Origin: Branchiostoma floridae | Lineage: Eukaryota > Chordata > Leptocardii > Amphioxiformes > Branchiostomatidae | Direction: 5' to 3' | DNA length: 64,000 nt | NCBI RefSeq assembly: GCF_000003815.2 | Contig: NW_023365702.1 | Location: 1 to 64,000 of the forward strand | Shown: piece after piece, positions 1 to 64,000 of the stretch | Position numbering within the stretch: the first letter of the stretch is position 1 | Layout: each line of letters opens with the position of its first letter | Made by a program: the position numbers and the translations under genes | The notes under the pieces: model-generated | Database searches by the model: none | What the model was told of the DNA's origin: nothing | The model's input: only the letters and a program-made list of their open reading frames with translations

Positions 1-936
1 TCTTCTGCTGTTCCTTCAGCGTGAGGGTTCCACCATGTTTGGCTGTGTAGACACACGCTCGCTTGCTATCCATATGCACGCTCATTTTGGCAGTCTTTAT
101 CTAAGTGTTTCCTTGAGGCTTTCATACAATTCATCAATGCTGTTTTCCTTTTTCTCCTCATCTTCCATCCATTTTGTAAATACTTCATCTGTAACTCTAC
201 TCCACTCTTCCCAATCAGCCTTCTTTATGTTCAGGATTGTTTTCACCTCTTTTTCCTGTTTCTCTCCTAGCATGAAGGATATAAGTTTGTGGTCAGACCT
301 TATCGATGTTTCATCATGTGTCTTCCAGTCAGATATGAGATCTTCTAATGTAGGAGTGATCAGTGTCAAGTCTATTGTTCCATTCTTGTGTGTTGGTTGG
401 TTGTTATTCCATACTATTAAGTTGTTGCTTGCAAGTACTTCTGCTAGCATTCTGCCAAGAATGTTCTCTCCATTTTTGTCCCAGCTATCATGTCTGGCGT
501 TAAAGTCCCCTGTTATGATGATATTGTTCTCTCTTCCTCTTATCACCTCAATGTCATTTAGAAAAGCTTTCATCTGCTCTTTGTTTCCAGGCGGTATGTA
601 TACTGAGCCCAGCGCTATCTTCATGCCTTTGATGTATATGTTGCACCACACTGCTTCATATGCTGTGTTATTCATGTCCTCTCTCTTCAATACCTTAACA
701 TCCCTGGCAGCAGCTATAGCTACCCCTCCTCCAGACTTTCCTTTCTGTCTTATTTTTGTGTACCATTGCCATGTTTTCAGTGCTTGTGTTTTGTCCAGTA
801 GACCATCCTTTGGTCTCCATATTTCAGAGAGGCACATTATTTTGATTCCCAGTTTCATACATGTGATGTCAAGTGCTGCCACAGTAGTGTTAATTGACCT
901 CACGTTAGCTTGTGCAATCTTCATGTTGTTCTGCAT
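1..936 (-). pseudogene. LINE ORF2, N-terminal endonuclease domain (partial, frameshifted)
   Basis: Starts MQNNMKIAQANVRSINTT and carries an apurinic/apyrimidinic-type (exonuclease-endonuclease-phosphatase) domain. CLSEIW lies near residue 35, the catalytic TGDFNARHD near 140, and SDHKLISF near 215. In known LINEs this domain nicks target DNA to prime reverse transcription. The frame ends at a TAA at 97-99, but a shifted frame continues open to base 1 (reading KTAKMSVHMDSK), so I infer a one-base frameshift near position 100 rather than a natural end. The reverse transcriptase part lies beyond the window. It begins about 20 bases after the ORF1 stop, the usual tight LINE spacing. Confidence 0.8.
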
Positions 937-956
937 GTGTGTCTCTTGCTATTTTT

Positions 957-1980
957 TCACTTTTGGTTGCTGTGGTTGTCACTGTTTTGTTGTCTTCTCT
1001 TGTCTATGTTTGCTTTCTGTTCTATGAAGCTTTCACACGCTGTCGAGGTTGCCCAGTGTTTTTTCCCACAGTTTGCGCACTTTGCTGAGTTTCTGCAGTG
1101 TGTATCTGTGCCGTGTTTTCCCCCGCACTTGACACATGTGACTTCTCCTGAGCAAAGGCTTGCTATGTGACCATAGGCTTGACACCTATAACATCTTATC
1201 ACTTGTGATGCTTTTGAGATGTAGGCTTCCGGTTTTGTTACTCCGTCTGCTATTTTTACTTTCTTGGTCAGTATGTGAGTTAATTCTTCGTGTGTTCTTG
1301 TTTCAACAACTACAATGGGGAGTGGTCTTCCCGTGTCAGTATAGTAAAGCCTTCTCACCTTAGCCTTCACTCCGGTTTGTTGCTCTATGGCGTATTCCAC
1401 TTCTGAATTACTCACAGTCTTCTCCGTGTTTTTCAGTATGCACTTGGGATGCGGTTGTGTTTTGCTCGTACTATGTGTACTTATGTCACTTTCTCCAAAC
1501 GCTTTCTCCGACCACTTCTCTAGTAACTCTTGCTTGTCTTCTGTGGTTTTTGCGTGGAGTGCTATTCCTCCTCTGGGTAACTGGTATGCCCACTTCACCT
1601 TAGCCTTTGGGCTTATACACGTTGACTTCTTTTAAGATTGTTTCACTGTCTCTGTAGTTCTTGGTGACTCTGATGTTGTCTATTATGACAATCTTCTCCT
1701 CTTCTACCATACACTCTCTCTTCTCATGTTCCTTTGGTTCTTTCTGTTTCTTGTCGCTTCTTTCAGGTAGTGTTGCTGTGTTTAACTCCTTCTTTTTTCC
1801 TGTTTTCCCTTGTTTTCCCAGCAGTTCTCTCCCCTCAATCTTGTCTCTAACACAGAAAGCACACCTGTATGGTAGGTTAAAGATTTCATATATTTTACAT
1901 ACTTCTTCTGGTATTAATGCACAATCAGCAAACCACCAAGTGAAACAATTATCGCAAAGGATCCAAATTCCCTCAAAGGC
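957..1980 (-). pseudogene. LINE ORF1 (gag-like nucleic-acid-binding protein), frameshifted
   Basis: The C-terminal part (1598 to 957) has three CCHC-type knuckles: CYRCQAYGHIASLC, CVKCGGKHGTDTHC and CANCGKKHWATSTAC, typical of ORF1 proteins that bind the retrotransposon RNA. Upstream (about 1980 to 1603) another frame is open and holds a Cys-rich PHD-like stretch, CDNCFTWWFADC followed by YRCAFC. That frame hits TAA at 1600-1602, and the two frames join naturally only if one base is gained or lost near 1603-1625. Both parts belong to one inactivated ORF1. The N terminus is missing through 5' truncation. Confidence 0.75.
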
Positions 1981-2115
1981 TTTAGCTTTGTTGACATGAT
2001 GACAGAATTTAATTCACAAGTTTTCACAGACAATAAGGTCCAGGTTCAGGTCCGGACATGGACCTACTAGTAAATGATCCTCTGGACCTGAATTTTCCGT
2101 GCAGGTACCCACCCT
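1981..2115. repeat. Remnant of the hAT-like element found in zinc-finger intron 1
   Basis: Right-hand part of the family seen complete at 28202-28678: same gacagaatt..cacaagttttcacagac stretch, the Ggtccaggttcaggtccgg block and the terminal ggtacccaccc. It shows that this segment is intron 1 of a zinc-finger unit interrupted by the LINE on its left. Confidence 0.6.
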
Positions 2116-2709
2116 TAACTAGTACTGAACCTCCCCTAAGAGTTAGTTCAAACACACCATAATGAACACCGGATGCTAGAAAGGTGGGATGTTCCGGACT
2201 GGGGCGGACGGGGGAAGTTGAGGTACACCTTACAGATATAAACCGCACCTTCCATACAAGTTTGACATATTTCTACACCAATGAACACTGTAAAATTGAC
2301 TCTGAAACAGTAATACAGAAAACCAGACTTGCATTTACACTTGCCTTAGAAGAAATACCCATAGAATTCCTTCCAATTAAGGATCTTCCGTAAACCCCTC
2401 ACAGGCCCCGCTGTTTACGTTTCTTTCTGCATTCCTCTACGTATCAGAATGTTCTCTCCCTATGTTTGATGCAGAAAACTGGAACATTTCAAACATGCAA
2501 TCGTATAACTCTTTCCTCTAAGCTATGGTCTATCTTCCAATAGACAAAGACGAGAGTTAGACGACAAACCGGGCCGTGTGGTTTACACCTTCGTTCCCCC
2601 CCTCCCCACAGAAAAGTTGCAACGCGTTCTCGAAACGCTTCATTTCAGTTTCGAGCTTTCTGTCAAACCTACAGAGCCTCTAGTACCAAAATACAAGATG
2701 TTGCCTTAC

Positions 2710-2945
2710 CCGAACAAACTTGAACACCAGCAGACTTGCACAACAACGTCAGTCAACTCCCTAAAACCGCTAAATGTTGATGAGATCTTCGAGACGAAGA
2801 AAAACTTCCAAACCCACGCCGTTTCTTCAGTAAACAGGAAGTGGCGTCTCATGACCCGGAAGTATACCATGGTCTGGGTCAACTATCATGTCCTGGTTAT
2901 TCAAATGTTGTCGCGATCACGCTCAATGGGATTTTTGTATATAAA
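2710..2945 (-). promoter_or_regulatory. First noncoding exon and core promoter of an off-window zinc-finger gene (ZNF0)
   Basis: Homologous to the first exons of ZNF2, ZNF4 and ZNF5. On the minus strand, a TATA-like TTTATATAC (2936-2945) is followed by the conserved TCGCGACAAC block, the exon, and a donor at 2710 (TTCGG|GTAAGG). The coding exon is beyond base 1. It also marks the left end of the block duplicated at 45.2 kb. Confidence 0.6.
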
Positions 2946-3032
2946 TGATACTTTTGTCCAGATTTAACATGTTGATATATTGTTAATATACAGATTCGTT
3001 CATTACGGTAATTTATTGTTATACACATGATT

Positions 3033-4095
3033 ACCTCCATGAAATGTCATGGAGGTTATATTTTCATCAGCGTTTGTGTGTGTGTGTGTGTGTGTCTGTC
3101 AACAAGATAACTCAGGAACAGCTGGATGGATTAGTTTCATACTTGGTGTGTTGGTGGGGTGTGATGAAAGCTGAAAGTGATTAGATTTTGGGCCCCCTAG
3201 CGGCTTACCTTGGTACTGCAGCGCAACTTCCGGTTTTGCTATCTCGTGTTCTGAACACGCTATGGTCACGATTTTTCCGTGTTAGATAGCTCTTGTGCTC
3301 AGGAATAAGTGACATAAGTTTTGGCCCCCTACCGACTAGGTTTGGGATAGCAGGGGCATTTTTGTCAAAAACTTCTGAAGAGGATAACTCAAGAAGGGAA
3401 CAATGGATTTTCAAGATTTTTGGTATGTAGGTACCTTAGACAATGTTGTACAAGATAAGATACTAATTATGCAAAATAGGAGTACATTTGCATAATTAAT
3501 GAGAATATTCTATCATAGCAGTTTTTCAATGTATCTCTTGTCCCGGACATGATATAGTCTTGACATTTGGGTGGTAGATAGCTTGCAGTGTCATGGCAAA
3601 GTGGGGCAGATTTCAGCCCCCTAACATGTAATTTAGGAACTGCAGGGGCGTTTTTGTCAAGACATTCCAAAGAGGATAACTGCAGAAAGGATTGACGGAT
3701 TGGCATCATTTTAGGGGTGCAGGTAGCTTAGGCAAAGGTGTTCATAATGATATACTTGTTATGCAAATGAGGACCTTATTTCCATAATTAATGAGGAAAT
3801 TGTATAATACCATTATCAGCAATAACTAGACTTCAATAAATGTAACACTTATTAATTATGATAGATGGAATTTAAGTAGATACCAAATATGGTAATGAGG
3901 AACTTATTTGCATAATTTATGTAAAAATTGCAAAGCCGCTTTATGTCTAATGATTGGAATTTTATACTTGTGTCATGTGTACGTTAGTCAATGATGAACA
4001 ACACCACGCATAAATTATGTTAATGTATTAGTTAATTGCATGAAATTTACAAAAGCTCTAAATTTTCATGGAGGTATGAGGTCGCCGAACTCTAG
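3033..4095 (+). mobile_element. Helentron/HINE-like non-autonomous rolling-circle element
   Basis: Comparison with the paralogous empty site at about 45920 (cacatgattgttcat) shows an insertion flanked only by TT. The left end is ACCTCCATGAAA; its inverted copy TTTCATGGAGGT lies at 4064-4075, 20 bases in from the right end, which is CTAG after a weak hairpin. Asymmetric subterminal inverted repeats and T|T integration are described for Helentrons and their HINE derivatives. No protein is encoded. The interior has two to three diverged ~260-bp repeats containing (g)cccccta and aagaggataact. A fragment of the same family lies at 55024-55220. Confidence 0.55.
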
Positions 4096-5090
4096 TTGTT
4101 CATATATATGTAGTTGTAGTAGACCTTGCGAAAGTCGCTGTACTTGTGCCAATAACGATCTTTTTGTGAAGATGAAGTAGACATGGCATTCTTTCTTGGA
4201 GCCTGACACTGGTCATATCTTTATTCTCCTGTGTTGCTCAAATTGGGGATGGTCAAAATTGCGGGCCTCCTTTGACAACCAGACCTGTACCTGTACCCGT
4301 GCCACTGGAGAAAAACGGCAGACTGCTGATCTGACCAAGAAGGATTCTCCAAGCAGAGGTTCGGCTCCAGCTGTTTTTACGTGATTTACCTTTCAGTACA
4401 GTTTCCACCTCGCTGTTGTATGCAAAACAATAACTGCAATATTTTCAAGTCCTGTGGCGCACTACTATTGTTATGTCATTGAAGATAAACCACAGACTGC
4501 TGACCTAACCAAGAAGTATTCTCCAAGCAGAGGTTCGGCTCTAGCTATTTTGACGTGATTTTAGGCCTAGGACTTTCTATTTTGTATTGTTCTACAAGCC
4601 ATGCTGGATCCACAAAGTTAGTTTAATTCCTTGTCAGATCCTAATAAAACAAATACTATTTCTGTGTACATTTTAAGTACTAACAATCAAGGGACAGTCA
4701 AGAAGTGTCAAAATATCTGAATTGATGCATGTGTGTTTGTAATATTTGATTAAACTGACTTTTAGTGAATATTTGATGTTGTGATCTTCTCAAGACTTTT
4801 GTATCAAGCTCCATTTATCGTTATAACGTTAGATATAGATTCAGAGTCAGTGTAGCAGCACCCAATTTCTTTTCACAAACGTTTTATTTGCAAAATTCAA
4901 CAAGTAAAAAACTATCATACACCTGAAAACTGTTATCCATCGTTGTAAAAAGAAAATTCATGCACTTGAATAAGAAAGAAACAACATTTTGACAAAGTGA
5001 AAAATACATCAGAAGTTTAAAAAGTGAATACTAAAACCTCTATTTATGTTACACGATGGGACAACCCTGAAAGCTTAATGAGAAGTCTAC
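4096..5090. other. Spacer between ZNF0 promoter and MMP-A, with MMP-A poly(A) signal
   Basis: No gene seen. It holds two copies of the repeat ctccaagcagaggttcggct (about 4350 and 4531) that recurs near zinc-finger promoters, and a minus-strand AATAAA (4883-4888), about 200 bases past the MMP-A stop. The segment is duplicated at about 45930-47235. Confidence 0.6.
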
Positions 5091-8000
5091 TCAAAAGAGC
5101 AGGAGTTTCGCTACTAACACTGACAGAAGTGACGGTAAGACTACGGTAGGGACCACGTTGACCCCGCTGTTGACACCCTGCAGGTCACATGGCGGGAGTT
5201 TGGGCGTGGTCGGCTCCATCTCCATCATACACCCGAACCAGTACTGCGCGGTAGACTTCGGGTAACCGGGGTCCACACTGAAGGTCGTGTCGTTGAACCG
5301 CCAATACTGGCTGCCCTGTAGTACGGAAAATATCCCATGTTATATGATAACGCCAGTTCTGGCTGCCCTGTAGTACGGAAATTATCCCATGTTATATGAT
5401 AACGCCAGTACTGGCAGCCCTGTAGTACGGAAATATCCAATGTTATACGATAACGCCACTACCGGCTGCCCTGTAGTACAGAAAATATCCACTGTTATAT
5501 GATAACGCCAGTATTGGCTGCCCTGTAGTACGGAAATATCCCATGTTATATGATAACGCCAGTACTGGCTGCCCTGTAGCACGGAAAATATCCAATGTTA
5601 TATGATAACGCCAGTTCTGGCTGCCCTGTAGTACGGAATATATCCCATGTTATATGATAACGCCAGTACTGGCTGCCCTGTAGTACGGAATATATCCAAT
5701 GTTATATGATAACGCCAGTACTGGCTGCCCTGTAGTACGGAAAATATACAATGTTATATGATAACGCCAGTACTGGCTGCCCTTTAGTACGGAAAATATC
5801 CAATGTTACATGAATGAATGCGTTTATTGCTCAACAATCGCACAGGGTACAATGTATGGCAACCAGTAACAACTAATAGCTATACACACAATAGTACTAA
5901 GAGGCTACATACAAAACAACAACAAAACATTATCGATAACAGTACAGCTATGGATGAGTAATCTGGTCTCGCATTTGGAATACATTATGAAGAAACTGGC
6001 CTACGTAGACGGATATATGAGTTGAACATGAGCAAAGATGGAAAATATCGTTTTCTGCACCAGTAAGATATATGTGTGTTTTGGTTCTAAGGCCACAGCA
6101 AGTAAATTTTATGGATGTCATCAGCGCGCGCATTAATTTTCGCCTGATTTCAGAAAAAAAAAGATTTTTTTTCTTCTGTAGTGATGGTCAACATGACGAT
6201 AAAGTACCAAAAATGAGCAAATATGTTGTATTGTAGCCTAATAATTGTACTTGTAGAAGTGACAATTGCGAGGTACCCAGGGCTGTAGTTGTAGAAATGA
6301 AACTTATTGGATAGTTGTAAAAGTGACACCAATATGGAAGCCATGAGTGTGGTTACCAACTTTGTTGGTGATGCCAGTCTACCACACTAGTGTCACTTTT
6401 ACCACACCAGTACATGTCTTGAATACAGGAATGAATGCCTTGTTGGCTCTGATACCATGTTTTGTCCCTTTAATTCTTGTTACAACATTCATCACAACTT
6501 TATGGTGCCTATTTCTGAAAATGTAGCGATCTTGTTTTTTTCACCCATCTTGTTTTTTTTCGCCCTATCGCACTATTTTTGCAGTCTGCAGAGGATGTCA
6601 TCCATAAAATTTGCTTGCTGTGGCCTAATATTCTTAAACAATGTTTCTCTCTCTTAACTGTAGGTAGGACATTTCATAACAAAGTGGAATTCATCTTCTA
6701 TATATGATAACGCTTCTTGATGAAAATTCACAACACTTTTAGATGAATTGCTCTATCAGTTCTAGTCTTTCTCTCATGAAGGTCGTTTGTGGACATATGT
6801 CTAGCATTCGATAACAAAACAGTAGCGAAGTTTCATGCTTATGTAACGGTAGTTCACCTTTATCCGTAGGGTAACCTTTATCCGTTCCTTTTTAAGAACA
6901 ATGTATTTGGGAAATCAAGTCTACAGATGGTGGTTTCAAACTGCAATATTTTAAAAATAGTACAATTTGAAACTACCTTACATCACTGATACCTATCTTT
7001 GGATACCCTATTTAGCAACACAACGGATATAGGTTACCCCGCGGATAAAGGTGAACTAACGTAAACGTTATGTACATGTGTAAGTTAAGTTAGTATTTTC
7101 TTCTTCTTTTATTTTGTACACAGTACCAACATTAGGTTGACAAAAAGTAGTATTCTCTAACTTGATACTCTGGCCTTGTCTGTAAATGGCTGTATGATGC
7201 GTCTAGTGTCTAGGCGTAGCGGTATTGTGCTTGCCACTTCTCGCTTTCAGCCTTAACCGCTGGCTAGCGGAGAAACTGCAACATGGGAATCCCTCTGCCT
7301 TTATATGTCCTAACTGTGGCCGTGACTGCCATTCCAGGATCGGCCTGCAGAGCAACAGCAGACGCTGCAAACCGCCGTGACTTCAGACAGAGCGCTACCA
7401 TCATTTGCAAAGATGGAAGGATGCCTACTACTACTCTGGCCTTAAAAAAACTGGGCGATTGTCTAACCTTGAAGAAGTATGTCCTCCCGTTGAGCCACTG
7501 CATGACCGTGTCCACTCCATCCGCGGGAACACCGTTCCACACCGACAGGTCACGTGGGTAGCCCCTGTCCACCCCCGTCCCGGCCCTGTACCGGTAGTAT
7601 TGGTCATCTGCGCAAAGAGGAAATAAATGTTTGAATTGTTCAAAAGTTTATTGTCAGGCACCAAGGCCCATAAGGACAAACAATTACATGTAGACGATAC
7701 ATTTAAAAGAACATTTTTCCAGTACATAAAATCGAAAGGAAATTTACACTGTAACTCGTGCACGTGGTCTGTGTACTTGACAGTAGCTCTTCCAGAACTT
7801 ACTTGTAGCAATAACATTGGAATCAGATAGAACTCTGATAATGTCGTTCTCAGACGCCAGGAGGCGAGTCGCAAATGAGTGCGTCAGCTTATGCCTCCTG
7901 GCGTCGAAGGTGTCCACGTGCATCAATGCAAAGATCCAGCTGTTGTTGCTCGATCTAAGCTGTCTTGTAATTGTCTTGTAAATTCACCTTAGCAACCCTG

Positions 8001-11000
8001 AGCATCTCCACACGTTTTTGAAGTAGAAAAGAAAAGCTTCAAACAGTAACCGTTTTCAACTGTTGCAAACTAGTTATTCATATTTTGACAAAACAATGAT
8101 GGCTTATGCAATGTACCCTGGGAGCCAGTCGGGATCGGGCAGCTTGGACAGTTTATTCGGTGGCCCAAGACAGTCAGGCGTACCCGATCTCCTATTGGTG
8201 CCCTGGGGAGTTTAAGCCCGATTAGGTCCATCTGCCCAATGTAGCTATAACTCCTTCGGCCTTAAACTCACCGGACCTCTAATGAGAGATCGGCGGGCTG
8301 ACTACCTTGGGTCCCCGAGCAAAACTCGCTAGCTACCCGGTCCTGTGTGGCTCCCAGGGTAATGCAATGGGACTTTGTTATTGTCAGTCCTGTGGAAGAC
8401 AACGGTCCATTCAATTCATTATTGTGTGGATGAGAGGTTCTATACAGATGACATTTGCCACCATGTTAACTCTAGCTCTCATTAAAGATGCTCACTAGGG
8501 CTGGGTACCAGTATGGTGTACCGGTACAAACCCGGGTTTTCTTATTGTACCGGTCCGGAAAAAAACGGACCTGAAAAAATTCGGTGAACCGGATGTTGGA
8601 CCTATCAGAAAATAAACAGATTATATGATCAGGCATTCACACGTCTTGGGGCTTACCGGTCGAAGAAAATAACAAGAACAAGAGTTTATAGTCATTTCAA
8701 CAAAGTTTTGCGGTCAATCGTACAGAGGCAGTTAGTTTTGCAGGATTTTAGAACGCCAGTGGCAGTCATGACGTCAAATAAAGCACAAAATATACTTTCT
8801 TGTAGCAAAATGTACCATTGTTTTGAGTATCGTCCATTCATATGGTTTCACATACTGAATCAGGTCCAGGTTCAGGTCCGGACATGATCCTGATCCTCTG
8901 GACCTGAACCGGACCTGGACCTGAATTTTCTGTACCGGTATCCAGCCCTAATGCTCACCTTTGGTAAAGTAGAGCCTGCCGTTTCCAGACCAGATGAAGG
9001 CGGTGTCAACGTAACTAGGAACGCCTCCCCACTGGCTCATGGGGCGGGGGTAGCCAGTGTCCAGCTGGGTGTTGGTGTAACGCCAGTATTGGTCACCCTG
9101 GAGAAGTGCATTGGAATCAGTCAATTGGTTGAAAGGATTAAAACTCAAGTAATGTTCATTCTCCTACGCCCGGTCCCCAACGGCATTAGCCTATTGGGGC
9201 CCTGTGCTTGGATGCCTACCATCGGTTACTGTGATTGTTAGTGTAACGCCAGTACTGGTCACCCTGGAGAAGTGAATTGGGATCAGTCAGTTGGTGACCT
9301 GGAATCCAGTCTGCCGTGGATTGGCCAGGCTACCTTCGGGACAGTAGGGTCTTTCCACCGCCGGGGTAATCTTCCACACCCGGTAGGAGTTTTGCACGGT
9401 CGGAGTTAAATTTGCCATCCACGTGCCTATTAATTAACTCCCACTGGGCAAAGTCCTACCGGGAAAATGCTACCGGGTGTGAATGATGACACTAGCGGCT
9501 CAGAGCTGCACTGGCCCCGTAGAGAGCCTACAATAACTACGGTAGGCCGTGCCACAACTAGACTGGATTCCAGGTTAGTCAGTTAGTTGAAAGGATTAAA
9601 ACCCAGATAATCTTATGACTTGGAAGTCATGCACTGATATCGACAGAGATGGACATGTACAAACACAAACACAAACAGCCCTTTTCTTTTCGTTTTACTT
9701 GCTCAAAAAGAATCACATGTCTTCTTGAAATAGTTGAACTGTAATATCCAACACCAAAATTGGACTCACCCAAATTTTCGACTGCACAGCATCAGTCTTT
9801 GTCAAGGAATGAACAATCCACTGCTGTCGTGACGTCACGTTATGCAGATAGAACACGTGACTCAGTGAGCAGTGGATTATAGGTTGCAGGAAGTCTATGA
9901 CGCCCACCGTCTCTGTTTTAGGTGAGTCCAATTTTGGTGTTGGATATTACAGTTCAACTATTTCAAGAATGACTTCTACCAACACAGATGAACTTTCGAG
10001 TTAAAAATCACATGTATTCACCTTATAGAAGTAGAGTTTCTTGTTGGCTCTGTAGTACATAGCGGCATCCAGGTCCCCGGGAAGATCGCCCCACACGTCA
10101 GAAATAAGCTTAGGATAGCCGCCAACCATCCCGGCGGAGTTCAGCTCCCAGAAGTAGTTCCCTGTCGGCAAGAAGTTTGTTTATTGATTCGCACAACAAA
10201 GTGAGATCGTCATGTCACAACTTCTTTTTATCGCTTCTGTACGTAAAGTTGTCTCACAACCTGGAACCTGTGAAATCAGCGACAACATCCCGCCGCCGTA
10301 CCTTCCTCCCGGCCACAACAAAACTCTGGAACTCACTGCCTCAGCACATAGTGACACTTATACCCCCCTCATATCAGGCGAAAATCGATCGGACGACGAG
10401 TCTGCGAGCTCTACATTACGAGGAAGCATGACCCTGGCGGGAAGGGGGGAACGTAATTTAGAGCTCGCAGGCTTGTCGTCCAATCGATTTTCGCCTAATG
10501 TGAGAGGGGCATTAGGGACAGACAGAAATTTAAGACTAGCATCAATAACCACTTCAGCGACCTACGTCAGCGCCCTTAAAGGGGCATTCCACTCCACACA
10601 GGAGTGTTATTCTCTGATAGATATTAATTTTAGGAAGTGATAACTGCATACGACTTCACATTATACGATCAAGTACCCAGTTGCTCCACGTGCCTCAAAA
10701 GCATCCAGTCTTCTACTAAACTCCCCAAGTGCCCTCTAAAAAAAGGCTCTAATTGAATTAATCCTATGGCTGAATACAATGCAAAACTTTTTAGGTACGG
10801 TTACAAAATTAATTTCAGGTTCGCTAAGAAATCTCATCTTGTTCTTGTATTATTTGCTATCTTATGAGCAATTTGCCTTCTCGGTGTGCTTAGCGAACCT
10901 CATTTATTCCGAAAATATGCACAATAAACAAGGTGTCTATGCGTATAGGGAATGCATGGGAAGGGTCTGCATAGGTTTAGTGAGTGTCACATTGTTTTAA

Positions 11001-14000
11001 AAAACACACATCGCGCAATTCATCCCAAGGTGAATGCCACAAAATTCGGCTGATTATGTATTCATTGACACATTATCTATTGGAAAACAAGACTCCCATC
11101 TGGAGTGGAATGGCCCTTTAAGGACAGCTAATGCTGAAGATTGGAGTCTGCATAGATAAAAAAAAGGTGCTTACCTCTGAAGGCGTACGTCTTGCCGTCC
11201 TCTGTGATGGTGATGGCGTCCAGCTCTCCGCTGCAGGTGTCCGGGACGTCAGGGTTTGGGTTCGGGTTGGGAGTCATGCCGGCGTCGGGTCGCGGAGTGG
11301 GGCGCTCCATATCTGGCATACCTATGATACAGAAAGCGCATTTTTGTCTTTTCTATTTGCTTTTGGACAGACAAGGACAATATGGCACTGCACTCAAGTT
11401 TGAAACTTATATTAACAGTGCCACTTACAGGGTAAGGGTACAGGCAGAAGGTAAAGGTAGTCTTTTACCTCCCCGACCGAAGTCAGGTACCCATTTTTAC
11501 AACTGGGTGAAGTGAGGAAGGTCGTGTTAAGTGCCTTTCCCAAGGGCATAACGTCGGGGGCACGGCGGGGATCGAACTCAGGACCTATAGATTCCGAGAC
11601 GAACGCTCTACCAGTTACGCCACGCCCGACGCCACGGAAGCGCTCAGAAAGCGCATTCAGTATAATCTTTCAAATAGCGCTCCAGCACTACGGCATCTCT
11701 GGTAATCTTTTGTCTTTGCTTCAAGCCTTCCTTACACAAAGGACCCAGGCAGTTGTCCTTGATGGGGAGTCCTCGAAACACACAAAGGTTTTGTCGGGAG
11801 TGCCCCAAGGAACTGTTCTGGGACCCCTCTTGTTCCTACTTTACATAAATGATTTACCTGATATTGTTGGGTCCAACGTGCGTTTGTTTGCAGACGATTG
11901 CCTGCTTTACCGTATTATTGAACACAAAAGTGACGTACAAGGCTTACAAGCTGACCTTGACGCACTGACCCATTGGCAAAACCAATGGCAGATGTCCTTT
12001 AATCCATCTAAGTGCCACACACTTCATATAACTCACAAACGTAAACCAATCATTTCTCAATATGTTCTTTGTTCAGAAAACCTTACAAGTGTCAAAACCC
12101 ACCCATATCTTGGTGTCCAGCTATCTCATGACATGAAGTGGGACACACATATAAAGTATGCAACTGGTAAAGCGAATCGAATACTGGCGGTCATTCGCCG
12201 CAACTTACAGCACTGCCCACCACGGGTCAAATCAACATGCTATAAGGCGTTGGTGCGCCCGCACCTGGAGTACAGTGCAGCAGTGTGGGACCCCCATACT
12301 ATCAGTGGGGCCCAGGCACTAGAAAGAGTGCAGCGTAGAGCGGCAAGAGTGACCGTCAACGATTATCGCAGAACCAGTAGTGTATCAGAAATGCTCAAGA
12401 GCCTACAATGGCCACTCCTCGCTGACAGAAGGAGAGACGCACGTCTAATCACTCTTTACAAAATTGTGAATGGTATCATTAACATACCTTCAGCCCAGTA
12501 CCTTAAACCAGCCCAACGCAGAACCAGAGGAAGTCACATGTTTAAGTATCAGTTAATAACAGCTAAAAGAGACTGTTTTAAGTTTTCTTTTTTCCCTCGC
12601 ACGGTTGTCGAGTGGAACGGACTGCCGGGGCACACTGCCCAGGCCCCGTCAGTCGAGGCCTTTAAGGCCGGTTTGGCTGCCTTGCCCTAATCCGCAAGCC
12701 CCCCCCCCCCCTCAGTGACACCCCAGCGGGGTTTTTGGAGGGTACAGAAGATGAAGATGAAGAAGCGCTGTGCACGTAGTCGTTTTTGTGAAGATCGTCC
12801 TGGATGATAATGATACTAGCGACGGAACAAGGAATACAAGAGAATAAGCGGTCCGAATATCAACTTCCAATTTGTCAAGAAAAAAAGTGAAGAGCAAATC
12901 CTTAAATTTGAAGTAGCCTTATCGAAACTATGCATTCATGGTACAGTAGAGGAACGATTGTTGGATACAGTAGAATCCGCTTAATTTTACGATCTATTTG
13001 CCAGTGAATTTCGTGCAATTATCCGGTTGGTACAATAATGCGAAGTTATCTAGCTGGGCCGCACAGGTTTGGGATTTTTTAATTCCGTGCAGTTAACAGA
13101 AGTGTGCATTAATACGTTGTGCAATTAACTGACTTCTACTGTATATGACTTAAATCTACTTAAATCTATCACAACTGAAAGCTGATCTCACCATACAGCA
13201 TCTGTATCCCTGCGATATCGTCAGAGTGGAGCACGAAGTCGGGCTCGTAGCCTCGGTAAAAGGGCGCCATGAGGGCGTCTGAGATTTCGGAGTGGGACAG
13301 GCCCAGGGAGTGGCCGAACTCGTGAGCTGCTACTTGTAACAGGTTCGTTCCTGTGGGGAAGATGTGATAATGCTGTGAGTGTAGTGCTCCCTTTTCAGAT
13401 GTAACAGCTTAGTTCCTGTGGGGAAGATGTGATAATGCTGTGAGTGTAGTGTTCCCTTAACGTTTTCAGATATACACAATGTTCCCTTTTCAGATATACA
13501 CAATAAAAAGAGCGGTCGTTCACACACAAGGAGAGCTAATTTCGAAAGCGATTGAATGCGTTTTCTTTGTCAGGTAGAGTTAACGCTAGTTCACCTTTAT
13601 TCAGAGGGTAACCAATATCCGTTGTATTTAACACCAGGGTATTTCGGGATATCAAGTTGACGGACGGACGTCTCAAACTGCATTATAATGAAAAAAATGT
13701 CCACCGTCCATCAACTTCATATCCCTAAACATCATGTTTTAGGTACAACGGATATAGGTTACCCTGCGCATAAAGGTAAACTAGCGTTACCAATTGCAAG
13801 TTCATGACATTGTCGTCCAAAAACGTGTCACTTTATGAACGTACATAAGCCTGCGAAGCTGTGCGTCTTTGTGTGACACCCAGTTCCCCAATAATGACCA
13901 ATAATGTTACAAGTGTCTCCAAACGATAAATGTGTCGGCACATCAGTGACATGTGTCAGTTTCAGTATTGTACCTAGAGATGTGTACCTAAACAAATTTT

Positions 14001-17000
14001 ATTTACAGGTACAGGTACACGGGTTATGGTACAGGTCCGGACCTGTACCTATACACGTTTGATAAAGTATATATAAGTTAAACATGTAGATAAGTGTTTT
14101 TTTTAGTGATAAGTCATCTTTGTATGGGGAATCACATATTTGAATCGCAATGCAATTTCTTTGCAAGTTTCAACTGCAAGATTATTACAATTGTCATCGT
14201 GATTTGATATGTACTTATCTGTGGCCTTAAAGATGGTGCCTGCAAGTGCTTTAGTGTGTTTAGGTACAGGTACAAGTACACAGATGTTTAGGTCTGGACC
14301 TGTACCTAAACAATTTTTCAGGTACGGTACAGGTATGGGTATTTAGGTACACAGCCCTAAAATTTGTACCTTGTACCTGAGGAAGTTTTGACTGTCCATT
14401 GTTCCGACTCGTCGAAGTGGGTGTCGCCCCCGAACTGAGGGAAGAACGCATGCGCCAGCGTGCCCCCCGGCCCGTCGAAAGGCGCGCCGTCCCCGTGTTC
14501 GATGGGCGCAAACTTGATGACGATGTCGGCTTGGGTGGGCGGGCTCACTCTGGTGAACGTCAGGGGGGTTTGTTCCTGCCACAGCTTAACATGAAATAAA
14601 ACGTTTATTAATTAAAGTCGAGTAGATAGCAGCGTCTACAGAAATCACAAATACCTGCCCCGTAAATTAAAAAGGTCTTCATGGGAGGTCCCGACAACGA
14701 TTTACGATAAATTTAGAAGAACCCACTAACTGAAAACTCGCTATCACGGCAAACTCCCTTCCACAGCAAACTCCCTTCCTCGAAAAACTCCCTTTCCCGG
14801 CACAAGAGAACCTAGCCAACGTTGAAAATCGCGCGCACACCCACACACACACAAAAAATAGCCCGTCCGAAGACTGCAAGGGAGTCTACATCTGCAGTAC
14901 CTGAAAGGCTCGCGTGATGGCCTCATCGACGTCGCCCTTTCCCAGGTCAGGCGTGTAGTCGGCATCAGCGAGACTCCAAGTCAGGTCCCGCTTGGGCCAG
15001 GTGCTTCCCTGCAGCGCGTACCGGCGGCGCCGGCGGGCCATCCCGCGGGAGTGGGTGCCTATCATGTCCGGCACACCGCACCGGGGCATCGCCATCATGG
15101 CCATGGTTTCATTGTCAAGCTTACCTACATGGGCAAAATCACTCGTCAGCTTTATGCATTCGTTTTAAGCTAAGGGCACAATCCGCCGTACGTGCAAATA
15201 CGTGCTGTCTACGTGCCAAAACGTGGGCAATCTATTGGGATCCGTAAGTGGTAAGTACCGCCTCCGTACGAACTCGTAGGGAGTCCGACGGATTTTTAAG
15301 CACGAAGACACGCCTTAGAACTTTACGTGCAGGCAAAACTTGTGCCATCGGGCTGCGGGTTGTGCCCTTAGCTTAACAGACAGCCACTGTACATGTACTT
15401 TCGAGGAAAGCGTGATACCGAATTTATAAACATAGATGAAACATTCTTGGTCAAACAACAAGAGACAAGTTTTTACCTGTCACTGTAATGTTTGCGAATT
15501 CCTGGAACATAGAGATGGCTTCCCTCATGGCGTCCTCGCTCTGCAGCTGGCCCGTCTGCATGGACGGCGGATCCATGTAGCCGAAATTCATCAGGTAGTT
15601 CTGAGGAACAGAGAACGTTACAAGATGTCAATCAAATCTACAATCTTAACCATAGAATAAACTCACAAGAATGCACGTTAGTAAGTGTAACCGTGGTGTT
15701 CAAGGACTGCTTAACGAAAGACAACCAAACGGCTTGGGTTCGATCCCGGCTGGCGGCATGTTGTTTCTTTCTGTTCTACTCGCCCCTCTGGTTGTTTCAG
15801 TACAAACTCCAACTCGTGCAGAAGCGTTTATTGACAATGAAAGCTTGTGACAAGTTGTGTGAAAAAATGCCCCACCCCTTTGCCCAAACTTTCGCCTGTG
15901 AACCAGCGGATATTATAAACATCCTCTTTCGGTCTTCGCCAGGATTGGGGATGCATGCAAATCGAAAACTAAGCCACGTTTGGGATTGTTTTCTCACCGC
16001 AAAAGCGCCACCTACATCGGCTACATATAGCGGTGAGAAGCAGAACTCCAGTTAGAAGCTCTGACGAAGGTGTCTCAGAGACACCGAAACGTAAGCCAAG
16101 TAAGTAACCACTGGTTGTGTAAAAAGAATTCTCCTTCATCTTATATTCTACCAACCTGACGAAACTATTTTCGGAAAAGGTAACTGGTTGGACAACTCAG
16201 TGCCAGGCGCAGAACGTGCCAGACTACGCAACCTACAAAGGAATGATATCAAGGTGTAATACTGTAACAGTGCTGTTCAAGGACTGCTAAACCGAAGACG
16301 CCTAATTAAACGACTTAAGCCTTTTGGCCGAACGGTTTGCACGTTCGATTTGTTATCTGCCGACCCGGTTTCGATCCCGGATGGCGTCATGTTGTTTCTT
16401 TTTGTTCTTACTCGCCACTCCGGATTTCTACTATACGACGAACCCTGGATTATGGATGTCTTTTTTTCTCTCGCCCTCTGGTGGCAAACATTGTTGACGG
16501 TTCGCTTTCTGGTGGGTGGGGTGGTGGTTTCACGTGTAATTTGGCTAATTCGTCTCAAGGGTTTCGTATTCAAAAATGGTTCCCACAACCTTTTAACCCA
16601 CAGCCCCTGTCATGGTAAAATCCAAAGGTTGGTTAATTTGCTGTTTCCTTTTTGTTGATTCTTTGATTGCTTTTATTTGCATGAGAAAGGTGGGCGTCTC
16701 CGACTTAGTCAATTTATTCGTTGGTTGGTACACCCCTACCCCTAGGGAGACCATTCAGTTGAATGGTGGGCTTCTCCGACTTAGTCAATTTATTCGCTAC
16801 TATTTCATTTCAGTTTGCTTTATAATTCGTTCCTTTTCGTTTCTTTTCGTTCCCTTTAGTTCTCTTTAGTTCCCTTTCGTTCCTTTTCGCACTTTCGGTA
16901 CTTTCTTTTTCGTTCCTTTTCGTTTCTTTTCGCCCTTTCGGTAGACCCCACTCTAGTGCAGTCTCCGTCAAGCTGTACAGTAAAAACAAAAACTTCGGGG

Positions 17001-17850
17001 CTCCTTGCGTATATCCACCTGTGCCATGGCCCGGTTATAATGCTCGCACGTCATGACTTTAAACTACGCGCAATGTACTTAAACCACAATGTATGGTGCT
17101 GAAGAATTCCACAAATTTGGCAGAACAATGGTTGACATAATATTATTTATAGTGCTCTTCCCTTGTCTTTATGTGTGACTGGGAAATCCTTATCTACCCA
17201 TCTCCTCACTCTTGATGCCCGAGTGAGCTTTTAGCGACCTTAGGTCAAAACAGAGTCGGGTTTAGCAGTACCAAAAACACACAATTGAAGTTAGAAAAGA
17301 AACGAAAAAAGTCTGGTCTGTTAGTATGACTGGTACTATCTGTTTAAAACGGAAGTATCGGGCGAACATGATAGAAATGGAACAAATAGAAGAGAACACC
17401 AGCCAGAGAGTATAGCCGGGTAGGGAATAGTGCGCGGCCTGCGAAATCTGTGAGGGGTCGCGTACTGTTCCCTAGTCGGCTATACTTCTCTGGCTGGCTT
17501 AATCTCCTATTTGTTCCATTTCTACAATTTTTCCAGCGACCCGGAGTCTGGTAGAGACTAAAAACCTAGCAGAGATCAGTAATATCACTGCTCTGGGACC
17601 ACTTACACTGTGTCCTGTCAGGAAATGCCGTAGTTTATGGACGAAAAGTCGCGCATTCTGACTGGAAAACTGATCCTAGTGGGGGAACGTACACTATATA
17701 GTCACATACAAATGTAGTTCTGTATTAAAGTATCATCAAATACCGGCAGAAACATGTTGAGCTTACCATTCCCCCCTGCATGGTCATGTCGGCCAGGGCG
17801 CAGCCGAACACGGCCGACACCAGCACGGCCAGAAACGTGCAGGAGTTCAT
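5091..17850 (-). CDS. Matrix metalloproteinase with furin site, hemopexin domain and GPI-type tail (MMP-A)
   Basis: Secreted zinc endopeptidase predicted to be tethered to the cell surface. Ten exons: 17850-17767, 15600-15477, 15124-14901, 14584-14377, 13350-13192, 11321-11175, 10161-10022, 9097-8959, 7607-7468, 5315-5091. All have AG/GT borders and compatible phases, giving 1590 nt (529 aa). Order: signal peptide ([20 protein letters not shown]), propeptide with cysteine switch PRCGVPD, furin-type RRRRR then YALQG, catalytic domain with [11 protein letters not shown] and Met-turn ALMAP, Pro/Asn-rich hinge, and four hemopexin blades bounded by the Cys of DTCSGEL and WFGC. The end is hydrophobic ([17 protein letters not shown]), as in GPI-anchored MMP17/25; GPI anchoring is inference. 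Introns are full of MITEs and LINEs. AATAAA lies at 4883-4888. The paralogue MMP-B is 42 kb to the right. Confidence 0.93.
5302..5815 (-). repeat. 52-bp minisatellite, 10 units, repeating the last-exon splice acceptor of MMP-A
   Basis: Units begin at 5311, 5363, 5415, 5466, 5518, 5569, 5621, 5673, 5725 and 5777 (spacing 51-52). On the minus strand each reads TTTTCCGTACTACAG then GGCAGCCAGTACTGGCG, that is, a pyrimidine-rich acceptor plus the first codons of exon 10 (GSQYWR). The unit nearest the gene is the real exon 10 border. The MMP-B array has 16 units. Confidence 0.92.
5816..5945 (-). mobile_element. 3' end of a LINE (minus strand)
   Basis: Minus-strand CAATAAACGCATTCATTCAT, a short ATTC-repeat tail typical of CR1-like LINE 3' ends, followed upstream by about 110 bases of 3' UTR-like sequence. 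The same fragment lies next to the MMP-B array at 48306-48380, so it predates the duplication. Confidence 0.5.
6850..7058. mobile_element. Long-hairpin MITE (ctagttcacctttat family)
   Basis: Ends TAGTTCACCTTTATCCG and CGGATAAAGGTGAACTA are inverted copies; inner arms GGTAACC / GGTTACC and tccgtt / aacgga extend the hairpin. In intron 9 of MMP-A. Family members are at 13586-13784 and 49646-49845. The rest of 5946-7460 holds AT-rich intronic sequence absent from MMP-B, in which I see nothing coding. Confidence 0.65.
7640..7968 (-). mobile_element. Retroposed 3' fragment in MMP-A intron 8, antisense-free orientation unknown source
   Basis: Insertion present in MMP-A and absent from MMP-B, flanked by the 6-bp duplication AATTGT (7634-7639 and 7969-7974). 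The minus strand carries an open reading frame ending at 7744 (residues [16 protein letters not shown], then FWKSYCQVH) followed by a 3' UTR-like stretch and AATAAA near 7650. It resembles the 3' end of a retrotransposed gene or LINE. I do not recognise the protein. Confidence 0.5.
8114..8361. mobile_element. hAT-type MITE (TACCCTGGGAGCCA ends)
   Basis: Inverted ends TACCCTGGGAGCCA and TGGCTCCCAGGGTA, flanked by the 8-bp duplication ATGCAATG (8106-8113 and 8362-8369). MMP-B has the single-copy empty site near 49175. An 8-bp duplication points to the hAT superfamily. 248 bp, no coding. Confidence 0.85.
8496..8950. mobile_element. hAT-type MITE inserted on the exon 8 splice donor of MMP-A
   Basis: Ends TAGGGCTGGGTACC and GGTATCCAGCCCTA are inverted, flanked by ATGCTCAC at 8488-8495 and 8951-8958. 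The duplicated 8-mer, read on the minus strand as GTGAGCAT, is the exon 8 donor itself. MMP-B keeps the empty site at about 50044-50051. Related elements lie in intron 1 of each zinc-finger gene. Confidence 0.88.
9241..9296 (-). repeat. Partial duplicate of MMP-A exon 8 acceptor region
   Basis: Repeats the junction at 9078-9125: taacgccagtactggtcacc then ctggagaagtg and a gatcagtcagttggt tail. It carries a second copy of the acceptor (CTCCAG) and the first exon codons, upstream of the true exon 8. Not seen in MMP-B. Confidence 0.7.
9297..9575. mobile_element. TIR element shared by both MMP copies (A copy)
   Basis: Inverted ends ACCTGGAATCCAGTCT and AGACTGGATTCCAGGT, about 279 bp, flanked by imperfect copies of agtcagttggt. 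The MMP-B copy at 50223-50501 has an 11-base perfect flank repeat. Present before the gene duplication. Confidence 0.7.
9721..10004. mobile_element. Foldback element with perfect 49-bp arms
   Basis: Arms at 9722-9770 and 9921-9969 are exact reverse complements (ttcttgaaatagttgaac... on the left). The insertion including a 35-base extension is flanked by AATCACATGT (9711-9720 and 10005-10014). MMP-B has the empty site at about 50631-50640. It lies 7 bases from the exon 7 donor region in intron 7. Confidence 0.82.
10182..10356 (+). mobile_element. LINE fragment, reverse transcriptase C terminus
   Basis: Plus-strand reading includes [20 protein letters not shown], the conserved tail seen after the RT domain in CR1/L2-like LINEs. 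The same fragment is at 54223-54396 beside MMP-B exon 7, so it predates the duplication. It lies in intron 6, directly upstream of exon 7. Confidence 0.65.
10366..10509. mobile_element. Palindromic MITE, internally deleted (A copy)
   Basis: Long near-perfect inverted arms: left contains gaaaatcgatcggacgacga and gtctgcgagctct, right contains their complements. The MMP-B copy (55300-55481) has a longer centre including gcatgaccctg on both arms. It lies in intron 6. Confidence 0.8.
10580..11117. mobile_element. piggyBac-like MITE (TTAA target duplication)
   Basis: Ends AGGGGCATTCCACTCCA and TGGAGTGGAATGGCCCT match as inverted repeats at 16 of 17 positions, flanked by TTAA (10576-10579 and 11118-11121). 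MMP-B has a single TTAA in the empty site (cgcccttaaggac, about 55546). TTAA-specific insertion is the hallmark of piggyBac-type elements. 538 bp, no transposase. Confidence 0.85.
11343..11644 (-). mobile_element. tRNA-derived SINE in MMP-A intron 5
   Basis: Minus-strand head (from 11632) has an A box (GTGGCGTAACTGG) and B box (GAGTTCGATCC) of a tRNA promoter, then a body with cccttgggaaaggcactta and tcacttcacccagttgt. The insertion is flanked by CAGAAAGCGCATT at 11330-11342 and 11645-11657. Not a working tRNA gene: the head runs straight into the SINE body. Confidence 0.8.
11682..12763 (+). mobile_element. 5'-truncated LINE (CR1/L2-like), only in MMP-A
   Basis: Plus-strand element in intron 5, flanked by AGCGCT (11676-11681, 12764-12769). 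MMP-B has the uninterrupted site near 56200. The 3' end is a short-repeat tail (agaagatgaagatgaag), as in L2/CR1 clades. It retains most of the reverse transcriptase. Confidence 0.9.
11683..12690 (+). pseudogene. Reverse transcriptase, N-terminally truncated
   Basis: Begins inside the RT palm ([17 protein letters not shown]) and is open to its natural stop. It shows [20 protein letters not shown], the catalytic box [10 protein letters not shown] (FADD), the later conserved CHTLHI and YLGVQL, and the C-terminal [12 protein letters not shown]. The endonuclease and RT fingers are missing through 5' truncation, so it cannot mobilise itself. An open frame upstream, back to 11512, is SINE sequence and not part of the protein. 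The absence of stops over 335 codons suggests a recent insertion. Confidence 0.85.
13586..13784. mobile_element. Long-hairpin MITE (ctagttcacctttat family), MMP-A intron 4
   Basis: Ends CTAGTTCACCTTTAT and ATAAAGGTAAACTAG form a hairpin; flanked by CG on both sides. MMP-B has the empty site (agttaacgttacc) near 57382. Same family as 6850-7058. Confidence 0.75.
13975..14359. mobile_element. hAT-like element next to exon 4 donor of MMP-A
   Basis: Inverted ends TAGAGATGTGTACCTAAA and TTTAGGTACACAGCCCTA (approximate), with ggtacaggtac-rich subterminal repeats. Absent from MMP-B (about 57813). Its right end lies about 17 bases from the exon 4 donor. Confidence 0.65.
15165..15376. mobile_element. 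MITE in MMP-A intron 2 with TTAAGCTAAGGGCACAA ends
   Basis: The 17-bp ends are perfect inverted repeats including TTAA, compatible with a TTAA target duplication. 212 bp. The element at the corresponding place in MMP-B (59163-59498) is in the opposite orientation and longer. Confidence 0.8.
15966..16176. mobile_element. Penelope-like-element debris, MMP-A intron 1
   Basis: Segment absent from MMP-B (about 60325). It contains the hammerhead-like core at 16056-16099 and, downstream, ggttgtgtaaaaagaattct and ctaccaacctgacgaaact, a layout repeated at 25071-25190 and 41640-41670. Assignment to Penelope-like elements rests on their known habit of carrying hammerhead ribozymes. An SINE-like piece with the box gggttcgatccc occupies 15684-15802. 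Confidence 0.4.
16056..16099 (+). ncRNA. Hammerhead-ribozyme-like core
   Basis: CTGACGA (16061-16067), a 7-bp stem GGTGTCT/AGACACC with a 3-base loop, then GAAAC and GTA. This matches the CUGANGA..stem II..GAAA order of a type I hammerhead. Stem I is not convincing, so activity is doubtful. Confidence 0.4.
16250..16440 (+). mobile_element. tRNA-like SINE head, MMP-A intron 1
   Basis: A box-like TTGGCCGAACGG and B box-like GGTTTCGATCCCGG at tRNA spacing, followed by gcatgttgtttctttttgtt. A homologous copy is in MMP-B at 60400-60560. Degenerate and followed by a SINE body, so not a tRNA gene. Confidence 0.5.
17372..17522. mobile_element. Palindromic MITE, MMP-A intron 1
   Basis: Arms of about 60 bases: AGAAATGGAACAAATAG, CCAGCCAGAGAGTATAGCC and GGGAATAGT on the left, their complements on the right. 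Absent from the matching part of MMP-B (about 61285). Confidence 0.75.
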
Positions 17851-18403
17851 CCTGTCCGGTCCTCTCAGCAGACGACGAAAACACTTGTGAAGAGTTGGAG
17901 ATACTTGAGTCTTCCCTGTGCAGGTAAAACCTGTCCGGTCCTCTCAGCAGACGACGAAAACAGTTGTGAAGAGTTGGAGCTACTTGAGTCTTCGCTGTGC
18001 GGGTAAAACCTGTCCGGTCCTCTCAGAAGACGACGAAAACAGTTGTGAAGAGTTGGAGCTACTTGAGTCTTCCCTGTGCAGGTAAAACCTATCCGGTCCT
18101 CTCAGCAGACGACGAAAACAGTTGTGAAGAGTTGGAGCTACTTGAGTCTTCCCTGTGCAGGTAAAACCTGTCCGGTCCTCTCAGAAGACGACGAAAACAG
18201 TTGTGAAGAGTTGGAGCTACTTGAGTCTTCGCTGTGCGGGTAAAACCTGTCCGGTCCTCTCAGAAGACGACGAAAACAGTTGTGAAGAGTTGGAGCTACT
18301 TGAGTCTTCCCTGTGCAGGTAAAACCTATCCGGTCCTTTCAGCAGACGACGAAAACAGTTGTGAAGAGTTGGAGCTACTTGAGTCTTCCCTGTGCAGGTA
18401 AAA
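17851..18403 (-). repeat. 79-bp tandem array (7 units) abutting the MMP-A start codon
   Basis: Units start at 17851, 17930, 18009, 18088, 18167, 18246 and 18325, exactly 79 bp apart, with only a few substitutions. The first unit touches the ATG at 17850-17848. It would be the 5' leader if transcription starts at the TATA-like box near 18437. Confidence 0.92.
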
Positions 18404-18560
18404 TCTAAGACACGCCCGGCTCGACACGCCCCTTTTGTACCCTCTCACGGGTCGGTTGCCTCGGGTGAGTGCGTCATACTACCCGCCATTCCAAATATGG
18501 TCATCGCTTTGTGGACAGGTGGGCGGAGCAACAGTGTACGTCATAAAACGTCAGGTGATT
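18404..18560 (-). promoter_or_regulatory. Candidate MMP-A promoter
   Basis: Minus strand: a perfect serum-response CArG box CCATATTTGG (18491-18500), CRE/AP-1-like TGACGTAC and TGACGCACTCA, CACGCCC boxes, and a TATA-like GTACAAAAGGG (about 18432-18442), placing a start just before the 79-bp array. Motif matches only. Confidence 0.4.
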
Positions 18561-18889
18561 CGCCCCAAATCCCACGAGTCACAACAAGCAGACAAAGGGA
18601 AATAGTGGGTGGCCAGGTACACTTAGAAGTCGTGAGCTATATTTAGCCATGTTAGTAATGCGTCACGACGAGATGGCCGGAAGGGTTCTTCTCTGGCGGC
18701 CTGACAACAAGAGAAGACTTGGCCAACCATCCCTTAAGAGGGTGATTTAGGAAGATGTTGGCCTCCAATACGGAGACCTCCTGTCGACTGTCATGGGCGA
18801 CAGAGTCGTCTGGGGGGATTTCACCTGTCACCTGACAAGGATGACTGAACTGAACTGAGTAATGGCTGTGGTGCAACTTCTGCGAAGTC

Positions 18890-19345
18890 AAAAGGATAAT
18901 GAAGTTTATTGCATATTCATGCCCTCTTGGGGCTAAATGCAGTAAGACGCATACAGATAGTCTGATAAGTAAGCTATTCTATGTTCTACTTACGTCTACA
19001 TGTTTCTTTCCTCTTCTTAAAACATGTGGAGACGAACTTACAGAGTTCTTCTATCAAATCATAGTTAGCTGATGACATTAGATATTTGAAAAAGTCTTCT
19101 TTTGTTAGTTGTGCATATTTCTGTTTTGCAATTGTAGTTAAAAAATTTGCAAATACAAAGGTATTGCGTATATCTTTGTACAGTGAACATTCTAGAAGAA
19201 AGTGCACTTCATTTTTATATACCTATAGTTCTTATCACAAAACATACATAGTCTATCATTTGGAGGAGTTTGGGTGTATCTACCAGCTTCAATTTGTAGA
19301 GGATGATCGCTGATCCTTAGTTAGTCATGGCTCGGCGATAGCTAA
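18890..19345 (-). mobile_element. LINE 3' fragment, frameshifted
   Basis: Minus strand: ISDHPLQIEAGRY, then CMFCDKNYRYIK, a one-base frameshift near 19210, then HFLLECSLYKDIRN and a stop at 18986, the Cys/His C-terminal motif found after the RT of many LINEs. The AATAAA-like 3' end is near 18903. Confidence 0.65.
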
Positions 19346-20640
19346 AATTTGTTATATCGAGGTATTTTTAATTCTCTTTCATGCGTATACTTGAATTTAC
19401 ATACGAATACTTGATAATATAGGGAACTCTGTGCCAGCTGACGACTGAGCCCCGGGAGTGACACAGCGTTTTCTGTCGTGCTTAAGTAGCTTGATATGGA
19501 CAGTCTTTGAAAGGAATAACCGATGACGTTTTCTCGGGGTACAGACACCATATCCTTATCGATAATGCATGCGAACTGTAATTGTCCTCATAATTGCTTT
19601 TCTTTATCGTACAGACGATGATCATTATCCGGTAGTTGACAAGGATTCGTCTCCACGCTGGCCCTTTTTCAGTGAACTGATTAGAATGCCTCTAACGAAT
19701 TACTCTCCAAGCAGAGGTTGAGTCGCGCAGATATAGTAGTAGTCGGAAAAATACACGTCGGGCGCTCTTCCTACCTCTGCCTCAACACGTATAGGGGCGG
19801 GGATATCCTTGCCCCCCGAAGCATAAAAAGATCGTTAGCCAAATAGTTTTACTGCCCTAGATCAACGCGCACCCGGCACATCGGGGACAACGTTCAGCGG
19901 GCCGGGCCGGCACCCGCTGCGATCTCTATTCACTATTCACTGACAACGATGGCCGACGTCATTCCTTTCCGGTCAACGTAACGTTAACTTTCTACACCCG
20001 ATAGAAATATTTTACATAAATTACAAATATAAATGACATGTATATATATATATATATGAATGGGTAAATTGTCAATTCAAGAGATGATCCTGTAACTGGT
20101 TCTCTTATCATCCGGTAGTTGACAAGGTCTCGTCCTTTTTCAGTCAACTAATTGATCGGAATGCCTCTAACGAATTCGGAGAAAGAGGAAGCAATTAGAA
20201 TTAATGGTATGATACGATTTTAACGTCACGCAATGACGCAGGCACGTGATGCCCCTTTTCCGAATTCCCGTTGTCATAAAACTTAAGTGGATCTCTTTAT
20301 TCCTATCTCATGAACCGGAAAACGCCCCCGGGCAGGTTACTCAATGGAATCTTCCATCTACTGATACGTCAATTTCGCGACCTGCACACGTTGTCTGCAA
20401 ACGTTTAGTGGTTTATCCGATAACTATGTAAAAATTGAAAATGAATTCAATTATATCCATTGCAGAAACTTAATGTTCAAAAACTGATGTAATGGAAATC
20501 ATACATATGACATTTACCGATTTTTCAAGCCTTATACCATGGCAATATTGAAAAAAAATTGTCACTTTGTATGTTGTTGCTTTTTTTGTACTGTACTCTT
20601 TTGTTGAATAACGTTGCGATCGGCGTGCCTTCACACTACT
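19346..20640. other. Intergenic, no gene seen
   Basis: AT-rich single-copy-looking DNA between MMP-A and ZNF1. The last part (from about 20176) is duplicated at 61627-62110. A short (TA)n lies at 20039-20056. No open frame has recognisable content. Confidence 0.5.
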
Positions 20641-20653
20641 AGTACTACACTAC

Positions 20654-20910
20654 ATGTATGTGTGTATGTATGTATGTGTGTGTATGTATGTGTGTGTGCA
20701 TGTATGTGTGTGTATGCATGTGTGTATGCATGTATGTGTATGTATGCATGTATGTATGCATGTATGTGTATGTATGCATGTATGTATGCATGTGTGTATG
20801 CATGTGTGTGTGTGTATGTATGTGTGTGTATGTATGTGTGTGTATGTCTATGTATGTATGCATGTATGCGGGTGTATGTATGTATGTATGTCCGTATTTA
20901 CATGTTTGTA
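20654..20910. repeat. GTAT/GTGTATGCAT microsatellite
   Basis: Runs of gtatgtatgcatgtgtgt. The same repeat lies 3' of the other zinc-finger genes at 30270-30425, 36148-36330, 41560-41594 and 62130-62390, as part of the zinc-finger unit. Confidence 0.95.
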
Positions 20911-21758
20911 AGAAGCAGACCAGCATAACTTTAGAAGGCCTGAATGGATTGTATATGTATTGATATGTTCTGGATATCCAGGATGCGCCTCAAAACATTC
21001 TCTGCTGTACACTATATCAATAAACTGGGGCTATTGCCAAACAAATGTGCATCAAACAACTTTATTGAACAAAACAAATGAATATAAAAAAAACATGACA
21101 GTCTCAGAACAATAAAACCTACAATAACACTACCATTACAATATGAATTTTCAAGATAAATTCAGACCAAGAAAAAACAGCTTCTGGTACCCTTAAAAAG
21201 ATTTAAACTTGCAAGTATAAGGTACCTTAACCTGATAACACTAACACTATGGTAAATATAAATTAGTACAACAAACTATCTAAAGATAACAAGTTGTTAG
21301 TATTGACAAAACAAGTCTTTTTCACACAATGCTTTCACCAGTTCTTTTGTTACCAAGGTTATAGCTAAACTATAAGCCTGAAATATAGAACAAGACTTCT
21401 GCAACTTGAACTGATATTCCTCACTAAATGGATAACTTGGCATTTTACAAAAGGGCATGTGCAATAAGAAAAACTTAAATAGAGAACAAAACCTAGTCTG
21501 TTATATTTTTCTAAGGTAGGGAACTTCAGATAAGAAATCAACAAGTAAATAAAAGTATTACCTTTCTTAGCAAGATCATTAGACGAGATGTTACCGTAGA
21601 AGAATGTACATGGAGTTACAATCAAAAAGCTGGCTATACTACTAAACTACTAAACAAAATGTGAAAAAAGTAACAAATGAGTCATGTTTACAGGTAATCT
21701 TCAAAATTTGAAAGTTGTGACCAACATCTCTATTTCATACTCCTGGTCCAGGGCTTTC

Positions 21759-22604
21759 TTATTTGTGAGTTTGCATGTGCCTTCTAAGACTTCCCAGTCG
21801 ACTGAATTGCCTGCTGCACTCCTCACACTTGTAGGGTTTCTCTCCTGTGTGAGTCCGCATGTGTTTTTTTAAATCACCCAAATCACTAAACTGTCTGCTG
21901 CACTCCTCACACGTGTAGGGTTTCTCCCCAGTGTGAGTTCGCATGTGAGCCTTCAGATTACCCAGCTGACTGAACTGCCTGGTGCACTCCTCACACTTGT
22001 AGGGTTTCTCCCCAGTGTGAGTTCGCATGTGACTCTTCAGATGATTCAGCTCACTGAACTGCTTACTGCACTCCTCACACCTGTAAGGCTTCTCCCCTGT
22101 GTGAGTCCGCATGTGTCCCTTTAGATGATTCAGCCGACTGAACTGCCTGCTGCACTGCTCACACTTGTAGGGTTTCTCCCCTGTGTGAGTCTGCATGTGA
22201 GTCTTCAGATTACCCAGCTCACTGAACTTCCTGCTGCACTCCTCACACTTATAAGGCTTCTCCCCTGTGTGAGTTTTCATGTGTCTTTTTAGATGACCTG
22301 GCTCACTAAACTGCTTGCTGCACTCCTCACACTTGTAGGGTTTCTCCCCTGTGTGAGTCCGCATGTGAATTTTTAGACTACCCAGCTGACTGAACTGCCT
22401 GCTGCACTCCTCACACCTGAAGGGTTTCTCTCCAGTGTGTGTGTTTATGTGTTGCTTTAGATGCCCTAACCGACTAAACTGCTTGCTGCACTCCTCACAC
22501 CTGTAGCACTTCTCCTCTCTGCTAGTGCCACGTTGCACAGATTCAACCTCTTCTGCATTTTTCCTGGCGTCATCCAAACTCTGCACGTTGCTTGTTGATG
22601 CCAT
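21759..22604 (-). CDS. C2H2 zinc-finger protein, 9 fingers (ZNF1)
   Basis: 281 residues, predicted nuclear DNA-binding protein. Nine consecutive C2H2 fingers (C-X2-C-X12-H-X3-H) joined by TGEKPYKC-type linkers fill the chain after a short N terminus, [19 protein letters not shown]. No KRAB, SCAN, BTB or other effector domain is visible. The ATG at 22604 is chosen because it is the MAST start conserved in ZNF2, 4 and 5, and an acceptor (ttttccctgcag) lies 22 bases upstream. The open frame before it is intronic. The first exon (donor near 23941, altered to CTG|GTATAT) is homologous to that of its neighbours. Minus-strand AATAAA lies at 21061-21066, leaving a 3' UTR of about 700 bases. All fingers keep their zinc ligands. 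Target DNA is unknown. Confidence 0.9.
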
Positions 22605-22762
22605 CCTCGTAGATCTAGCACAAGGTCTGCAGGGAAAAAGATGAACTGTCATTAGCCAAGAGACCCTAAATTCTTTAACTACACCAACTTGTATATTCGT
22701 GTCCTAGCCAAAGGGTTTACAGGGCCTATACGGGCCAACATGCCCAAGGAAATTCTACAGCA

Positions 22763-23194
22763 ACAGGGGTACAAAACCGTTAAACCGCAAAAATGGGACT
22801 TGCAAAACATCAGTGGTCCGGATTTTGGACTGAAAAACTGAACAGATTACACCGGCAGGCATTCGTGTTAGGCTTGGGTCACATTTCCAAACCGGGCCCC
22901 GGCCGGGGTGTTTGCGGAAACGAAAAGTAAAAGTGTTGACCAATGAATATACACAAATCATGCCAATGACTTATATTGTTTACGTTTTAGTGTTTTGTTG
23001 AATTTTATGACACATTTTTCGTTTCCGAAAGCAACCCGGCCGGGCCCCGGGTTGGGAATTGTGACCCAGGCCTTACATATCATCGTGAAGTTCAAGTAGA
23101 GGAGAGTTGAAAGTTACTTTCACTAGTTTTTACAATCAAACTTGGCACCCTGACCGTACCTGTACCTAAATTTCTGTACCGGCACCCAACCCTG
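22763..23194. mobile_element. hAT-like element in ZNF1 intron 1, interrupted
   Basis: Left ggggtacaaaaccg and right ctgtaccggcacccaaccct match the family complete at 28202-28678. A second MITE (22871-23072) is nested inside. Confidence 0.65.
22871..23072. mobile_element. PIF/Harbinger-type MITE nested in the hAT-like element
   Basis: Ends GGCTTGGGTCACATTTCC and GGAATTGTGACCCAGGCC are inverted; inner arms gggccccggccggg also pair. Flanked by TTA (22868-22870, 23073-23075), the 3-bp duplication typical of Harbinger elements. Confidence 0.72.
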
Positions 23195-23260
23195 GCTAGT
23201 ACTGAACCTCCCCGTAGAGTCAGTTCAATCGCGCCATAATGAACAACAGATGTTAGAAAC

Positions 23261-23383
23261 TAGCCTCTACCAGGCTTCGTGGTTTGGTGGTCTAATTGTA
23301 GAAATTGGTCAAATAGAGTAAATACAGTACGCTAGGGGAGTCAGCCGGCCGAGTAGGGACCACAGAATGCCTGGTAGAGGCTA
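23261..23383. mobile_element. Small MITE with 9-bp target duplication
   Basis: Ends TAGCCTCTACCAGGC and GCCTGGTAGAGGCTA, flanked by GTTAGAAAC (23252-23260, 23384-23392). Nine bases suggests a Mutator-like origin; hAT (8 bases) is possible. In ZNF1 intron 1. Confidence 0.75.
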
Positions 23384-23940
23384 GTTAGAAACGCCGATAA
23401 GTTACGGCCTGGGGGCGGGCGGGGGAAGTTGAGGTACACTTCACAAATATAACACTGCGCTTTTCATACAGGTATGACTTATTTCTACACCAAAAAAAAA
23501 ACACTGTGAAATTCACTCTGAAAGGGAAATACATAAAAACAGACTTGTATTTTCACTTGCCTTTGTATAAATAATATCAGAATTCTTATTAACGGATCCT
23601 CCTAAAACCCCTCACATGCCCCCATTGTTTACGTTTTCTTTCTGCATTCGTAGTTACGTATCAGAATGTTCTCTCACTATTTGGGTGCAAAAAACTGGAA
23701 TATTTCAAACATACATTTGTATAATTCTTTCCTCTAAGGTATGGTCTATCTTCCAGTAGACAAAGACGAGAGTTAGACGACAAACCGTGTGGTTTATACC
23801 TTCGTTCCGATCCCCCCTCCCCATAGAGAAGTTGCAACGCGTTCTCGAATCGCTTCAGTTTTCGAGCTTTCTGTCAAATCTACAGAGCTTCTAGTACCAA
23901 AATACAAGACGTAGTATTGTATTTTGAGATAAATATACCA

Positions 23941-24170
23941 GAACAAACTTGAATACCAGCAGACTTCCACAACAACGTCCGTAGGCTCCCTAAACCGCTA
24001 GATGTTGACGGGATCTTCGAAACGAAGAAACTTTCCAAACCCACGCCGTTTTTCTGGAAAACAGGAAGTTGCATCACCTGACCCGGAAGTGTATCATGAC
24101 CTGGGTCAACCACCTTACCTGGTTATTCAATAGTTGTCGCGATCACGCTCAATTAGGATTTATGTACAGA
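23941..24170 (-). promoter_or_regulatory. ZNF1 noncoding first exon and core promoter
   Basis: Homologous to the other first exons; TATA-like TACATAAATCC at 24157-24167, then TCGCGACAAC, then the exon. An ATG (24113) opens a frame reading MVDPGHD that runs through the exon, out of phase with the finger frame. The usual donor CAG|GTAAGAC is replaced by CTG|GTATAT after an insertion. Confidence 0.5.
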
Positions 24171-24290
24171 TGAATGCAGACATGGCATTTCTTTCTTAGA
24201 GACTGAAACTGGTCATATCTTTGTTCTGCTTTGTTGCTCCATTTGATGAAGGTCAACGTGCTTAAAATTGCGGCCTCCTTTGAAAACCAG

Positions 24291-24461
24291 AATCTCCAAG
24301 CAGATCCTACGGTGCCATATCAAAGATAGTATTACTTGAGATGGCCAAGGAGTATTGCCGGCTAAAGGGTAACATACACATTCTTAGGCAGGCTTCACTC
24401 CTCTGCCAGCATTGATACTGTCTAATGCTACATTGATACTGTAGGATCTGCTTGGAGATTA
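24291..24461. mobile_element. hAT-type MITE (AATCTCCAAGCAGATCC ends)
   Basis: Inverted ends AATCTCCAAGCAGATCC and GGATCTGCTTGGAGATT. Family members at 29596-29794, 35477-35669 and 60623-60761; the last has an 8-bp target duplication. Confidence 0.75.
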
Positions 24462-25070
24462 CTGTACAGTACCTGTGTCCTGTGCAGTGATGCCTTCTTG
24501 CGATCTTCAGCGTAAATGCACCCGGAAATCTGGTGCATTGCTCAGCAAATAAAAACAAATCGCAAGTATATATAACTAGAAAGTGGTGCCTTATATGGAA
24601 TCATGTTGTTTTATGTGTGTCATAATGTATTATATATGTTTATGTGTATGTTTGAAAGTATGTATGTATGTACTTGTAAGCAGATGAACAGCATAACTTG
24701 AGAAGGCTCGAATGGATTATTTATATGTATTGATATGTTCTGGATATCCAGAATGTGCCTCAAAGCATGTCTTCATCATTCGAACAGTCTGTCAATAACC
24801 TTACCCCCCTCCCAATCTATCTACACAATCTGTACATTATTGACAGAGAGGACAACAAATACACACGTTGGGTCAAGGAAGCCATCTGGATCAGAAAGTC
24901 TAGCTTGAAGTAGTATGAACTTAGCCATGTTTGGGACCGCATCCTTGCCACTACGTTACAAAGTGGCAAGGCTGATTAACATTCCATGTCAAGTAATTAC
25001 GTCACAATAGGTTTAGTTCGATTTGCACTGTATAGTTCATATCGCACCGTGTAACATTAGTGTATTTCAT

Positions 25071-25112
25071 TTTGCACTGATGAAGGTGACAGACAGTCAC
25101 CGAAACGTTTGT
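25071..25112 (+). ncRNA. Hammerhead-ribozyme-like core
   Basis: CTGATGA (25077-25083), 6-bp stem GGTGAC/GTCACC with loop agaca, GAAA (25102-25105), then ACGTTTGTA, which can form a 2-bp stem III ending in a GUA cleavage triplet. Stem I pairing is weak. It lies in repeat debris 24880-25560 that resembles the 15966-16176 segment. No host gene is seen in 24500-26300 apart from the ZNF2 3' UTR. Confidence 0.45.
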
Positions 25113-26328
25113 AGAAGAATAAAAAGAGGTTGTGAAACGAAGAAGACTGTTCGATTGATCTACCAACCTGATGAAACTATTTACGAATGTCTTCATCATG
25201 TCTTTGAAAGGAGCACATCTTGGATGAAAACAATCAGTCTGAAGCCTTCGTCTCTTTACAAAATCATAACTATCATTAAAGAATTCATGGTTTTAGATGC
25301 GTTCCTTTCAATTTTGGGAGCATAAAAAAGCGTTTTGTTTGTACCCAGTCATCTGTACATTATACTTATGAACTACTATGGCTATTTCGGAAAATAGTTT
25401 CATCAGGTTAGTAGAATATAGAATATATCAGAATTCTTTTACACAACCAAATTGTACTCACTTTTTTAATGTTTCAAATTCAATGTCTCTCAGACACCAT
25501 TCTCTGACATCAAAATGTAAGCAAAGGGAGTACAAACTGGTTGTGTAAAAGAATTTTTATATACTATGGCTAGTGCCGTACTAAATATATCAACTTCTCA
25601 AATGTCATCTCCAGACAAGTGTGCATCAAACAAACAACTTTATTGAACAAAACAAATGAATATAATGAAAAAAACTAACAGAACAATAAAAGTTAAAACC
25701 TAAAATAATAATACTTCTACAATGTGGGTTTTCAAGAAAAATTCATGCCTCAAAAAAACAACTTCCGATACCCCTAAAAAAGATGAAAACCTAGTTGAAA
25801 GTAAGTATAATTATAAATAAATACCTGACAGGGCTAACACTAAAGTAAATCCTAGATTAGTACAAAGAACCATAAGTCGTTAGTGGTGACGAAACAAGTC
25901 TACTTCACACAATAACTGCTTTCACCAGTTCTGTTCTTACCAAAGTTATATAAGCTGCATGACTGAAATATAGAACAAGACTTCTGCAACTTAAATTCCA
26001 CACCAGACGGGCATGCACAATACAAAACTTACATAAAGAAACAAAGAACAAAACCTACTCTGTTATAATTTTCTAGCTAATCTAAGGTTAGGAACTTTAT
26101 ATAAGAAATCGGTAAGAAAACAAAACTTAATTAAAAGTAATAGCTTTCAAAGAAACATTATTACAACAATACATAGAGTTACAATAAAAAAGCTGACTAT
26201 ACTACTAAACTACTCAACAAAATGTGAAAAAAAGTATCATTGACAAAAAAAGCCATTATTGCAGGCAATCTTCAAAATGTGAAAGTTGTGACAACATCTC
26301 TATTTCACAATTCTTGTCCTGGGCTTTC

Positions 26329-28014
26329 TTATTTGTGAGTTTGCATGTGTCTTCTGAGACTTCCGAGCTCACTGAACTGTCTGCTGCACTCCTCACACCT
26401 GTATGGTTTCTCCCCTGTGTGAGTCCGCATATGTTTCTTTAGATGACCCTGCTCCCTGAACTGCTTGCTACACTCCTCACACCCATACGGTTTCTCACCT
26501 GTGTGAGTCCGCATGTGAGCGTTCAGATTACCTAGCTGACTAAACTGTCTGCTGCACTCCTCACACCTGTAAGGCTTCTCCCCAGTGTGAGTCCGCATAT
26601 GTTTCTTTAGATGACCCAGCTCAGTGAACTGCTTGCTACACTCCTCACACTTGTAGGGTTTCTCACCTGTGTGAGTCCGCATGTGCTTCTTTAGATCATC
26701 CAGCTGACTGAACTGCTTGCTACACTGTTCACACCTGTAGGGTTTCTCCCCTGTATGAGTCCGCTTGTGGGACTTCAAATTACTCAGCAGACTGAACTGC
26801 TTGCTGCACTCTTCACACCTGTAGGATTTCTCCCCTGTGTGAGTTCGCATGTGACTTTTCAGATGATTCATCTGACTGAACTGCCTGCTGCACTCCTCAC
26901 ACCTGTAGGGTTTCTCCCCTGTGTGAGTCCGCATGTGGTTCTTCAGGTTAAACAGCTGACTGAACTGCCTGCTACACTGCTCACACCTGTAGGGTTTCTC
27001 CCCTGTGTGAGTTCGCATGTGTCCCTTCAGACTTCCAGGCTCACTGAACTGCTTACTGCACTCCTCACACTTGTAGGGTTTCTCCCCTGTGTGAGTCCGC
27101 ATGTGAGTCTTCAGATTACCCAGCTCACTGAACTGTTTGCTACAGTCCTCACACTTATAAGGCTTCTCCCCTGTGTGAGTCCGCATGTGTTTTTTCAGAC
27201 TACCCAGCTGACTGAACTGCCTGCTGCACTCCTCACACCTGTAGGGTTTCTCCCCTGTGTGAGTTCGCATATGGTTCTGCAGAATTCCCGGATGACTGAA
27301 CTGCCTGCTGCACTCCTCACACCTGTAGGGTTTCTCACCTGTATGAGTTCGCATGTGTCCACAAAGATGACCAAGCCGACTGAACTGTTTGCTGCACTCC
27401 TCACACTTGTAGGGTTTCTCCCCTGTATGAGTATGCATGTGCTTCTTCAGAATACTCAGCTGACTGAACTGCCTGCTGCACTCCTCACATCTGTAGGGTT
27501 TCTCCCCAGTGTGAGTACGCAGGTGAATCTTCAGCTTACCCGATTCACTAAACTGCCAACTGCACTCCTCACACCTGTACGGTTTTTCCCCCGTGTGAGT
27601 CTGCATGTGTCTCTTCAGATTACCCAGCTGACTAAACTGTTTGCTACACTCCTCAGACTTGTAGGGTTTCTCCCCTGTGTGAGTCCGCATGTGTGTCTTC
27701 AGACTACCCAGCTCAATGAACTGTTTGCTGCACTCCTCACACTTGTAAGATTTCTCCCCTGTGTGAGTCCGCTTGTGTTTCTTCAGATTACCCAGCTCAC
27801 TGAACTGTTTGCTGCACTCCTCACACTTGTAAGGTTTCCCCCCTGTATGAGTCCGCATGTGTCTCTTTAGATGATGGAGCCTACTAAACTGCTTGCCGCA
27901 CTCCTCACACCTGTAGCACTTTTTCTCTCCGCTAGTCCCAGGTTGCACAGAATCATCCTCTCTTGCATTTCTCCTGATGTCATCCAAACTCTGCATGTTG
28001 CTTGTTGATGCCAT
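26329..28014 (-). CDS. C2H2 zinc-finger protein, 19 fingers (ZNF2)
   Basis: 561 residues and the largest of the array. N terminus [20 protein letters not shown], then 19 tandem C2H2 fingers of the type CEECSxQFSxLGxLKxHMRTH with TGEKPY linkers. Finger 4 has lost its first zinc ligand (YKSEEC, Cys to Ser) and is probably not folded. The first linker reads TGGKPY. No effector domain is visible. The start at 28014 is the conserved MAST codon, 16 bases after an acceptor (ttttttccctacag). Exon 1 ends at a strong donor at 29235 (CAG|GTAAGTC), so intron 1 is about 1.2 kb. AATAAA at 25639-25644 closes a 3' UTR of about 690 bases. Differences between fingers fall mostly at helix positions -1, 3 and 6, so target specificity has probably diverged from its neighbours. 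Binding sites are unknown. Confidence 0.92.
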
Positions 28015-28201
28015 CCTCCTAGTACAAGGTCTGTAGGGAAAAAATGAATTGTCGTCAGACAAGAGACACTAATTATTTAAGTATACCAACTTATAAATTT
28101 GTGTCCTAGCCAAACTTTTTCCAACTCAATGTATAAATCTTGTAACAAAAATAAAGACTGACAAATAGTGAAGCTTCCCTTCACTAATTTAAGTTACTGA
28201 A

Positions 28202-28678
28202 TAGGGGTGGGTACAAAACCGTTTTTTCTTGTTGGACAGGTGCGGAAAAAACAAACCTGAAGAAAATCATTGGACCTGATTTTAGACCGATTAGAAAATG
28301 AACTGATTATACCAGCCAGCATTTAGCCTTTTGGGGGCTTATCGTGCAAACTGAGAAAGTAAACATCCAACATGGCGGCACTTATTGATGCCTACAACAT
28401 CAATACAGGTTTTGCTATCGCAAACCTGTATAAACAATGGCGAGGTAGGATACATTTTACCACGTTTCTACAAACAAATTTAGTGTAACAGAGGTATAGC
28501 TTTGTTGACATGATGACAGAATTCTTAAACGCCAGTAGAAATAAGATACTCCAACAGACACATTTGTTTTCCCCATTGACAAGTTTTCACAATTAGATCC
28601 GGGTTCAGGTACGGACCTGGACATAAAGGATCCTCGAGCCTCTGGACCTGAATTTTCTATTCCGGTACCCACCCGTAA
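28202..28678. mobile_element. hAT-like element in ZNF2 intron 1
   Basis: Complete copy: starts TAGGGGTGGGTACAAAACCG, ends with ccggtacccacccgta. The ends are inverted. Related to the MMP-A element at 8496-8950, which has an 8-bp target duplication. Confidence 0.7.
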
Positions 28679-29234
28679 CTGGTACTGAACCTCCCCTAAG
28701 AGTTAGTTCAAACGCGCCATAATGAACACCAGATGCTGAAGTTCCGGCCTGGGGGCGGACGGGGGAAGTTGAGGTACACCTCACAGATATTAAAAAGTGC
28801 CGTACATACAAGTTTGACTTATTTCTACACCAACGAACACTGTAAAAGTGATTATAAAAGATAAACACATAAAAACAGACTTACATTTTCACTTGTCTTT
28901 GAATAAATAACCTCAGATATTCTTATCAACGGATCTCCGTAAACCCCTAAAAGGCCCCCATTGTTACGTCTCTTCCTGCACTCCTTTACTTTAATATCAG
29001 TTTTCTCCCTAATTTTGGTGCAGGAAACTGATACAATTCAAACATACGTTTTTATAATTCTTTCCTCTTAGCTAGGTCTATCTTCCAGTGGTCACAGACG
29101 ACAAAACCATGTGGTTTTATACTTCCCCCCACCCCCCATGAAGAAGTTGTAACGCGTTCACGAAACGCTTCACTTTCCAGCTTTCTGTCAAACCTACAGA
29201 GCTTCTAGCATCAAAATACAAGATGTAGACTTAC

Positions 29235-29470
29235 CTGAACAAACTTGAACACCAGCACACTCGCACAAAAGCGTCCGTCGACTCCCTAAAACCGCTAAAG
29301 TTGACGAGATCTTCGACACGATGAAAGACTTTCCAAACCGACGCCGTTTTTCGGGAAAACAGGAAGTAACGTCATATGACCCGGAAGTACGTAACGGTAC
29401 TGGGTCAACCATCCTCCCTGATTATTCACTAGTTGTCGCGAGAACGCTCAATCGGTATTTATGTTAAGAT
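29235..29470 (-). promoter_or_regulatory. ZNF2 noncoding first exon and core promoter
   Basis: TATA-like ACATAAATAC (29455-29465), then TCTCGCGACAAC, the exon, and donor CAG|GTAAGTC at 29235. An ATG at 29412 opens a frame (MVDPVPLRTSG) that reads through the donor, out of phase with the finger frame. Confidence 0.55.
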
Positions 29471-29595
29471 GAATGCAGACATGGCATTTCTTTCTTCGAT
29501 CCTGGTCATATCTTTATTTTCCCGTGTTGCTCATTTCGGTGAAGGTCAACGTGTTTACAATTGCGGGCCTCCTTTGGAAACCAGACCTGTACCTG

Positions 29596-29794
29596 TAATC
29601 TCCGAGCAGATCCTACGGTGCCATATATATAAAGATAGTTGTTTTTGTTGTATCAAAGATAGTATCAAAGCTTGCCAAGAAGAATAGCAGGCCAAAGGGA
29701 TTCAAACGGTCACATACACACTCCCAGACTGGCTTCACTCCTCTTCTAGCTTTTGATACTGTCTAATGCTACCGTAGGATCTGTTTGGAGATTA
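29596..29794. mobile_element. MITE (TAATCTCCnAGCAGATCC family)
   Basis: Ends TAATCTCCGAGCAGATCC and GGATCTGTTTGGAGATTA; about 125 bases upstream of the ZNF2 core promoter. Confidence 0.7.
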
Positions 29795-30269
29795 CTGTAC
29801 AGTACCTGTAACCGTGTCACTGAAGAAAAGCGGCAGACTTCAAGAAGGATTCTCCAAGCAGAGGTTCGGCTCCAGCTGTTTTTTTACGTGGTTTTTGGCC
29901 TTTTTTAACGGACTTTCTATTTTGAACTGTTTTCTTCATGCCACGCGGGATCCCCAAAGTTGGTGTGATTCCGTTTCCCGACAAAAACGAATAAAACACA
30001 TCAAAATACAGCCTAAGCCAAACCTCAGCTTGGTCATTGGTTCAATGAGGTCAACTCTAATAAGTAGAGCCATCCAGTGTATTGTGCAGTGATGCCTTCT
30101 AGCGATCTTCAGTGTATCTGCAGCCGGAAATCTGTGATCTGCTCAGCAATTAAAATCAGATATTAAGTATGTATATGGAAAGTAATGCCATATATGGAAT
30201 CATGTTATTTCATTCTTTTCATGAAGATTTAAACATGCTGGTGACACTGTATTCTTTTGTCTTTGGTAG

Positions 30270-30425
30270 CGTTTGTATGTATGTATGTTCGTATGTATGA
30301 ATATCTGTATGTATGTGTGTGTGTGTGTATGTATATGTGTGTGTATGTATGTTTGTATGCATGTGTGTATACATGTTTGTAGTATATAAGTATGTATGTA
30401 TGTATGTTAGTGTGTATGTACATGC
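30270..30425. repeat. GTAT-type microsatellite between ZNF2 and ZNF3
   Basis: gtatgtatgtatgttcgtat and (gt)n-gtat runs; the homologue of 20654-20910. Confidence 0.9.
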
Positions 30426-31435
30426 TTGCAAGTAGACGAACAGCACAACTGGAGAAGGCTCGAATGGATTGTATGTTCTGGATATCAAGGGTGTGCCTCA
30501 AAGCATCTTGGATACAACAGACGCTCTCTGAAACGTTTGACCGTTTCAAAAATCACATCTAGTTACTTAAGTAACTATTCTTGAACAGTGTATGGTTTTA
30601 GATGCATTTTTTTTCATTTTGGAGAGCAAAAAAAAGTGTTTTGTTTTAGCTTGGCTGGTTTCTGTACTTCATACTAAAAAACTCCTATGGCTAGTGCCAT
30701 ACTAAATATATTGACTTCTTCCAATGTTACAAACAAACAAGTGTGCATCAAACAAACAACTTTATTGAACAAATGACTATAATGCAAAATATGTATTAGA
30801 ACAATAAAACCCAAAATAACACTTCTAAAGTGTGACTTTACTTTCAAGACTAGTTCTGGCCTAGTTGAAGTTGAAAGCAAGTATAACAAATACTAGACAA
30901 TGCTAACACTAAAGAACGTAGCATTATTATTAAAGAAAGTTGTTAGAAGTGACAAAAACAAGTCTTCTTCACGCAATAACTGCTTTCACCAGTTCTATTG
31001 GTACCTCACGTAGATTATATATATAGCTAAGCTACAAGTCTAAAATATAGAACATAATTTCTGCGACTTTAACTGTTATTCCACACTAAATGGACAACTT
31101 GGCATGTTACAAAAGGGCATGCGCAATATAAAAAAAAAGTTAATAAAGAACAAAACCTACTCTATTACACCTTACTTACTAATCTAAAATTAGGAACTTT
31201 GACAAGTATAAAATATTGACAAGTAAATAAAAGTAATACCTTTCATTAGAAGAGGTGTTACAGTAGAAGGCTGTACATAGAGTTACAATGACAAAACTTG
31301 CTATACTACTTAACAACTGAACAAAATGTGACAAAAAATATTACTTTTCTTGACAAATTAACCATGTTTGTTCTCCAGAATTTTCCATGTGAATTTTCCA
31401 ACATCTATATATAATACTATTGGTCCTGGCCTTCC

Positions 31436-32278
31436 TTATTGGTGAGTTTGCATGTGCCTTCTAAGACTTCTGAGTTGACTGAACTGCCTGCTGCACTCCT
31501 CACACTTATAAGGCTTCTCCCCTGTGTGAGTTTTCATGTGTCTTTTTAGATGACCCGGCTCACTAAACTGCTTGCTGCACTCCTCACACTTGTATGGTTT
31601 CTCTCCAGTGTGAGTCCGGATGTGAGCCTTCAGATTACCCAGTGTACTGAACTGCCTGCTGCACTTCTCACACCTGAAAGGTTTCTCCCCTGTATGGGTT
31701 CGCATGTGTCTCTTCAGATCACTCAGCTGACTGAACTGCCTGCTGCACTCCTCACATCTGTAGGGTTTCTCCCCAGTGTGAGTCCGCATGTGGTTCTTCA
31801 GATTAACCAGATGACTGAACTGCTTCCTACACTCCTCACACATGTAGGGTTTCTCCCCTGTGTGAGTCCGCATGTGTTTCTTCAGACTTCCTAGCTCACT
31901 GAACTGCCTGCTGCACTCCTCACACCTGTAAGGTTTCTCCCCTGTGTGAGTTTTAATGTGAGTCTTCAGATGACCCAGTTGACTAAACTGCCTGCTGCAC
32001 TCCTCACACCTGTACGGTTTCTCCCCTGTGTGACTTCGCAAGTGACTCTTCAGACTACCCATCTCACTGAACTGTTTGCTACACTCCTCACACTTGTAGG
32101 GTTTCTCTCCTGTGTGAGTCCGCATGTGAGACTTAAGATTACCCAGCTTACTGAACTGCTTGCTGCACTCCTCACACTTGTAGGGTTTCTCCACTCTGCT
32201 CCCAGGTTGCACAGAATCATCCATGTTTGCATTTCTCCTGACGTCATTCAAACTCTGCGCTTTGCTTGCTGAAGCCAT
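31436..32278 (-). CDS. C2H2 zinc-finger protein, 9 fingers (ZNF3)
   Basis: 280 residues. The N terminus MASASKAQSLNDVRRNANMD diverges from the MASTSN of its neighbours; nine intact C2H2 fingers follow with TGEKPY linkers, ending HMQTHQ. The acceptor ttccctacag lies 22 bases before the ATG. Exon 1 has its donor at 33487 (ACAG|GTAAGA) but is split by a 1.6-kb LINE (33508-35131), so a mature 5' UTR would either contain LINE sequence or be disrupted. AATAAA at 30761-30766. Finger 5 has KCRKQ-type spacing changes only outside the ligands. The fingers are probably functional as protein; expression is uncertain because of the LINE. Confidence 0.88.
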   Translation of the reverse strand: MASASKAQSLNDVRRNANMDDSVQPGSRVEKPYKCEECSKQFSKLGNLKSHMRTHTGEKPYKCEECSKQFSEMGSLKSHLRSHTGEKPYRCEECSRQFSQLGHLKTHIKTHTGEKPYRCEECSRQFSELGSLKKHMRTHTGEKPYMCEECRKQFSHLVNLKNHMRTHTGEKPYRCEECSRQFSQLSDLKRHMRTHTGEKPFRCEKCSRQFSTLGNLKAHIRTHTGEKPYKCEECSKQFSEPGHLKRHMKTHTGEKPYKCEECSRQFSQLRSLRRHMQTHQ

Positions 32279-32464
32279 CCTCCTAGCTCTACCACAAGGT
32301 CTGTAGGGAAAAGATCATACATTAGGCAAGATATTACAACACCAACTTATATATTAGTGTCCAAGCCAAACTTTTTCCAACTCTATGTATAAATCTCCTA
32401 ACAAAAATTAAGACTGACGAATAGTGAAGCCTCTCTCCAGTCTCCACTATTTTAAGTTACTAAA

Positions 32465-32926
32465 TAGGGGTGGGTACAAAACCGTTCTTTCTTGTTGGAC
32501 AGGTGCGAAAAAAACAAACCTGAAGAAAATCATTGGACCTGATTTTAGACCGATTAAAAAATGAACTGATTATACCGCCAAGCATTCATGTGTTTGGGGC
32601 TTACCATCCCCATTTGTAAGAAAGTAAACATCCCAACAAACATGGCGCACTTATTGATGCCTACGAAGTCAATACAGGTTTGCGCTACAAGAGCGAAGTA
32701 GGATACATTTTACCAAGTTGCTACAAACAAACTTAGTCTAACAGGCATTAGCTTTGTAGGCATAATGACAGAATTCTAAAACGCTAGTAAAAATAAACAA
32801 ATTATTCATTGGTAGTGAAATAGACCATTGTTGTGCCCATTCACAAGTCTTTACAGACTATACTCTGGTCATCTAGGACCTGGAACGTATCTGTGCCTGG
32901 ATTTTCTGTACCGGTACCCACCACTA
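32465..32926. mobile_element. hAT-like element in ZNF3 intron 1
   Basis: Starts TAGGGGTGGGTACAAAACCG, ends ccggtacccaccacta; same family as 28202-28678. Confidence 0.7.
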
Positions 32927-33514
32927 ATGAAGTCAGTTCAAACGCGCCATAATGAACACCAGATGCTAGAACGGCGGGAAGTTCCGGCCAGGGAGCGGAC
33001 GGGGGAAGTTGAGGTACACTTCACAAATATAACACTGTATAAAAATACAGGTATGACTTATTTCTACACCAAAAAAACACTGTGAAATTCACTCTGAAAG
33101 GGAAATACATAAAAACAGACTTGTATTTCCACTTGCCTTTGTATAAATAACATCAAAATTCTTATCAACGGATCCTCCTAAAACCCCTCACATGCCCCCA
33201 TTGTTTACGTTTTCCTCTACGTATCAGAAATTATGTTCTGACTTCTCTCACTATTTGGGTGCAAAAAACTGGAACATTTCAAACATACATTTGTATAATT
33301 CTTTCCTCTGTCTTCCAGTAGACAAAGATGAGAGTTAGACGACAAACCGGGCCGAGTGGTTTTTAATACACCTTCGTCTCCCCCTCCCCACAGAGAAGTT
33401 GCAACGCGTTCTCGAAACGCTTCAGTTTTGGAGCTTTCTGTTAACCTACAGAGCTTCTATTATCAAAATACACGAAGTAGTCTTACCTGTACAAACTTGA
33501 ACACCAGTAAACTC

Positions 33515-34381
33515 AAATTTAAGATCCCTCGTAAAGTTCTGGAAATTATATATAAATCGTTTATCCGTCCTCTACTTGAATATGGTGGCGTAGTCTGGCA
33601 CGGTTGCACTACTTTAGACTCGAATCTCATTGAACGTATACAATACGAATGTTCTTTAATTGTAGCTGGTGCCATCAGGGGGTCCTCATACTCTTCTCTA
33701 CTTACTGAACTGGGATGGGAAAAACTATCCGACCGCCGACACAATCAGACTCTTATTTTATTCTATAAAATCGTTCATGGCCATACTCAACAATATTAAA
33801 ATGATTTGATACCACCCTTAGTATCAGACTCTGCTTCCTATGACCTTCGTAATAAAAACGACTTTCTGTCACTAAAATGTACCACAACCCGCTATAAGAA
33901 ATCGTTCATTCCCTATGCAACGTATCATTGGAACAACCTTACCCTAGCAGATCGTTCCTTACGTCTTCCTCACTTTAAGAAAAAAATGGTCAAATCCGTG
34001 CGCCCTGTCTCTGTTCCATACTTCAGCATAGGTCCTCGTTTCACTTGCGCTATTCTCACTCGTTTCCGCCTAGGTACTTATAGTTTAAACTCCAACTTGT
34101 ACTCTCGCAATCTTGTTACTAGTAGTGCTTGCGCCTGTGGCCATCATTGTGAAAGTATTCATCATTATTTTTTGTACTGCCCCAACTACACCCAATACCG
34201 TATCTCCCTCCTCAGCAACTTGCATAAGCTGGTTGGATTTGCTATTAACATGGACAATCTCTCGGATAATGATTTAGTCCATTTAATGATTCGAGGGTCT
34301 GCATTTCTATCCAACTCAATTAACACAAAACTTCTACAGCATGTACAATTATTCATAAAAGAAACAAAAAGATTTGAATAA
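33515..34381 (+). pseudogene. LINE reverse transcriptase C-terminal region, one in-frame stop
   Basis: Reads KVLEIIYKSFIRPLLEYGGV (post-RT thumb, the I/jockey-type RPLLEYGxxVW motif), continues to QQY and a TAA at 33797-33799, then resumes in the same frame (NDLIPPLVSDSASYDL) through YHWNNLTLADRS and the Cys/His motif CACGHHCESIHHYFLYC to a stop at 34381. The catalytic RT centre is missing through 5' truncation. Dead copy. Confidence 0.8.
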
Positions 34382-34528
34382 GTGAATCTCTATCCTACCA
34401 GCTTGGCCCGGAGTACCTGTCCGAATATCCACCTATACTCAAATGTATTTTCTTATGTTCTATGATTTTGTTATATGGTGTTACTTAACATTACTTTTGT
34501 TATATGCTTTGCTTGTCTGTATTTGTTT

Positions 34529-35011
34529 CAAGGTAGCAGAACACAGTATTAGTGGGCGAACCCCGGGGAGTATGACGCGGGTACATAAAATAGTACGGAT
34601 AAACTTGTTGAAGGAGAGGTAAAAAGCCTTATTTGAGGGGCAGCCAGATATAACCTGTGCTACGTGGTCACGGAAGGTGTCGACTCTGAGACTGCATGGT
34701 TTGGATTGTGAAAGTTTTCTATTTTGTGTATAAATGCGCTCCATTACGCAACTGCCTTTCTAGCGTGAGCCGGCTGCAGTTCTGTGACCTCCGCAGAGGG
34801 GCATTTCAAAGAGGGCGTGAGAAGACGATACGCCGACAGTATTTTTTTGTTTTTTAATATATTGTGGCTTGTACCTTCAACTCAAACATATCCGATTTTG
34901 GTATTCCAAAAGTGCACCCTACTATATTTTTCATTGCGTCGAAGCTAGTCACCTTGAGGCCCTTAACTATAGAAATCCCCATAGGCCGAAAACTGTGTTC
35001 TGCTACCTTCA
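34529..35011. mobile_element. Inverted-repeat element nested in the LINE 3' region
   Basis: CAAGGTAGCAGAACACAGT at the left and its complement ACTGTGTTCTGCTACCTT at the right, about 480 bp apart. Target duplication unclear. Confidence 0.45.
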
Positions 35012-35476
35012 ATGTTCTTTTGTACTCTCAGTTTGTTCCTGATGACGGCACGAAAATAAGCATGTTGAGCTTGAGTGTGTCGCCATCATGTTATGTATTT
35101 ATCTGTTGCAATAAAAAAATAGAAATAAAAAAACACCAGCAGACTTGCAAAAAACGTCCGTCGGCTCACTAAAACCGCCGATGTTGACCAGATCGATCTT
35201 CGAAACGAAGAAAACTTCCAAACCCAAGCCGTTTTACCAGAAAACAGGAAGTTGCGCCTCATGACCCGGAAGTATATCATGATCGTGGGTTAAACATCAT
35301 CTCCTGGTTATTCAATAGTTGTCGCGATATTGCTCAAACAGGATTTATGTAAGACATGGCATTTCTTTCTTGGAGACTGACACTGGTCATATTTTTGTTA
35401 CCCCGTGTTGCTCCTTTTGGAGATTTTCAACGTGCTTGAAATTTCAGGCCTCCTTTGGAAACCAGACCTGTACCTG

Positions 35477-35669
35477 TAATCTCCTAGCAGATCCTACGGT
35501 GCCATATATATAATGATAGTTGTTGTTGTTGTATCAAAGATAGTATCAAAGCTTGCCAAGAAGAATAGCCGGCCAAAGGGATTCAAACGGTCACATACAT
35601 ACTCCCAGGCTTCACACCTCTGCTAGCTTTTGATACTGTCTAATGCTACCGTAGGATCTGCTTGGAGAT
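35477..35669. mobile_element. MITE (TAATCTCC family) upstream of ZNF3
   Basis: Ends TAATCTCCTAGCAGATCC and GGATCTGCTTGGAGATA; homologous in place to 29596-29794, so carried by the zinc-finger unit. Confidence 0.65.
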
Positions 35670-36147
35670 AGAAAAGCGACAGAATGCTGACCAAACCAAG
35701 AAGTATTCGCCAAGCAGAGGTTCGGCTCCGGCTATTTTTGACGTGATTTTAGGCGTTTTTAACCGGCTTTCTATTTTGAACTGTTTTCTTCATGTCACGC
35801 GGGATCCCCAAGTTGGTGTGATTCCGTTTTCCGACAAAATATGGATAAAACGTATCAAAATACAGCCAAAGTCAAACATCTGCTTGGTCATCGGTTCAAT
35901 GAGGTCAACTCTAAAAAGTAGAGCCATCCAGTGTATTGTGCAGTGATGCCTTCTAGCGATCTTCAGTGTATCTGCAGCCAGAAATCTGTGATCTGCTCAG
36001 CAATTAAAAACAAATATTAGGTATATAAATGGAAAGTAATGCCATATATGGAATCATGTTGTTTATTAATTTTCATAAAGATTTAAATGTATTGACTTAT
36101 TGAAATAAACATACTGGTGACTCTGTATTCTTTTGTGTTTGGTAGCG

Positions 36148-36197
36148 TGTGTATGTATGTATGTATGTATGTTCGTATGTATGTTTGAATGTCTGTA

Positions 36198-36235
<38 letters not shown>

Positions 36236-36330
36236 CGTGTGTGTATGTATATTTGTATGCATGTGTGTATACATGTTTGTAAGTATATAAGTATGTATGT
36301 ATGTTAGTGTGTATGTACATGCTTGTAAGT
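36148..36330. repeat. GTAT/(GT)n microsatellite between ZNF3 and ZNF4
   Basis: gtatgtatgtatgtatgttc, a (gt) run at 36201-36235 and more gtat repeats. Confidence 0.92.
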
Positions 36331-37271
36331 AGACGAACAGCATAACTTGAGAAGGCCTGAATGGATTGTACATGTACTGACATGTACGTACATGTTCTGA
36401 CATACAACAATTGCTGCCTAAAACGTTTGACCGTTTCAAAAATCACATCTAGTTACTTGAGTAACTATTCTTGAACAGTGTATGGTTTTAGATGCATTTT
36501 TTTTCATTTTGGAGAGCAAAAATTGTTTTGTTTTAGCTTAGCTGGTTTCTGTACTTCATACTAATAAAGTCCTGTGGCTAGTGCCATACTAAATCTATTG
36601 ACTTCTTCCAATGCTACAAACAAGTGTGCATCAAACAAACAACTTTATTGAACAAATGACTATAATGAAAAAAATGTAACAGAACAATAAAACCCAAAAT
36701 AACACTTCTAAAGTGTGACTTCACTTTCAAGACTAGTTCTGGCCTAGTTGAAGTTGAAAGCAAGTATAACAAATACTAGACAATGCTAACACTAAAGAAC
36801 GTAGCATTAAAGAAAGTTGTTAGTAGTGACAAAAACAAGTCTTCTTCACGCAATAACTGCTTTCACCAGTTCTAGTGGTACCTCACGTAGATTATATATA
36901 TGGCTAAGCTACAAGCCTAAAATAGAGAACATAATTTCTGCGACTTTAACTGTTATTCCACACTAAATGGACAACTTGGCATGTTACAAAAGGGCATGCG
37001 CAATATAAAAAAAAACTTTAATAAAGAACAAAACCTACTCTATTACATCTTACGTACTAATCTAAGATTAGGAACAAGTAAATAAAAGTAATACCTTTCA
37101 TTAGAAGAGGTGTTACAGTAGAAGACTGGCTAAACTACTAAACAACTAAACAAAATATGGAAAAAAAATATTACTTAACTTGACAAATTAACCATGTTTG
37201 TAGGCAATCTCCAGAATTTTCCATGTGAATTTTCCAACATCTCTATATAATACTATTGGTCCTGGCCTTTC

Positions 37272-38387
37272 TTATTTATGAGTCTGCATGTGCCTTTTAA
37301 GACTTCTGAACTGACTGAACTGCCTGCTGCACTCCTCACACTTATAAGGTTTCTCCCCAGTGTGACTTTTGATATGAGTCTTTAGATTACTCAGCTGACT
37401 GAACTGCCTGCTGCACTCCTCACACATATAAGGCTTCTCCCCTGTGTGAGTTTTCATGTGTCTTTTTAGATTACCTAGCACACTGAACTGCTTGCTGCAC
37501 TCCTCACACTTATAAGGCTTCTCCCCTGTGTGACTCCGCATGTGGGATTTTAGAGCACCAAGCTCACTGAACTGCCTTCTGCACTCCTCACACTTGTAGG
37601 GTTTCTCCCCTACGTGAGTCCTCATGTGTCTCTTTAGATCACCCAGCTGACTGAACTGCCTGCTGCACTCCTCACACCTGTAGGGTTTTTCCCCTGTGTG
37701 AGTCCGCATATGAGTTTTTAGATCACACAGCTGACTGAACTGCCTACTGCACTCCTCACACCTGTAGGGTTTCTCCCCTGTGTGAGTCCGCATATGTTTC
37801 TGCAGACTTCCCAGCCGACTGAACTGCCTGCTGCACTCCTCACACCTGTAAGGTTTCTCCCCTGTGTGAGTCCGCATGTGTCTCTTCAGATCAAAAAGCT
37901 GACTGAACTGCCTGCTGCACTCCTCACACCTGTAGGGTTTCTCCCCTGTGTGAGTCCGCATGTGTCCCCTAAGATGACAAAGTTGACTGAACTGTTTGCT
38001 ACACTCCTCACAACTGTAGGGTTTCTCCCCTGTGTGAGTTTTGATGTGAGTCTTAAGATGACCCAGCCGACTGAACTTCTTGCTGCACTTCTCACACTTG
38101 TAGGGTTTCTCCCCCGTGTGAGTCCGCATATGTCCCATTAGATGACCCAGCTGACTGAACTGCCTGCTGCACTCCTCACACTTGTACGGTTTGTCACCTG
38201 TGTGAGTCCGCATGTGCCTTTTTAGATTACTCAGCTGACTAAACTGCTTGCTGCATTCCTCACACTTGTAGCACTTCTTGTCTCTGCCGCCCTCCTCACA
38301 CTTGTAAGTGCCAGGTCGCACAGAATCATCCTCTCTTGCATTTCTCCTGACGTCATCCAAACTCTGCACCTCGCTTGTTGATGCCAT
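37272..38387 (-). CDS. C2H2 zinc-finger protein, 12 fingers (ZNF4)
   Basis: 371 residues. N terminus MASTSEVQSLDDVRRNARED, an extra YKCEEGGRDKKCYKCEEC stretch that looks like a small duplication of the first-finger entry, then 12 intact C2H2 fingers ending HMQTHK. Linkers are TGEKPY apart from one TGDKPY and one VGEKPY. Acceptor ttccctacag 22 bases before the ATG; exon 1 donor at 39490 (GCTG|GTAAGAC). The core promoter has the best TATA box of the array (39715-39725). A second first-exon copy with an intact donor at 40281 could act as an alternative promoter. AATAAA at 36644-36649. No effector domain seen; DNA target unknown. Confidence 0.91.
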   Translation of the reverse strand: MASTSEVQSLDDVRRNAREDDSVRPGTYKCEEGGRDKKCYKCEECSKQFSQLSNLKRHMRTHTGDKPYKCEECSRQFSQLGHLMGHMRTHTGEKPYKCEKCSKKFSRLGHLKTHIKTHTGEKPYSCEECSKQFSQLCHLRGHMRTHTGEKPYRCEECSRQFSQLFDLKRHMRTHTGEKPYRCEECSRQFSRLGSLQKHMRTHTGEKPYRCEECSRQFSQLCDLKTHMRTHTGEKPYRCEECSRQFSQLGDLKRHMRTHVGEKPYKCEECRRQFSELGALKSHMRSHTGEKPYKCEECSKQFSVLGNLKRHMKTHTGEKPYMCEECSRQFSQLSNLKTHIKSHTGEKPYKCEECSRQFSQFRSLKRHMQTHK

Positions 38388-38584
38388 CCTCCTAGCTCGA
38401 TCACAAGGTCTGTAGGGAATGAATTGTTGTTAGGCAACATTAATTTTTTTAGTATTTATACCAACTGGTACATTAGTGTCCTAGCCAAACTTTTTCCAAC
38501 TCAATGTATACATCCCCTAAGAAAATTAAAGACTGACAAATAGTTAAGGCTCTCTCCACCATTTTAAAAATTTAAGCTACTAAA

Positions 38585-39092
38585 TAGGGGTGTGTACAAA
38601 ACAATTTTTCTTGTTGGACCGGTGCGAAAAAAAACAGACCTGAAAATAATCATTGGACCTGATTTAAGACTGAAACCAAAATTAACAGATTATACCGGCA
38701 AGCATTGATGTGTATGGGGGCTTACCATCCCAATTAGGAAAGTAAACATCCAACATGGCGGCGCTTATTGATGCCTACGAAATCAATATAAAACTTTGCT
38801 ATCGTGAACCTATAACCTGTATAAACAAGAGTGAAGTATACATTTCATCAAGTTGCTACAAACAAATTTAGTCTGACAGAGGCATTAGCTTTGTTGACAG
38901 AATTCTAAAACGCCAGTAGAAATAGGATACTTCATCAAACAAATTCATTTGTTGCGAAATGGACCATTCTTTTTCCCATTCACAAGGTTTTACAGACAAC
39001 TAGGTCCAGGTTCAGGTCCGGACGAGGACCTAATCATGTAGACCTGAACAGTACTTGTACCTGAATTTTCTGTACCGGTACCCACCCCTGCT
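38585..39092. mobile_element. hAT-like element in ZNF4 intron 1
   Basis: Starts TAGGGGTGTGTACAAAAC, ends tgtaccggtacccacccct; same family as 28202-28678. Confidence 0.7.
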
Positions 39093-39489
39093 AGTAGTAC
39101 TACTGAACCTCCCCTAGCAGTTAGTTCAAACACGCCATAATGAACACCAGATGCTAGAACGCAAGAAAGTCCCCGCCTGGGGTCGGACGGGGGAAGTTGA
39201 GGTACACCTTACAGATGCATTCCTCTACTTATCAAAATGTTCTCTCCCTATTCTAGCTGCAGAAAACTGGAATATTTCATAAAATTATTTCATCTAAGCC
39301 ATGGTCTATCTTCCATTGGTAACAGACGACAAACCCTGTGGTTCATACCTTTCTTCCCCCAAGTTGCAGTTGGTCCCCCCCCTCCCTATTCCAAAGAGGT
39401 TGCAACGCGCGTTCACGAAACGCTTCACTTTCGAGGTTTCTATCAAATCTACAGAGCTTGAAGTATCAAAATACAAGAGTTCGTCTTAC

Positions 39490-39725
39490 CAGCACAAACT
39501 TGAACACCAGCAGACTCGCACAAAAGCGTCCGTAGACTCCCTAAAACCGCTAAATGTTGATGAGATCTTCGAGACGAAGAAAATATTTCCAGCCCACTCC
39601 GTTTTCCACAAAACAGGAAGTTGCGTCTCATAACCCGGAAGTATACCTCGACCTGACCTGGGTCAACCATCCTCCCTGGTTATCCAATAGTTGTCGCGAT
39701 AACGATTAATCGGGATTTATATAAA
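39490..39725 (-). promoter_or_regulatory. ZNF4 noncoding first exon and TATA promoter
   Basis: Minus strand TTTATATAAATCCCG (TATA, 39711-39725), then ATCGCGACAAC about 25 bases on, then the exon with an upstream ATG (39670, MVDPGQVEVYF), donor GCTG|GTAAGAC at 39490. Confidence 0.6.
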
Positions 39726-40280
39726 GATTAATGCAGACACGGCCTTTATTTCTCTGAGACTAACACTGGTCATATTTCTATTCTCCTGTGTTGCTCCATT
39801 TCGTGATGGTCAAAATTGCGGACCACCTTTGGAAACCAGACCTGTACCTGTAACCGTGTCACTGGAGAAAAACGGCAGACTGCTGACCTAACTAAGAAGG
39901 AGTCTCCAAGCAGACGGCTCCAGCTATTTTTGGCGTGATTCTAGGCGTTTTTAAAGGTGTTTTCGTCATACCATGTGGGATCTATTTTGGTGAAAACTGA
40001 AACATTTCAAACATAAATTTGTATAATTCTTTCCTCTAAGATACGGTCTATATTCCAGTGAACATAGACGGCAGAAAAGTTGATTTTTTTTTTTTACCTT
40101 TGGTAAGTTCTTTGTGATCGCCCACCCCACCCCCGCCGGTCCCCCCTCCCCTGTAATGTGAAGAACGCGTTCACGGAACCACCTTGGTCTAACTTTCGAG
40201 CTTTCTGCCAAACCAAGCATATAACGTCCTTGGCCAAACCTACAGAGCTTCTAGTATCAAAATACAAGATGTCGTCTTAC

Positions 40281-40425
40281 CTGAACAAACTTGAACACCA
40301 GCAGACTTGAGCAAAACGTCCGTCGACTCCTAAAACCGCTAAATGTTGATGAGATATTCGAAACGATGAAAGACTTTCCAAACCCACGCCGTTTTTCGGG
40401 AAAACAGGAAGTTGTCCGCCAAAAT
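40281..40425 (-). promoter_or_regulatory. Orphan copy of the zinc-finger first exon
   Basis: Same exon sequence as the ZNF first exons with an intact donor TTCAG|GTAAGACGAC at 40281, but no zinc-finger body between it and the ZNF4 promoter. The intron beside it is truncated. It may splice to the ZNF4 coding exon or be a relic of a lost gene. Confidence 0.6.
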
Positions 40426-40904
40426 TAGTTAGTGACACTGAAGAGATCTGGAAGAAACAGGTCTTTTATACTCTAACTATGAATGAAGACAATTTCAGAT
40501 GTCCAATAGGAAAGGTTTTAAGACAATTCAGACTGAAGACAATTTGGATTGCAAAGAAAACAAAGCTAAGCCAAAGTCAAGCTGAAGACAATTTGGATTT
40601 CAAAGGATAGCAAGGCTAAGACACAGTTTAATGCAAATGAGTCAATTAGCTCCTGTTGTTTTAGTTACAGGAGCTTACAGGGGCGAAATTGTCTTCATGT
40701 ACTTTTTGTGATCTCAATGAGCATACAATTATAAGGATCTTTCTGTAAAGATTAATGCAGACATGACATTTCTTTCGTGGAGACTGATACTAGTCATATT
40801 TCTACGCTCCTGTGTTGCTCCTTTTGGTGATAGTCAACGTGTTTAAAATTGCAGGGTCCTTTTGAAACCAGTACCTGTGCCCCGTATCACTGAATAAAAA
40901 CGGC

Positions 40905-41082
40905 CTCCATAGCAGGCACTCAGGGGTCCTTTTTTGGCTCATATTACTATTGCTGGTCATTTCTTTTTGTACTGGGTCAGTAATCAGCGACGGCCGACAA
41001 TCAGCGACCCAGTACAAAAAGAAATGGCCAGCAAAAGTGTATTATGAGCCATAAAAAGCCCAGAGAGCCTGCTATGGAGGCT
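40905..41082. mobile_element. Palindromic MITE
   Basis: Arms of about 75 bases: CCTCCATAGCAGGC, ttggctcatatta and ggtcatttctttttgtactg on the left, their complements on the right. Upstream, 40482-40700 has inverted gaagacaatttc / gaaattgtcttc ends. Confidence 0.8.
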
Positions 41083-41108
41083 TAAACTGCTGACCTAACC
41101 AAGAAGTA

Positions 41109-41290
41109 TCCTCAAAGCAGAGGTTTGGTTTCAGATGTTTTTGACTTGATTTTAGGCGTTTTAACCGTTTTTCTATTTTGTATCGTTTTCTTCGTGTCAT
41201 GCGGGCTCCTCAAAGTTGCTGTGATTCCGTTTCCCGACAAAAACGCCTAAAACACGTCAAAACACAGCCGGAGCCAAACCTCTGTTTGGT
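41109..41290. mobile_element. MITE with ~50-bp inverted ends
   Basis: Left caaagcagaggtttggtt and gattttaggcgtttt, right aaaacgcctaaaacacgtc and agccaaacctctgtttgg. Partial copies of the left end recur at about 4354, 4531, 29868, 35713, 46479 and 46657. Confidence 0.65.
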
Positions 41291-42559
41291 CAGAACTGTC
41301 GTGTCTTGTGCAGTAATGCCTTCTAGCGATCTTTAGCGTATGTGCACCCGGAAATCTGGTGCTCTGCTCAGCAAATAAAAACAACTCGCGAGTATATGCA
41401 AGGATGTAACGTCCTTGGTATATGTAGCTAGAAAGTAGTGCCTTATATGGAATCATTTTGTTTTATTATTTTCATGAAGATTTAAATGTACGACTGACTT
41501 CATAAGATAAAAATGCTGGTAACACTATTCTTTTGTGTTTGGTAGCATTTGTACGTATTTCTGTATGTATGTATGTATGTGTGTATGTATGTATCGTGAG
41601 CTGATCAGAACATCGAAACGTATGCATAATGTCATTAGTAAGAAAAACTGGTTGTGTAAAAGAATTCTCCTGTATACTATAGCTATGGCTAGTGCCATAC
41701 TAAATGTATCAACTTCTTGAAATGCTATCTCCAAACAAGTGTGTATTAAACAAACAACTTTATTGAACAAAACAAATGATTATAATAAAACATGAAAGAA
41801 CAATAAAACCTAAACTAACACTTCTTTCTACCATATGTACTTTGTTGAGAAATTCAGGTCTAAAAAAAACAAGTAAAAAAACTTAGTTTGGATGATGAGG
41901 TTAATACGTACTGTTATCAATCCTTTGTTCTTACATCATTTCAAAACTTTTCTGACAGTTACAGACATCAATCTAAAACAGACTTGTATCTACATAAAAT
42001 GTTTAACAAACACCTGCAACTAACAAACACATGCATCTACCTACATGAAATAAGCAAGTATAACAAATACCTGATAACGTTAACACTAATGTAAATGTAG
42101 ATTAGTACAAGCAACCATCTTAAGATCACAAGTAATTAGTAGTGATGAAACAAGTCTTCTTCACACAATAACTGCTTTCACCAGTTCTATTGGTATAGCT
42201 AAACTACAAAACCTAAAATAGATAATAAGATATGTGTAACATTGAACAGTTGACACTAAATGGCCAACTTGCCATTGTACAAAAGGGCATGTGCAATAAC
42301 AACAAAAGTTAGATAAGGAACAAAACGTACTAGATGTTAAATCTTCCTAACTAATTTGAGGTTGGGAACTTGAGATAAAAAATCAACAAGTAAATAAAAT
42401 TAAAACCTTTCTTTACAATATTATTACAACAGTTCATGGAGTTACAATCAGATAGCTGGCTATACAATATCTAAACTACTAGTACTAAACAAAATTGTAA
42501 AAAATAAAATTGACAAACATACTATGTGACCAACATCTCTATTTCACACTCCTGACTCC

Positions 42560-42790
42560 TGATTCTTATTTCTGGGTTTGCATGTGCTGTCTAAGACTAC
42601 TGAGTTCACAGAACTGTCTGCTGAACAGCTGACACTTTCTCATCTGTTGGAGTTTGTTTCTTCGATGACCCAGCCGACTGAACTGCCTGCTGCATTCCTC
42701 ACCCCTCAACGGTTTCTCCCATGTCTGTAAGTCTCCATGTTTTTTCTATGACTCAACTAACTAAACCGCCTCTTACACTCCTCACACTTA
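42560..42790 (-). pseudogene. Decayed C-terminal fingers of ZNF5
   Basis: Past the ZNF5 stop, finger relics are still readable in shifted frames: [20 protein letters not shown], and a last-finger relic ending HMQTQK near 42573. Stops and small indels show these two to three terminal fingers were lost from the protein. Confidence 0.7.
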
Positions 42791-42791
42791 A

Positions 42792-43982
42792 CTAAGATTT
42801 ATCCCCAGTGTGAGTACGCATATGTTTCTTCAGATTACCCAGTAGACTGAACTGTTTGCTACACTCCTCACACTTGTAGGGTTTCTCCCCTGTGTGAGTT
42901 CGCATGTGTCCTTTAAAATGACCCAGCTGACTGAACTGTCTGCTGCACTCCTCGCACTTGTAGGGTTTCTCTCCTGTGTGAGTTCGCATATGAGTTTTTA
43001 GAATATACAGCTGACTGAACTGCTTGCTACACTCCTCACACGTATACGATTTTTCCCCAGTGTGGGTACGCATGTGGGTCTTCAGTTCATCCGACCTGCT
43101 AAATTGCTTACTACACTCCTCACACTTGTGAGATTTCTCCCCTGTGTGAGTCAGGATGTGTCTTTTCAGACTTGCCAGCAGACTGAACTGCTTGCTGCAC
43201 TCCTCACACTTGTAGGGTTTTTCCCCTGTGTGAGTTTGCATGTGTTTCTTCAGATTACCCTGGTCACTGAACTGTTTGCAACACTCCTCACACCTGTAGG
43301 GTTTCTCTCCTGTGTGAGCCCGCATGTGTTTCTTTAGTTGACCCAGGAGACTGAACTGTCTGCTACATTCTTCACAGTTATACGGTTTCTCACCTGTGTG
43401 AGTTCGCATATGGGTCTTAAGATAATGTTGATGACTAAACTGTTTGCTACACTCCTCACACCTGTAAGGTTTCTCACCTGTGTGAGTACGCATGTGTCCC
43501 TTTAGATGACCCAGCTGACTGAACTGCTTGTTACACTCCTCACACTTGTAGGGTTTCTCCCCTGTGTGAGTCCGCATATGTTTCTTTAGATCACCAAGGT
43601 CACTGAACTGCCTGCTGCACTCCTCACACCTGTAGGGTTTCTCCCCTGTGTGAGTCCGCATGTGTCTCTTCAGATGACCCAGCTCTCTGAACTGCCTGCT
43701 GCACTCCTCACACCTGTACGGTTTCTCCCCTGTGTGAGTTCGCATGTGACTCTTCAGATGGCCAGGCTCACTGAACTGCCTGCTGCACTCCTCACACCGG
43801 TACGGTTTCTCCCCTGTGTGAGTTCGCTTGTGTTTCTTTAGATGATCGAGCCTACTAAACTGCTTGCTGCACTCCTCACACTTGTAGCACTTCTTCCTTC
43901 TGCTAGTGCTCGGTTGCACAGAATCATCCTTTTTTGCACTTCTGTTGTCATCCAAACTTTGCATGTTGCTTGTTGATGCCAT
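42792..43982 (-). CDS. C2H2 zinc-finger protein, 13 fingers, truncated C terminus (ZNF5)
   Basis: 396 residues: [20 protein letters not shown], then 13 C2H2 fingers with TGEKPY linkers, ending abruptly in HTGDKS at a TAG where the other family members go on to a final finger and HMQTHK. The remaining fingers survive as pseudogene sequence at 42560-42790. Zinc ligands of all 13 are kept; finger 8 has an extra Cys (CEECCKQF). The usual splice acceptor block (ccctgcagACCTTGTG) is deleted; the nearest substitute is gcctacactag, 16 bases before the ATG. Exon 1 (donor at 45229) is interrupted by a hAT-type MITE. AATAAA at 41759-41764. It could still make a DNA-binding protein, but both 5' exon and C terminus are damaged, so it may be on the way to a pseudogene. 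Confidence 0.85.
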   Translation of the reverse strand: MASTSNMQSLDDNRSAKKDDSVQPSTSRRKKCYKCEECSKQFSRLDHLKKHKRTHTGEKPYRCEECSRQFSEPGHLKSHMRTHTGEKPYRCEECSRQFRELGHLKRHMRTHTGEKPYRCEECSRQFSDLGDLKKHMRTHTGEKPYKCEECNKQFSQLGHLKGHMRTHTGEKPYRCEECSKQFSHQHYLKTHMRTHTGEKPYNCEECSRQFSLLGQLKKHMRAHTGEKPYRCEECCKQFSDQGNLKKHMQTHTGEKPYKCEECSKQFSLLASLKRHILTHTGEKSHKCEECSKQFSRSDELKTHMRTHTGEKSYTCEECSKQFSQLYILKTHMRTHTGEKPYKCEECSRQFSQLGHFKGHMRTHTGEKPYKCEECSKQFSLLGNLKKHMRTHTGDKS

Positions 43983-44484
43983 CCTTGTAGATCTAGTGTA
44001 GGCAAAAGATGAATTGTCATTAGACAAGAGACCACAGATTTGTAAGTACATGTACTACTACTAGTAAGGCCTCCTTCGGTCAATACTGACTACCGGTATA
44101 ATCCTAATTGATATCAGCCCTACAGTGTCAGCTGTGGCTAAATATTCATATAAGAGAATGACTCTCTCTGCCACATAGGGCACATCTGTAAGCTGACTCA
44201 AGTCTTTTGAGATCTTTTCGCAGGATCCGTTTGTAAGTATACCAACGTGTACATTAGTGTGCCAGCCAAACTGTTTCCAGGGCCTACAAATTCCAATTCT
44301 TTGGCTCTGGGGCCAACATTCCCCCAGGGCCCAAGGATATTCTACAAACCCCCACCCCCCTCCCCCCGAGGTAGACCCTGATATCTCTGAAGGTAAGGCC
44401 ATCTTGATTTGCCTTCATCATGAAATATACACTGTGGTCGAAATTGTTGGTATGTTTACATTGTGGGGCCCAGTATTACCCAGA

Positions 44485-44640
44485 ATGCGGATACTCCATC
44501 AAACTGATTCATTTGGAGCTAAATGGACGATTGTTTTGCCCATTCACAAGTTTTCACAGACAACTAGGTCCCAGTTTGGCTTGGTCCAGACCTGTACCTC
44601 TGGACCTGGACTGTGTCTGTACGAGTGCCCACCCCTACCA
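44485..44640. repeat. Right-hand remnant of the hAT-like element, ZNF5 intron 1
   Basis: Keeps the cccattcacaagttttcaca block and the gtgcccacccctac end; the left end is absent. The rest of 44050-45220 is intron 1 with the gttcaaacacgccataatg and ttccggcctgggggcgg blocks shared by all units. Confidence 0.55.
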
Positions 44641-45228
44641 GTAGTACTACTGAACCTCCCCGTAGAATTAGTTCAAACACGCCATAATGTACACCAGATG
44701 CTGAAGTTCCGGCCTGGGGGCGGAAAGGGGGAGTTGAGGTATATCTACAGATATAAACCGCGCCCTACATACAAGATTACAACTACGACATATTTCTACA
44801 GCAATGAACACTGTAAAATTGATTCTGAAAAAGAAATACATCAAACCAGACTTCAATTTACACATGCCATTGAATAAATAACCTCAGAATTCCTATCAAA
44901 AGATCCTCCGTAAACCCCTCACAGGCCCCCGCTGTTTACGTTTTTCTGCATTCCTCTACTTATCAGAATCATTTCTCCATTTTTTAGGTGCAGAAAACTG
45001 GAACATTTCAAACATACATTTGTATAATTCTTTCCTCTTAGCTATGGTCTATCTTCCATTGGAAACAGACGACAAACCCTGTGGTTCATACCTTTGTTCC
45101 CCCAAGTTGGTTCCCCCCTCCCTATTAATCCAATGAGGTTGCAACGCGCGTTCACGACACCCTTCACTTTCGAGCTTTCTGTCAAGCCTACAGAGCTTCT
45201 AGTATCAAAATACAAGATATCGTCTTAC

Positions 45229-45840
45229 CTGAACAAACTTGAACACCGGCAGACTTGCACGACAACGTCAGTCGGATCGCTAAAACCGCTAAATGTTGAT
45301 GAACTCTTCGAGACGAAGAAAAACTTCCAAACCAGGGTTGTAGCCAGCACCCGTCCTTCAGTCCTTTGAAGGAATTTTGCAGCTGGGGACAGAAAATATA
45401 TTTGCCCATTCTGTCCTCTGTAATGGACAAAAATCTATATGTAAAGTCAGTAAAGATATAAAAATTGTCTTCTTGTGTAATTTTTCACCAAAACAGATGA
45501 ACAGCTTAGTCTACCAGCAAAATCCACACCTCAAAACGCAGGAAATTGGGCTTCAGAGGGTCTAGATTTCAAAATTTTTCAGGTTAGTATGCCCCCGGAT
45601 CCCCTTAGGAACGTTATGCCTTCAGCTCAACTCTCTTTCTTTCGTATTTAAAATCGAGGGGACGGAAAATGATTTCAGGCTGGCTACAACCCTGTTCCAA
45701 ACCCACGCCGTTTTTCCAGTTAACAGGAAGTTCCGTCTCATGACCCGGAAGTATACCATGGTCTTGGTCAACTATCATGTCCTGGTTATTCAAATGTTGT
45801 CGCGATCACGCTCAATGGGATTTTTGTTTATAAATGGTAC
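45229..45840 (-). promoter_or_regulatory. ZNF5 first exon (interrupted by a MITE) and TATA promoter
   Basis: Donor TTCAG|GTAAGACG at 45229; exon split by the MITE at 45333-45694; TATA TTTATAAACA at 45826-45835 on the minus strand, then GATCGCGACAAC. Homologous to 2710-2945. Confidence 0.6.
45333..45694. mobile_element. hAT-type MITE in ZNF5 exon 1
   Basis: Perfect 16-bp inverted ends CAGGGTTGTAGCCAGC and GCTGGCTACAACCCTG, flanked by the 8-bp duplication TTCCAAAC (45325-45332, 45695-45702). Other first exons have a single TTCCAAAC. 362 bp, no coding. Confidence 0.93.
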
Positions 45841-45929
45841 TTTTGTCCAGATTTAACATGTTGATATATTGTTAATATACAGATTCGTTCATTACGGTAA
45901 TTTATTGTTATACACATGATTGTTCATAT

Positions 45930-47230
45930 ATATATGTAGTTATAGTAGACCTTGCGAAAGTCGCTGTACTTGTGCCAATAACGATCTTTTTGTGAAAATG
46001 AAAGTAGACATGGCATTTCTTTCTTGGAGCCTGACACTGGTCATATCTTTATTCTCATGTGTTGCTCCTTTTGGTGATGATCCAGGTGCTTAAAATTGCG
46101 GCCTCCTTTGGAGACCAGACCTGTATCTGCACTGGCAGGTTGAAAATTTCGGATGTTGTGATTTAGATGAACTAGGAAGCAATTTGTCCGGTCAGCGGCC
46201 GATTCCACGGGCCGACGGGGGTGCCGGAGAGACGTCCCCTATGCCCGGTAAACATACCATTTTCGAAGAAGCATCCCCTTATAAAGGGAAGGACATCCCC
46301 ATTTCAAGAGAAGTATCCCCTTGAAAGTCGATTGGTGTCCCCTTGTCTATAGGAGTGTGCACATTTGCGAGAGACATCCCCATTCGATTGGTCGGGGTGA
46401 AATTGCAGGCCTCCTTTGGAAACCAGACCTGTATCTGTGTCACTGAAGCAAAACGGCAGATTGCTGGCCTAACCAGGAAGGATTCTCCAAGAGAGGTTCG
46501 GCTCCAGCTGTTTTGACGTGGTTTGCCTTTCAGTACAGTTTCCACCTCGCTGTTGTACGCAAAACAATAACTACAATATTTTCAAGTCCTGTGGCGCACT
46601 ACTATTGTTATGTCATTGAAGAAAAACCACAGACTGCTGACCTAACCAAGAAGGAATCTCCAAGCAGAGGTTCGGCTCCAGCTATTTTGACGTGATTTTA
46701 GGCCTAGGACTTTCTATTTTGTATTGTTCTACAAGCCATGCTGGATCCACAAAGTTAGTTTAATTCCTGGTCAGATCCTAATAAAACAAATAAACAAAAA
46801 TATTTCTGTGTACATTTTAAGTACTAACAATCAAGGGACAGTCAAGAAGTGTCAAAATATCTGAATTGATGCATGTGTGTTTGTAATATTTGATTAAACT
46901 GACTTTTAGTGAATATTTGATGTTGTGATCTTCTCAAGACTTTTGTATCAAGCTCCATTTATCGTTATAACGTTAGATATAGATTCAGAGTCAGTGTAGC
47001 AGCACCCAATTTCTTTTAACCAAACGTTTTATTTGCAAAATTCAACAAGTAAAGAACTATCATACACCTGAAAACTGTTATCCATCGTTGTAAAAAGAAA
47101 ATTTATGCACTTGAATGAGAAAGAAACCACATTTTGACACAATGAAAAATACATCAGAAGTTTAAAAAGTGAATACTAAAACCTCTATTTATGTTACACG
47201 ATGGGACAACCATGAAAGCTTAATGAGAAG
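45930..47230. other. Spacer between ZNF5 promoter and MMP-B
   Basis: Duplicate of 4096-5090 with an extra segment at about 46130-46420. Contains the MMP-B AATAAA (47028-47033, minus). No gene seen. Confidence 0.6.
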
Positions 47231-47460
47231 TCTACTCAAAAGAGCAGGAGTTTCGCTACTAACACTGACAGAAGTGACGGTAACACTACGGTAGGCACCA
47301 CGTTGACCCCGCTGTTGACGCCCTGCAGGTCACATGGCGGGAGTTTGGGCGTGGTCGGTTTGGGCGTGGTCGGCTCCATCTCCATCATACACCCGAACCA
47401 GTACTGCGCGGTGGACTTCGGGTAACCGGGGTCCACACTGAAGGTCGTGTCGTTGAAACG

Positions 47461-48305
47461 CCAATACTGGCTGCCCTGTAGTACGGAAAATATCCAATGT
47501 TATATGATAACGTTCACACCAGTACTGGCTGCCCTGTAGTACGGAAAATATCCAATGTTATATGATAACGCCAGTACTGGCTGCCCTGTATGTTCGGAAA
47601 ATATCCAATGTTATATGATAACGTTCACACCAGTACTGGCTGCCCTGTAGTACGGAAAATATCCAATGTTATATGATAACGCCAGTACTGGCTGCCCTGT
47701 AGTTCGGAAAATATCCAATGTTAGATGATAACGCCAGTACTGGCAGCCCTGTAGTTCGGAAAATATCCAATGTTAGATGATAACGCCAGTACTGGCAGCC
47801 CTGTAGTATGGAAAATATCCAATGTTATATGATAACGCCAGTACTGGCTGCCCTGTAGTTCGGAAAATATCCAATGTTATATGATAACGTTCACACCAGT
47901 ACTGGCAGCCCTGTAGTACGGAAATATCCAATGTTATATGATAACGCCAGCAATGGCTGCCCTGTAGTACGGAAAATATCCAATATTATATGATAACGCC
48001 AGTAATGGCTGCCCTGTAGTATGGAAAATATCCAATGTTATATGATAACGCAATGTACTGGCTGCCCTGTAGTACGAAAAATATCCCATGTTATATGATA
48101 ACGCAATGTACTGGCTGCCCTGTAGTACGGAAAATATCCAATGTTATATGATAACGCAATGTACTGGCTGCCCTGTAGTACGGAAAATATCCAATGTTAT
48201 ATGATAACGCCAGTACTGGCTGCCCTGTAGCACGGAAAATATCCAATGTTATATGATAACGCCAGTACTGACTGCCCTGTAGTACGGAATATATCCAATG
48301 TTATA
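47461..48305 (-). repeat. 52-bp splice-acceptor minisatellite, 16 units (MMP-B)
   Basis: Same unit as 5302-5815, starting at 47471, 47529, 47581, 47640, 47692, 47744, 47796, 47848, 47906, 47957, 48009, 48062, 48115, 48168, 48220 and 48272. Three units are 58-59 bp because of an added ttcaca. Confidence 0.92.
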
Positions 48306-48380
48306 TGAATGAATGACTTTATTGCTCAACAATTGCACAGGGTACAATGTATGGCAATCAATAACAACTAATAGCTATAC
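48306..48380 (-). mobile_element. LINE 3' end beside the MMP-B minisatellite
   Basis: Copy of 5816-5945; minus-strand CAATAAAGTCATTCATTCAT tail. Confidence 0.5.
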
Positions 48381-48492
48381 ATTTAGGATATTTAACATTC
48401 GGTGATCAAGACAATATTGGGAAGACCTCTATACTAACGTTTTTTAGGGTGGCGGTGTTATGGCACCTGGTGGAATTATGATAGTCGATGTT
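48381..48492 (+). repeat. Inverted-repeat arm, 3' side of MMP-B exon 9
   Basis: About 110 bases (taggatatttaacattcggt ... ggtggaattatgatagtcga) complementary to 48890-49000 on the other side of exon 9. Not present around exon 9 of MMP-A. Confidence 0.8.
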
Positions 48493-48889
48493 ACATGTGC
48501 AAGTTAAGTTAGTTTTTTTTTTTTTTTTTTACACAGTACCAACATTAGGTCACTGTCGATTCTCACGGAAGAACAATACAAAATGTGGTATTCTTTAACT
48601 TGATACTCTGGCCTTAAAAAAACAGAACGGTTGTCTAACCTTGAAGAAGTATGTCCTCCCGTTGAGCCACTGCATTACCGTGTCCACGCCATCCGCGGGC
48701 ACACCGTTCCACACCGACAGGTCACGTGGGTAGCCCCTGTCCACCCCCGTCCCGGCCCTGTACCGGTAGTATTGGTCATCTGCGCAAAGAGGAAATAAAT
48801 GTTTGAATTGTCTTGTAAATTCACCTTAGCAACCCTGAGCATCTCCACACGTTTTTCATAAGAAGTAGAAAAGACAAGCTTCAAGCATT

Positions 48890-49103
48890 AACATCGACCA
48901 TCATAATTCCACCAGGTGTCATAATACCGCCACCTCAAAAACGTTAGTATAGAGGTCTTTCCAAGATTGTCTTGAACACCGAATGTTAAATATCCTAAAT
49001 GTAATACAATTCAGATATTTACGTGTTAAAGACAATCTTGAGAAGGCCTCTATAACAACGTTTTTGAGGTGGCGGTATAATGGGCCTGGTGTAATTATGC
49101 GAA
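48890..49103. mobile_element. Palindromic MITE, 5' side of MMP-B exon 9
   Basis: Left arm 48890-49000 and right arm about 49024-49103 are inverted copies (cattataattccacc-type ends, gacctctatactaacgttt inner block). Its left arm also pairs with 48381-48492. Absent from MMP-A (about 8045). Confidence 0.7.
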
Positions 49104-49299
49104 TGTATGTTAACCGTTTTTTAACTGTTGCAAACTAGTTATTCATATTTTGACAAAATGATGAAGGCTTATGCAATGGGACTTTGTTATTGTCAGTCCT
49201 GTGGAAGACAACGGGACATTCGATTCATGATTCTGTGGATGAGAGGTTCTATACAGATGGCATTTGCCACCATGTAATTCTCAAAGTTCCTTCCCGCGC

Positions 49300-49557
49300 C
49301 TGATGGCGCATAGGGCGGTGCCCATCTCCGTTTCATTAGCCCATGGCCACACAACTTTGTGCAATCACTACAGCAGGGGGCTAGTCCACTGGTACTGGCG
49401 TGTGTTCAACTTCCATACTCTTTCCCGAATGCTGAGTGCTAAGCAGAGAAAACAGCATGTACCATTTTTTAAGTCTTTTAAGACTCGGCCGGGGATCGAA
49501 CTCACGACCTACCGAATGCAAGGCGAACACTCTACCCACTTGGCCATTGCACCGGTC
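49300..49557 (-). mobile_element. tRNA-derived SINE in MMP-B intron 8
   Basis: Minus-strand head GGTGCAATGGCCAAGTGGG (A box) and GTGAGTTCGATCCCCGGCC (B box), body with gtacatgctgttttctctgc and the end gggcaccgccctatgc. Same family at 56405-56665 and, headless, at 57660-57780. Absent from MMP-A. Confidence 0.8.
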
Positions 49558-49597
49558 AAAAATGTAAACTCTATAGCTCTCATTAAAGAATGCTCAC

Positions 49598-49648
49598 CTG
49601 CCGTTTCCAGACCAGATGTAGGCGGTGTCGACGTCGCTAGGAACGCCT
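49598..49648 (-). repeat. Partial duplicate of MMP-B exon 8 with a donor
   Basis: Copies the 3' part of exon 8 (GGCGTTCCTAGCGACGTCGA ... AACGGCAG) but lacks the last 17 bases before GTGAGC, so a donor GGCAG|GTGAGC is still formed. It is fused on the right to a hairpin MITE. Confidence 0.75.
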
Positions 49649-49845
49649 TTATTCGTGGGTTAACCTATATCCGATGTTTATAGAAAAAAGGTATTTCGTG
49701 ATAGCAAGTCGACATACGGTGGTTTCAAACCGTATATTGAATATCTTGCAATTTGAAACCACCATTGCATCAGTTGACTTGATATCACTAATCAAATTTT
49801 TTTTTAACAACGGATATAGGTTACCCCACGAATAAAGGTGAACTA
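49646..49845. mobile_element. Long-hairpin MITE (ctagttcacctttat family), left end truncated
   Basis: Right end AATAAAGGTGAACTAG; the left end starts inside the element at cctttattcgtggg, directly fused to the exon 8 fragment. Confidence 0.65.
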
Positions 49846-49871
49846 GCGTTAAACTCTAGCTATCATTAAAG

Positions 49872-50027
49872 ATGAGGGACGGCCCTAGCCGAAGCTAGGT
49901 ACTCATTTTCACCTGAGTAAAGTGAGGAAAGCCGTGTAAAGTGCCTTTCCCAAGGGCACAGGATCGGTGACACGGCAGCTGGATTCGAACCCGCAACCTC
50001 TCGGTCACGGGCCGAACGCGGTCCCAC
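49872..50027 (-). mobile_element. tRNA-derived SINE in MMP-B intron 8
   Basis: Minus-strand B box GCGGGTTCGAATCC, body cccttgggaaaggcacttta and tcactttactcaggtg, related to the SINE at 11343-11644. Flanked by copies of tagctctcattaaagatg (about 49857 and 50029). Confidence 0.78.
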
Positions 50028-50222
50028 TAGCTCTCATTAAAGATGCTCACCTTTGGTAAAGTAGAGCCTGCCGTTTCCAGACCAGATGTAGGCGCTGTCG
50101 ATGTCGCTAGGAACGCCTCCCCACTGGCTCATGGGGCGGGGGTAGCCGGTGTCCAGCTGGGTGTTGGTGTAACGCCAGTACTGGTCACCCTGGAGAAGTG
50201 CATTGGAATCAGTCAGTTGGTA

Positions 50223-50501
50223 ACCTGGAATCCAGTCTGCCGTGGATTGGCCAGGCTACCTTCGGGACAGGAAGGTCTTTCCACCGCCGGGATAATCTTT
50301 CACACCCGGTAGGAGTTTTGCACGGTGGGAGTTAAATTTGCCATCCACGGGCCTATTAATTAACTCCCACTGGGCAAAGTCCTACCGGGAAAATGCTACC
50401 GGGTGTGAATGATGACACCAGCGGATCAGAGCTGCACTGGCCCCGTAGAGAGCCTACACTAACTACGGTAGGCCGTGCCACAACTAGACTGGATTCCAGG
50501 T
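50223..50501. mobile_element. TIR element shared by both MMP copies (B copy)
   Basis: Ends ACCTGGAATCCAGTCT and AGACTGGATTCCAGGT, flanked by AGTCAGTTGGT on both sides. Counterpart of 9297-9575. Confidence 0.72.
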
Positions 50502-50781
50502 TAGTCAGTTGGTTGAAAAGACTAAAACTCAAATAATGTTATGATTTGAAAGTCATGCACTGATATCGACGGAGATGGACATGTACAAACACAAACAGCC
50601 CTTTTCTTTTCATCTTACTTGCTCAAAAAGAATCACATGTATTCACCTTATAGAAGTAGAGTTTCTTGTTGGCTCTGTAGTACATGGCGGCATCCAGGTC
50701 CCCGGGAAGCTCGCCCCACACGTCAGAAATAAGCTTAGGATAGCCGGCAACCATCCCGGTGGAGCTCAGCTCCCAGAAGTA

Positions 50782-53700
50782 TAGTATGGTTTATTTCTTC
50801 TTCAACACTTTACACGGTACAGAATGGCAGGGCCATGGCCCTGAATTGCACTGTCGTGTTACATTTATTAAAATCGAAGACATTTATCAAAAACGATGTT
50901 CGTACATCAGCGAATATTGCACGTTAGCGAATATTGCACATAGTATTTACATATATTGCACACAGTTGCTTAACAGTTGCTTGACAGTGACAAATTTGGC
51001 TAAAAATACAACAAATTTGATTTCGAAGGTGATGGGTAGCTAGTCAAAGATCGCTTATAAAACAGATTGTCACATCTAGAGCGCAGATTCAGGTATTTAC
51101 ATGTTCAGCATGCGCACCATGTAGGGTATAGCACTCGATCTGTATCTTTCCGTTCTACAATGAACAGTGTCGAGTTTGTGTGATGAACGAGTCATCCTGC
51201 CACTGATATCCACACGTGAGAGTGGTAGTAGGTGTCTGTACAGCTTCGACTGTTCAAGTGATTTCGCGAAGTTAACAGTTAATTGTTCACGACGTGACTT
51301 GAGTGTAGGTAGGCCCAGCCGAATACATGCTTTGGAGTAGGATGTGTAGTTGGTGCCCAAGATGATTCGAAGTGCTCGGCGTTGGACGTTCTCGATTTTG
51401 TTGCTGAGAGTTGCGGGTAGTCCGGAGTGCCAAACGGGCGACGCATACTCCAGAATCGGGCGGATATAACAGGTGTAAACCGTAACTAGATCATCAGCAG
51501 GAACGCGGAAGTGCTTCAGTTTGATGAGTAAGTACAGACGTTGGCATGACTTCGTGCACATGGAGTCCACGTGCGTATTCCATTTCAAGTCTTCTTGGAG
51601 GTGAAGACCCAAAATCTTCATGACTTTCACATGTTGAAGTTCAATGTTACTTATCATGAGTGGTGGTGGCACGAACGATGTCTTACTAAACTGGATGTGA
51701 AGGACGTTGCATTTGCGAGGGTGTAACACCATGTCGCTTTCACGGGACCAGTTCTCCAGATCCGAAAGGTCTTCTTGGAGCTTTGTTGACACTACAGTCG
51801 GATTTCTGACTTCTAGGAAGTTGAGGTCGTCAACAAACTTCCACCGCCTAGATGCAGCTAGGGTTGCGGCGCTGTTGATGTAGACTATAAATATCAATGG
51901 TCCGAGGAGAGTACCTTGAGGTAGGCCACAGGTAACGGTGATGTTCTCGGAAAGCGCACCGTGGTACCGAACTGCCTGTTGTCTGTTTCTGAGAAAGTCG
52001 ACTATCCAGCATGTAAGCGAGGGTCTCAAGCCTAGGTCGATCAGACGTTGGATGGCAACGTTGTGGTTCACGCGATCAAACGCTTTACTAAAATCTGTTG
52101 ATACTAAGGAGCACAGTATACCTGTCTTGTCAGTAGCCTTGAAGATCTCGTTGGTAAGGTCCAAAAGACAGTGTGTTGTTGACCTGCCTTTTAAACACCC
52201 AAATTGCTTCGGGTCGAGTTGGGGAAGGATATCAGATAGAGCCCACTGTGCAATGAAACTCTCAGCGACTTTGCTCAACAAAGATGTCAAGGAAATAGGA
52301 CGGAGTTCACCGATGGTCGGAGGCTTGGTCTTTGGGATGGGGACGACAACAGCTGATTTCCACTCTTCCGGTACCATGCCTTGGCTGAGCGATGTGTTAA
52401 GAATGTCTGAGAATGGGCGGCTCAGTTCATATGCAAATTCCTTAATGATTTTACCTGAGATCAGATCAGGTCCGGCTGCTTTTCGAGTTTTGACACTCTG
52501 TAGCTTCCGATAAACCTCCCAAGGTTGCACAACCGGCGGCGGGAGTGATGGCAGGTAGGAAGGAAGCGTTGATGGATCTAGTGGTGGCAGAGAGGTAGTC
52601 ACAGAGGATAACGAGCTGTTAATTGTATTTGCTATCCCCACAGTGTCACTGGGCGCTACGTCACTGACGTGGATGACAGGTTCCGCTCTTCTTGAGTTAG
52701 CCATGGTTTTGATTTGTTGGTGCCAACGAGCAGGGTCTTCTTTCTTAAGGTCTTTAATCTTCTTGTTGAAGTATGTTGCTTTGGCGGTCGAGATCACACG
52801 CTGGACTTTGTTTCTAAGATGTTTCCAAGACTTAACGTCATCATTAGCAAAGGCCTGTTGACGTTGGTGAATCAGGGTTTTGATAGCAGGTGTGATCCAA
52901 GGTTTGTCCTGGTGGTGAAGGCGAATATGTTTTAATGGAAAGAAGTGATTTAGTTGGGCTTGAAGGGTGGTGTATAATGCCCGAGACTTGTCCACTGCAG
53001 TGCGGGCGGAGAACACTTCGATCCAATCGTGGGAAGTAATCCATTGCCCAAAACAGCGAAGATCGGAATCCCGTAAGGGTCGACATGAGCGTTTGGTCGT
53101 CTTGTTGACTGGCACACACGTTGGTTTGGGTTGTAATGTAACAACGCTATGATCGCTTGAAGCGAGGGGGTCGGAACACAGAGGGGGTGAGTAGTGAGGC
53201 TTAAGGTTGGTGATAAGAAAGTCGAGGGTGGCTTGGCCACGAGTGGGACGATTTACAAGCTGTCGTAAATTGTGGGTGGAGCACAGTTTACTGACGTCCA
53301 CGTGGTTGAAGTCACCACCAATGATAACTCCCACGTCAGGGTGGATCACACGGAGGGAGTCTACAGCATCCACCAGGTGCTCGATTAGTAGGTCGCTATG
53401 TGCACAGTTTGGAGGTGAGTACGCTGCACATACCGCCAGGCACGAGACACTACGCGGTAGTCGGTGGGGTCGGATTTTAACCCAGATACATTCAAGCTCA
53501 TTGGGGACCTGCATGTCAAGGGCACTAGCTGGGAGGTCGTCTCTGACGTAGATTGCCACTCCGCCACCCTGGCGTCCTTCCCTAGGCTGGGAAAAAGTTG
53601 AGTAGCCCTGAATATCTGTCATCTCGGCCGGGGATGTTGTTTTGAACCAAGTCTCGGTTACCAGAGCTATTCCAGTTTCTGAAGAAGACAGCCGAAGTTC

Positions 53701-54195
53701 AAACTCGTCAAGTTTGTTGCATAGGGACCGCGCATTGCACAGAAGCAAGGGAGGTAAGGGGTGGGTTTTACTCTTGGTTGGTGTAGGTTGATGGTCGGTT
53801 TGTTTAGCATCCACACCAGACAGGGGAATCCGCGTCAAGATACGGGCGGTGCGTGGTTGACATGGAAACGTGGGTGCGTCGTTGTTTGTAAACACGGTGT
53901 GATGGAATTCAATGAAGGCTTCACCTGGTAATTTGCGTACGAGTTGGTTCGATGGGAGCACATCAACTTCCTCAGATGTACACAGGGAGTTGCCAACTGA
54001 TTTGCATGTGTATGCATCACCAAGAGACGGGTTAAATATGGACGACTGGCATCTAGTAATCAAGGGTCTGTTACCGATAATGGTGGGAATCTTGCGTGCG
54101 TGTCGTTTCCCTGCTTTAGATCCTCTTGCTCTGCTCCTGTATCTCCAGACCCCCAAACGCAGTAGATGGTCCTTTAGATCAGGGCAGGGCGGCAG
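50782..54195 (-). mobile_element. Near-intact CR1-like LINE inside MMP-B exon 7
   Basis: 3414 bp flanked by GTA (50779-50781, 54196-54198), placed by comparison with the uninterrupted exon 7 of MMP-A (gaagtagttccctg, 10151-10164). One long frame (EN plus RT), about 310 bases of 3' UTR and an AATAAA (50790-50795). Tail ends ..ataaaccatacta. The lack of disabling mutations suggests a young insertion. A separate ORF1 is not seen. Confidence 0.93.
51097..54195 (-). CDS. LINE polyprotein: AP endonuclease and reverse transcriptase
   Basis: About 1,030 residues, no stops or frameshifts, beginning LPPCPDLKDHLLRLG at the insertion junction and ending VRMLNM. Roughly residues 160-385 are the AP-type endonuclease (CNARSLCNKLDEFE, ALVTETWF, GGGVAIYV, IIGGDFNHVD, ASSDHSVV). 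Roughly 560-830 are the reverse transcriptase, with GPDLISGKIIKEF, STDFSKAFDRVNHN, CGLPQGTLLGPLIFIVYIN and the catalytic FVDDLNFLE. The C-terminal RPILEYASPVWH follows. Both enzymes look complete, so it may be active or recently active. No start codon lies within the element's own 5' end; the open frame reads back through the three MMP exon 7 codons GNY into intron 6. Whether the natural start was lost by 5' truncation cannot be judged here. Clade assignment (CR1/L2 group) is from motif style only. Confidence 0.88.
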   Translation of the reverse strand: MPPCPDLKDHLLRLGVWRYRSRARGSKAGKRHARKIPTIIGNRPLITRCQSSIFNPSLGDAYTCKSVGNSLCTSEEVDVLPSNQLVRKLPGEAFIEFHHTVFTNNDAPTFPCQPRTARILTRIPLSGVDAKQTDHQPTPTKSKTHPLPPLLLCNARSLCNKLDEFELRLSSSETGIALVTETWFKTTSPAEMTDIQGYSTFSQPREGRQGGGVAIYVRDDLPASALDMQVPNELECIWVKIRPHRLPRSVSCLAVCAAYSPPNCAHSDLLIEHLVDAVDSLRVIHPDVGVIIGGDFNHVDVSKLCSTHNLRQLVNRPTRGQATLDFLITNLKPHYSPPLCSDPLASSDHSVVTLQPKPTCVPVNKTTKRSCRPLRDSDLRCFGQWITSHDWIEVFSARTAVDKSRALYTTLQAQLNHFFPLKHIRLHHQDKPWITPAIKTLIHQRQQAFANDDVKSWKHLRNKVQRVISTAKATYFNKKIKDLKKEDPARWHQQIKTMANSRRAEPVIHVSDVAPSDTVGIANTINSSLSSVTTSLPPLDPSTLPSYLPSLPPPVVQPWEVYRKLQSVKTRKAAGPDLISGKIIKEFAYELSRPFSDILNTSLSQGMVPEEWKSAVVVPIPKTKPPTIGELRPISLTSLLSKVAESFIAQWALSDILPQLDPKQFGCLKGRSTTHCLLDLTNEIFKATDKTGILCSLVSTDFSKAFDRVNHNVAIQRLIDLGLRPSLTCWIVDFLRNRQQAVRYHGALSENITVTCGLPQGTLLGPLIFIVYINSAATLAASRRWKFVDDLNFLEVRNPTVVSTKLQEDLSDLENWSRESDMVLHPRKCNVLHIQFSKTSFVPPPLMISNIELQHVKVMKILGLHLQEDLKWNTHVDSMCTKSCQRLYLLIKLKHFRVPADDLVTVYTCYIRPILEYASPVWHSGLPATLSNKIENVQRRALRIILGTNYTSYSKACIRLGLPTLKSRREQLTVNFAKSLEQSKLYRHLLPLSRVDISGRMTRSSHKLDTVHCRTERYRSSAIPYMVRMLNM

Positions 54196-54222
54196 GTAGT
54201 TCCCTGTCGGCAAGAAGTTTGT

Positions 54223-54396
54223 TTGTTTATTGATTCGCACAACAAAGTGAGATCGTCATGTCACAACTTCTTTTTATTGCTTCTGTACGTAAAGTTGTCT
54301 CACAACCTGGAACCTGTGAAATCAGCGACAACATCTCACCGCTGTACCTTCCTCCCGGCTACAACAAAACTCTGGGACTCACTGCCTCAGCACATA
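54223..54396 (+). mobile_element. LINE fragment (RT C terminus), cut by gap
   Basis: Duplicate of 10182-10356 ([18 protein letters not shown]). Continues into the unsequenced gap. Confidence 0.65.
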
Positions 54397-55023
54397 NNNN
54401 NNNNNNNNNNNNNNNNNNNNNNNNNNNNNNNNNNNNNNNNNNNNNNNNNNNNNNNNNNNNNNNNNNNNNNNNNNNNNNNNNNNNNNNNNNNNNNNNNNNN
54501 NNNNNNNNNNNNNNNNNNNNNNNNNNNNNNNNNNNNNNNNNNNNNNNNNNNNNNNNNNNNNNNNNNNNNNNNNNNNNNNNNNNNNNNNNNNNNNNNNNNN
54601 NNNNNNNNNNNNNNNNNNNNNNNNNNNNNNNNNNNNNNNNNNNNNNNNNNNNNNNNNNNNNNNNNNNNNNNNNNNNNNNNNNNNNNNNNNNNNNNNNNNN
54701 NNNNNNNNNNNNNNNNNNNNNNNNNNNNNNNNNNNNNNNNNNNNNNNNNNNNNNNNNNNNNNNNNNNNNNNNNNNNNNNNNNNNNNNNNNNNNNNNNNNN
54801 NNNNNNNNNNNNNNNNNNNNNNNNNNNNNNNNNNNNNNNNNNNNNNNNNNNNNNNNNNNNNNNNNNNNNNNNNNNNNNNNNNNNNNNNNNNNNNNNNNNN
54901 NNNNNNNNNNNNNNNNNNNNNNNNNNNNNNNNNNNNNNNNNNNNNNNNNNNNNNNNNNNNNNNNNNNNNNNNNNNNNNNNNNNNNNNNNNNNNNNNNNNN
55001 NNNNNNNNNNNNNNNNNNNNNNN
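54397..55023. other. Assembly gap (627 N)
   Basis: Run of N within MMP-B intron 6. Reading frames drawn across it are not evidence. Confidence 0.99.
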
Positions 55024-55220
55024 GTGTGTAATGAAAGCTGGAAATGATTAGATTTTGGGCCCTCTAGCGGCTCCCCTTGGTACTGCAGCGCAACGAAAGA
55101 TTTTGCTATCGTGGTGTTCTGAGCAAGCTAAGGTCACGATTTTTGAGTGTTAGATAGCTCGAGTGCTCAGGACTAAATGACATAAGGATGGCCCCCGCAG
55201 CATGTATTTTAGGCAAGGCA
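55024..55220. repeat. Fragment of the Helentron-like family
   Basis: Matches the interior of 3033-4095: gattagattttgggccctct, tggtactgcagcgcaac and gttagatagctcgagtgctc. The left part lies in the gap. Absent at this point in MMP-A. Confidence 0.65.
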
Positions 55221-55299
55221 TGCATACCTGTGTCAAAGACTTGAAAATAGTGTAGTAAAAAGGACACTACTACGGGTAGACTGGTGTTACTTATAGCCG

Positions 55300-55481
55300 C
55301 CTCACATTAGGCGCGATTCGATCGGACGACGAGTCTGCGAGCTCTTATTTACGAGGAGGCATGACCCTGCTGCCGACGAAGAAATGGCAAAGGTCCACCC
55401 TTCCCGTCAGGGTCATGCCTCCTCGTAATTTAGAGCTCGCAGACTTGTCGTCCGATCGATTTTCGCCTAATGTGAGGGGGG
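55300..55481. mobile_element. Palindromic MITE (full-length B copy)
   Basis: Arms of about 80 bases: cctcacattaggcg, gatcggacgacgagtctgcg and gaggaggcatgaccctg with their complements. Counterpart of 10366-10509. Confidence 0.8.
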
Positions 55482-55779
55482 TATTAGGGACAGACAGAAA
55501 TTTAAGACTAGCATCAATAACCACTTCAGCGACCTACGTCAGCGCCCTTAAGGACAGCTAATGCTGAAGATCGGAGTCTGCATAGATAAAAAAGGTAATT
55601 ACCTTTGAAGGCGTATGTCTTGCCGTCCTCTGTGATGGTGATGGCGTCCAGCTCTCCGCTGCAGGTGTCCGGGACGTCAGGGTTGGGGTTCGGGTTGGGA
55701 GTCATGCCGGCGTCGGGTCGCGGGGTGGGGCGCTCCATATCTGGCATACCTATGATACAGAAAGCGCATTGAGTATAAT

Positions 55780-56165
55780 GATAGATACAGAGAGAGAAAG
55801 AGAGAGAGAGAAATGGTTTATTGCCATTGACATTAAAAACGCTTGCAGCACATTTACAAAAGGCTGAATTGGCGTTCTTTTACAGTCAGTATTTCAACCT
55901 CTAATTAATTAACACAATTAAAAGGATCGAGTGACAAAATAACATCTACTTGTTTACAATAACTGGTCAGTTATTACACAAAGAAAGATTCGCTACTATT
56001 CACAAATTACCCGTCTTGGTTCAGGAGCTTTACACAGTACGGTAATGTGCTATTAGCGAAACGAGCAGTTCTACACCGGAAGTGAGAGAATTTGTTTTTG
56101 TTTCTTAGAGACCTATCATAGGTATCCCCTCGTCTAGATGGAAGCCAATTACTGAAATTTTCATG
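55780..56165 (-). mobile_element. LINE 3' fragment, only in MMP-B intron 5
   Basis: Minus strand reads RGDTYDRSLRNKNKFSHFRC and NSTLPYCVKLLN then a stop, an RT C-terminal tail; 3' end GCAATAAACCATTTCTCTCT. Flanked by a 22-bp duplication starting CAGAAAG (55758-55779, 56166-56187; one mismatch). Confidence 0.8.
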
Positions 56166-56404
56166 CAGAAAGTGCATTGAGTATAATCTTTCAAATAGCG
56201 CTGTGCACGTAGTTGATATTGTGATCTTCCTGGATGACGATGATACTAGCGACGGAACAAGGAATACAGGAGAATAAGCGGTCCGAAATATCAACTTCCA
56301 ATTCGTCAGGAAAAACGTGAAGAGCAAATCCTTAAATTTGAAGTAGCCTTATCGAAACGATGCATTCATGGTACAGTAGTTAAAAAACGTTAAAGTTTGC
56401 CCAT

Positions 56405-56665
56405 GCATCTAAGACGCGTAGGGTGGCGCCCATCTCCACTTGGAAGCCCTTGGGCCACACATTTGTGCAAGTCACTGAAGCAGGGGGCTGGTCCGCTGGT
56501 AGTGATGTGTGTTTAACTTCCATACTCTTCCTCATTAGTGCTGAGTGCTATGCAGAGAAAGCAACATGTACCATTTTTATAGTATTTGGTATATTACTCG
56601 GCCGGGGATCGAACTCACGACCTACCGAATGCGAACACTCTACCCAATTGGCCATTGCACCGGAG
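56405..56665 (-). mobile_element. tRNA-derived SINE in MMP-B intron 5
   Basis: Same family as 49300-49557: minus-strand CCGGTGCAATGGCCAATTGG, GTGAGTTCGATCCCCGGCC and a 3' end near gggcgccaccctacgcg. Confidence 0.78.
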
Positions 56666-56929
56666 GTACAGTAGAGGAACGATTATTGGATATATGACTT
56701 AAATCTACTTAAATCTATCACAACTGAAAGCTGATCTCACCATACAGCATCTGTATCCCTGCGATATCGTCAGAGTGGAGCACGAAGTCGGGCTCGTAGC
56801 CTCGGTAGAAGGGCGCCATGAGGGCGTCTGAGATTTCGGAGTGGGACAGGCCCAGGGAGTGGCCGAACTCGTGAGCTGCTACTTGTAACAGGTTAGTTCC
56901 TGTGGGGAAGATTAAATGCTGTTAGTGTA

Positions 56930-57235
56930 GTCCCTCGGATAGGACGTAAATCGGAGGTCCCGTGTCTGGGGAGAGCCATACCCCAGGCACGTTAAAGAAC
57001 CCGCCACATGTGCGATGGTGCGGTGTGAGTGGTTCAAAACCTACAGTACCTTGGACGCACCTGGGGCAATTACTGTCGTATTGAGGTCACCTGAGTGGCG
57101 CCGAATGGCAGCTCGCTCCAGACACTTCCGACAGTCATATTAAGGTCACCTGAGTGGCGCCGAATGGCAGCTCGCTCCAGACCCTTGCGATTTAGCCCCG
57201 CCTATTGTAAGCTCCTCGCAATTCAGCCCCTGGCT
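56930..57235. repeat. Interspersed repeat in MMP-B intron 4
   Basis: Not in MMP-A. Contains cctcggataggacgtaaatc, ggcacgttaaagaacccgcc and two tandem copies of gtcacctgagtggcgccgaa. It looks like a SINE or LINE tail; class not assigned. Confidence 0.5.
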
Positions 57236-57659
57236 GCAAAGAGTGAGTAGTCGGCCCACCCAATAACCAATAACCGTAGTGTTCCCTTTTCAGATATACA
57301 CAATAAAATGAGCGGTCGTTCACACACAAGGGGAACTACTTTCGAAAGCGATTGAATGCGTTTTTTTTGGTCAGGCGGAGTTAACGTTACCAAGTTTATT
57401 ACATTTTCGTCCAAAACGTGTCACTTTATGAACGTACATAAGCCTGCCAAGCTGTGCGTCTTTATGTGACACCCAGTTCCCCAATAATGACCAATAATGT
57501 TACAAGTGTCTGCAAACGACAAATATGTTAGCAGATCTAAAGCTCACCTCACCTCACCGGTCTCATAGCCTCACCGGCCGTAGGGGCAGCAATGCCATCA
57601 ACGTAAGTTAATGGCATTGATCTAAAGCAAAGCTAAGCTAAAGTTGCCATACATCACAT

Positions 57660-57780
57660 TGTGATGCGTAGGCCCGGCACCCATCTCCGTTTTTAAGCCC
57701 TGGGGTCACACATATATAAGTCACTACAGCAGGGGGCCAGTCCACCGGTAGTGAAGTGTGTTTAGCTTCCATACTCTTCC
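57660..57780 (-). mobile_element. Headless SINE fragment in MMP-B intron 4
   Basis: Carries gcacccatctccgttttta and gcagggggccagtccaccgg, the 3' half of the 49300-49557 family, without the tRNA-like head. Absent from MMP-A. Confidence 0.65.
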
Positions 57781-58555
57781 TCTTTCAGTGAAATGTGTCA
57801 GTTCCAGTATTGTACCTGAGGACGTTTTGACTGTCCATTGTTCCGACTCGTCGAAGTGGGCGTCGCCCCCGAACTGAGGGAAGAACGCATGCGCCAGCGT
57901 GCCCCCAGGCCCGTCGAAAGGCGCGCCGTCCCCGTGTTCGATGGGCGCGAACTTGATGGCGATGTCGGCTTGGTTGGGAGGGCTCACTCTGGTGAACGTC
58001 AGGGGGGTTTGTTCCTGCCACAGCTGAACAGGAAATAAAACGTTTATTAAAGTCGAGTAGATAGCAGCGTCTACAGAAATCACAAATACCTGCCCCGTAA
58101 TTTAAGAGGGTCTTCATGGGAGGTCCCGACAACGATTTACGTACGATGACTTTAGAAGAACCCACTTACTGAAAACTTGCTTCCTCGAAAAACTCCCTTT
58201 CCCGGCACAAGAGAACCTAGCCAACGTTGAAAATCGCGAATCAACGCCTCCCCCCCCCCCCTTTAAAAAAAACAGCCCCGTCCGCAAGGGAGTCTACATC
58301 TGCGGTACCTGAAAGGCTCGCGTGATGGCCTCGTCGACGTCGCCCTTTCCCAGGTCCGGCGTGTAGTCCGCATCAGCGAGGCTCCAGGTCAGGCTCCGCT
58401 TGGGCCAGGTGCTTCCCTGCAGCGCGTACCGGCGGCGGCGGCTGGCCATCCCGCGGGAGTGGGTGCCCATCATGTCCGGCACACCGCACCGGGGCATCGC
58501 CATCATGGCCATGGTTTCATTGTCAAGCTTACCTAAATGGGCAAAATCACTCGTC

Positions 58556-59162
58556 AGCTTTAAGAAAACAGCTGTTTGAAGTGGTCACCAAGTTCCATCC
58601 AATCTTCTTAACATTCACCGACAAAAAAGAAACAATTCTCCTTCTAACTTCACAAAGCCCACACATAATAGAAAAGGTGGGATCTTCCGTCTTCCACTGT
58701 CTTCGAAAGAGGAGTCTAACCCAATAACCTATGATCTAGAGTTGCCTTTACTAGTTTTAGACTAGACATCTTTGATATTGTTTTTACTTTGTCTGAATCT
58801 CTCAAGTTACCTGCAATTAGCCGACGGGCAAGAATTTGCAATAAACTTTATTGTATGCATTCGTCTTACCAAGGAGGCTATAGTGAGCCTTGGTCTTACA
58901 TTTGCCTTCTTCACATGCCATTTCACTTGATGCCATTTTGACTGATCTTGACAAGCGTTGCAGTTCCCCGTTTTAGAGCGAAAATTCGACCCCTTCCTCC
59001 CAAAACGCTTATCATCATGTCTTGGAACATTTCTTATCTTGTTGAACTCGAAGGAAGAATCAGGACCGCTATCGTTGTCGCCGCAAAAGCTCAGAGGTCC
59101 TTGGCAAGGACGGTAGACGGTTTCTGAGGCATGATGTTGGGCGATTAGAACCGCTATCAGTA
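58556..59162 (-). other. Segment of MMP-B intron 2 missing from MMP-A, with an exon-like stretch
   Basis: MMP-A keeps only a short trace (tttatgcattcgt, 15151-15163) of this 600-base stretch, so A probably lost it. On the minus strand a Kozak-like AAAATGGC (near 58935) opens MASSEMACEEGKCKTKAHYS and runs to a strong donor, CCTTG|GTAAGACG (58871). A second frame (59193-58807) has a hydrophobic start, PLALLIAVLIA, but its ATG lies in MITE sequence. No function assigned. Confidence 0.3.
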
Positions 59163-59498
59163 AAGCTAAGGGCACAACCCGTCGTGCGTGCAATTTGTCC
59201 GTACGTTATTTGGGGAGGCCACGTCCGCCAGGTATTTCTGAAAACGTTCAGACTGTACAGGACAGGCGCGTCGCCAGTACTGGCACTTACGGGGGGCGAA
59301 TCCACAGCCCTATGGCACACAAAGTTTTGCCTGCACGTAAAGTTCTAATGCGTGTCTGCGTGCTCCAAAATCTGTCGGATCCCCTACGAGTTCGTACGGA
59401 GGCGGTACTTACCACTTACGGATCCCAAAAGATTGCCCACGTTTTGGCAAGTAGACAGCACGTATGTGCACGTACGGCGGGTTGTGCCCTTAACTTAA
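59163..59498. mobile_element. MITE in MMP-B intron 2, opposite orientation to the MMP-A copy
   Basis: Ends aagctaagggcacaacccg and cgggttgtgcccttaactta. Its interior is the reverse complement of the MMP-A element (for example ggatcccctacgagttcgta here, tacgaactcgtagggagtcc there) and about 120 bases longer. Confidence 0.8.
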
Positions 59499-59739
59499 CA
59501 GCCAGTCGCTGTGTTTCTTCACGAGGAAAGCGTGATACCGAATTTATAAACATAGATGAAACATTCTTGGTCAAACAACAAGAGACAAGTTTTTACCTGT
59601 CACTGTAATGTTTGCGAATTCCTGGAACATAGAGATGGCTTCCCTCATGGCGTCCTCGCTCTGCAGCTGACCCGTCTGCATGGACGGTGGGTCCATGTAG
59701 CCGAAATTCATCAGGTAGTTCTGAGGAACAGAGAACGTT

Positions 59740-61350
59740 CAGGGTGGTCAAATACGGGCTCAAAACCTCCCATGTTTAGGCGAATTCGAAACTTGTTCCA
59801 CAATGTTCGATCTGACGGGATTCGAACCGAACCCGTGTTCTATTGGGGTCAGCTGCGGTCATTACCAGTAACACTGCTGTCTGGCCTTTTTTCCCAAACT
59901 ACTTTGAATCAGCCAAAAAAGATAGTTTTTCACCAATAGAAACAATTTCCTGGACTATGTTGTCACTTTGTTTTCTATGTTGTCACTTTGTTTGGGACCT
60001 GTAATATTTAACGAAGCTACTGACGTTTGTGTTGGTGACCTTGAATATTATAAGGAAAAGAATACCCTAGCAACCGACCGCCGTGGTTACAAGATGTCAA
60101 TCAAATCTACAATCTCAGCCATGGAATAACCTCCCAAGAATGCACGTTAGTACAAACTCCAACTCGTGCATGAGACGCACGTTTATTGACAATGAAAGCT
60201 TGTGACAAGTTGTGTGAAAAATGCCCCACCCCTTTGCCCAAACTTTCGCCTGTAAACCAGCGGATATTATAAACATCCTCTTTCGGTCTTCGCAAGGACT
60301 GGGGATGCATGCAAAACGAAAAGGTAAAAGCTAACTCTGCATTCTAACCAGTGCCAGACGCAGAACGTGCCAGACTACACGACCTACGAAGGAATGATAA
60401 CAAGGTGTAATACTGTAACAGTGGTGTTCAATGACTGCTAAACCGAAGACGCCTAACGACTTAAGCCTTTTGGCCGAACGGTTTGCACGTTCGATTTGTA
60501 ATCTGCCAACCCGGGTTCGATCTCGGGTGGCGGCATGTTGTTTCTTTCTGTTCTTACTCGCCCCTCTGATTTCTACAATACGATGAACCCTGGATTATGG
60601 ATGTCTTTTCTCTCGCCCTCTGTAATCTCCAAGCAGATCCTACGGTGCCATAAGATAGTATCAAAGCTGGCCAAGGAATGTAGCCGGCCAAGGGAGTCAA
60701 ACGGGCACCTACGGGAAGTTTGATACTATACATTACGCACCGTGGATCTGGTTGGAGATTAGCCCTCTGGTGGCAAGCATTGTTGACAGTTCGTTTGGTC
60801 AGCAGCTTTCTGGTGGGTGGGATCATGGTTTCGCGTGTAATTTGGCTAATTTGTCTCAAGGGTTTCGTATTCAAAAATGGTTCCCACAACCTTATAACCC
60901 ACAGCCCTTGTCATGGTAAAATCCAAAGGTTGGTTAATTTGCTGATTCCCTTTTTGTTAGTTATTTAATTGCTTTTACTTGCATGAGAAAGGTGGGCGTC
61001 TCTGACTTAGTCAATTTATTCCTTGGTTGGTACACCCCTACCCCTAGGGAGACCATTCAGTTGATTGGTGGGCGTCTCATTCTTCCATTGTCTTTTAATA
61101 TGTGTGGCTGGGGATTTTTTATCTACCCATCTCCTTACTCTTGATGCCCGGATGAGATTTAAGCGACCTTAGGTCAAAACAGAGTCGGGTTTAGCAGTAA
61201 CAAAAACGCACAATTGAAGTTAGCCTTGTTTCCTTTTAAAGTCTGGTCTGTTACTAGTACTAGCTGTTTTAAACGGAAGTATCTGGCGAACATGATCTGG
61301 CGAATGCCCAAATCTGGCAGAGATCGGTAATATCACTGCTCTGGGACCAC
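59740..61350. other. MMP-B intron 1 region, repeats only
   Basis: Homologous to 15605-17630 with a different set of insertions: a segment at 59745-60085 not seen in MMP-A, a tRNA-like SINE head at 60400-60560, and the MITE at 60623-60761. No exon seen. Confidence 0.6.
60623..60761. mobile_element. hAT-type MITE (TAATCTCC family), only in MMP-B
   Basis: Ends TAATCTCCAAGCAGATCC and GGATCTGGTTGGAGATTA, flanked by the 8-bp duplication GCCCTCTG (60615-60622, 60762-60769). MMP-A has the empty site (tcgccctctggtgg, about 16472). Confidence 0.92.
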
Positions 61351-61352
61351 TT

Positions 61353-61526
61353 TAATACACTAGACGCCGTTGTAGTCTTCGAACGGGGCTGGTTTTTATT
61401 GGGGGGGGGGGGCGTTGGTTCGCGAATTCAACGTTGACTGGGTTCTCTTATGGCGGGAAAGGGAGTTTGCCGAGGAAGGGAGTATGCTTTGAAAGGGAGT
61501 TTGCCGTGATAGCGATTTGCCCCGGA
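61353..61526. repeat. Inverted copy of MMP intron 3 sequence at the gap edge
   Basis: From about 61415 it is the reverse complement of 14724-14830 (MMP-A intron 3): aacgttgactgggttctctt, aaagggagtttgccgagg and gagtttgccgtgatagcga. This is where exon 1 of MMP-B would be expected. Confidence 0.7.
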
Positions 61527-61626
61527 NNNNNNNNNNNNNNNNNNNNNNNNNNNNNNNNNNNNNNNNNNNNNNNNNNNNNNNNNNNNNNNNNNNNNNNNNN
61601 NNNNNNNNNNNNNNNNNNNNNNNNNN
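61527..61626. other. Assembly gap (100 N)
   Basis: Exactly 100 N, the usual code for unknown length. Compared with MMP-A, the part equivalent to about 17630-20175, including exon 1 and the 79-bp array, is missing here. Confidence 0.99.
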
Positions 61627-62129
61627 AAGAGGAAGCGATTAGAATTAATGGCATGATAAGATTTTGACGTCACGTAATGACGTAGGCACCTGATGCCCCT
61701 TTTCCGAATTCCCGTTGTCATGAAACTTAAGTGGATCTCTTTATTCCTATCTCATGAACCGGAAACGCCCCCGGGCAGGTTACTCAATGGAATCTTCCAT
61801 CTACTGATACATGAATACCTCGACCTGCACACGTTGTCTGCAAACGTTTAGTGGTTTATCCGATAACTATGTAAAAATTGAAAATTAATTGAATTATATC
61901 CATTGCAGAAACTTAATTTTCAAAAACTGATGTAATGGAAATCATACATATGACATTTACCGATTTTTCAAGCTGAACTTATACCATGGCAATAATGAAA
62001 AAAAAACTCTGAAAGATTTTATTACTTTGTATGTTGTTGCTTTTTTTTTTTACTGTACTCTTTTGTTGAATAACGTTGTGATCGGCGTTCCTTCACACTA
62101 CTAGTACTGCACTACTAGTACTACACTAC

Positions 62130-62390
62130 ATGTATGTGTGTATGTATGCATGTATGTATGCATGTGTGTATGCATGTATGTGTATGTATGCATGTATGTA
62201 TGCATATGTGTATGTATGCATGTATGTGTGTATGTATGTGTGTGTGTATGTATGTATGCATGTATGTATGTATGCATGTGTGTATGCAAGTATGTGTATG
62301 TATGTGTGTGTATGTATGTATGTATGCATGTATGCGGGTGTGTGTATGTATGTATGTATGTATGTATGTGCGTATTTACATGTTTGTAAG
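62130..62390. repeat. GTAT/GCAT microsatellite 3' of ZNF6
   Basis: Duplicate of 20654-20910 with a different arrangement of gtat, gcat and gtgt units. Confidence 0.95.
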
Positions 62391-63244
62391 AAGCTGACCA
62401 GCATAACTTTAGAAGGCCCGAATGGATTGTACATGTATTGATTTGTTCTGGATATCCAGGATGCACCTCAAAACATTCTGTACATCATATCAATAAACTG
62501 GGGCTATTGCCAAACAAATGTGCATCAAACAACTTTATTGAACAAAACAAATAACTATAAAAAAACATGACAGTTTCAAAACAATAAAACCTAAAATAAC
62601 ACTACCATTACAATGTGAATTTTCAAGATAAATTCAGACAAACAAAAACAGCTTCTGATACCCCTAAAAAAGATTTAAACTTGCAAGTATAAGGTACATA
62701 ATAACCTTAACCTGATAACACTAACACAATGGTAAATATATATTAGTACAATCTAAAGATCTAAAGATCACAAGTAGTTAGTAGTGACAAAATAAGTCTT
62801 TTTCACACAACTGCTTTCACTAGACAAGTTCTATTGTTATAGCAAAACTACAAGCCTGAAATATAAAACAAGACTTCTGCAGCTTGAACTGTTATTCCCC
62901 ACTAACTGGACAGGTTGGCATTTTAGAAAGGGCATGCCTAATTAAAAAAAACAATTGATAAAGAATGAAACTAGCTCTGTTATACTTATACCTTTCTAAC
63001 TGATCTATGGTTGCGATTTTCAGATAAGAAGTCAACAAGAAAATAAAAGTAATACCTTTCTTAGCAAGATCATTACAACAATAATTGTAGAAGTTTGCAC
63101 ATGGAGTTACAGTCTGAAAGCTGGCTATACAAAGTCTAAACTACTAAACAAAACGTCAAAAATGTTAAATTGACAAATTAGCCATGTTTGCAGGAAATCT
63201 TTAGAATTTGTCATATGACCAACATCTTTGGAGTACTTCATTCA

Positions 63245-64000
63245 ACAGGTTTTCACACACCTGGTCTTGGCTTTTTTATTTGTGCGTTTGCATGTGCTTT
63301 CTGAGATTGAACTGCCTGCTGCACTCCTAACACCCAACACTCCCCTATGCGAGTCTGCACATGTTTCTTTAGATGACTCAATTGTTTGCTACATGTGTCT
63401 CTTCAGATTACCCAGCTCACTGTTTGCCGCACTCCTCAGACCTTTAGGGTTGCTCCTGTGTGAGTCAGCATGTGTGTTCAGATAACCAAGTAGACTGAAC
63501 TGCTTGCTGCACTCCTCACACTTGTAGGGTTTTCCCCTGTGTGAGTCTGCATGTGTGTTCAGATTACCCAGCTCACTGAACTGAGTGCTGCACTCCTCAC
63601 ACTTTTAGGGTTTCTCCCTGTGTGAGTGTTCATGTGTCCCTTTAGATGACTCAGCCGAGTGAACTGCCTGCTGCACTCCTCACACTTGTAGGGTTTCTCC
63701 CCTGTGTGAGTGCGCATGTGTTTCTGCAGACTTCCAAGCTCACTGAACTGCCTGCTGCACTCCTCACACCTGTAGGGTTTCTCCCCTGTGTGAGTTCGCA
63801 TGTGTCCCTTTAGATGATTGAGCCTACTGAACTGCTTGCTGCACTCCTCACACCTGTAGGGCTTCTCCCCTGTGTGAGTCCGCATGTGTCTCTTCAGATC
63901 GCCCAGCAGACTGAACTGCCTGCTGCACTCCTCACACTTATAAGGCTTCTCCCCTGTGTGAGTCCGCATGTGTTTTTTCAGACTACCCAGCTGACTGAAC
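63245..64000 (-). pseudogene. Decayed C2H2 zinc-finger gene, 3' part (ZNF6)
   Basis: Runs off the right edge, so the N terminus is unseen. From 64000 down to about 63620 the frame is open with intact fingers ([21 protein letters not shown] spacing and TGEKPY linkers). At about 63612 the linker has lost one G (cacagggagaaacc instead of cacaggggagaaacc), and the frame then runs into KSVRSAALSS and a stop at 63559. Further finger relics with small deletions and stops continue to about 63290, and the HMQTHK end is unrecognisable. This is the counterpart of ZNF1 in the duplicated block. AATAAA at 62534-62539 is still present. The upstream fingers could still be translated as a truncated protein. 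Confidence 0.85.

Follow-up and report, generated by a model that had tools for sequence, protein, structure and literature searches.

An apparently young LINE in a hemopexin exon of an amphioxus metalloproteinase gene: a probable gene-breaking insertion with a conceptual protease-reverse transcriptase frame

Two near-identical matrix metalloproteinase copies, here called MMP-A and MMP-B, lie on the reverse strand of a 64,000-nucleotide stretch of Branchiostoma floridae DNA (contig NW_023365702.1, positions 1 to 64,000; hereafter the window), and exon 7 of MMP-B carries a LINE whose reading frame continues that of the protease exons upstream (Table 1). We wondered if this arrangement encodes a new fusion protein or marks a broken gene. 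Our answer, to which we assign a probability of about 80%, is that a recent, 5'-truncated LINE, inserted in sense orientation into the hemopexin exon of one copy, most likely leaves MMP-B truncated or null, and that the fusion frame is conceptual. The event looks like an ordinary gene-breaking insertion accompanied by a coincidence of frame.

The uninterrupted copy provides the reference. MMP-A is a matrix metalloproteinase with a hemopexin domain: it has the PRCGVPD cysteine switch, the HExxHxxGxxH zinc site, a matrixin domain (Pfam Peptidase_M10, E = 5.3e-55) and four hemopexin repeats (Pfam Hemopexin, E = 7.2e-49 in 4 stretches). An RRRR site and a hydrophobic C-terminus are visible in the MMP translation, which would make the protein a candidate member of the membrane-type (GPI) class, defined by a furin-type site and a C-terminal anchor signal.

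Table 1. Features of the two metalloproteinase copies and the inserted LINE, in window coordinates
Feature	Position	Strand	Remarks
MMP-A exons 2-10	5091..15600	-	one open frame, 501 codons
MMP-A exon 7, empty site	10022..10161	-	140 nt, uninterrupted
Candidate MMP-A exon 1	17767..17850	-	signal peptide, phase-0 donor GTAAGC
MMP-B exon 10	47236..47475	-	last hemopexin part, hydrophobic C-terminal tail resembling a GPI signal
MMP-B exon 9	48640..48779	-	
MMP-B exon 8	50051..50189	-	
MMP-B exon 7 with LINE	50647..54203	-	3,557 nt; Pfam Hemopexin on joined flanks, MMP-A comparison
3' TAC copy	50779..50781	-	MMP-A empty-site comparison
LINE (non-LTR retrotransposon)	50782..54195	-	RVT_1 and Exo_endo_phos; sense to MMP-B
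LINE AATAAA	50790..50795	-	from sequence
LINE endonuclease-RT frame	51097..54195	-	1,032 codons and stop, continuous with exon 6/7 frame
5' TAC copy	54196..54198	-	MMP-A empty-site comparison
Assembly gap, 627 N	54397..55023	.	MMP-B intron 6, between exon 6 and LINE-bearing exon
MMP-B exon 6	55603..55749	-	hinge, hemopexin start, phase 1 end
MMP-B exon 5	56741..56899	-	zinc site
MMP-B exon 4	57816..58023	-	catalytic
MMP-B exon 3	58309..58532	-	cysteine switch PRCGVPD, RRRR furin-type site
MMP-B exon 2	59597..59720	-	

Without the LINE, exon 7 of MMP-B would be 140 nt long; as it stands, 8 hemopexin bases precede the LINE, and TAC plus the remaining 132 bases follow it. An earlier sequence-only reading had put the insertion five bases past the acceptor plus a 3-base repeat, and had seen the LINE's own AATAAA at 50790-50795. 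Both observations hold: the exon opens at 54203 with GGAAC followed by TAC (54203-54196), the LINE begins at 54195, and its body runs to 50782, where a second TAC leads into the rest of the hemopexin exon down to 50647. A further AATAAA lies within the LINE at 50869, and the 3' end of the element is without a poly(A) tail. The TAC that borders the LINE at each end occurs once in the empty site of MMP-A and may be a target-site duplication; because the repeat is only 3 bases, it is possible that the element itself ends in TAC. The joined LINE flanks of MMP-B match the empty site of MMP-A at the junction, and a 53-residue peptide made from the end of exon 6 and both exon 7 flanks matches Pfam Hemopexin (E = 2.3e-13). 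The uninterrupted exon 7 lies about 44 kb from the LINE-bearing one, and since it is an empty site, the insertion is younger than the split between the two copies. At the exon 7 acceptor, MMP-A and MMP-B agree in all of the last 20 bases.

The inserted element is an APE-type non-LTR retrotransposon, with an apurinic-like endonuclease and a reverse transcriptase in a single frame (Pfam RVT_1, E = 5.6e-25; Exo_endo_phos, E = 1.9e-6). All 8 PDB matches of the frame at E up to 0.01 are reverse transcriptase proteins, including LINE-1 ORF2p and R2, and endonuclease and reverse transcriptase motifs are present. We take a CR1/L2-like clade to be a candidate placement. RNase H gave no Pfam match in the LINE at E up to 1. 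The first methionine of the frame beyond the junction is preceded by 194 residues, and the endonuclease motifs CNARSL and TETWF both lie N-terminal to it; the remnant is therefore unable to start its own full endonuclease. Unlike a full-length autonomous LINE, which has its own promoter or start codon and complete ORFs, it appears to be 5'-truncated. Elsewhere in the window, the LINE has DNA matches of at most 20 bases and four protein-level matches of 24-40% identity, with no second copy there at DNA level. A viral contig search that may leave out the genome to which the window belongs returned no relative, and nothing in the window matched an Rfam family at or above its gathering threshold.

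Is the fusion frame genuine? MMP-B exons 2-6, together 862 nt, form a single open frame of 287 codons; their length puts the end of exon 6 in phase 1, as the sequence-only reading had it. Joining exon 6 to exon 7 gives GNY followed by 1,032 LINE codons (about 1,030 had been estimated) up to the stop codon at 51099-51097, and translation bears out the claimed continuity throughout. Counted from the first base of exon 2, the conceptual fusion is 1,322 codons long; the predicted product contains the peptide stretch FKGNYLPPCPDLK. In the other two phases, translation into the LINE stops after 6 and 4 codons, in keeping with the earlier caution that one phase in three would fit by chance. The frame match is thus real, yet it is within the reach of chance as a one-in-three event. 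We also considered the match as evidence of function, and rejected it on the same one-in-three expectation.

Predicted fusions of this kind call for care in lancelets. Falsely fused lancelet gene models have been described, among them an MMP-16 orthologue joined to a folate transporter (PMC4967905), and they resemble the present case in predicting a novel domain combination, in one instance with an MMP. Unlike those models, the MMP-B frame is genuinely continuous in the DNA, and it is the fusion product that is predicted. Gene predictors could nevertheless call an unsupported "metalloproteinase-reverse transcriptase" here, an error of the type already argued for lancelet models (PMC4967905). 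Among the literature matches listed, no title names a metalloproteinase-reverse transcriptase fusion, and the PMC5802833 passages contain nothing on one.

We next asked how old the insertion is, and whether selection is needed to explain its open frame. Between MMP-A and MMP-B, 47 of 1,503 aligned coding nucleotides differ (dN 0.014, dS 0.097). The values for exons 7-10 (dN 0.016, dS 0.097) are like those for exons 2-6 (dN 0.012, dS 0.097), and there is therefore no visible decay past the LINE. Non-coding sequence differs at 262 of 3,535 columns (7.4%), counted over the 23 alignment blocks that have at least 60 columns, lie within 48492-61296 and passed an offset filter; one of these blocks (49646-49852; 203 columns, 47 mismatches) resembles a non-orthologous repeat. 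Neutral evolution since the split would have left 17-21 lesions in the 1,032-codon LINE frame, which carries neither a stop nor a frameshift. The probability of zero lesions is 5e-10 to 4e-8, or 0.007-0.02 for stops alone, provided that the frame was intact on arrival and evolved neutrally, and that indels can be gauged by the gap openings between aligned A and B. Stops alone give a loose age bound, 61-76% of the age of the split. We infer that the insertion is recent. An open LINE frame would be seen in a maintained fusion too.

Such maintenance would mean that selection on the fusion has kept the frame open and that a protease gene has co-opted a reverse transcriptase. The 1,032-codon frame is intact and carries endonuclease and reverse transcriptase motifs, which is what this account needs; however, the youth of the LINE explains the open frame without selection, a near-identical copy without the insertion sits in the same window, and the secretory topology of the host protein would suit a DNA-nicking enzyme poorly. 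We regard domestication as extremely improbable, and we give next to no credence to the fuller proposal that the LINE, as last exon of MMP-B, would yield a secreted, catalytically competent protease with an endonuclease-reverse transcriptase that selection maintains in the population.

A different question is whether the two copies are separate genes. They could instead be one locus whose haplotypes were assembled in tandem, the LINE marking a heterozygous, possibly null, allele. Blocks of 2012-22000 align piecewise to 44542-64000 with order and orientation conserved, and the 7.4% non-coding divergence is near the 6-7% polymorphism of B. floridae (PMC2632668), whose first assembly is also reported to contain allelic swaps and misassemblies (PMC2632668). 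An amphioxus VCBP gene offers a parallel: a member of a clustered family, it bears a haplotype-specific reverse transcriptase/endonuclease insert as a copy-specific indel, and its allelic divergence is similar in size to that between MMP-A and MMP-B, but the VCBP insert is intronic whereas the MMP-B LINE is exonic (PMC2632668). Against the haplotype account, the only runs of N are at 54397-55023 and 61527-61626, with none between MMP-A and the LINE-bearing exon, and in our judgement a coding dS of 0.097 is rather high for alleles. We consider it possible, but doubtful.

The larger gap raises a separate concern. Because it lies in intron 6, the junction of exon 6 with the LINE-bearing exon depends on scaffolding, and exons 2-6 and exon 7, on opposite sides, could have been falsely linked. 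We think this very unlikely: the exon order of MMP-A agrees with exon 6 preceding exon 7 in MMP-B, the two copies stay colinear over the gap (bordered by 10350 and 10356 in MMP-A), and dS against MMP-A is 0.097 on each side. The 100-N gap (61527-61626) lies upstream of MMP-B exon 2, about where MMP-A predicts exon 1. That exon 1 of MMP-B is not visible had been pointed out before; the counterpart of the MMP-A candidate is missing or in a gap.

What, then, would MMP-B produce? Returning to the preferred reading of a broken gene, most possible products would lack the C-terminal tail and the greater part, if not the whole, of the hemopexin propeller. If MMP-B is transcribed, either the unchanged exon 7 acceptor would be used and the RNA would end at the LINE poly(A) signal, giving the conceptual propeptide-protease-hinge-endonuclease-reverse transcriptase frame, or the oversized exon would be skipped or mis-spliced, with an early stop. 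Capture of MMP-B transcripts by the LINE, as the sequence-only reading inferred, would thus be only one of several outcomes. The net effect would most likely be that MMP-A stays uninterrupted and MMP-B is truncated or null, with no new functional protein. The readings weighed here overlap with one another and with this one, and their probabilities need not sum to one.

A stronger claim is that exons 2-6 joined to the LINE form the major stable mRNA, translated into a secreted protease-reverse transcriptase without hemopexin domain or anchor. The intact frame, the intact last 20 acceptor bases and an AATAAA close to the LINE end would allow it, and with stop and poly(A) site in the last exon there would be no downstream junction to trigger decay. 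Yet exonic L1s often lead to skipping (PMC6466679), the signal exon of MMP-B is not visible, and a 1,032-residue endonuclease-reverse transcriptase would probably misfold in the secretory route. Early splicing-out of the LINE is also possible: scored with a human weight table, none of the LINE donors exceeds 4, and the two above 2.5, neither of them in frame with exon 8, lie at 53925 (3.5) and 52455 (3.2). The eight real MMP-B donors score from -0.1 to 7.1, so that these two are not negligible, and the one at 53925, whose use would yield a short out-of-frame product, outscores four of the eight. Taken together, we find the fusion as major product unlikely; fusion RNA may still arise in minor or major amount, and the predicted protein may still cleave substrates.

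Conceptual splicing illustrates the other outcomes. Skipping exon 7 brings a stop one codon after the junction, while loss of both exon 7 and exon 8 leaves the frame intact (413 codons); joining the full 3,557-nt exon to exon 8 places the LINE stop 729 nt upstream of the last junction. Outcomes of this sort are listed for mouse germ-line L1 mutations, 6 of 12 of which are exonic, with skipping or loss of the exon in 3 of those 6 (PMC6466679). The exonic cases include Reln-Orl, Ttn-mdm and Frem1-heb (table 5 of PMC6466679), which like MMP-B have a sense LINE within an internal coding exon and a broken gene; the effects listed for these three are skipping, loss of the exon or chimeric RNA (in Ttn along with a gene deletion), and truncation (PMC6466679). 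In contrast to these, the MMP-B LINE is open and in host phase, belongs to another LINE group in another animal, and is known from DNA alone. Intronic L1s in sense orientation likewise change host splicing and 3' ends, through exonization and cryptic polyadenylation (PMC3192792), whereas the MMP-B LINE is exonic and supplies coding sequence. Should the fusion RNA exist, it would be a natural example of a LINE serving as a coding terminal exon. An apparently young exonic LINE with an uninterrupted copy of the same exon some 44 kb away could, in addition, be useful for studying how an exon with a long in-phase LINE frame is spliced.

The LINE, a non-LTR retrotransposon lying in sense within exon 7 of the metalloproteinase gene copy MMP-B, is apparently a young, ordinary exon-breaking insertion. 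GGAACTAC opens this exon, the LINE begins right after it, and the LINE body is followed by TAC and the other 132 bases of the hemopexin exon. The window also holds an uninterrupted second copy, MMP-A, which the sequence-only reading did not report. All nine MMP-B exons could be paired with MMP-A partners at 91.7-98.7% identity (exon 7 as its two flanks), and MMP-A exons 2-10 give a single frame, open for 501 codons, that encodes Matrixin and four Hemopexin repeats. MMP-A exon 7 is unbroken, reading GGAACTACTTCTGGG where MMP-B has GGAACTAC-LINE-TACTTCTGGG, and is the empty site of the insertion. The LINE insertion is therefore younger than the MMP-A/MMP-B split, and any target repeat is limited to 3 bases.

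Features of the two metalloproteinase copies and their surroundings
Feature	Position	Strand	Remarks
MMP-B exons 2-10	59720-47236	minus
LINE in MMP-B exon 7	54195-50782	minus
MMP-A exons 2-10	15600-5091	minus
MMP-A exon 7	10161-10022	minus
MMP-A exon 1 candidate	17850-17767	minus	then GTAAGC
627-N gap	54397-55023		MMP-B intron 6
100-N gap	61527-61626		upstream of MMP-B exon 2
79-bp tandem array	17851-18403		7 copies
52-bp minisatellite	47457-48308		16 copies
52-bp minisatellite	5299-5813		9.9 copies
65-bp repeat	13335-13458		1.9 copies
Partial exon 8 copy	49646-49597		MMP-B intron; read by eye
Partial exon 8 copy	9263-9236		MMP-A intron
LINE piece	97-1631		endonuclease; weak zinc knuckle, below cut-off
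LINE piece	11461-12690		RT; MMP-A intron 5
LINE piece	33380-33916		RT-like
LINE piece	56144-56019		RT-like; MMP-B intron 5
C2H2 zinc-finger array ORFs (n=5)	21759-22703, 26329-28068, 31436-32314, 37272-38429, 42792-44054	minus
Further C2H2 zinc-finger array	63392-64000		extends past window end

MMP-B exons 2-6 comprise 862 nt, or 287 codons plus one base. Past exon 6 the frame stays open for another 1,035 codons (GNY and 1,032 LINE codons) up to a stop at 51099-51097, and Pfam places RVT_1 and Exo_endo_phos in the LINE frame; either alternative phase would run into a stop in the LINE after 6 or 4 codons. From this continuity the sequence-only reading had predicted a metalloproteinase-reverse transcriptase fusion, and the conceptual frame is right, as are all of its coordinates that were tested (50647, 54203, 55603, 51097 and 50790-50795). 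The phase match between exon 6 and the LINE is at chance level, and the fusion frame, read from sequence, is attractive but conceptual and unproven.

Of 1,503 coding nt compared, 47 differ between MMP-A and MMP-B, and 15 residues are changed (dN 0.014, dS 0.097; NG86). Because dN and dS are similar in exons 7-10 (0.016 and 0.097) and exons 2-6 (0.012 and 0.097), the MMP-B exons beyond the LINE are without visible decay. In the non-coding DNA, 23 filtered colinear blocks show 262 differing columns among 3,535, and 43 gap openings. A LINE that had stayed neutrally in MMP-B ever since the two copies parted should have gathered roughly 4-5 stops and 13-16 frameshifts over its 1,032 codons; we observed none (P = 5e-10 to 4e-8, or 0.007-0.02 for stops alone). 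This absence argues that the LINE is young, at less than about 14-18% of the A/B age, or 61-76% by stops alone, bounds that assume a frame intact on arrival. Youth and selection alike predict an open LINE frame; youth needs nothing further.

Two assembly gaps went unreported in the sequence-only reading. Exon 6 and the LINE-bearing exon stand on opposite sides of the 627-N gap, so that exon order across it does not come from contiguous sequence; the order is probably right, since MMP-A is colinear on either side (10350 and 10356) and both sides in MMP-B have equal dS to MMP-A, 0.097. The other gap concerns exon 1, for which MMP-A has a good candidate. A loose rule returned two candidates upstream of MMP-A and none upstream of MMP-B. 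Under a stricter signal-peptide-plus-donor rule the tabulated candidate was the sole minus-strand match, and the 34 plus-strand rows, which lie mostly within microsatellites and on the strand opposite the zinc-finger arrays, make this rule weak by itself. Where MMP-B should have the corresponding stretch of ~2.6 kb, there is only the 100-N gap with ~170 unrelated bases; its exon 1 is therefore either missing or in the gap. The last base of the 79-bp array adjoins the ATG of the MMP-A candidate.

When 1-22000 was compared with 43001-64000, blocks of 2012-22000 matched 44542-64000 piecewise with order and orientation kept, which suggests that a unit some 42 kb long, containing MMP and zinc-finger genes, was duplicated. 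MMP-A and MMP-B could instead be haplotypes brought together by a misjoin, with the LINE a heterozygous allele. This would fit the 6-7% genome-wide polymorphism (SNPs and indels), the haplotype-specific retroelement inserts, and the allelic swaps and misassemblies of the first assembly that are reported for Branchiostoma floridae (PMC2632668); however, no N gap separates MMP-A from the LINE-bearing exon, which mildly favours true tandem copies.

Target-primed reverse transcription is established for LINEs, and we infer that this one inserted in sense by that route. It carries an AATAAA (50795-50790) and has no start of its own, its first Met following 194 post-junction residues that include two endonuclease motifs. 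MMP-A and MMP-B share the final 20 bases of their exon 7 acceptor without a difference. In RNA (a), exon 6 would be spliced onto exon 7 and the LINE would serve as the final exon, giving the fusion frame. Skipping exon 7 (b) would put a stop at codon 289, one codon after the junction; as this lies 274 nt before the last junction, decay would be expected. Skipping exons 7 and 8 (c) would be in frame, giving 413 codons with approximately the second hemopexin half and the C-terminal tail, which with the rest of the hemopexin domain would be lost in all the other RNAs. With splicing of the whole 3,557-nt exon to exon 8 (d), the LINE stop would lie 729 nt upstream of the last junction, and use of a cryptic LINE donor (e), best 53925 (279-nt exon) or 52455, would be out of frame with exon 8. 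With a donor weight table, the two sites reach scores of 3.5 and 3.2, within the range of 8 real MMP-B donors (-0.1 to 7.1), so RNA (e) is not negligible. The RNAs expected to compete with one another are (a), (b) and (e). Among mouse germ-line L1 mutations, 6 of 12 were exonic, and the exon was skipped or lost in three of those six, according to a review (PMC6466679).

The LINE part of the fusion frame has 27 cysteines and 6 N-glycosylation sequons, which a fusion product would bring into the secretory route, where a reverse transcriptase would have no evident use. An MMP-16 orthologue fused with a folate transporter is one example among falsely fused lancelet gene models (PMC4967905).

The 52-bp minisatellite unit repeats the exon 10 splice acceptor and the first bases of that exon, and in MMP-B the native stop is reached only from the last of the 16 acceptor-like copies. 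The 65-bp repeat duplicates the MMP-A exon 5 acceptor.
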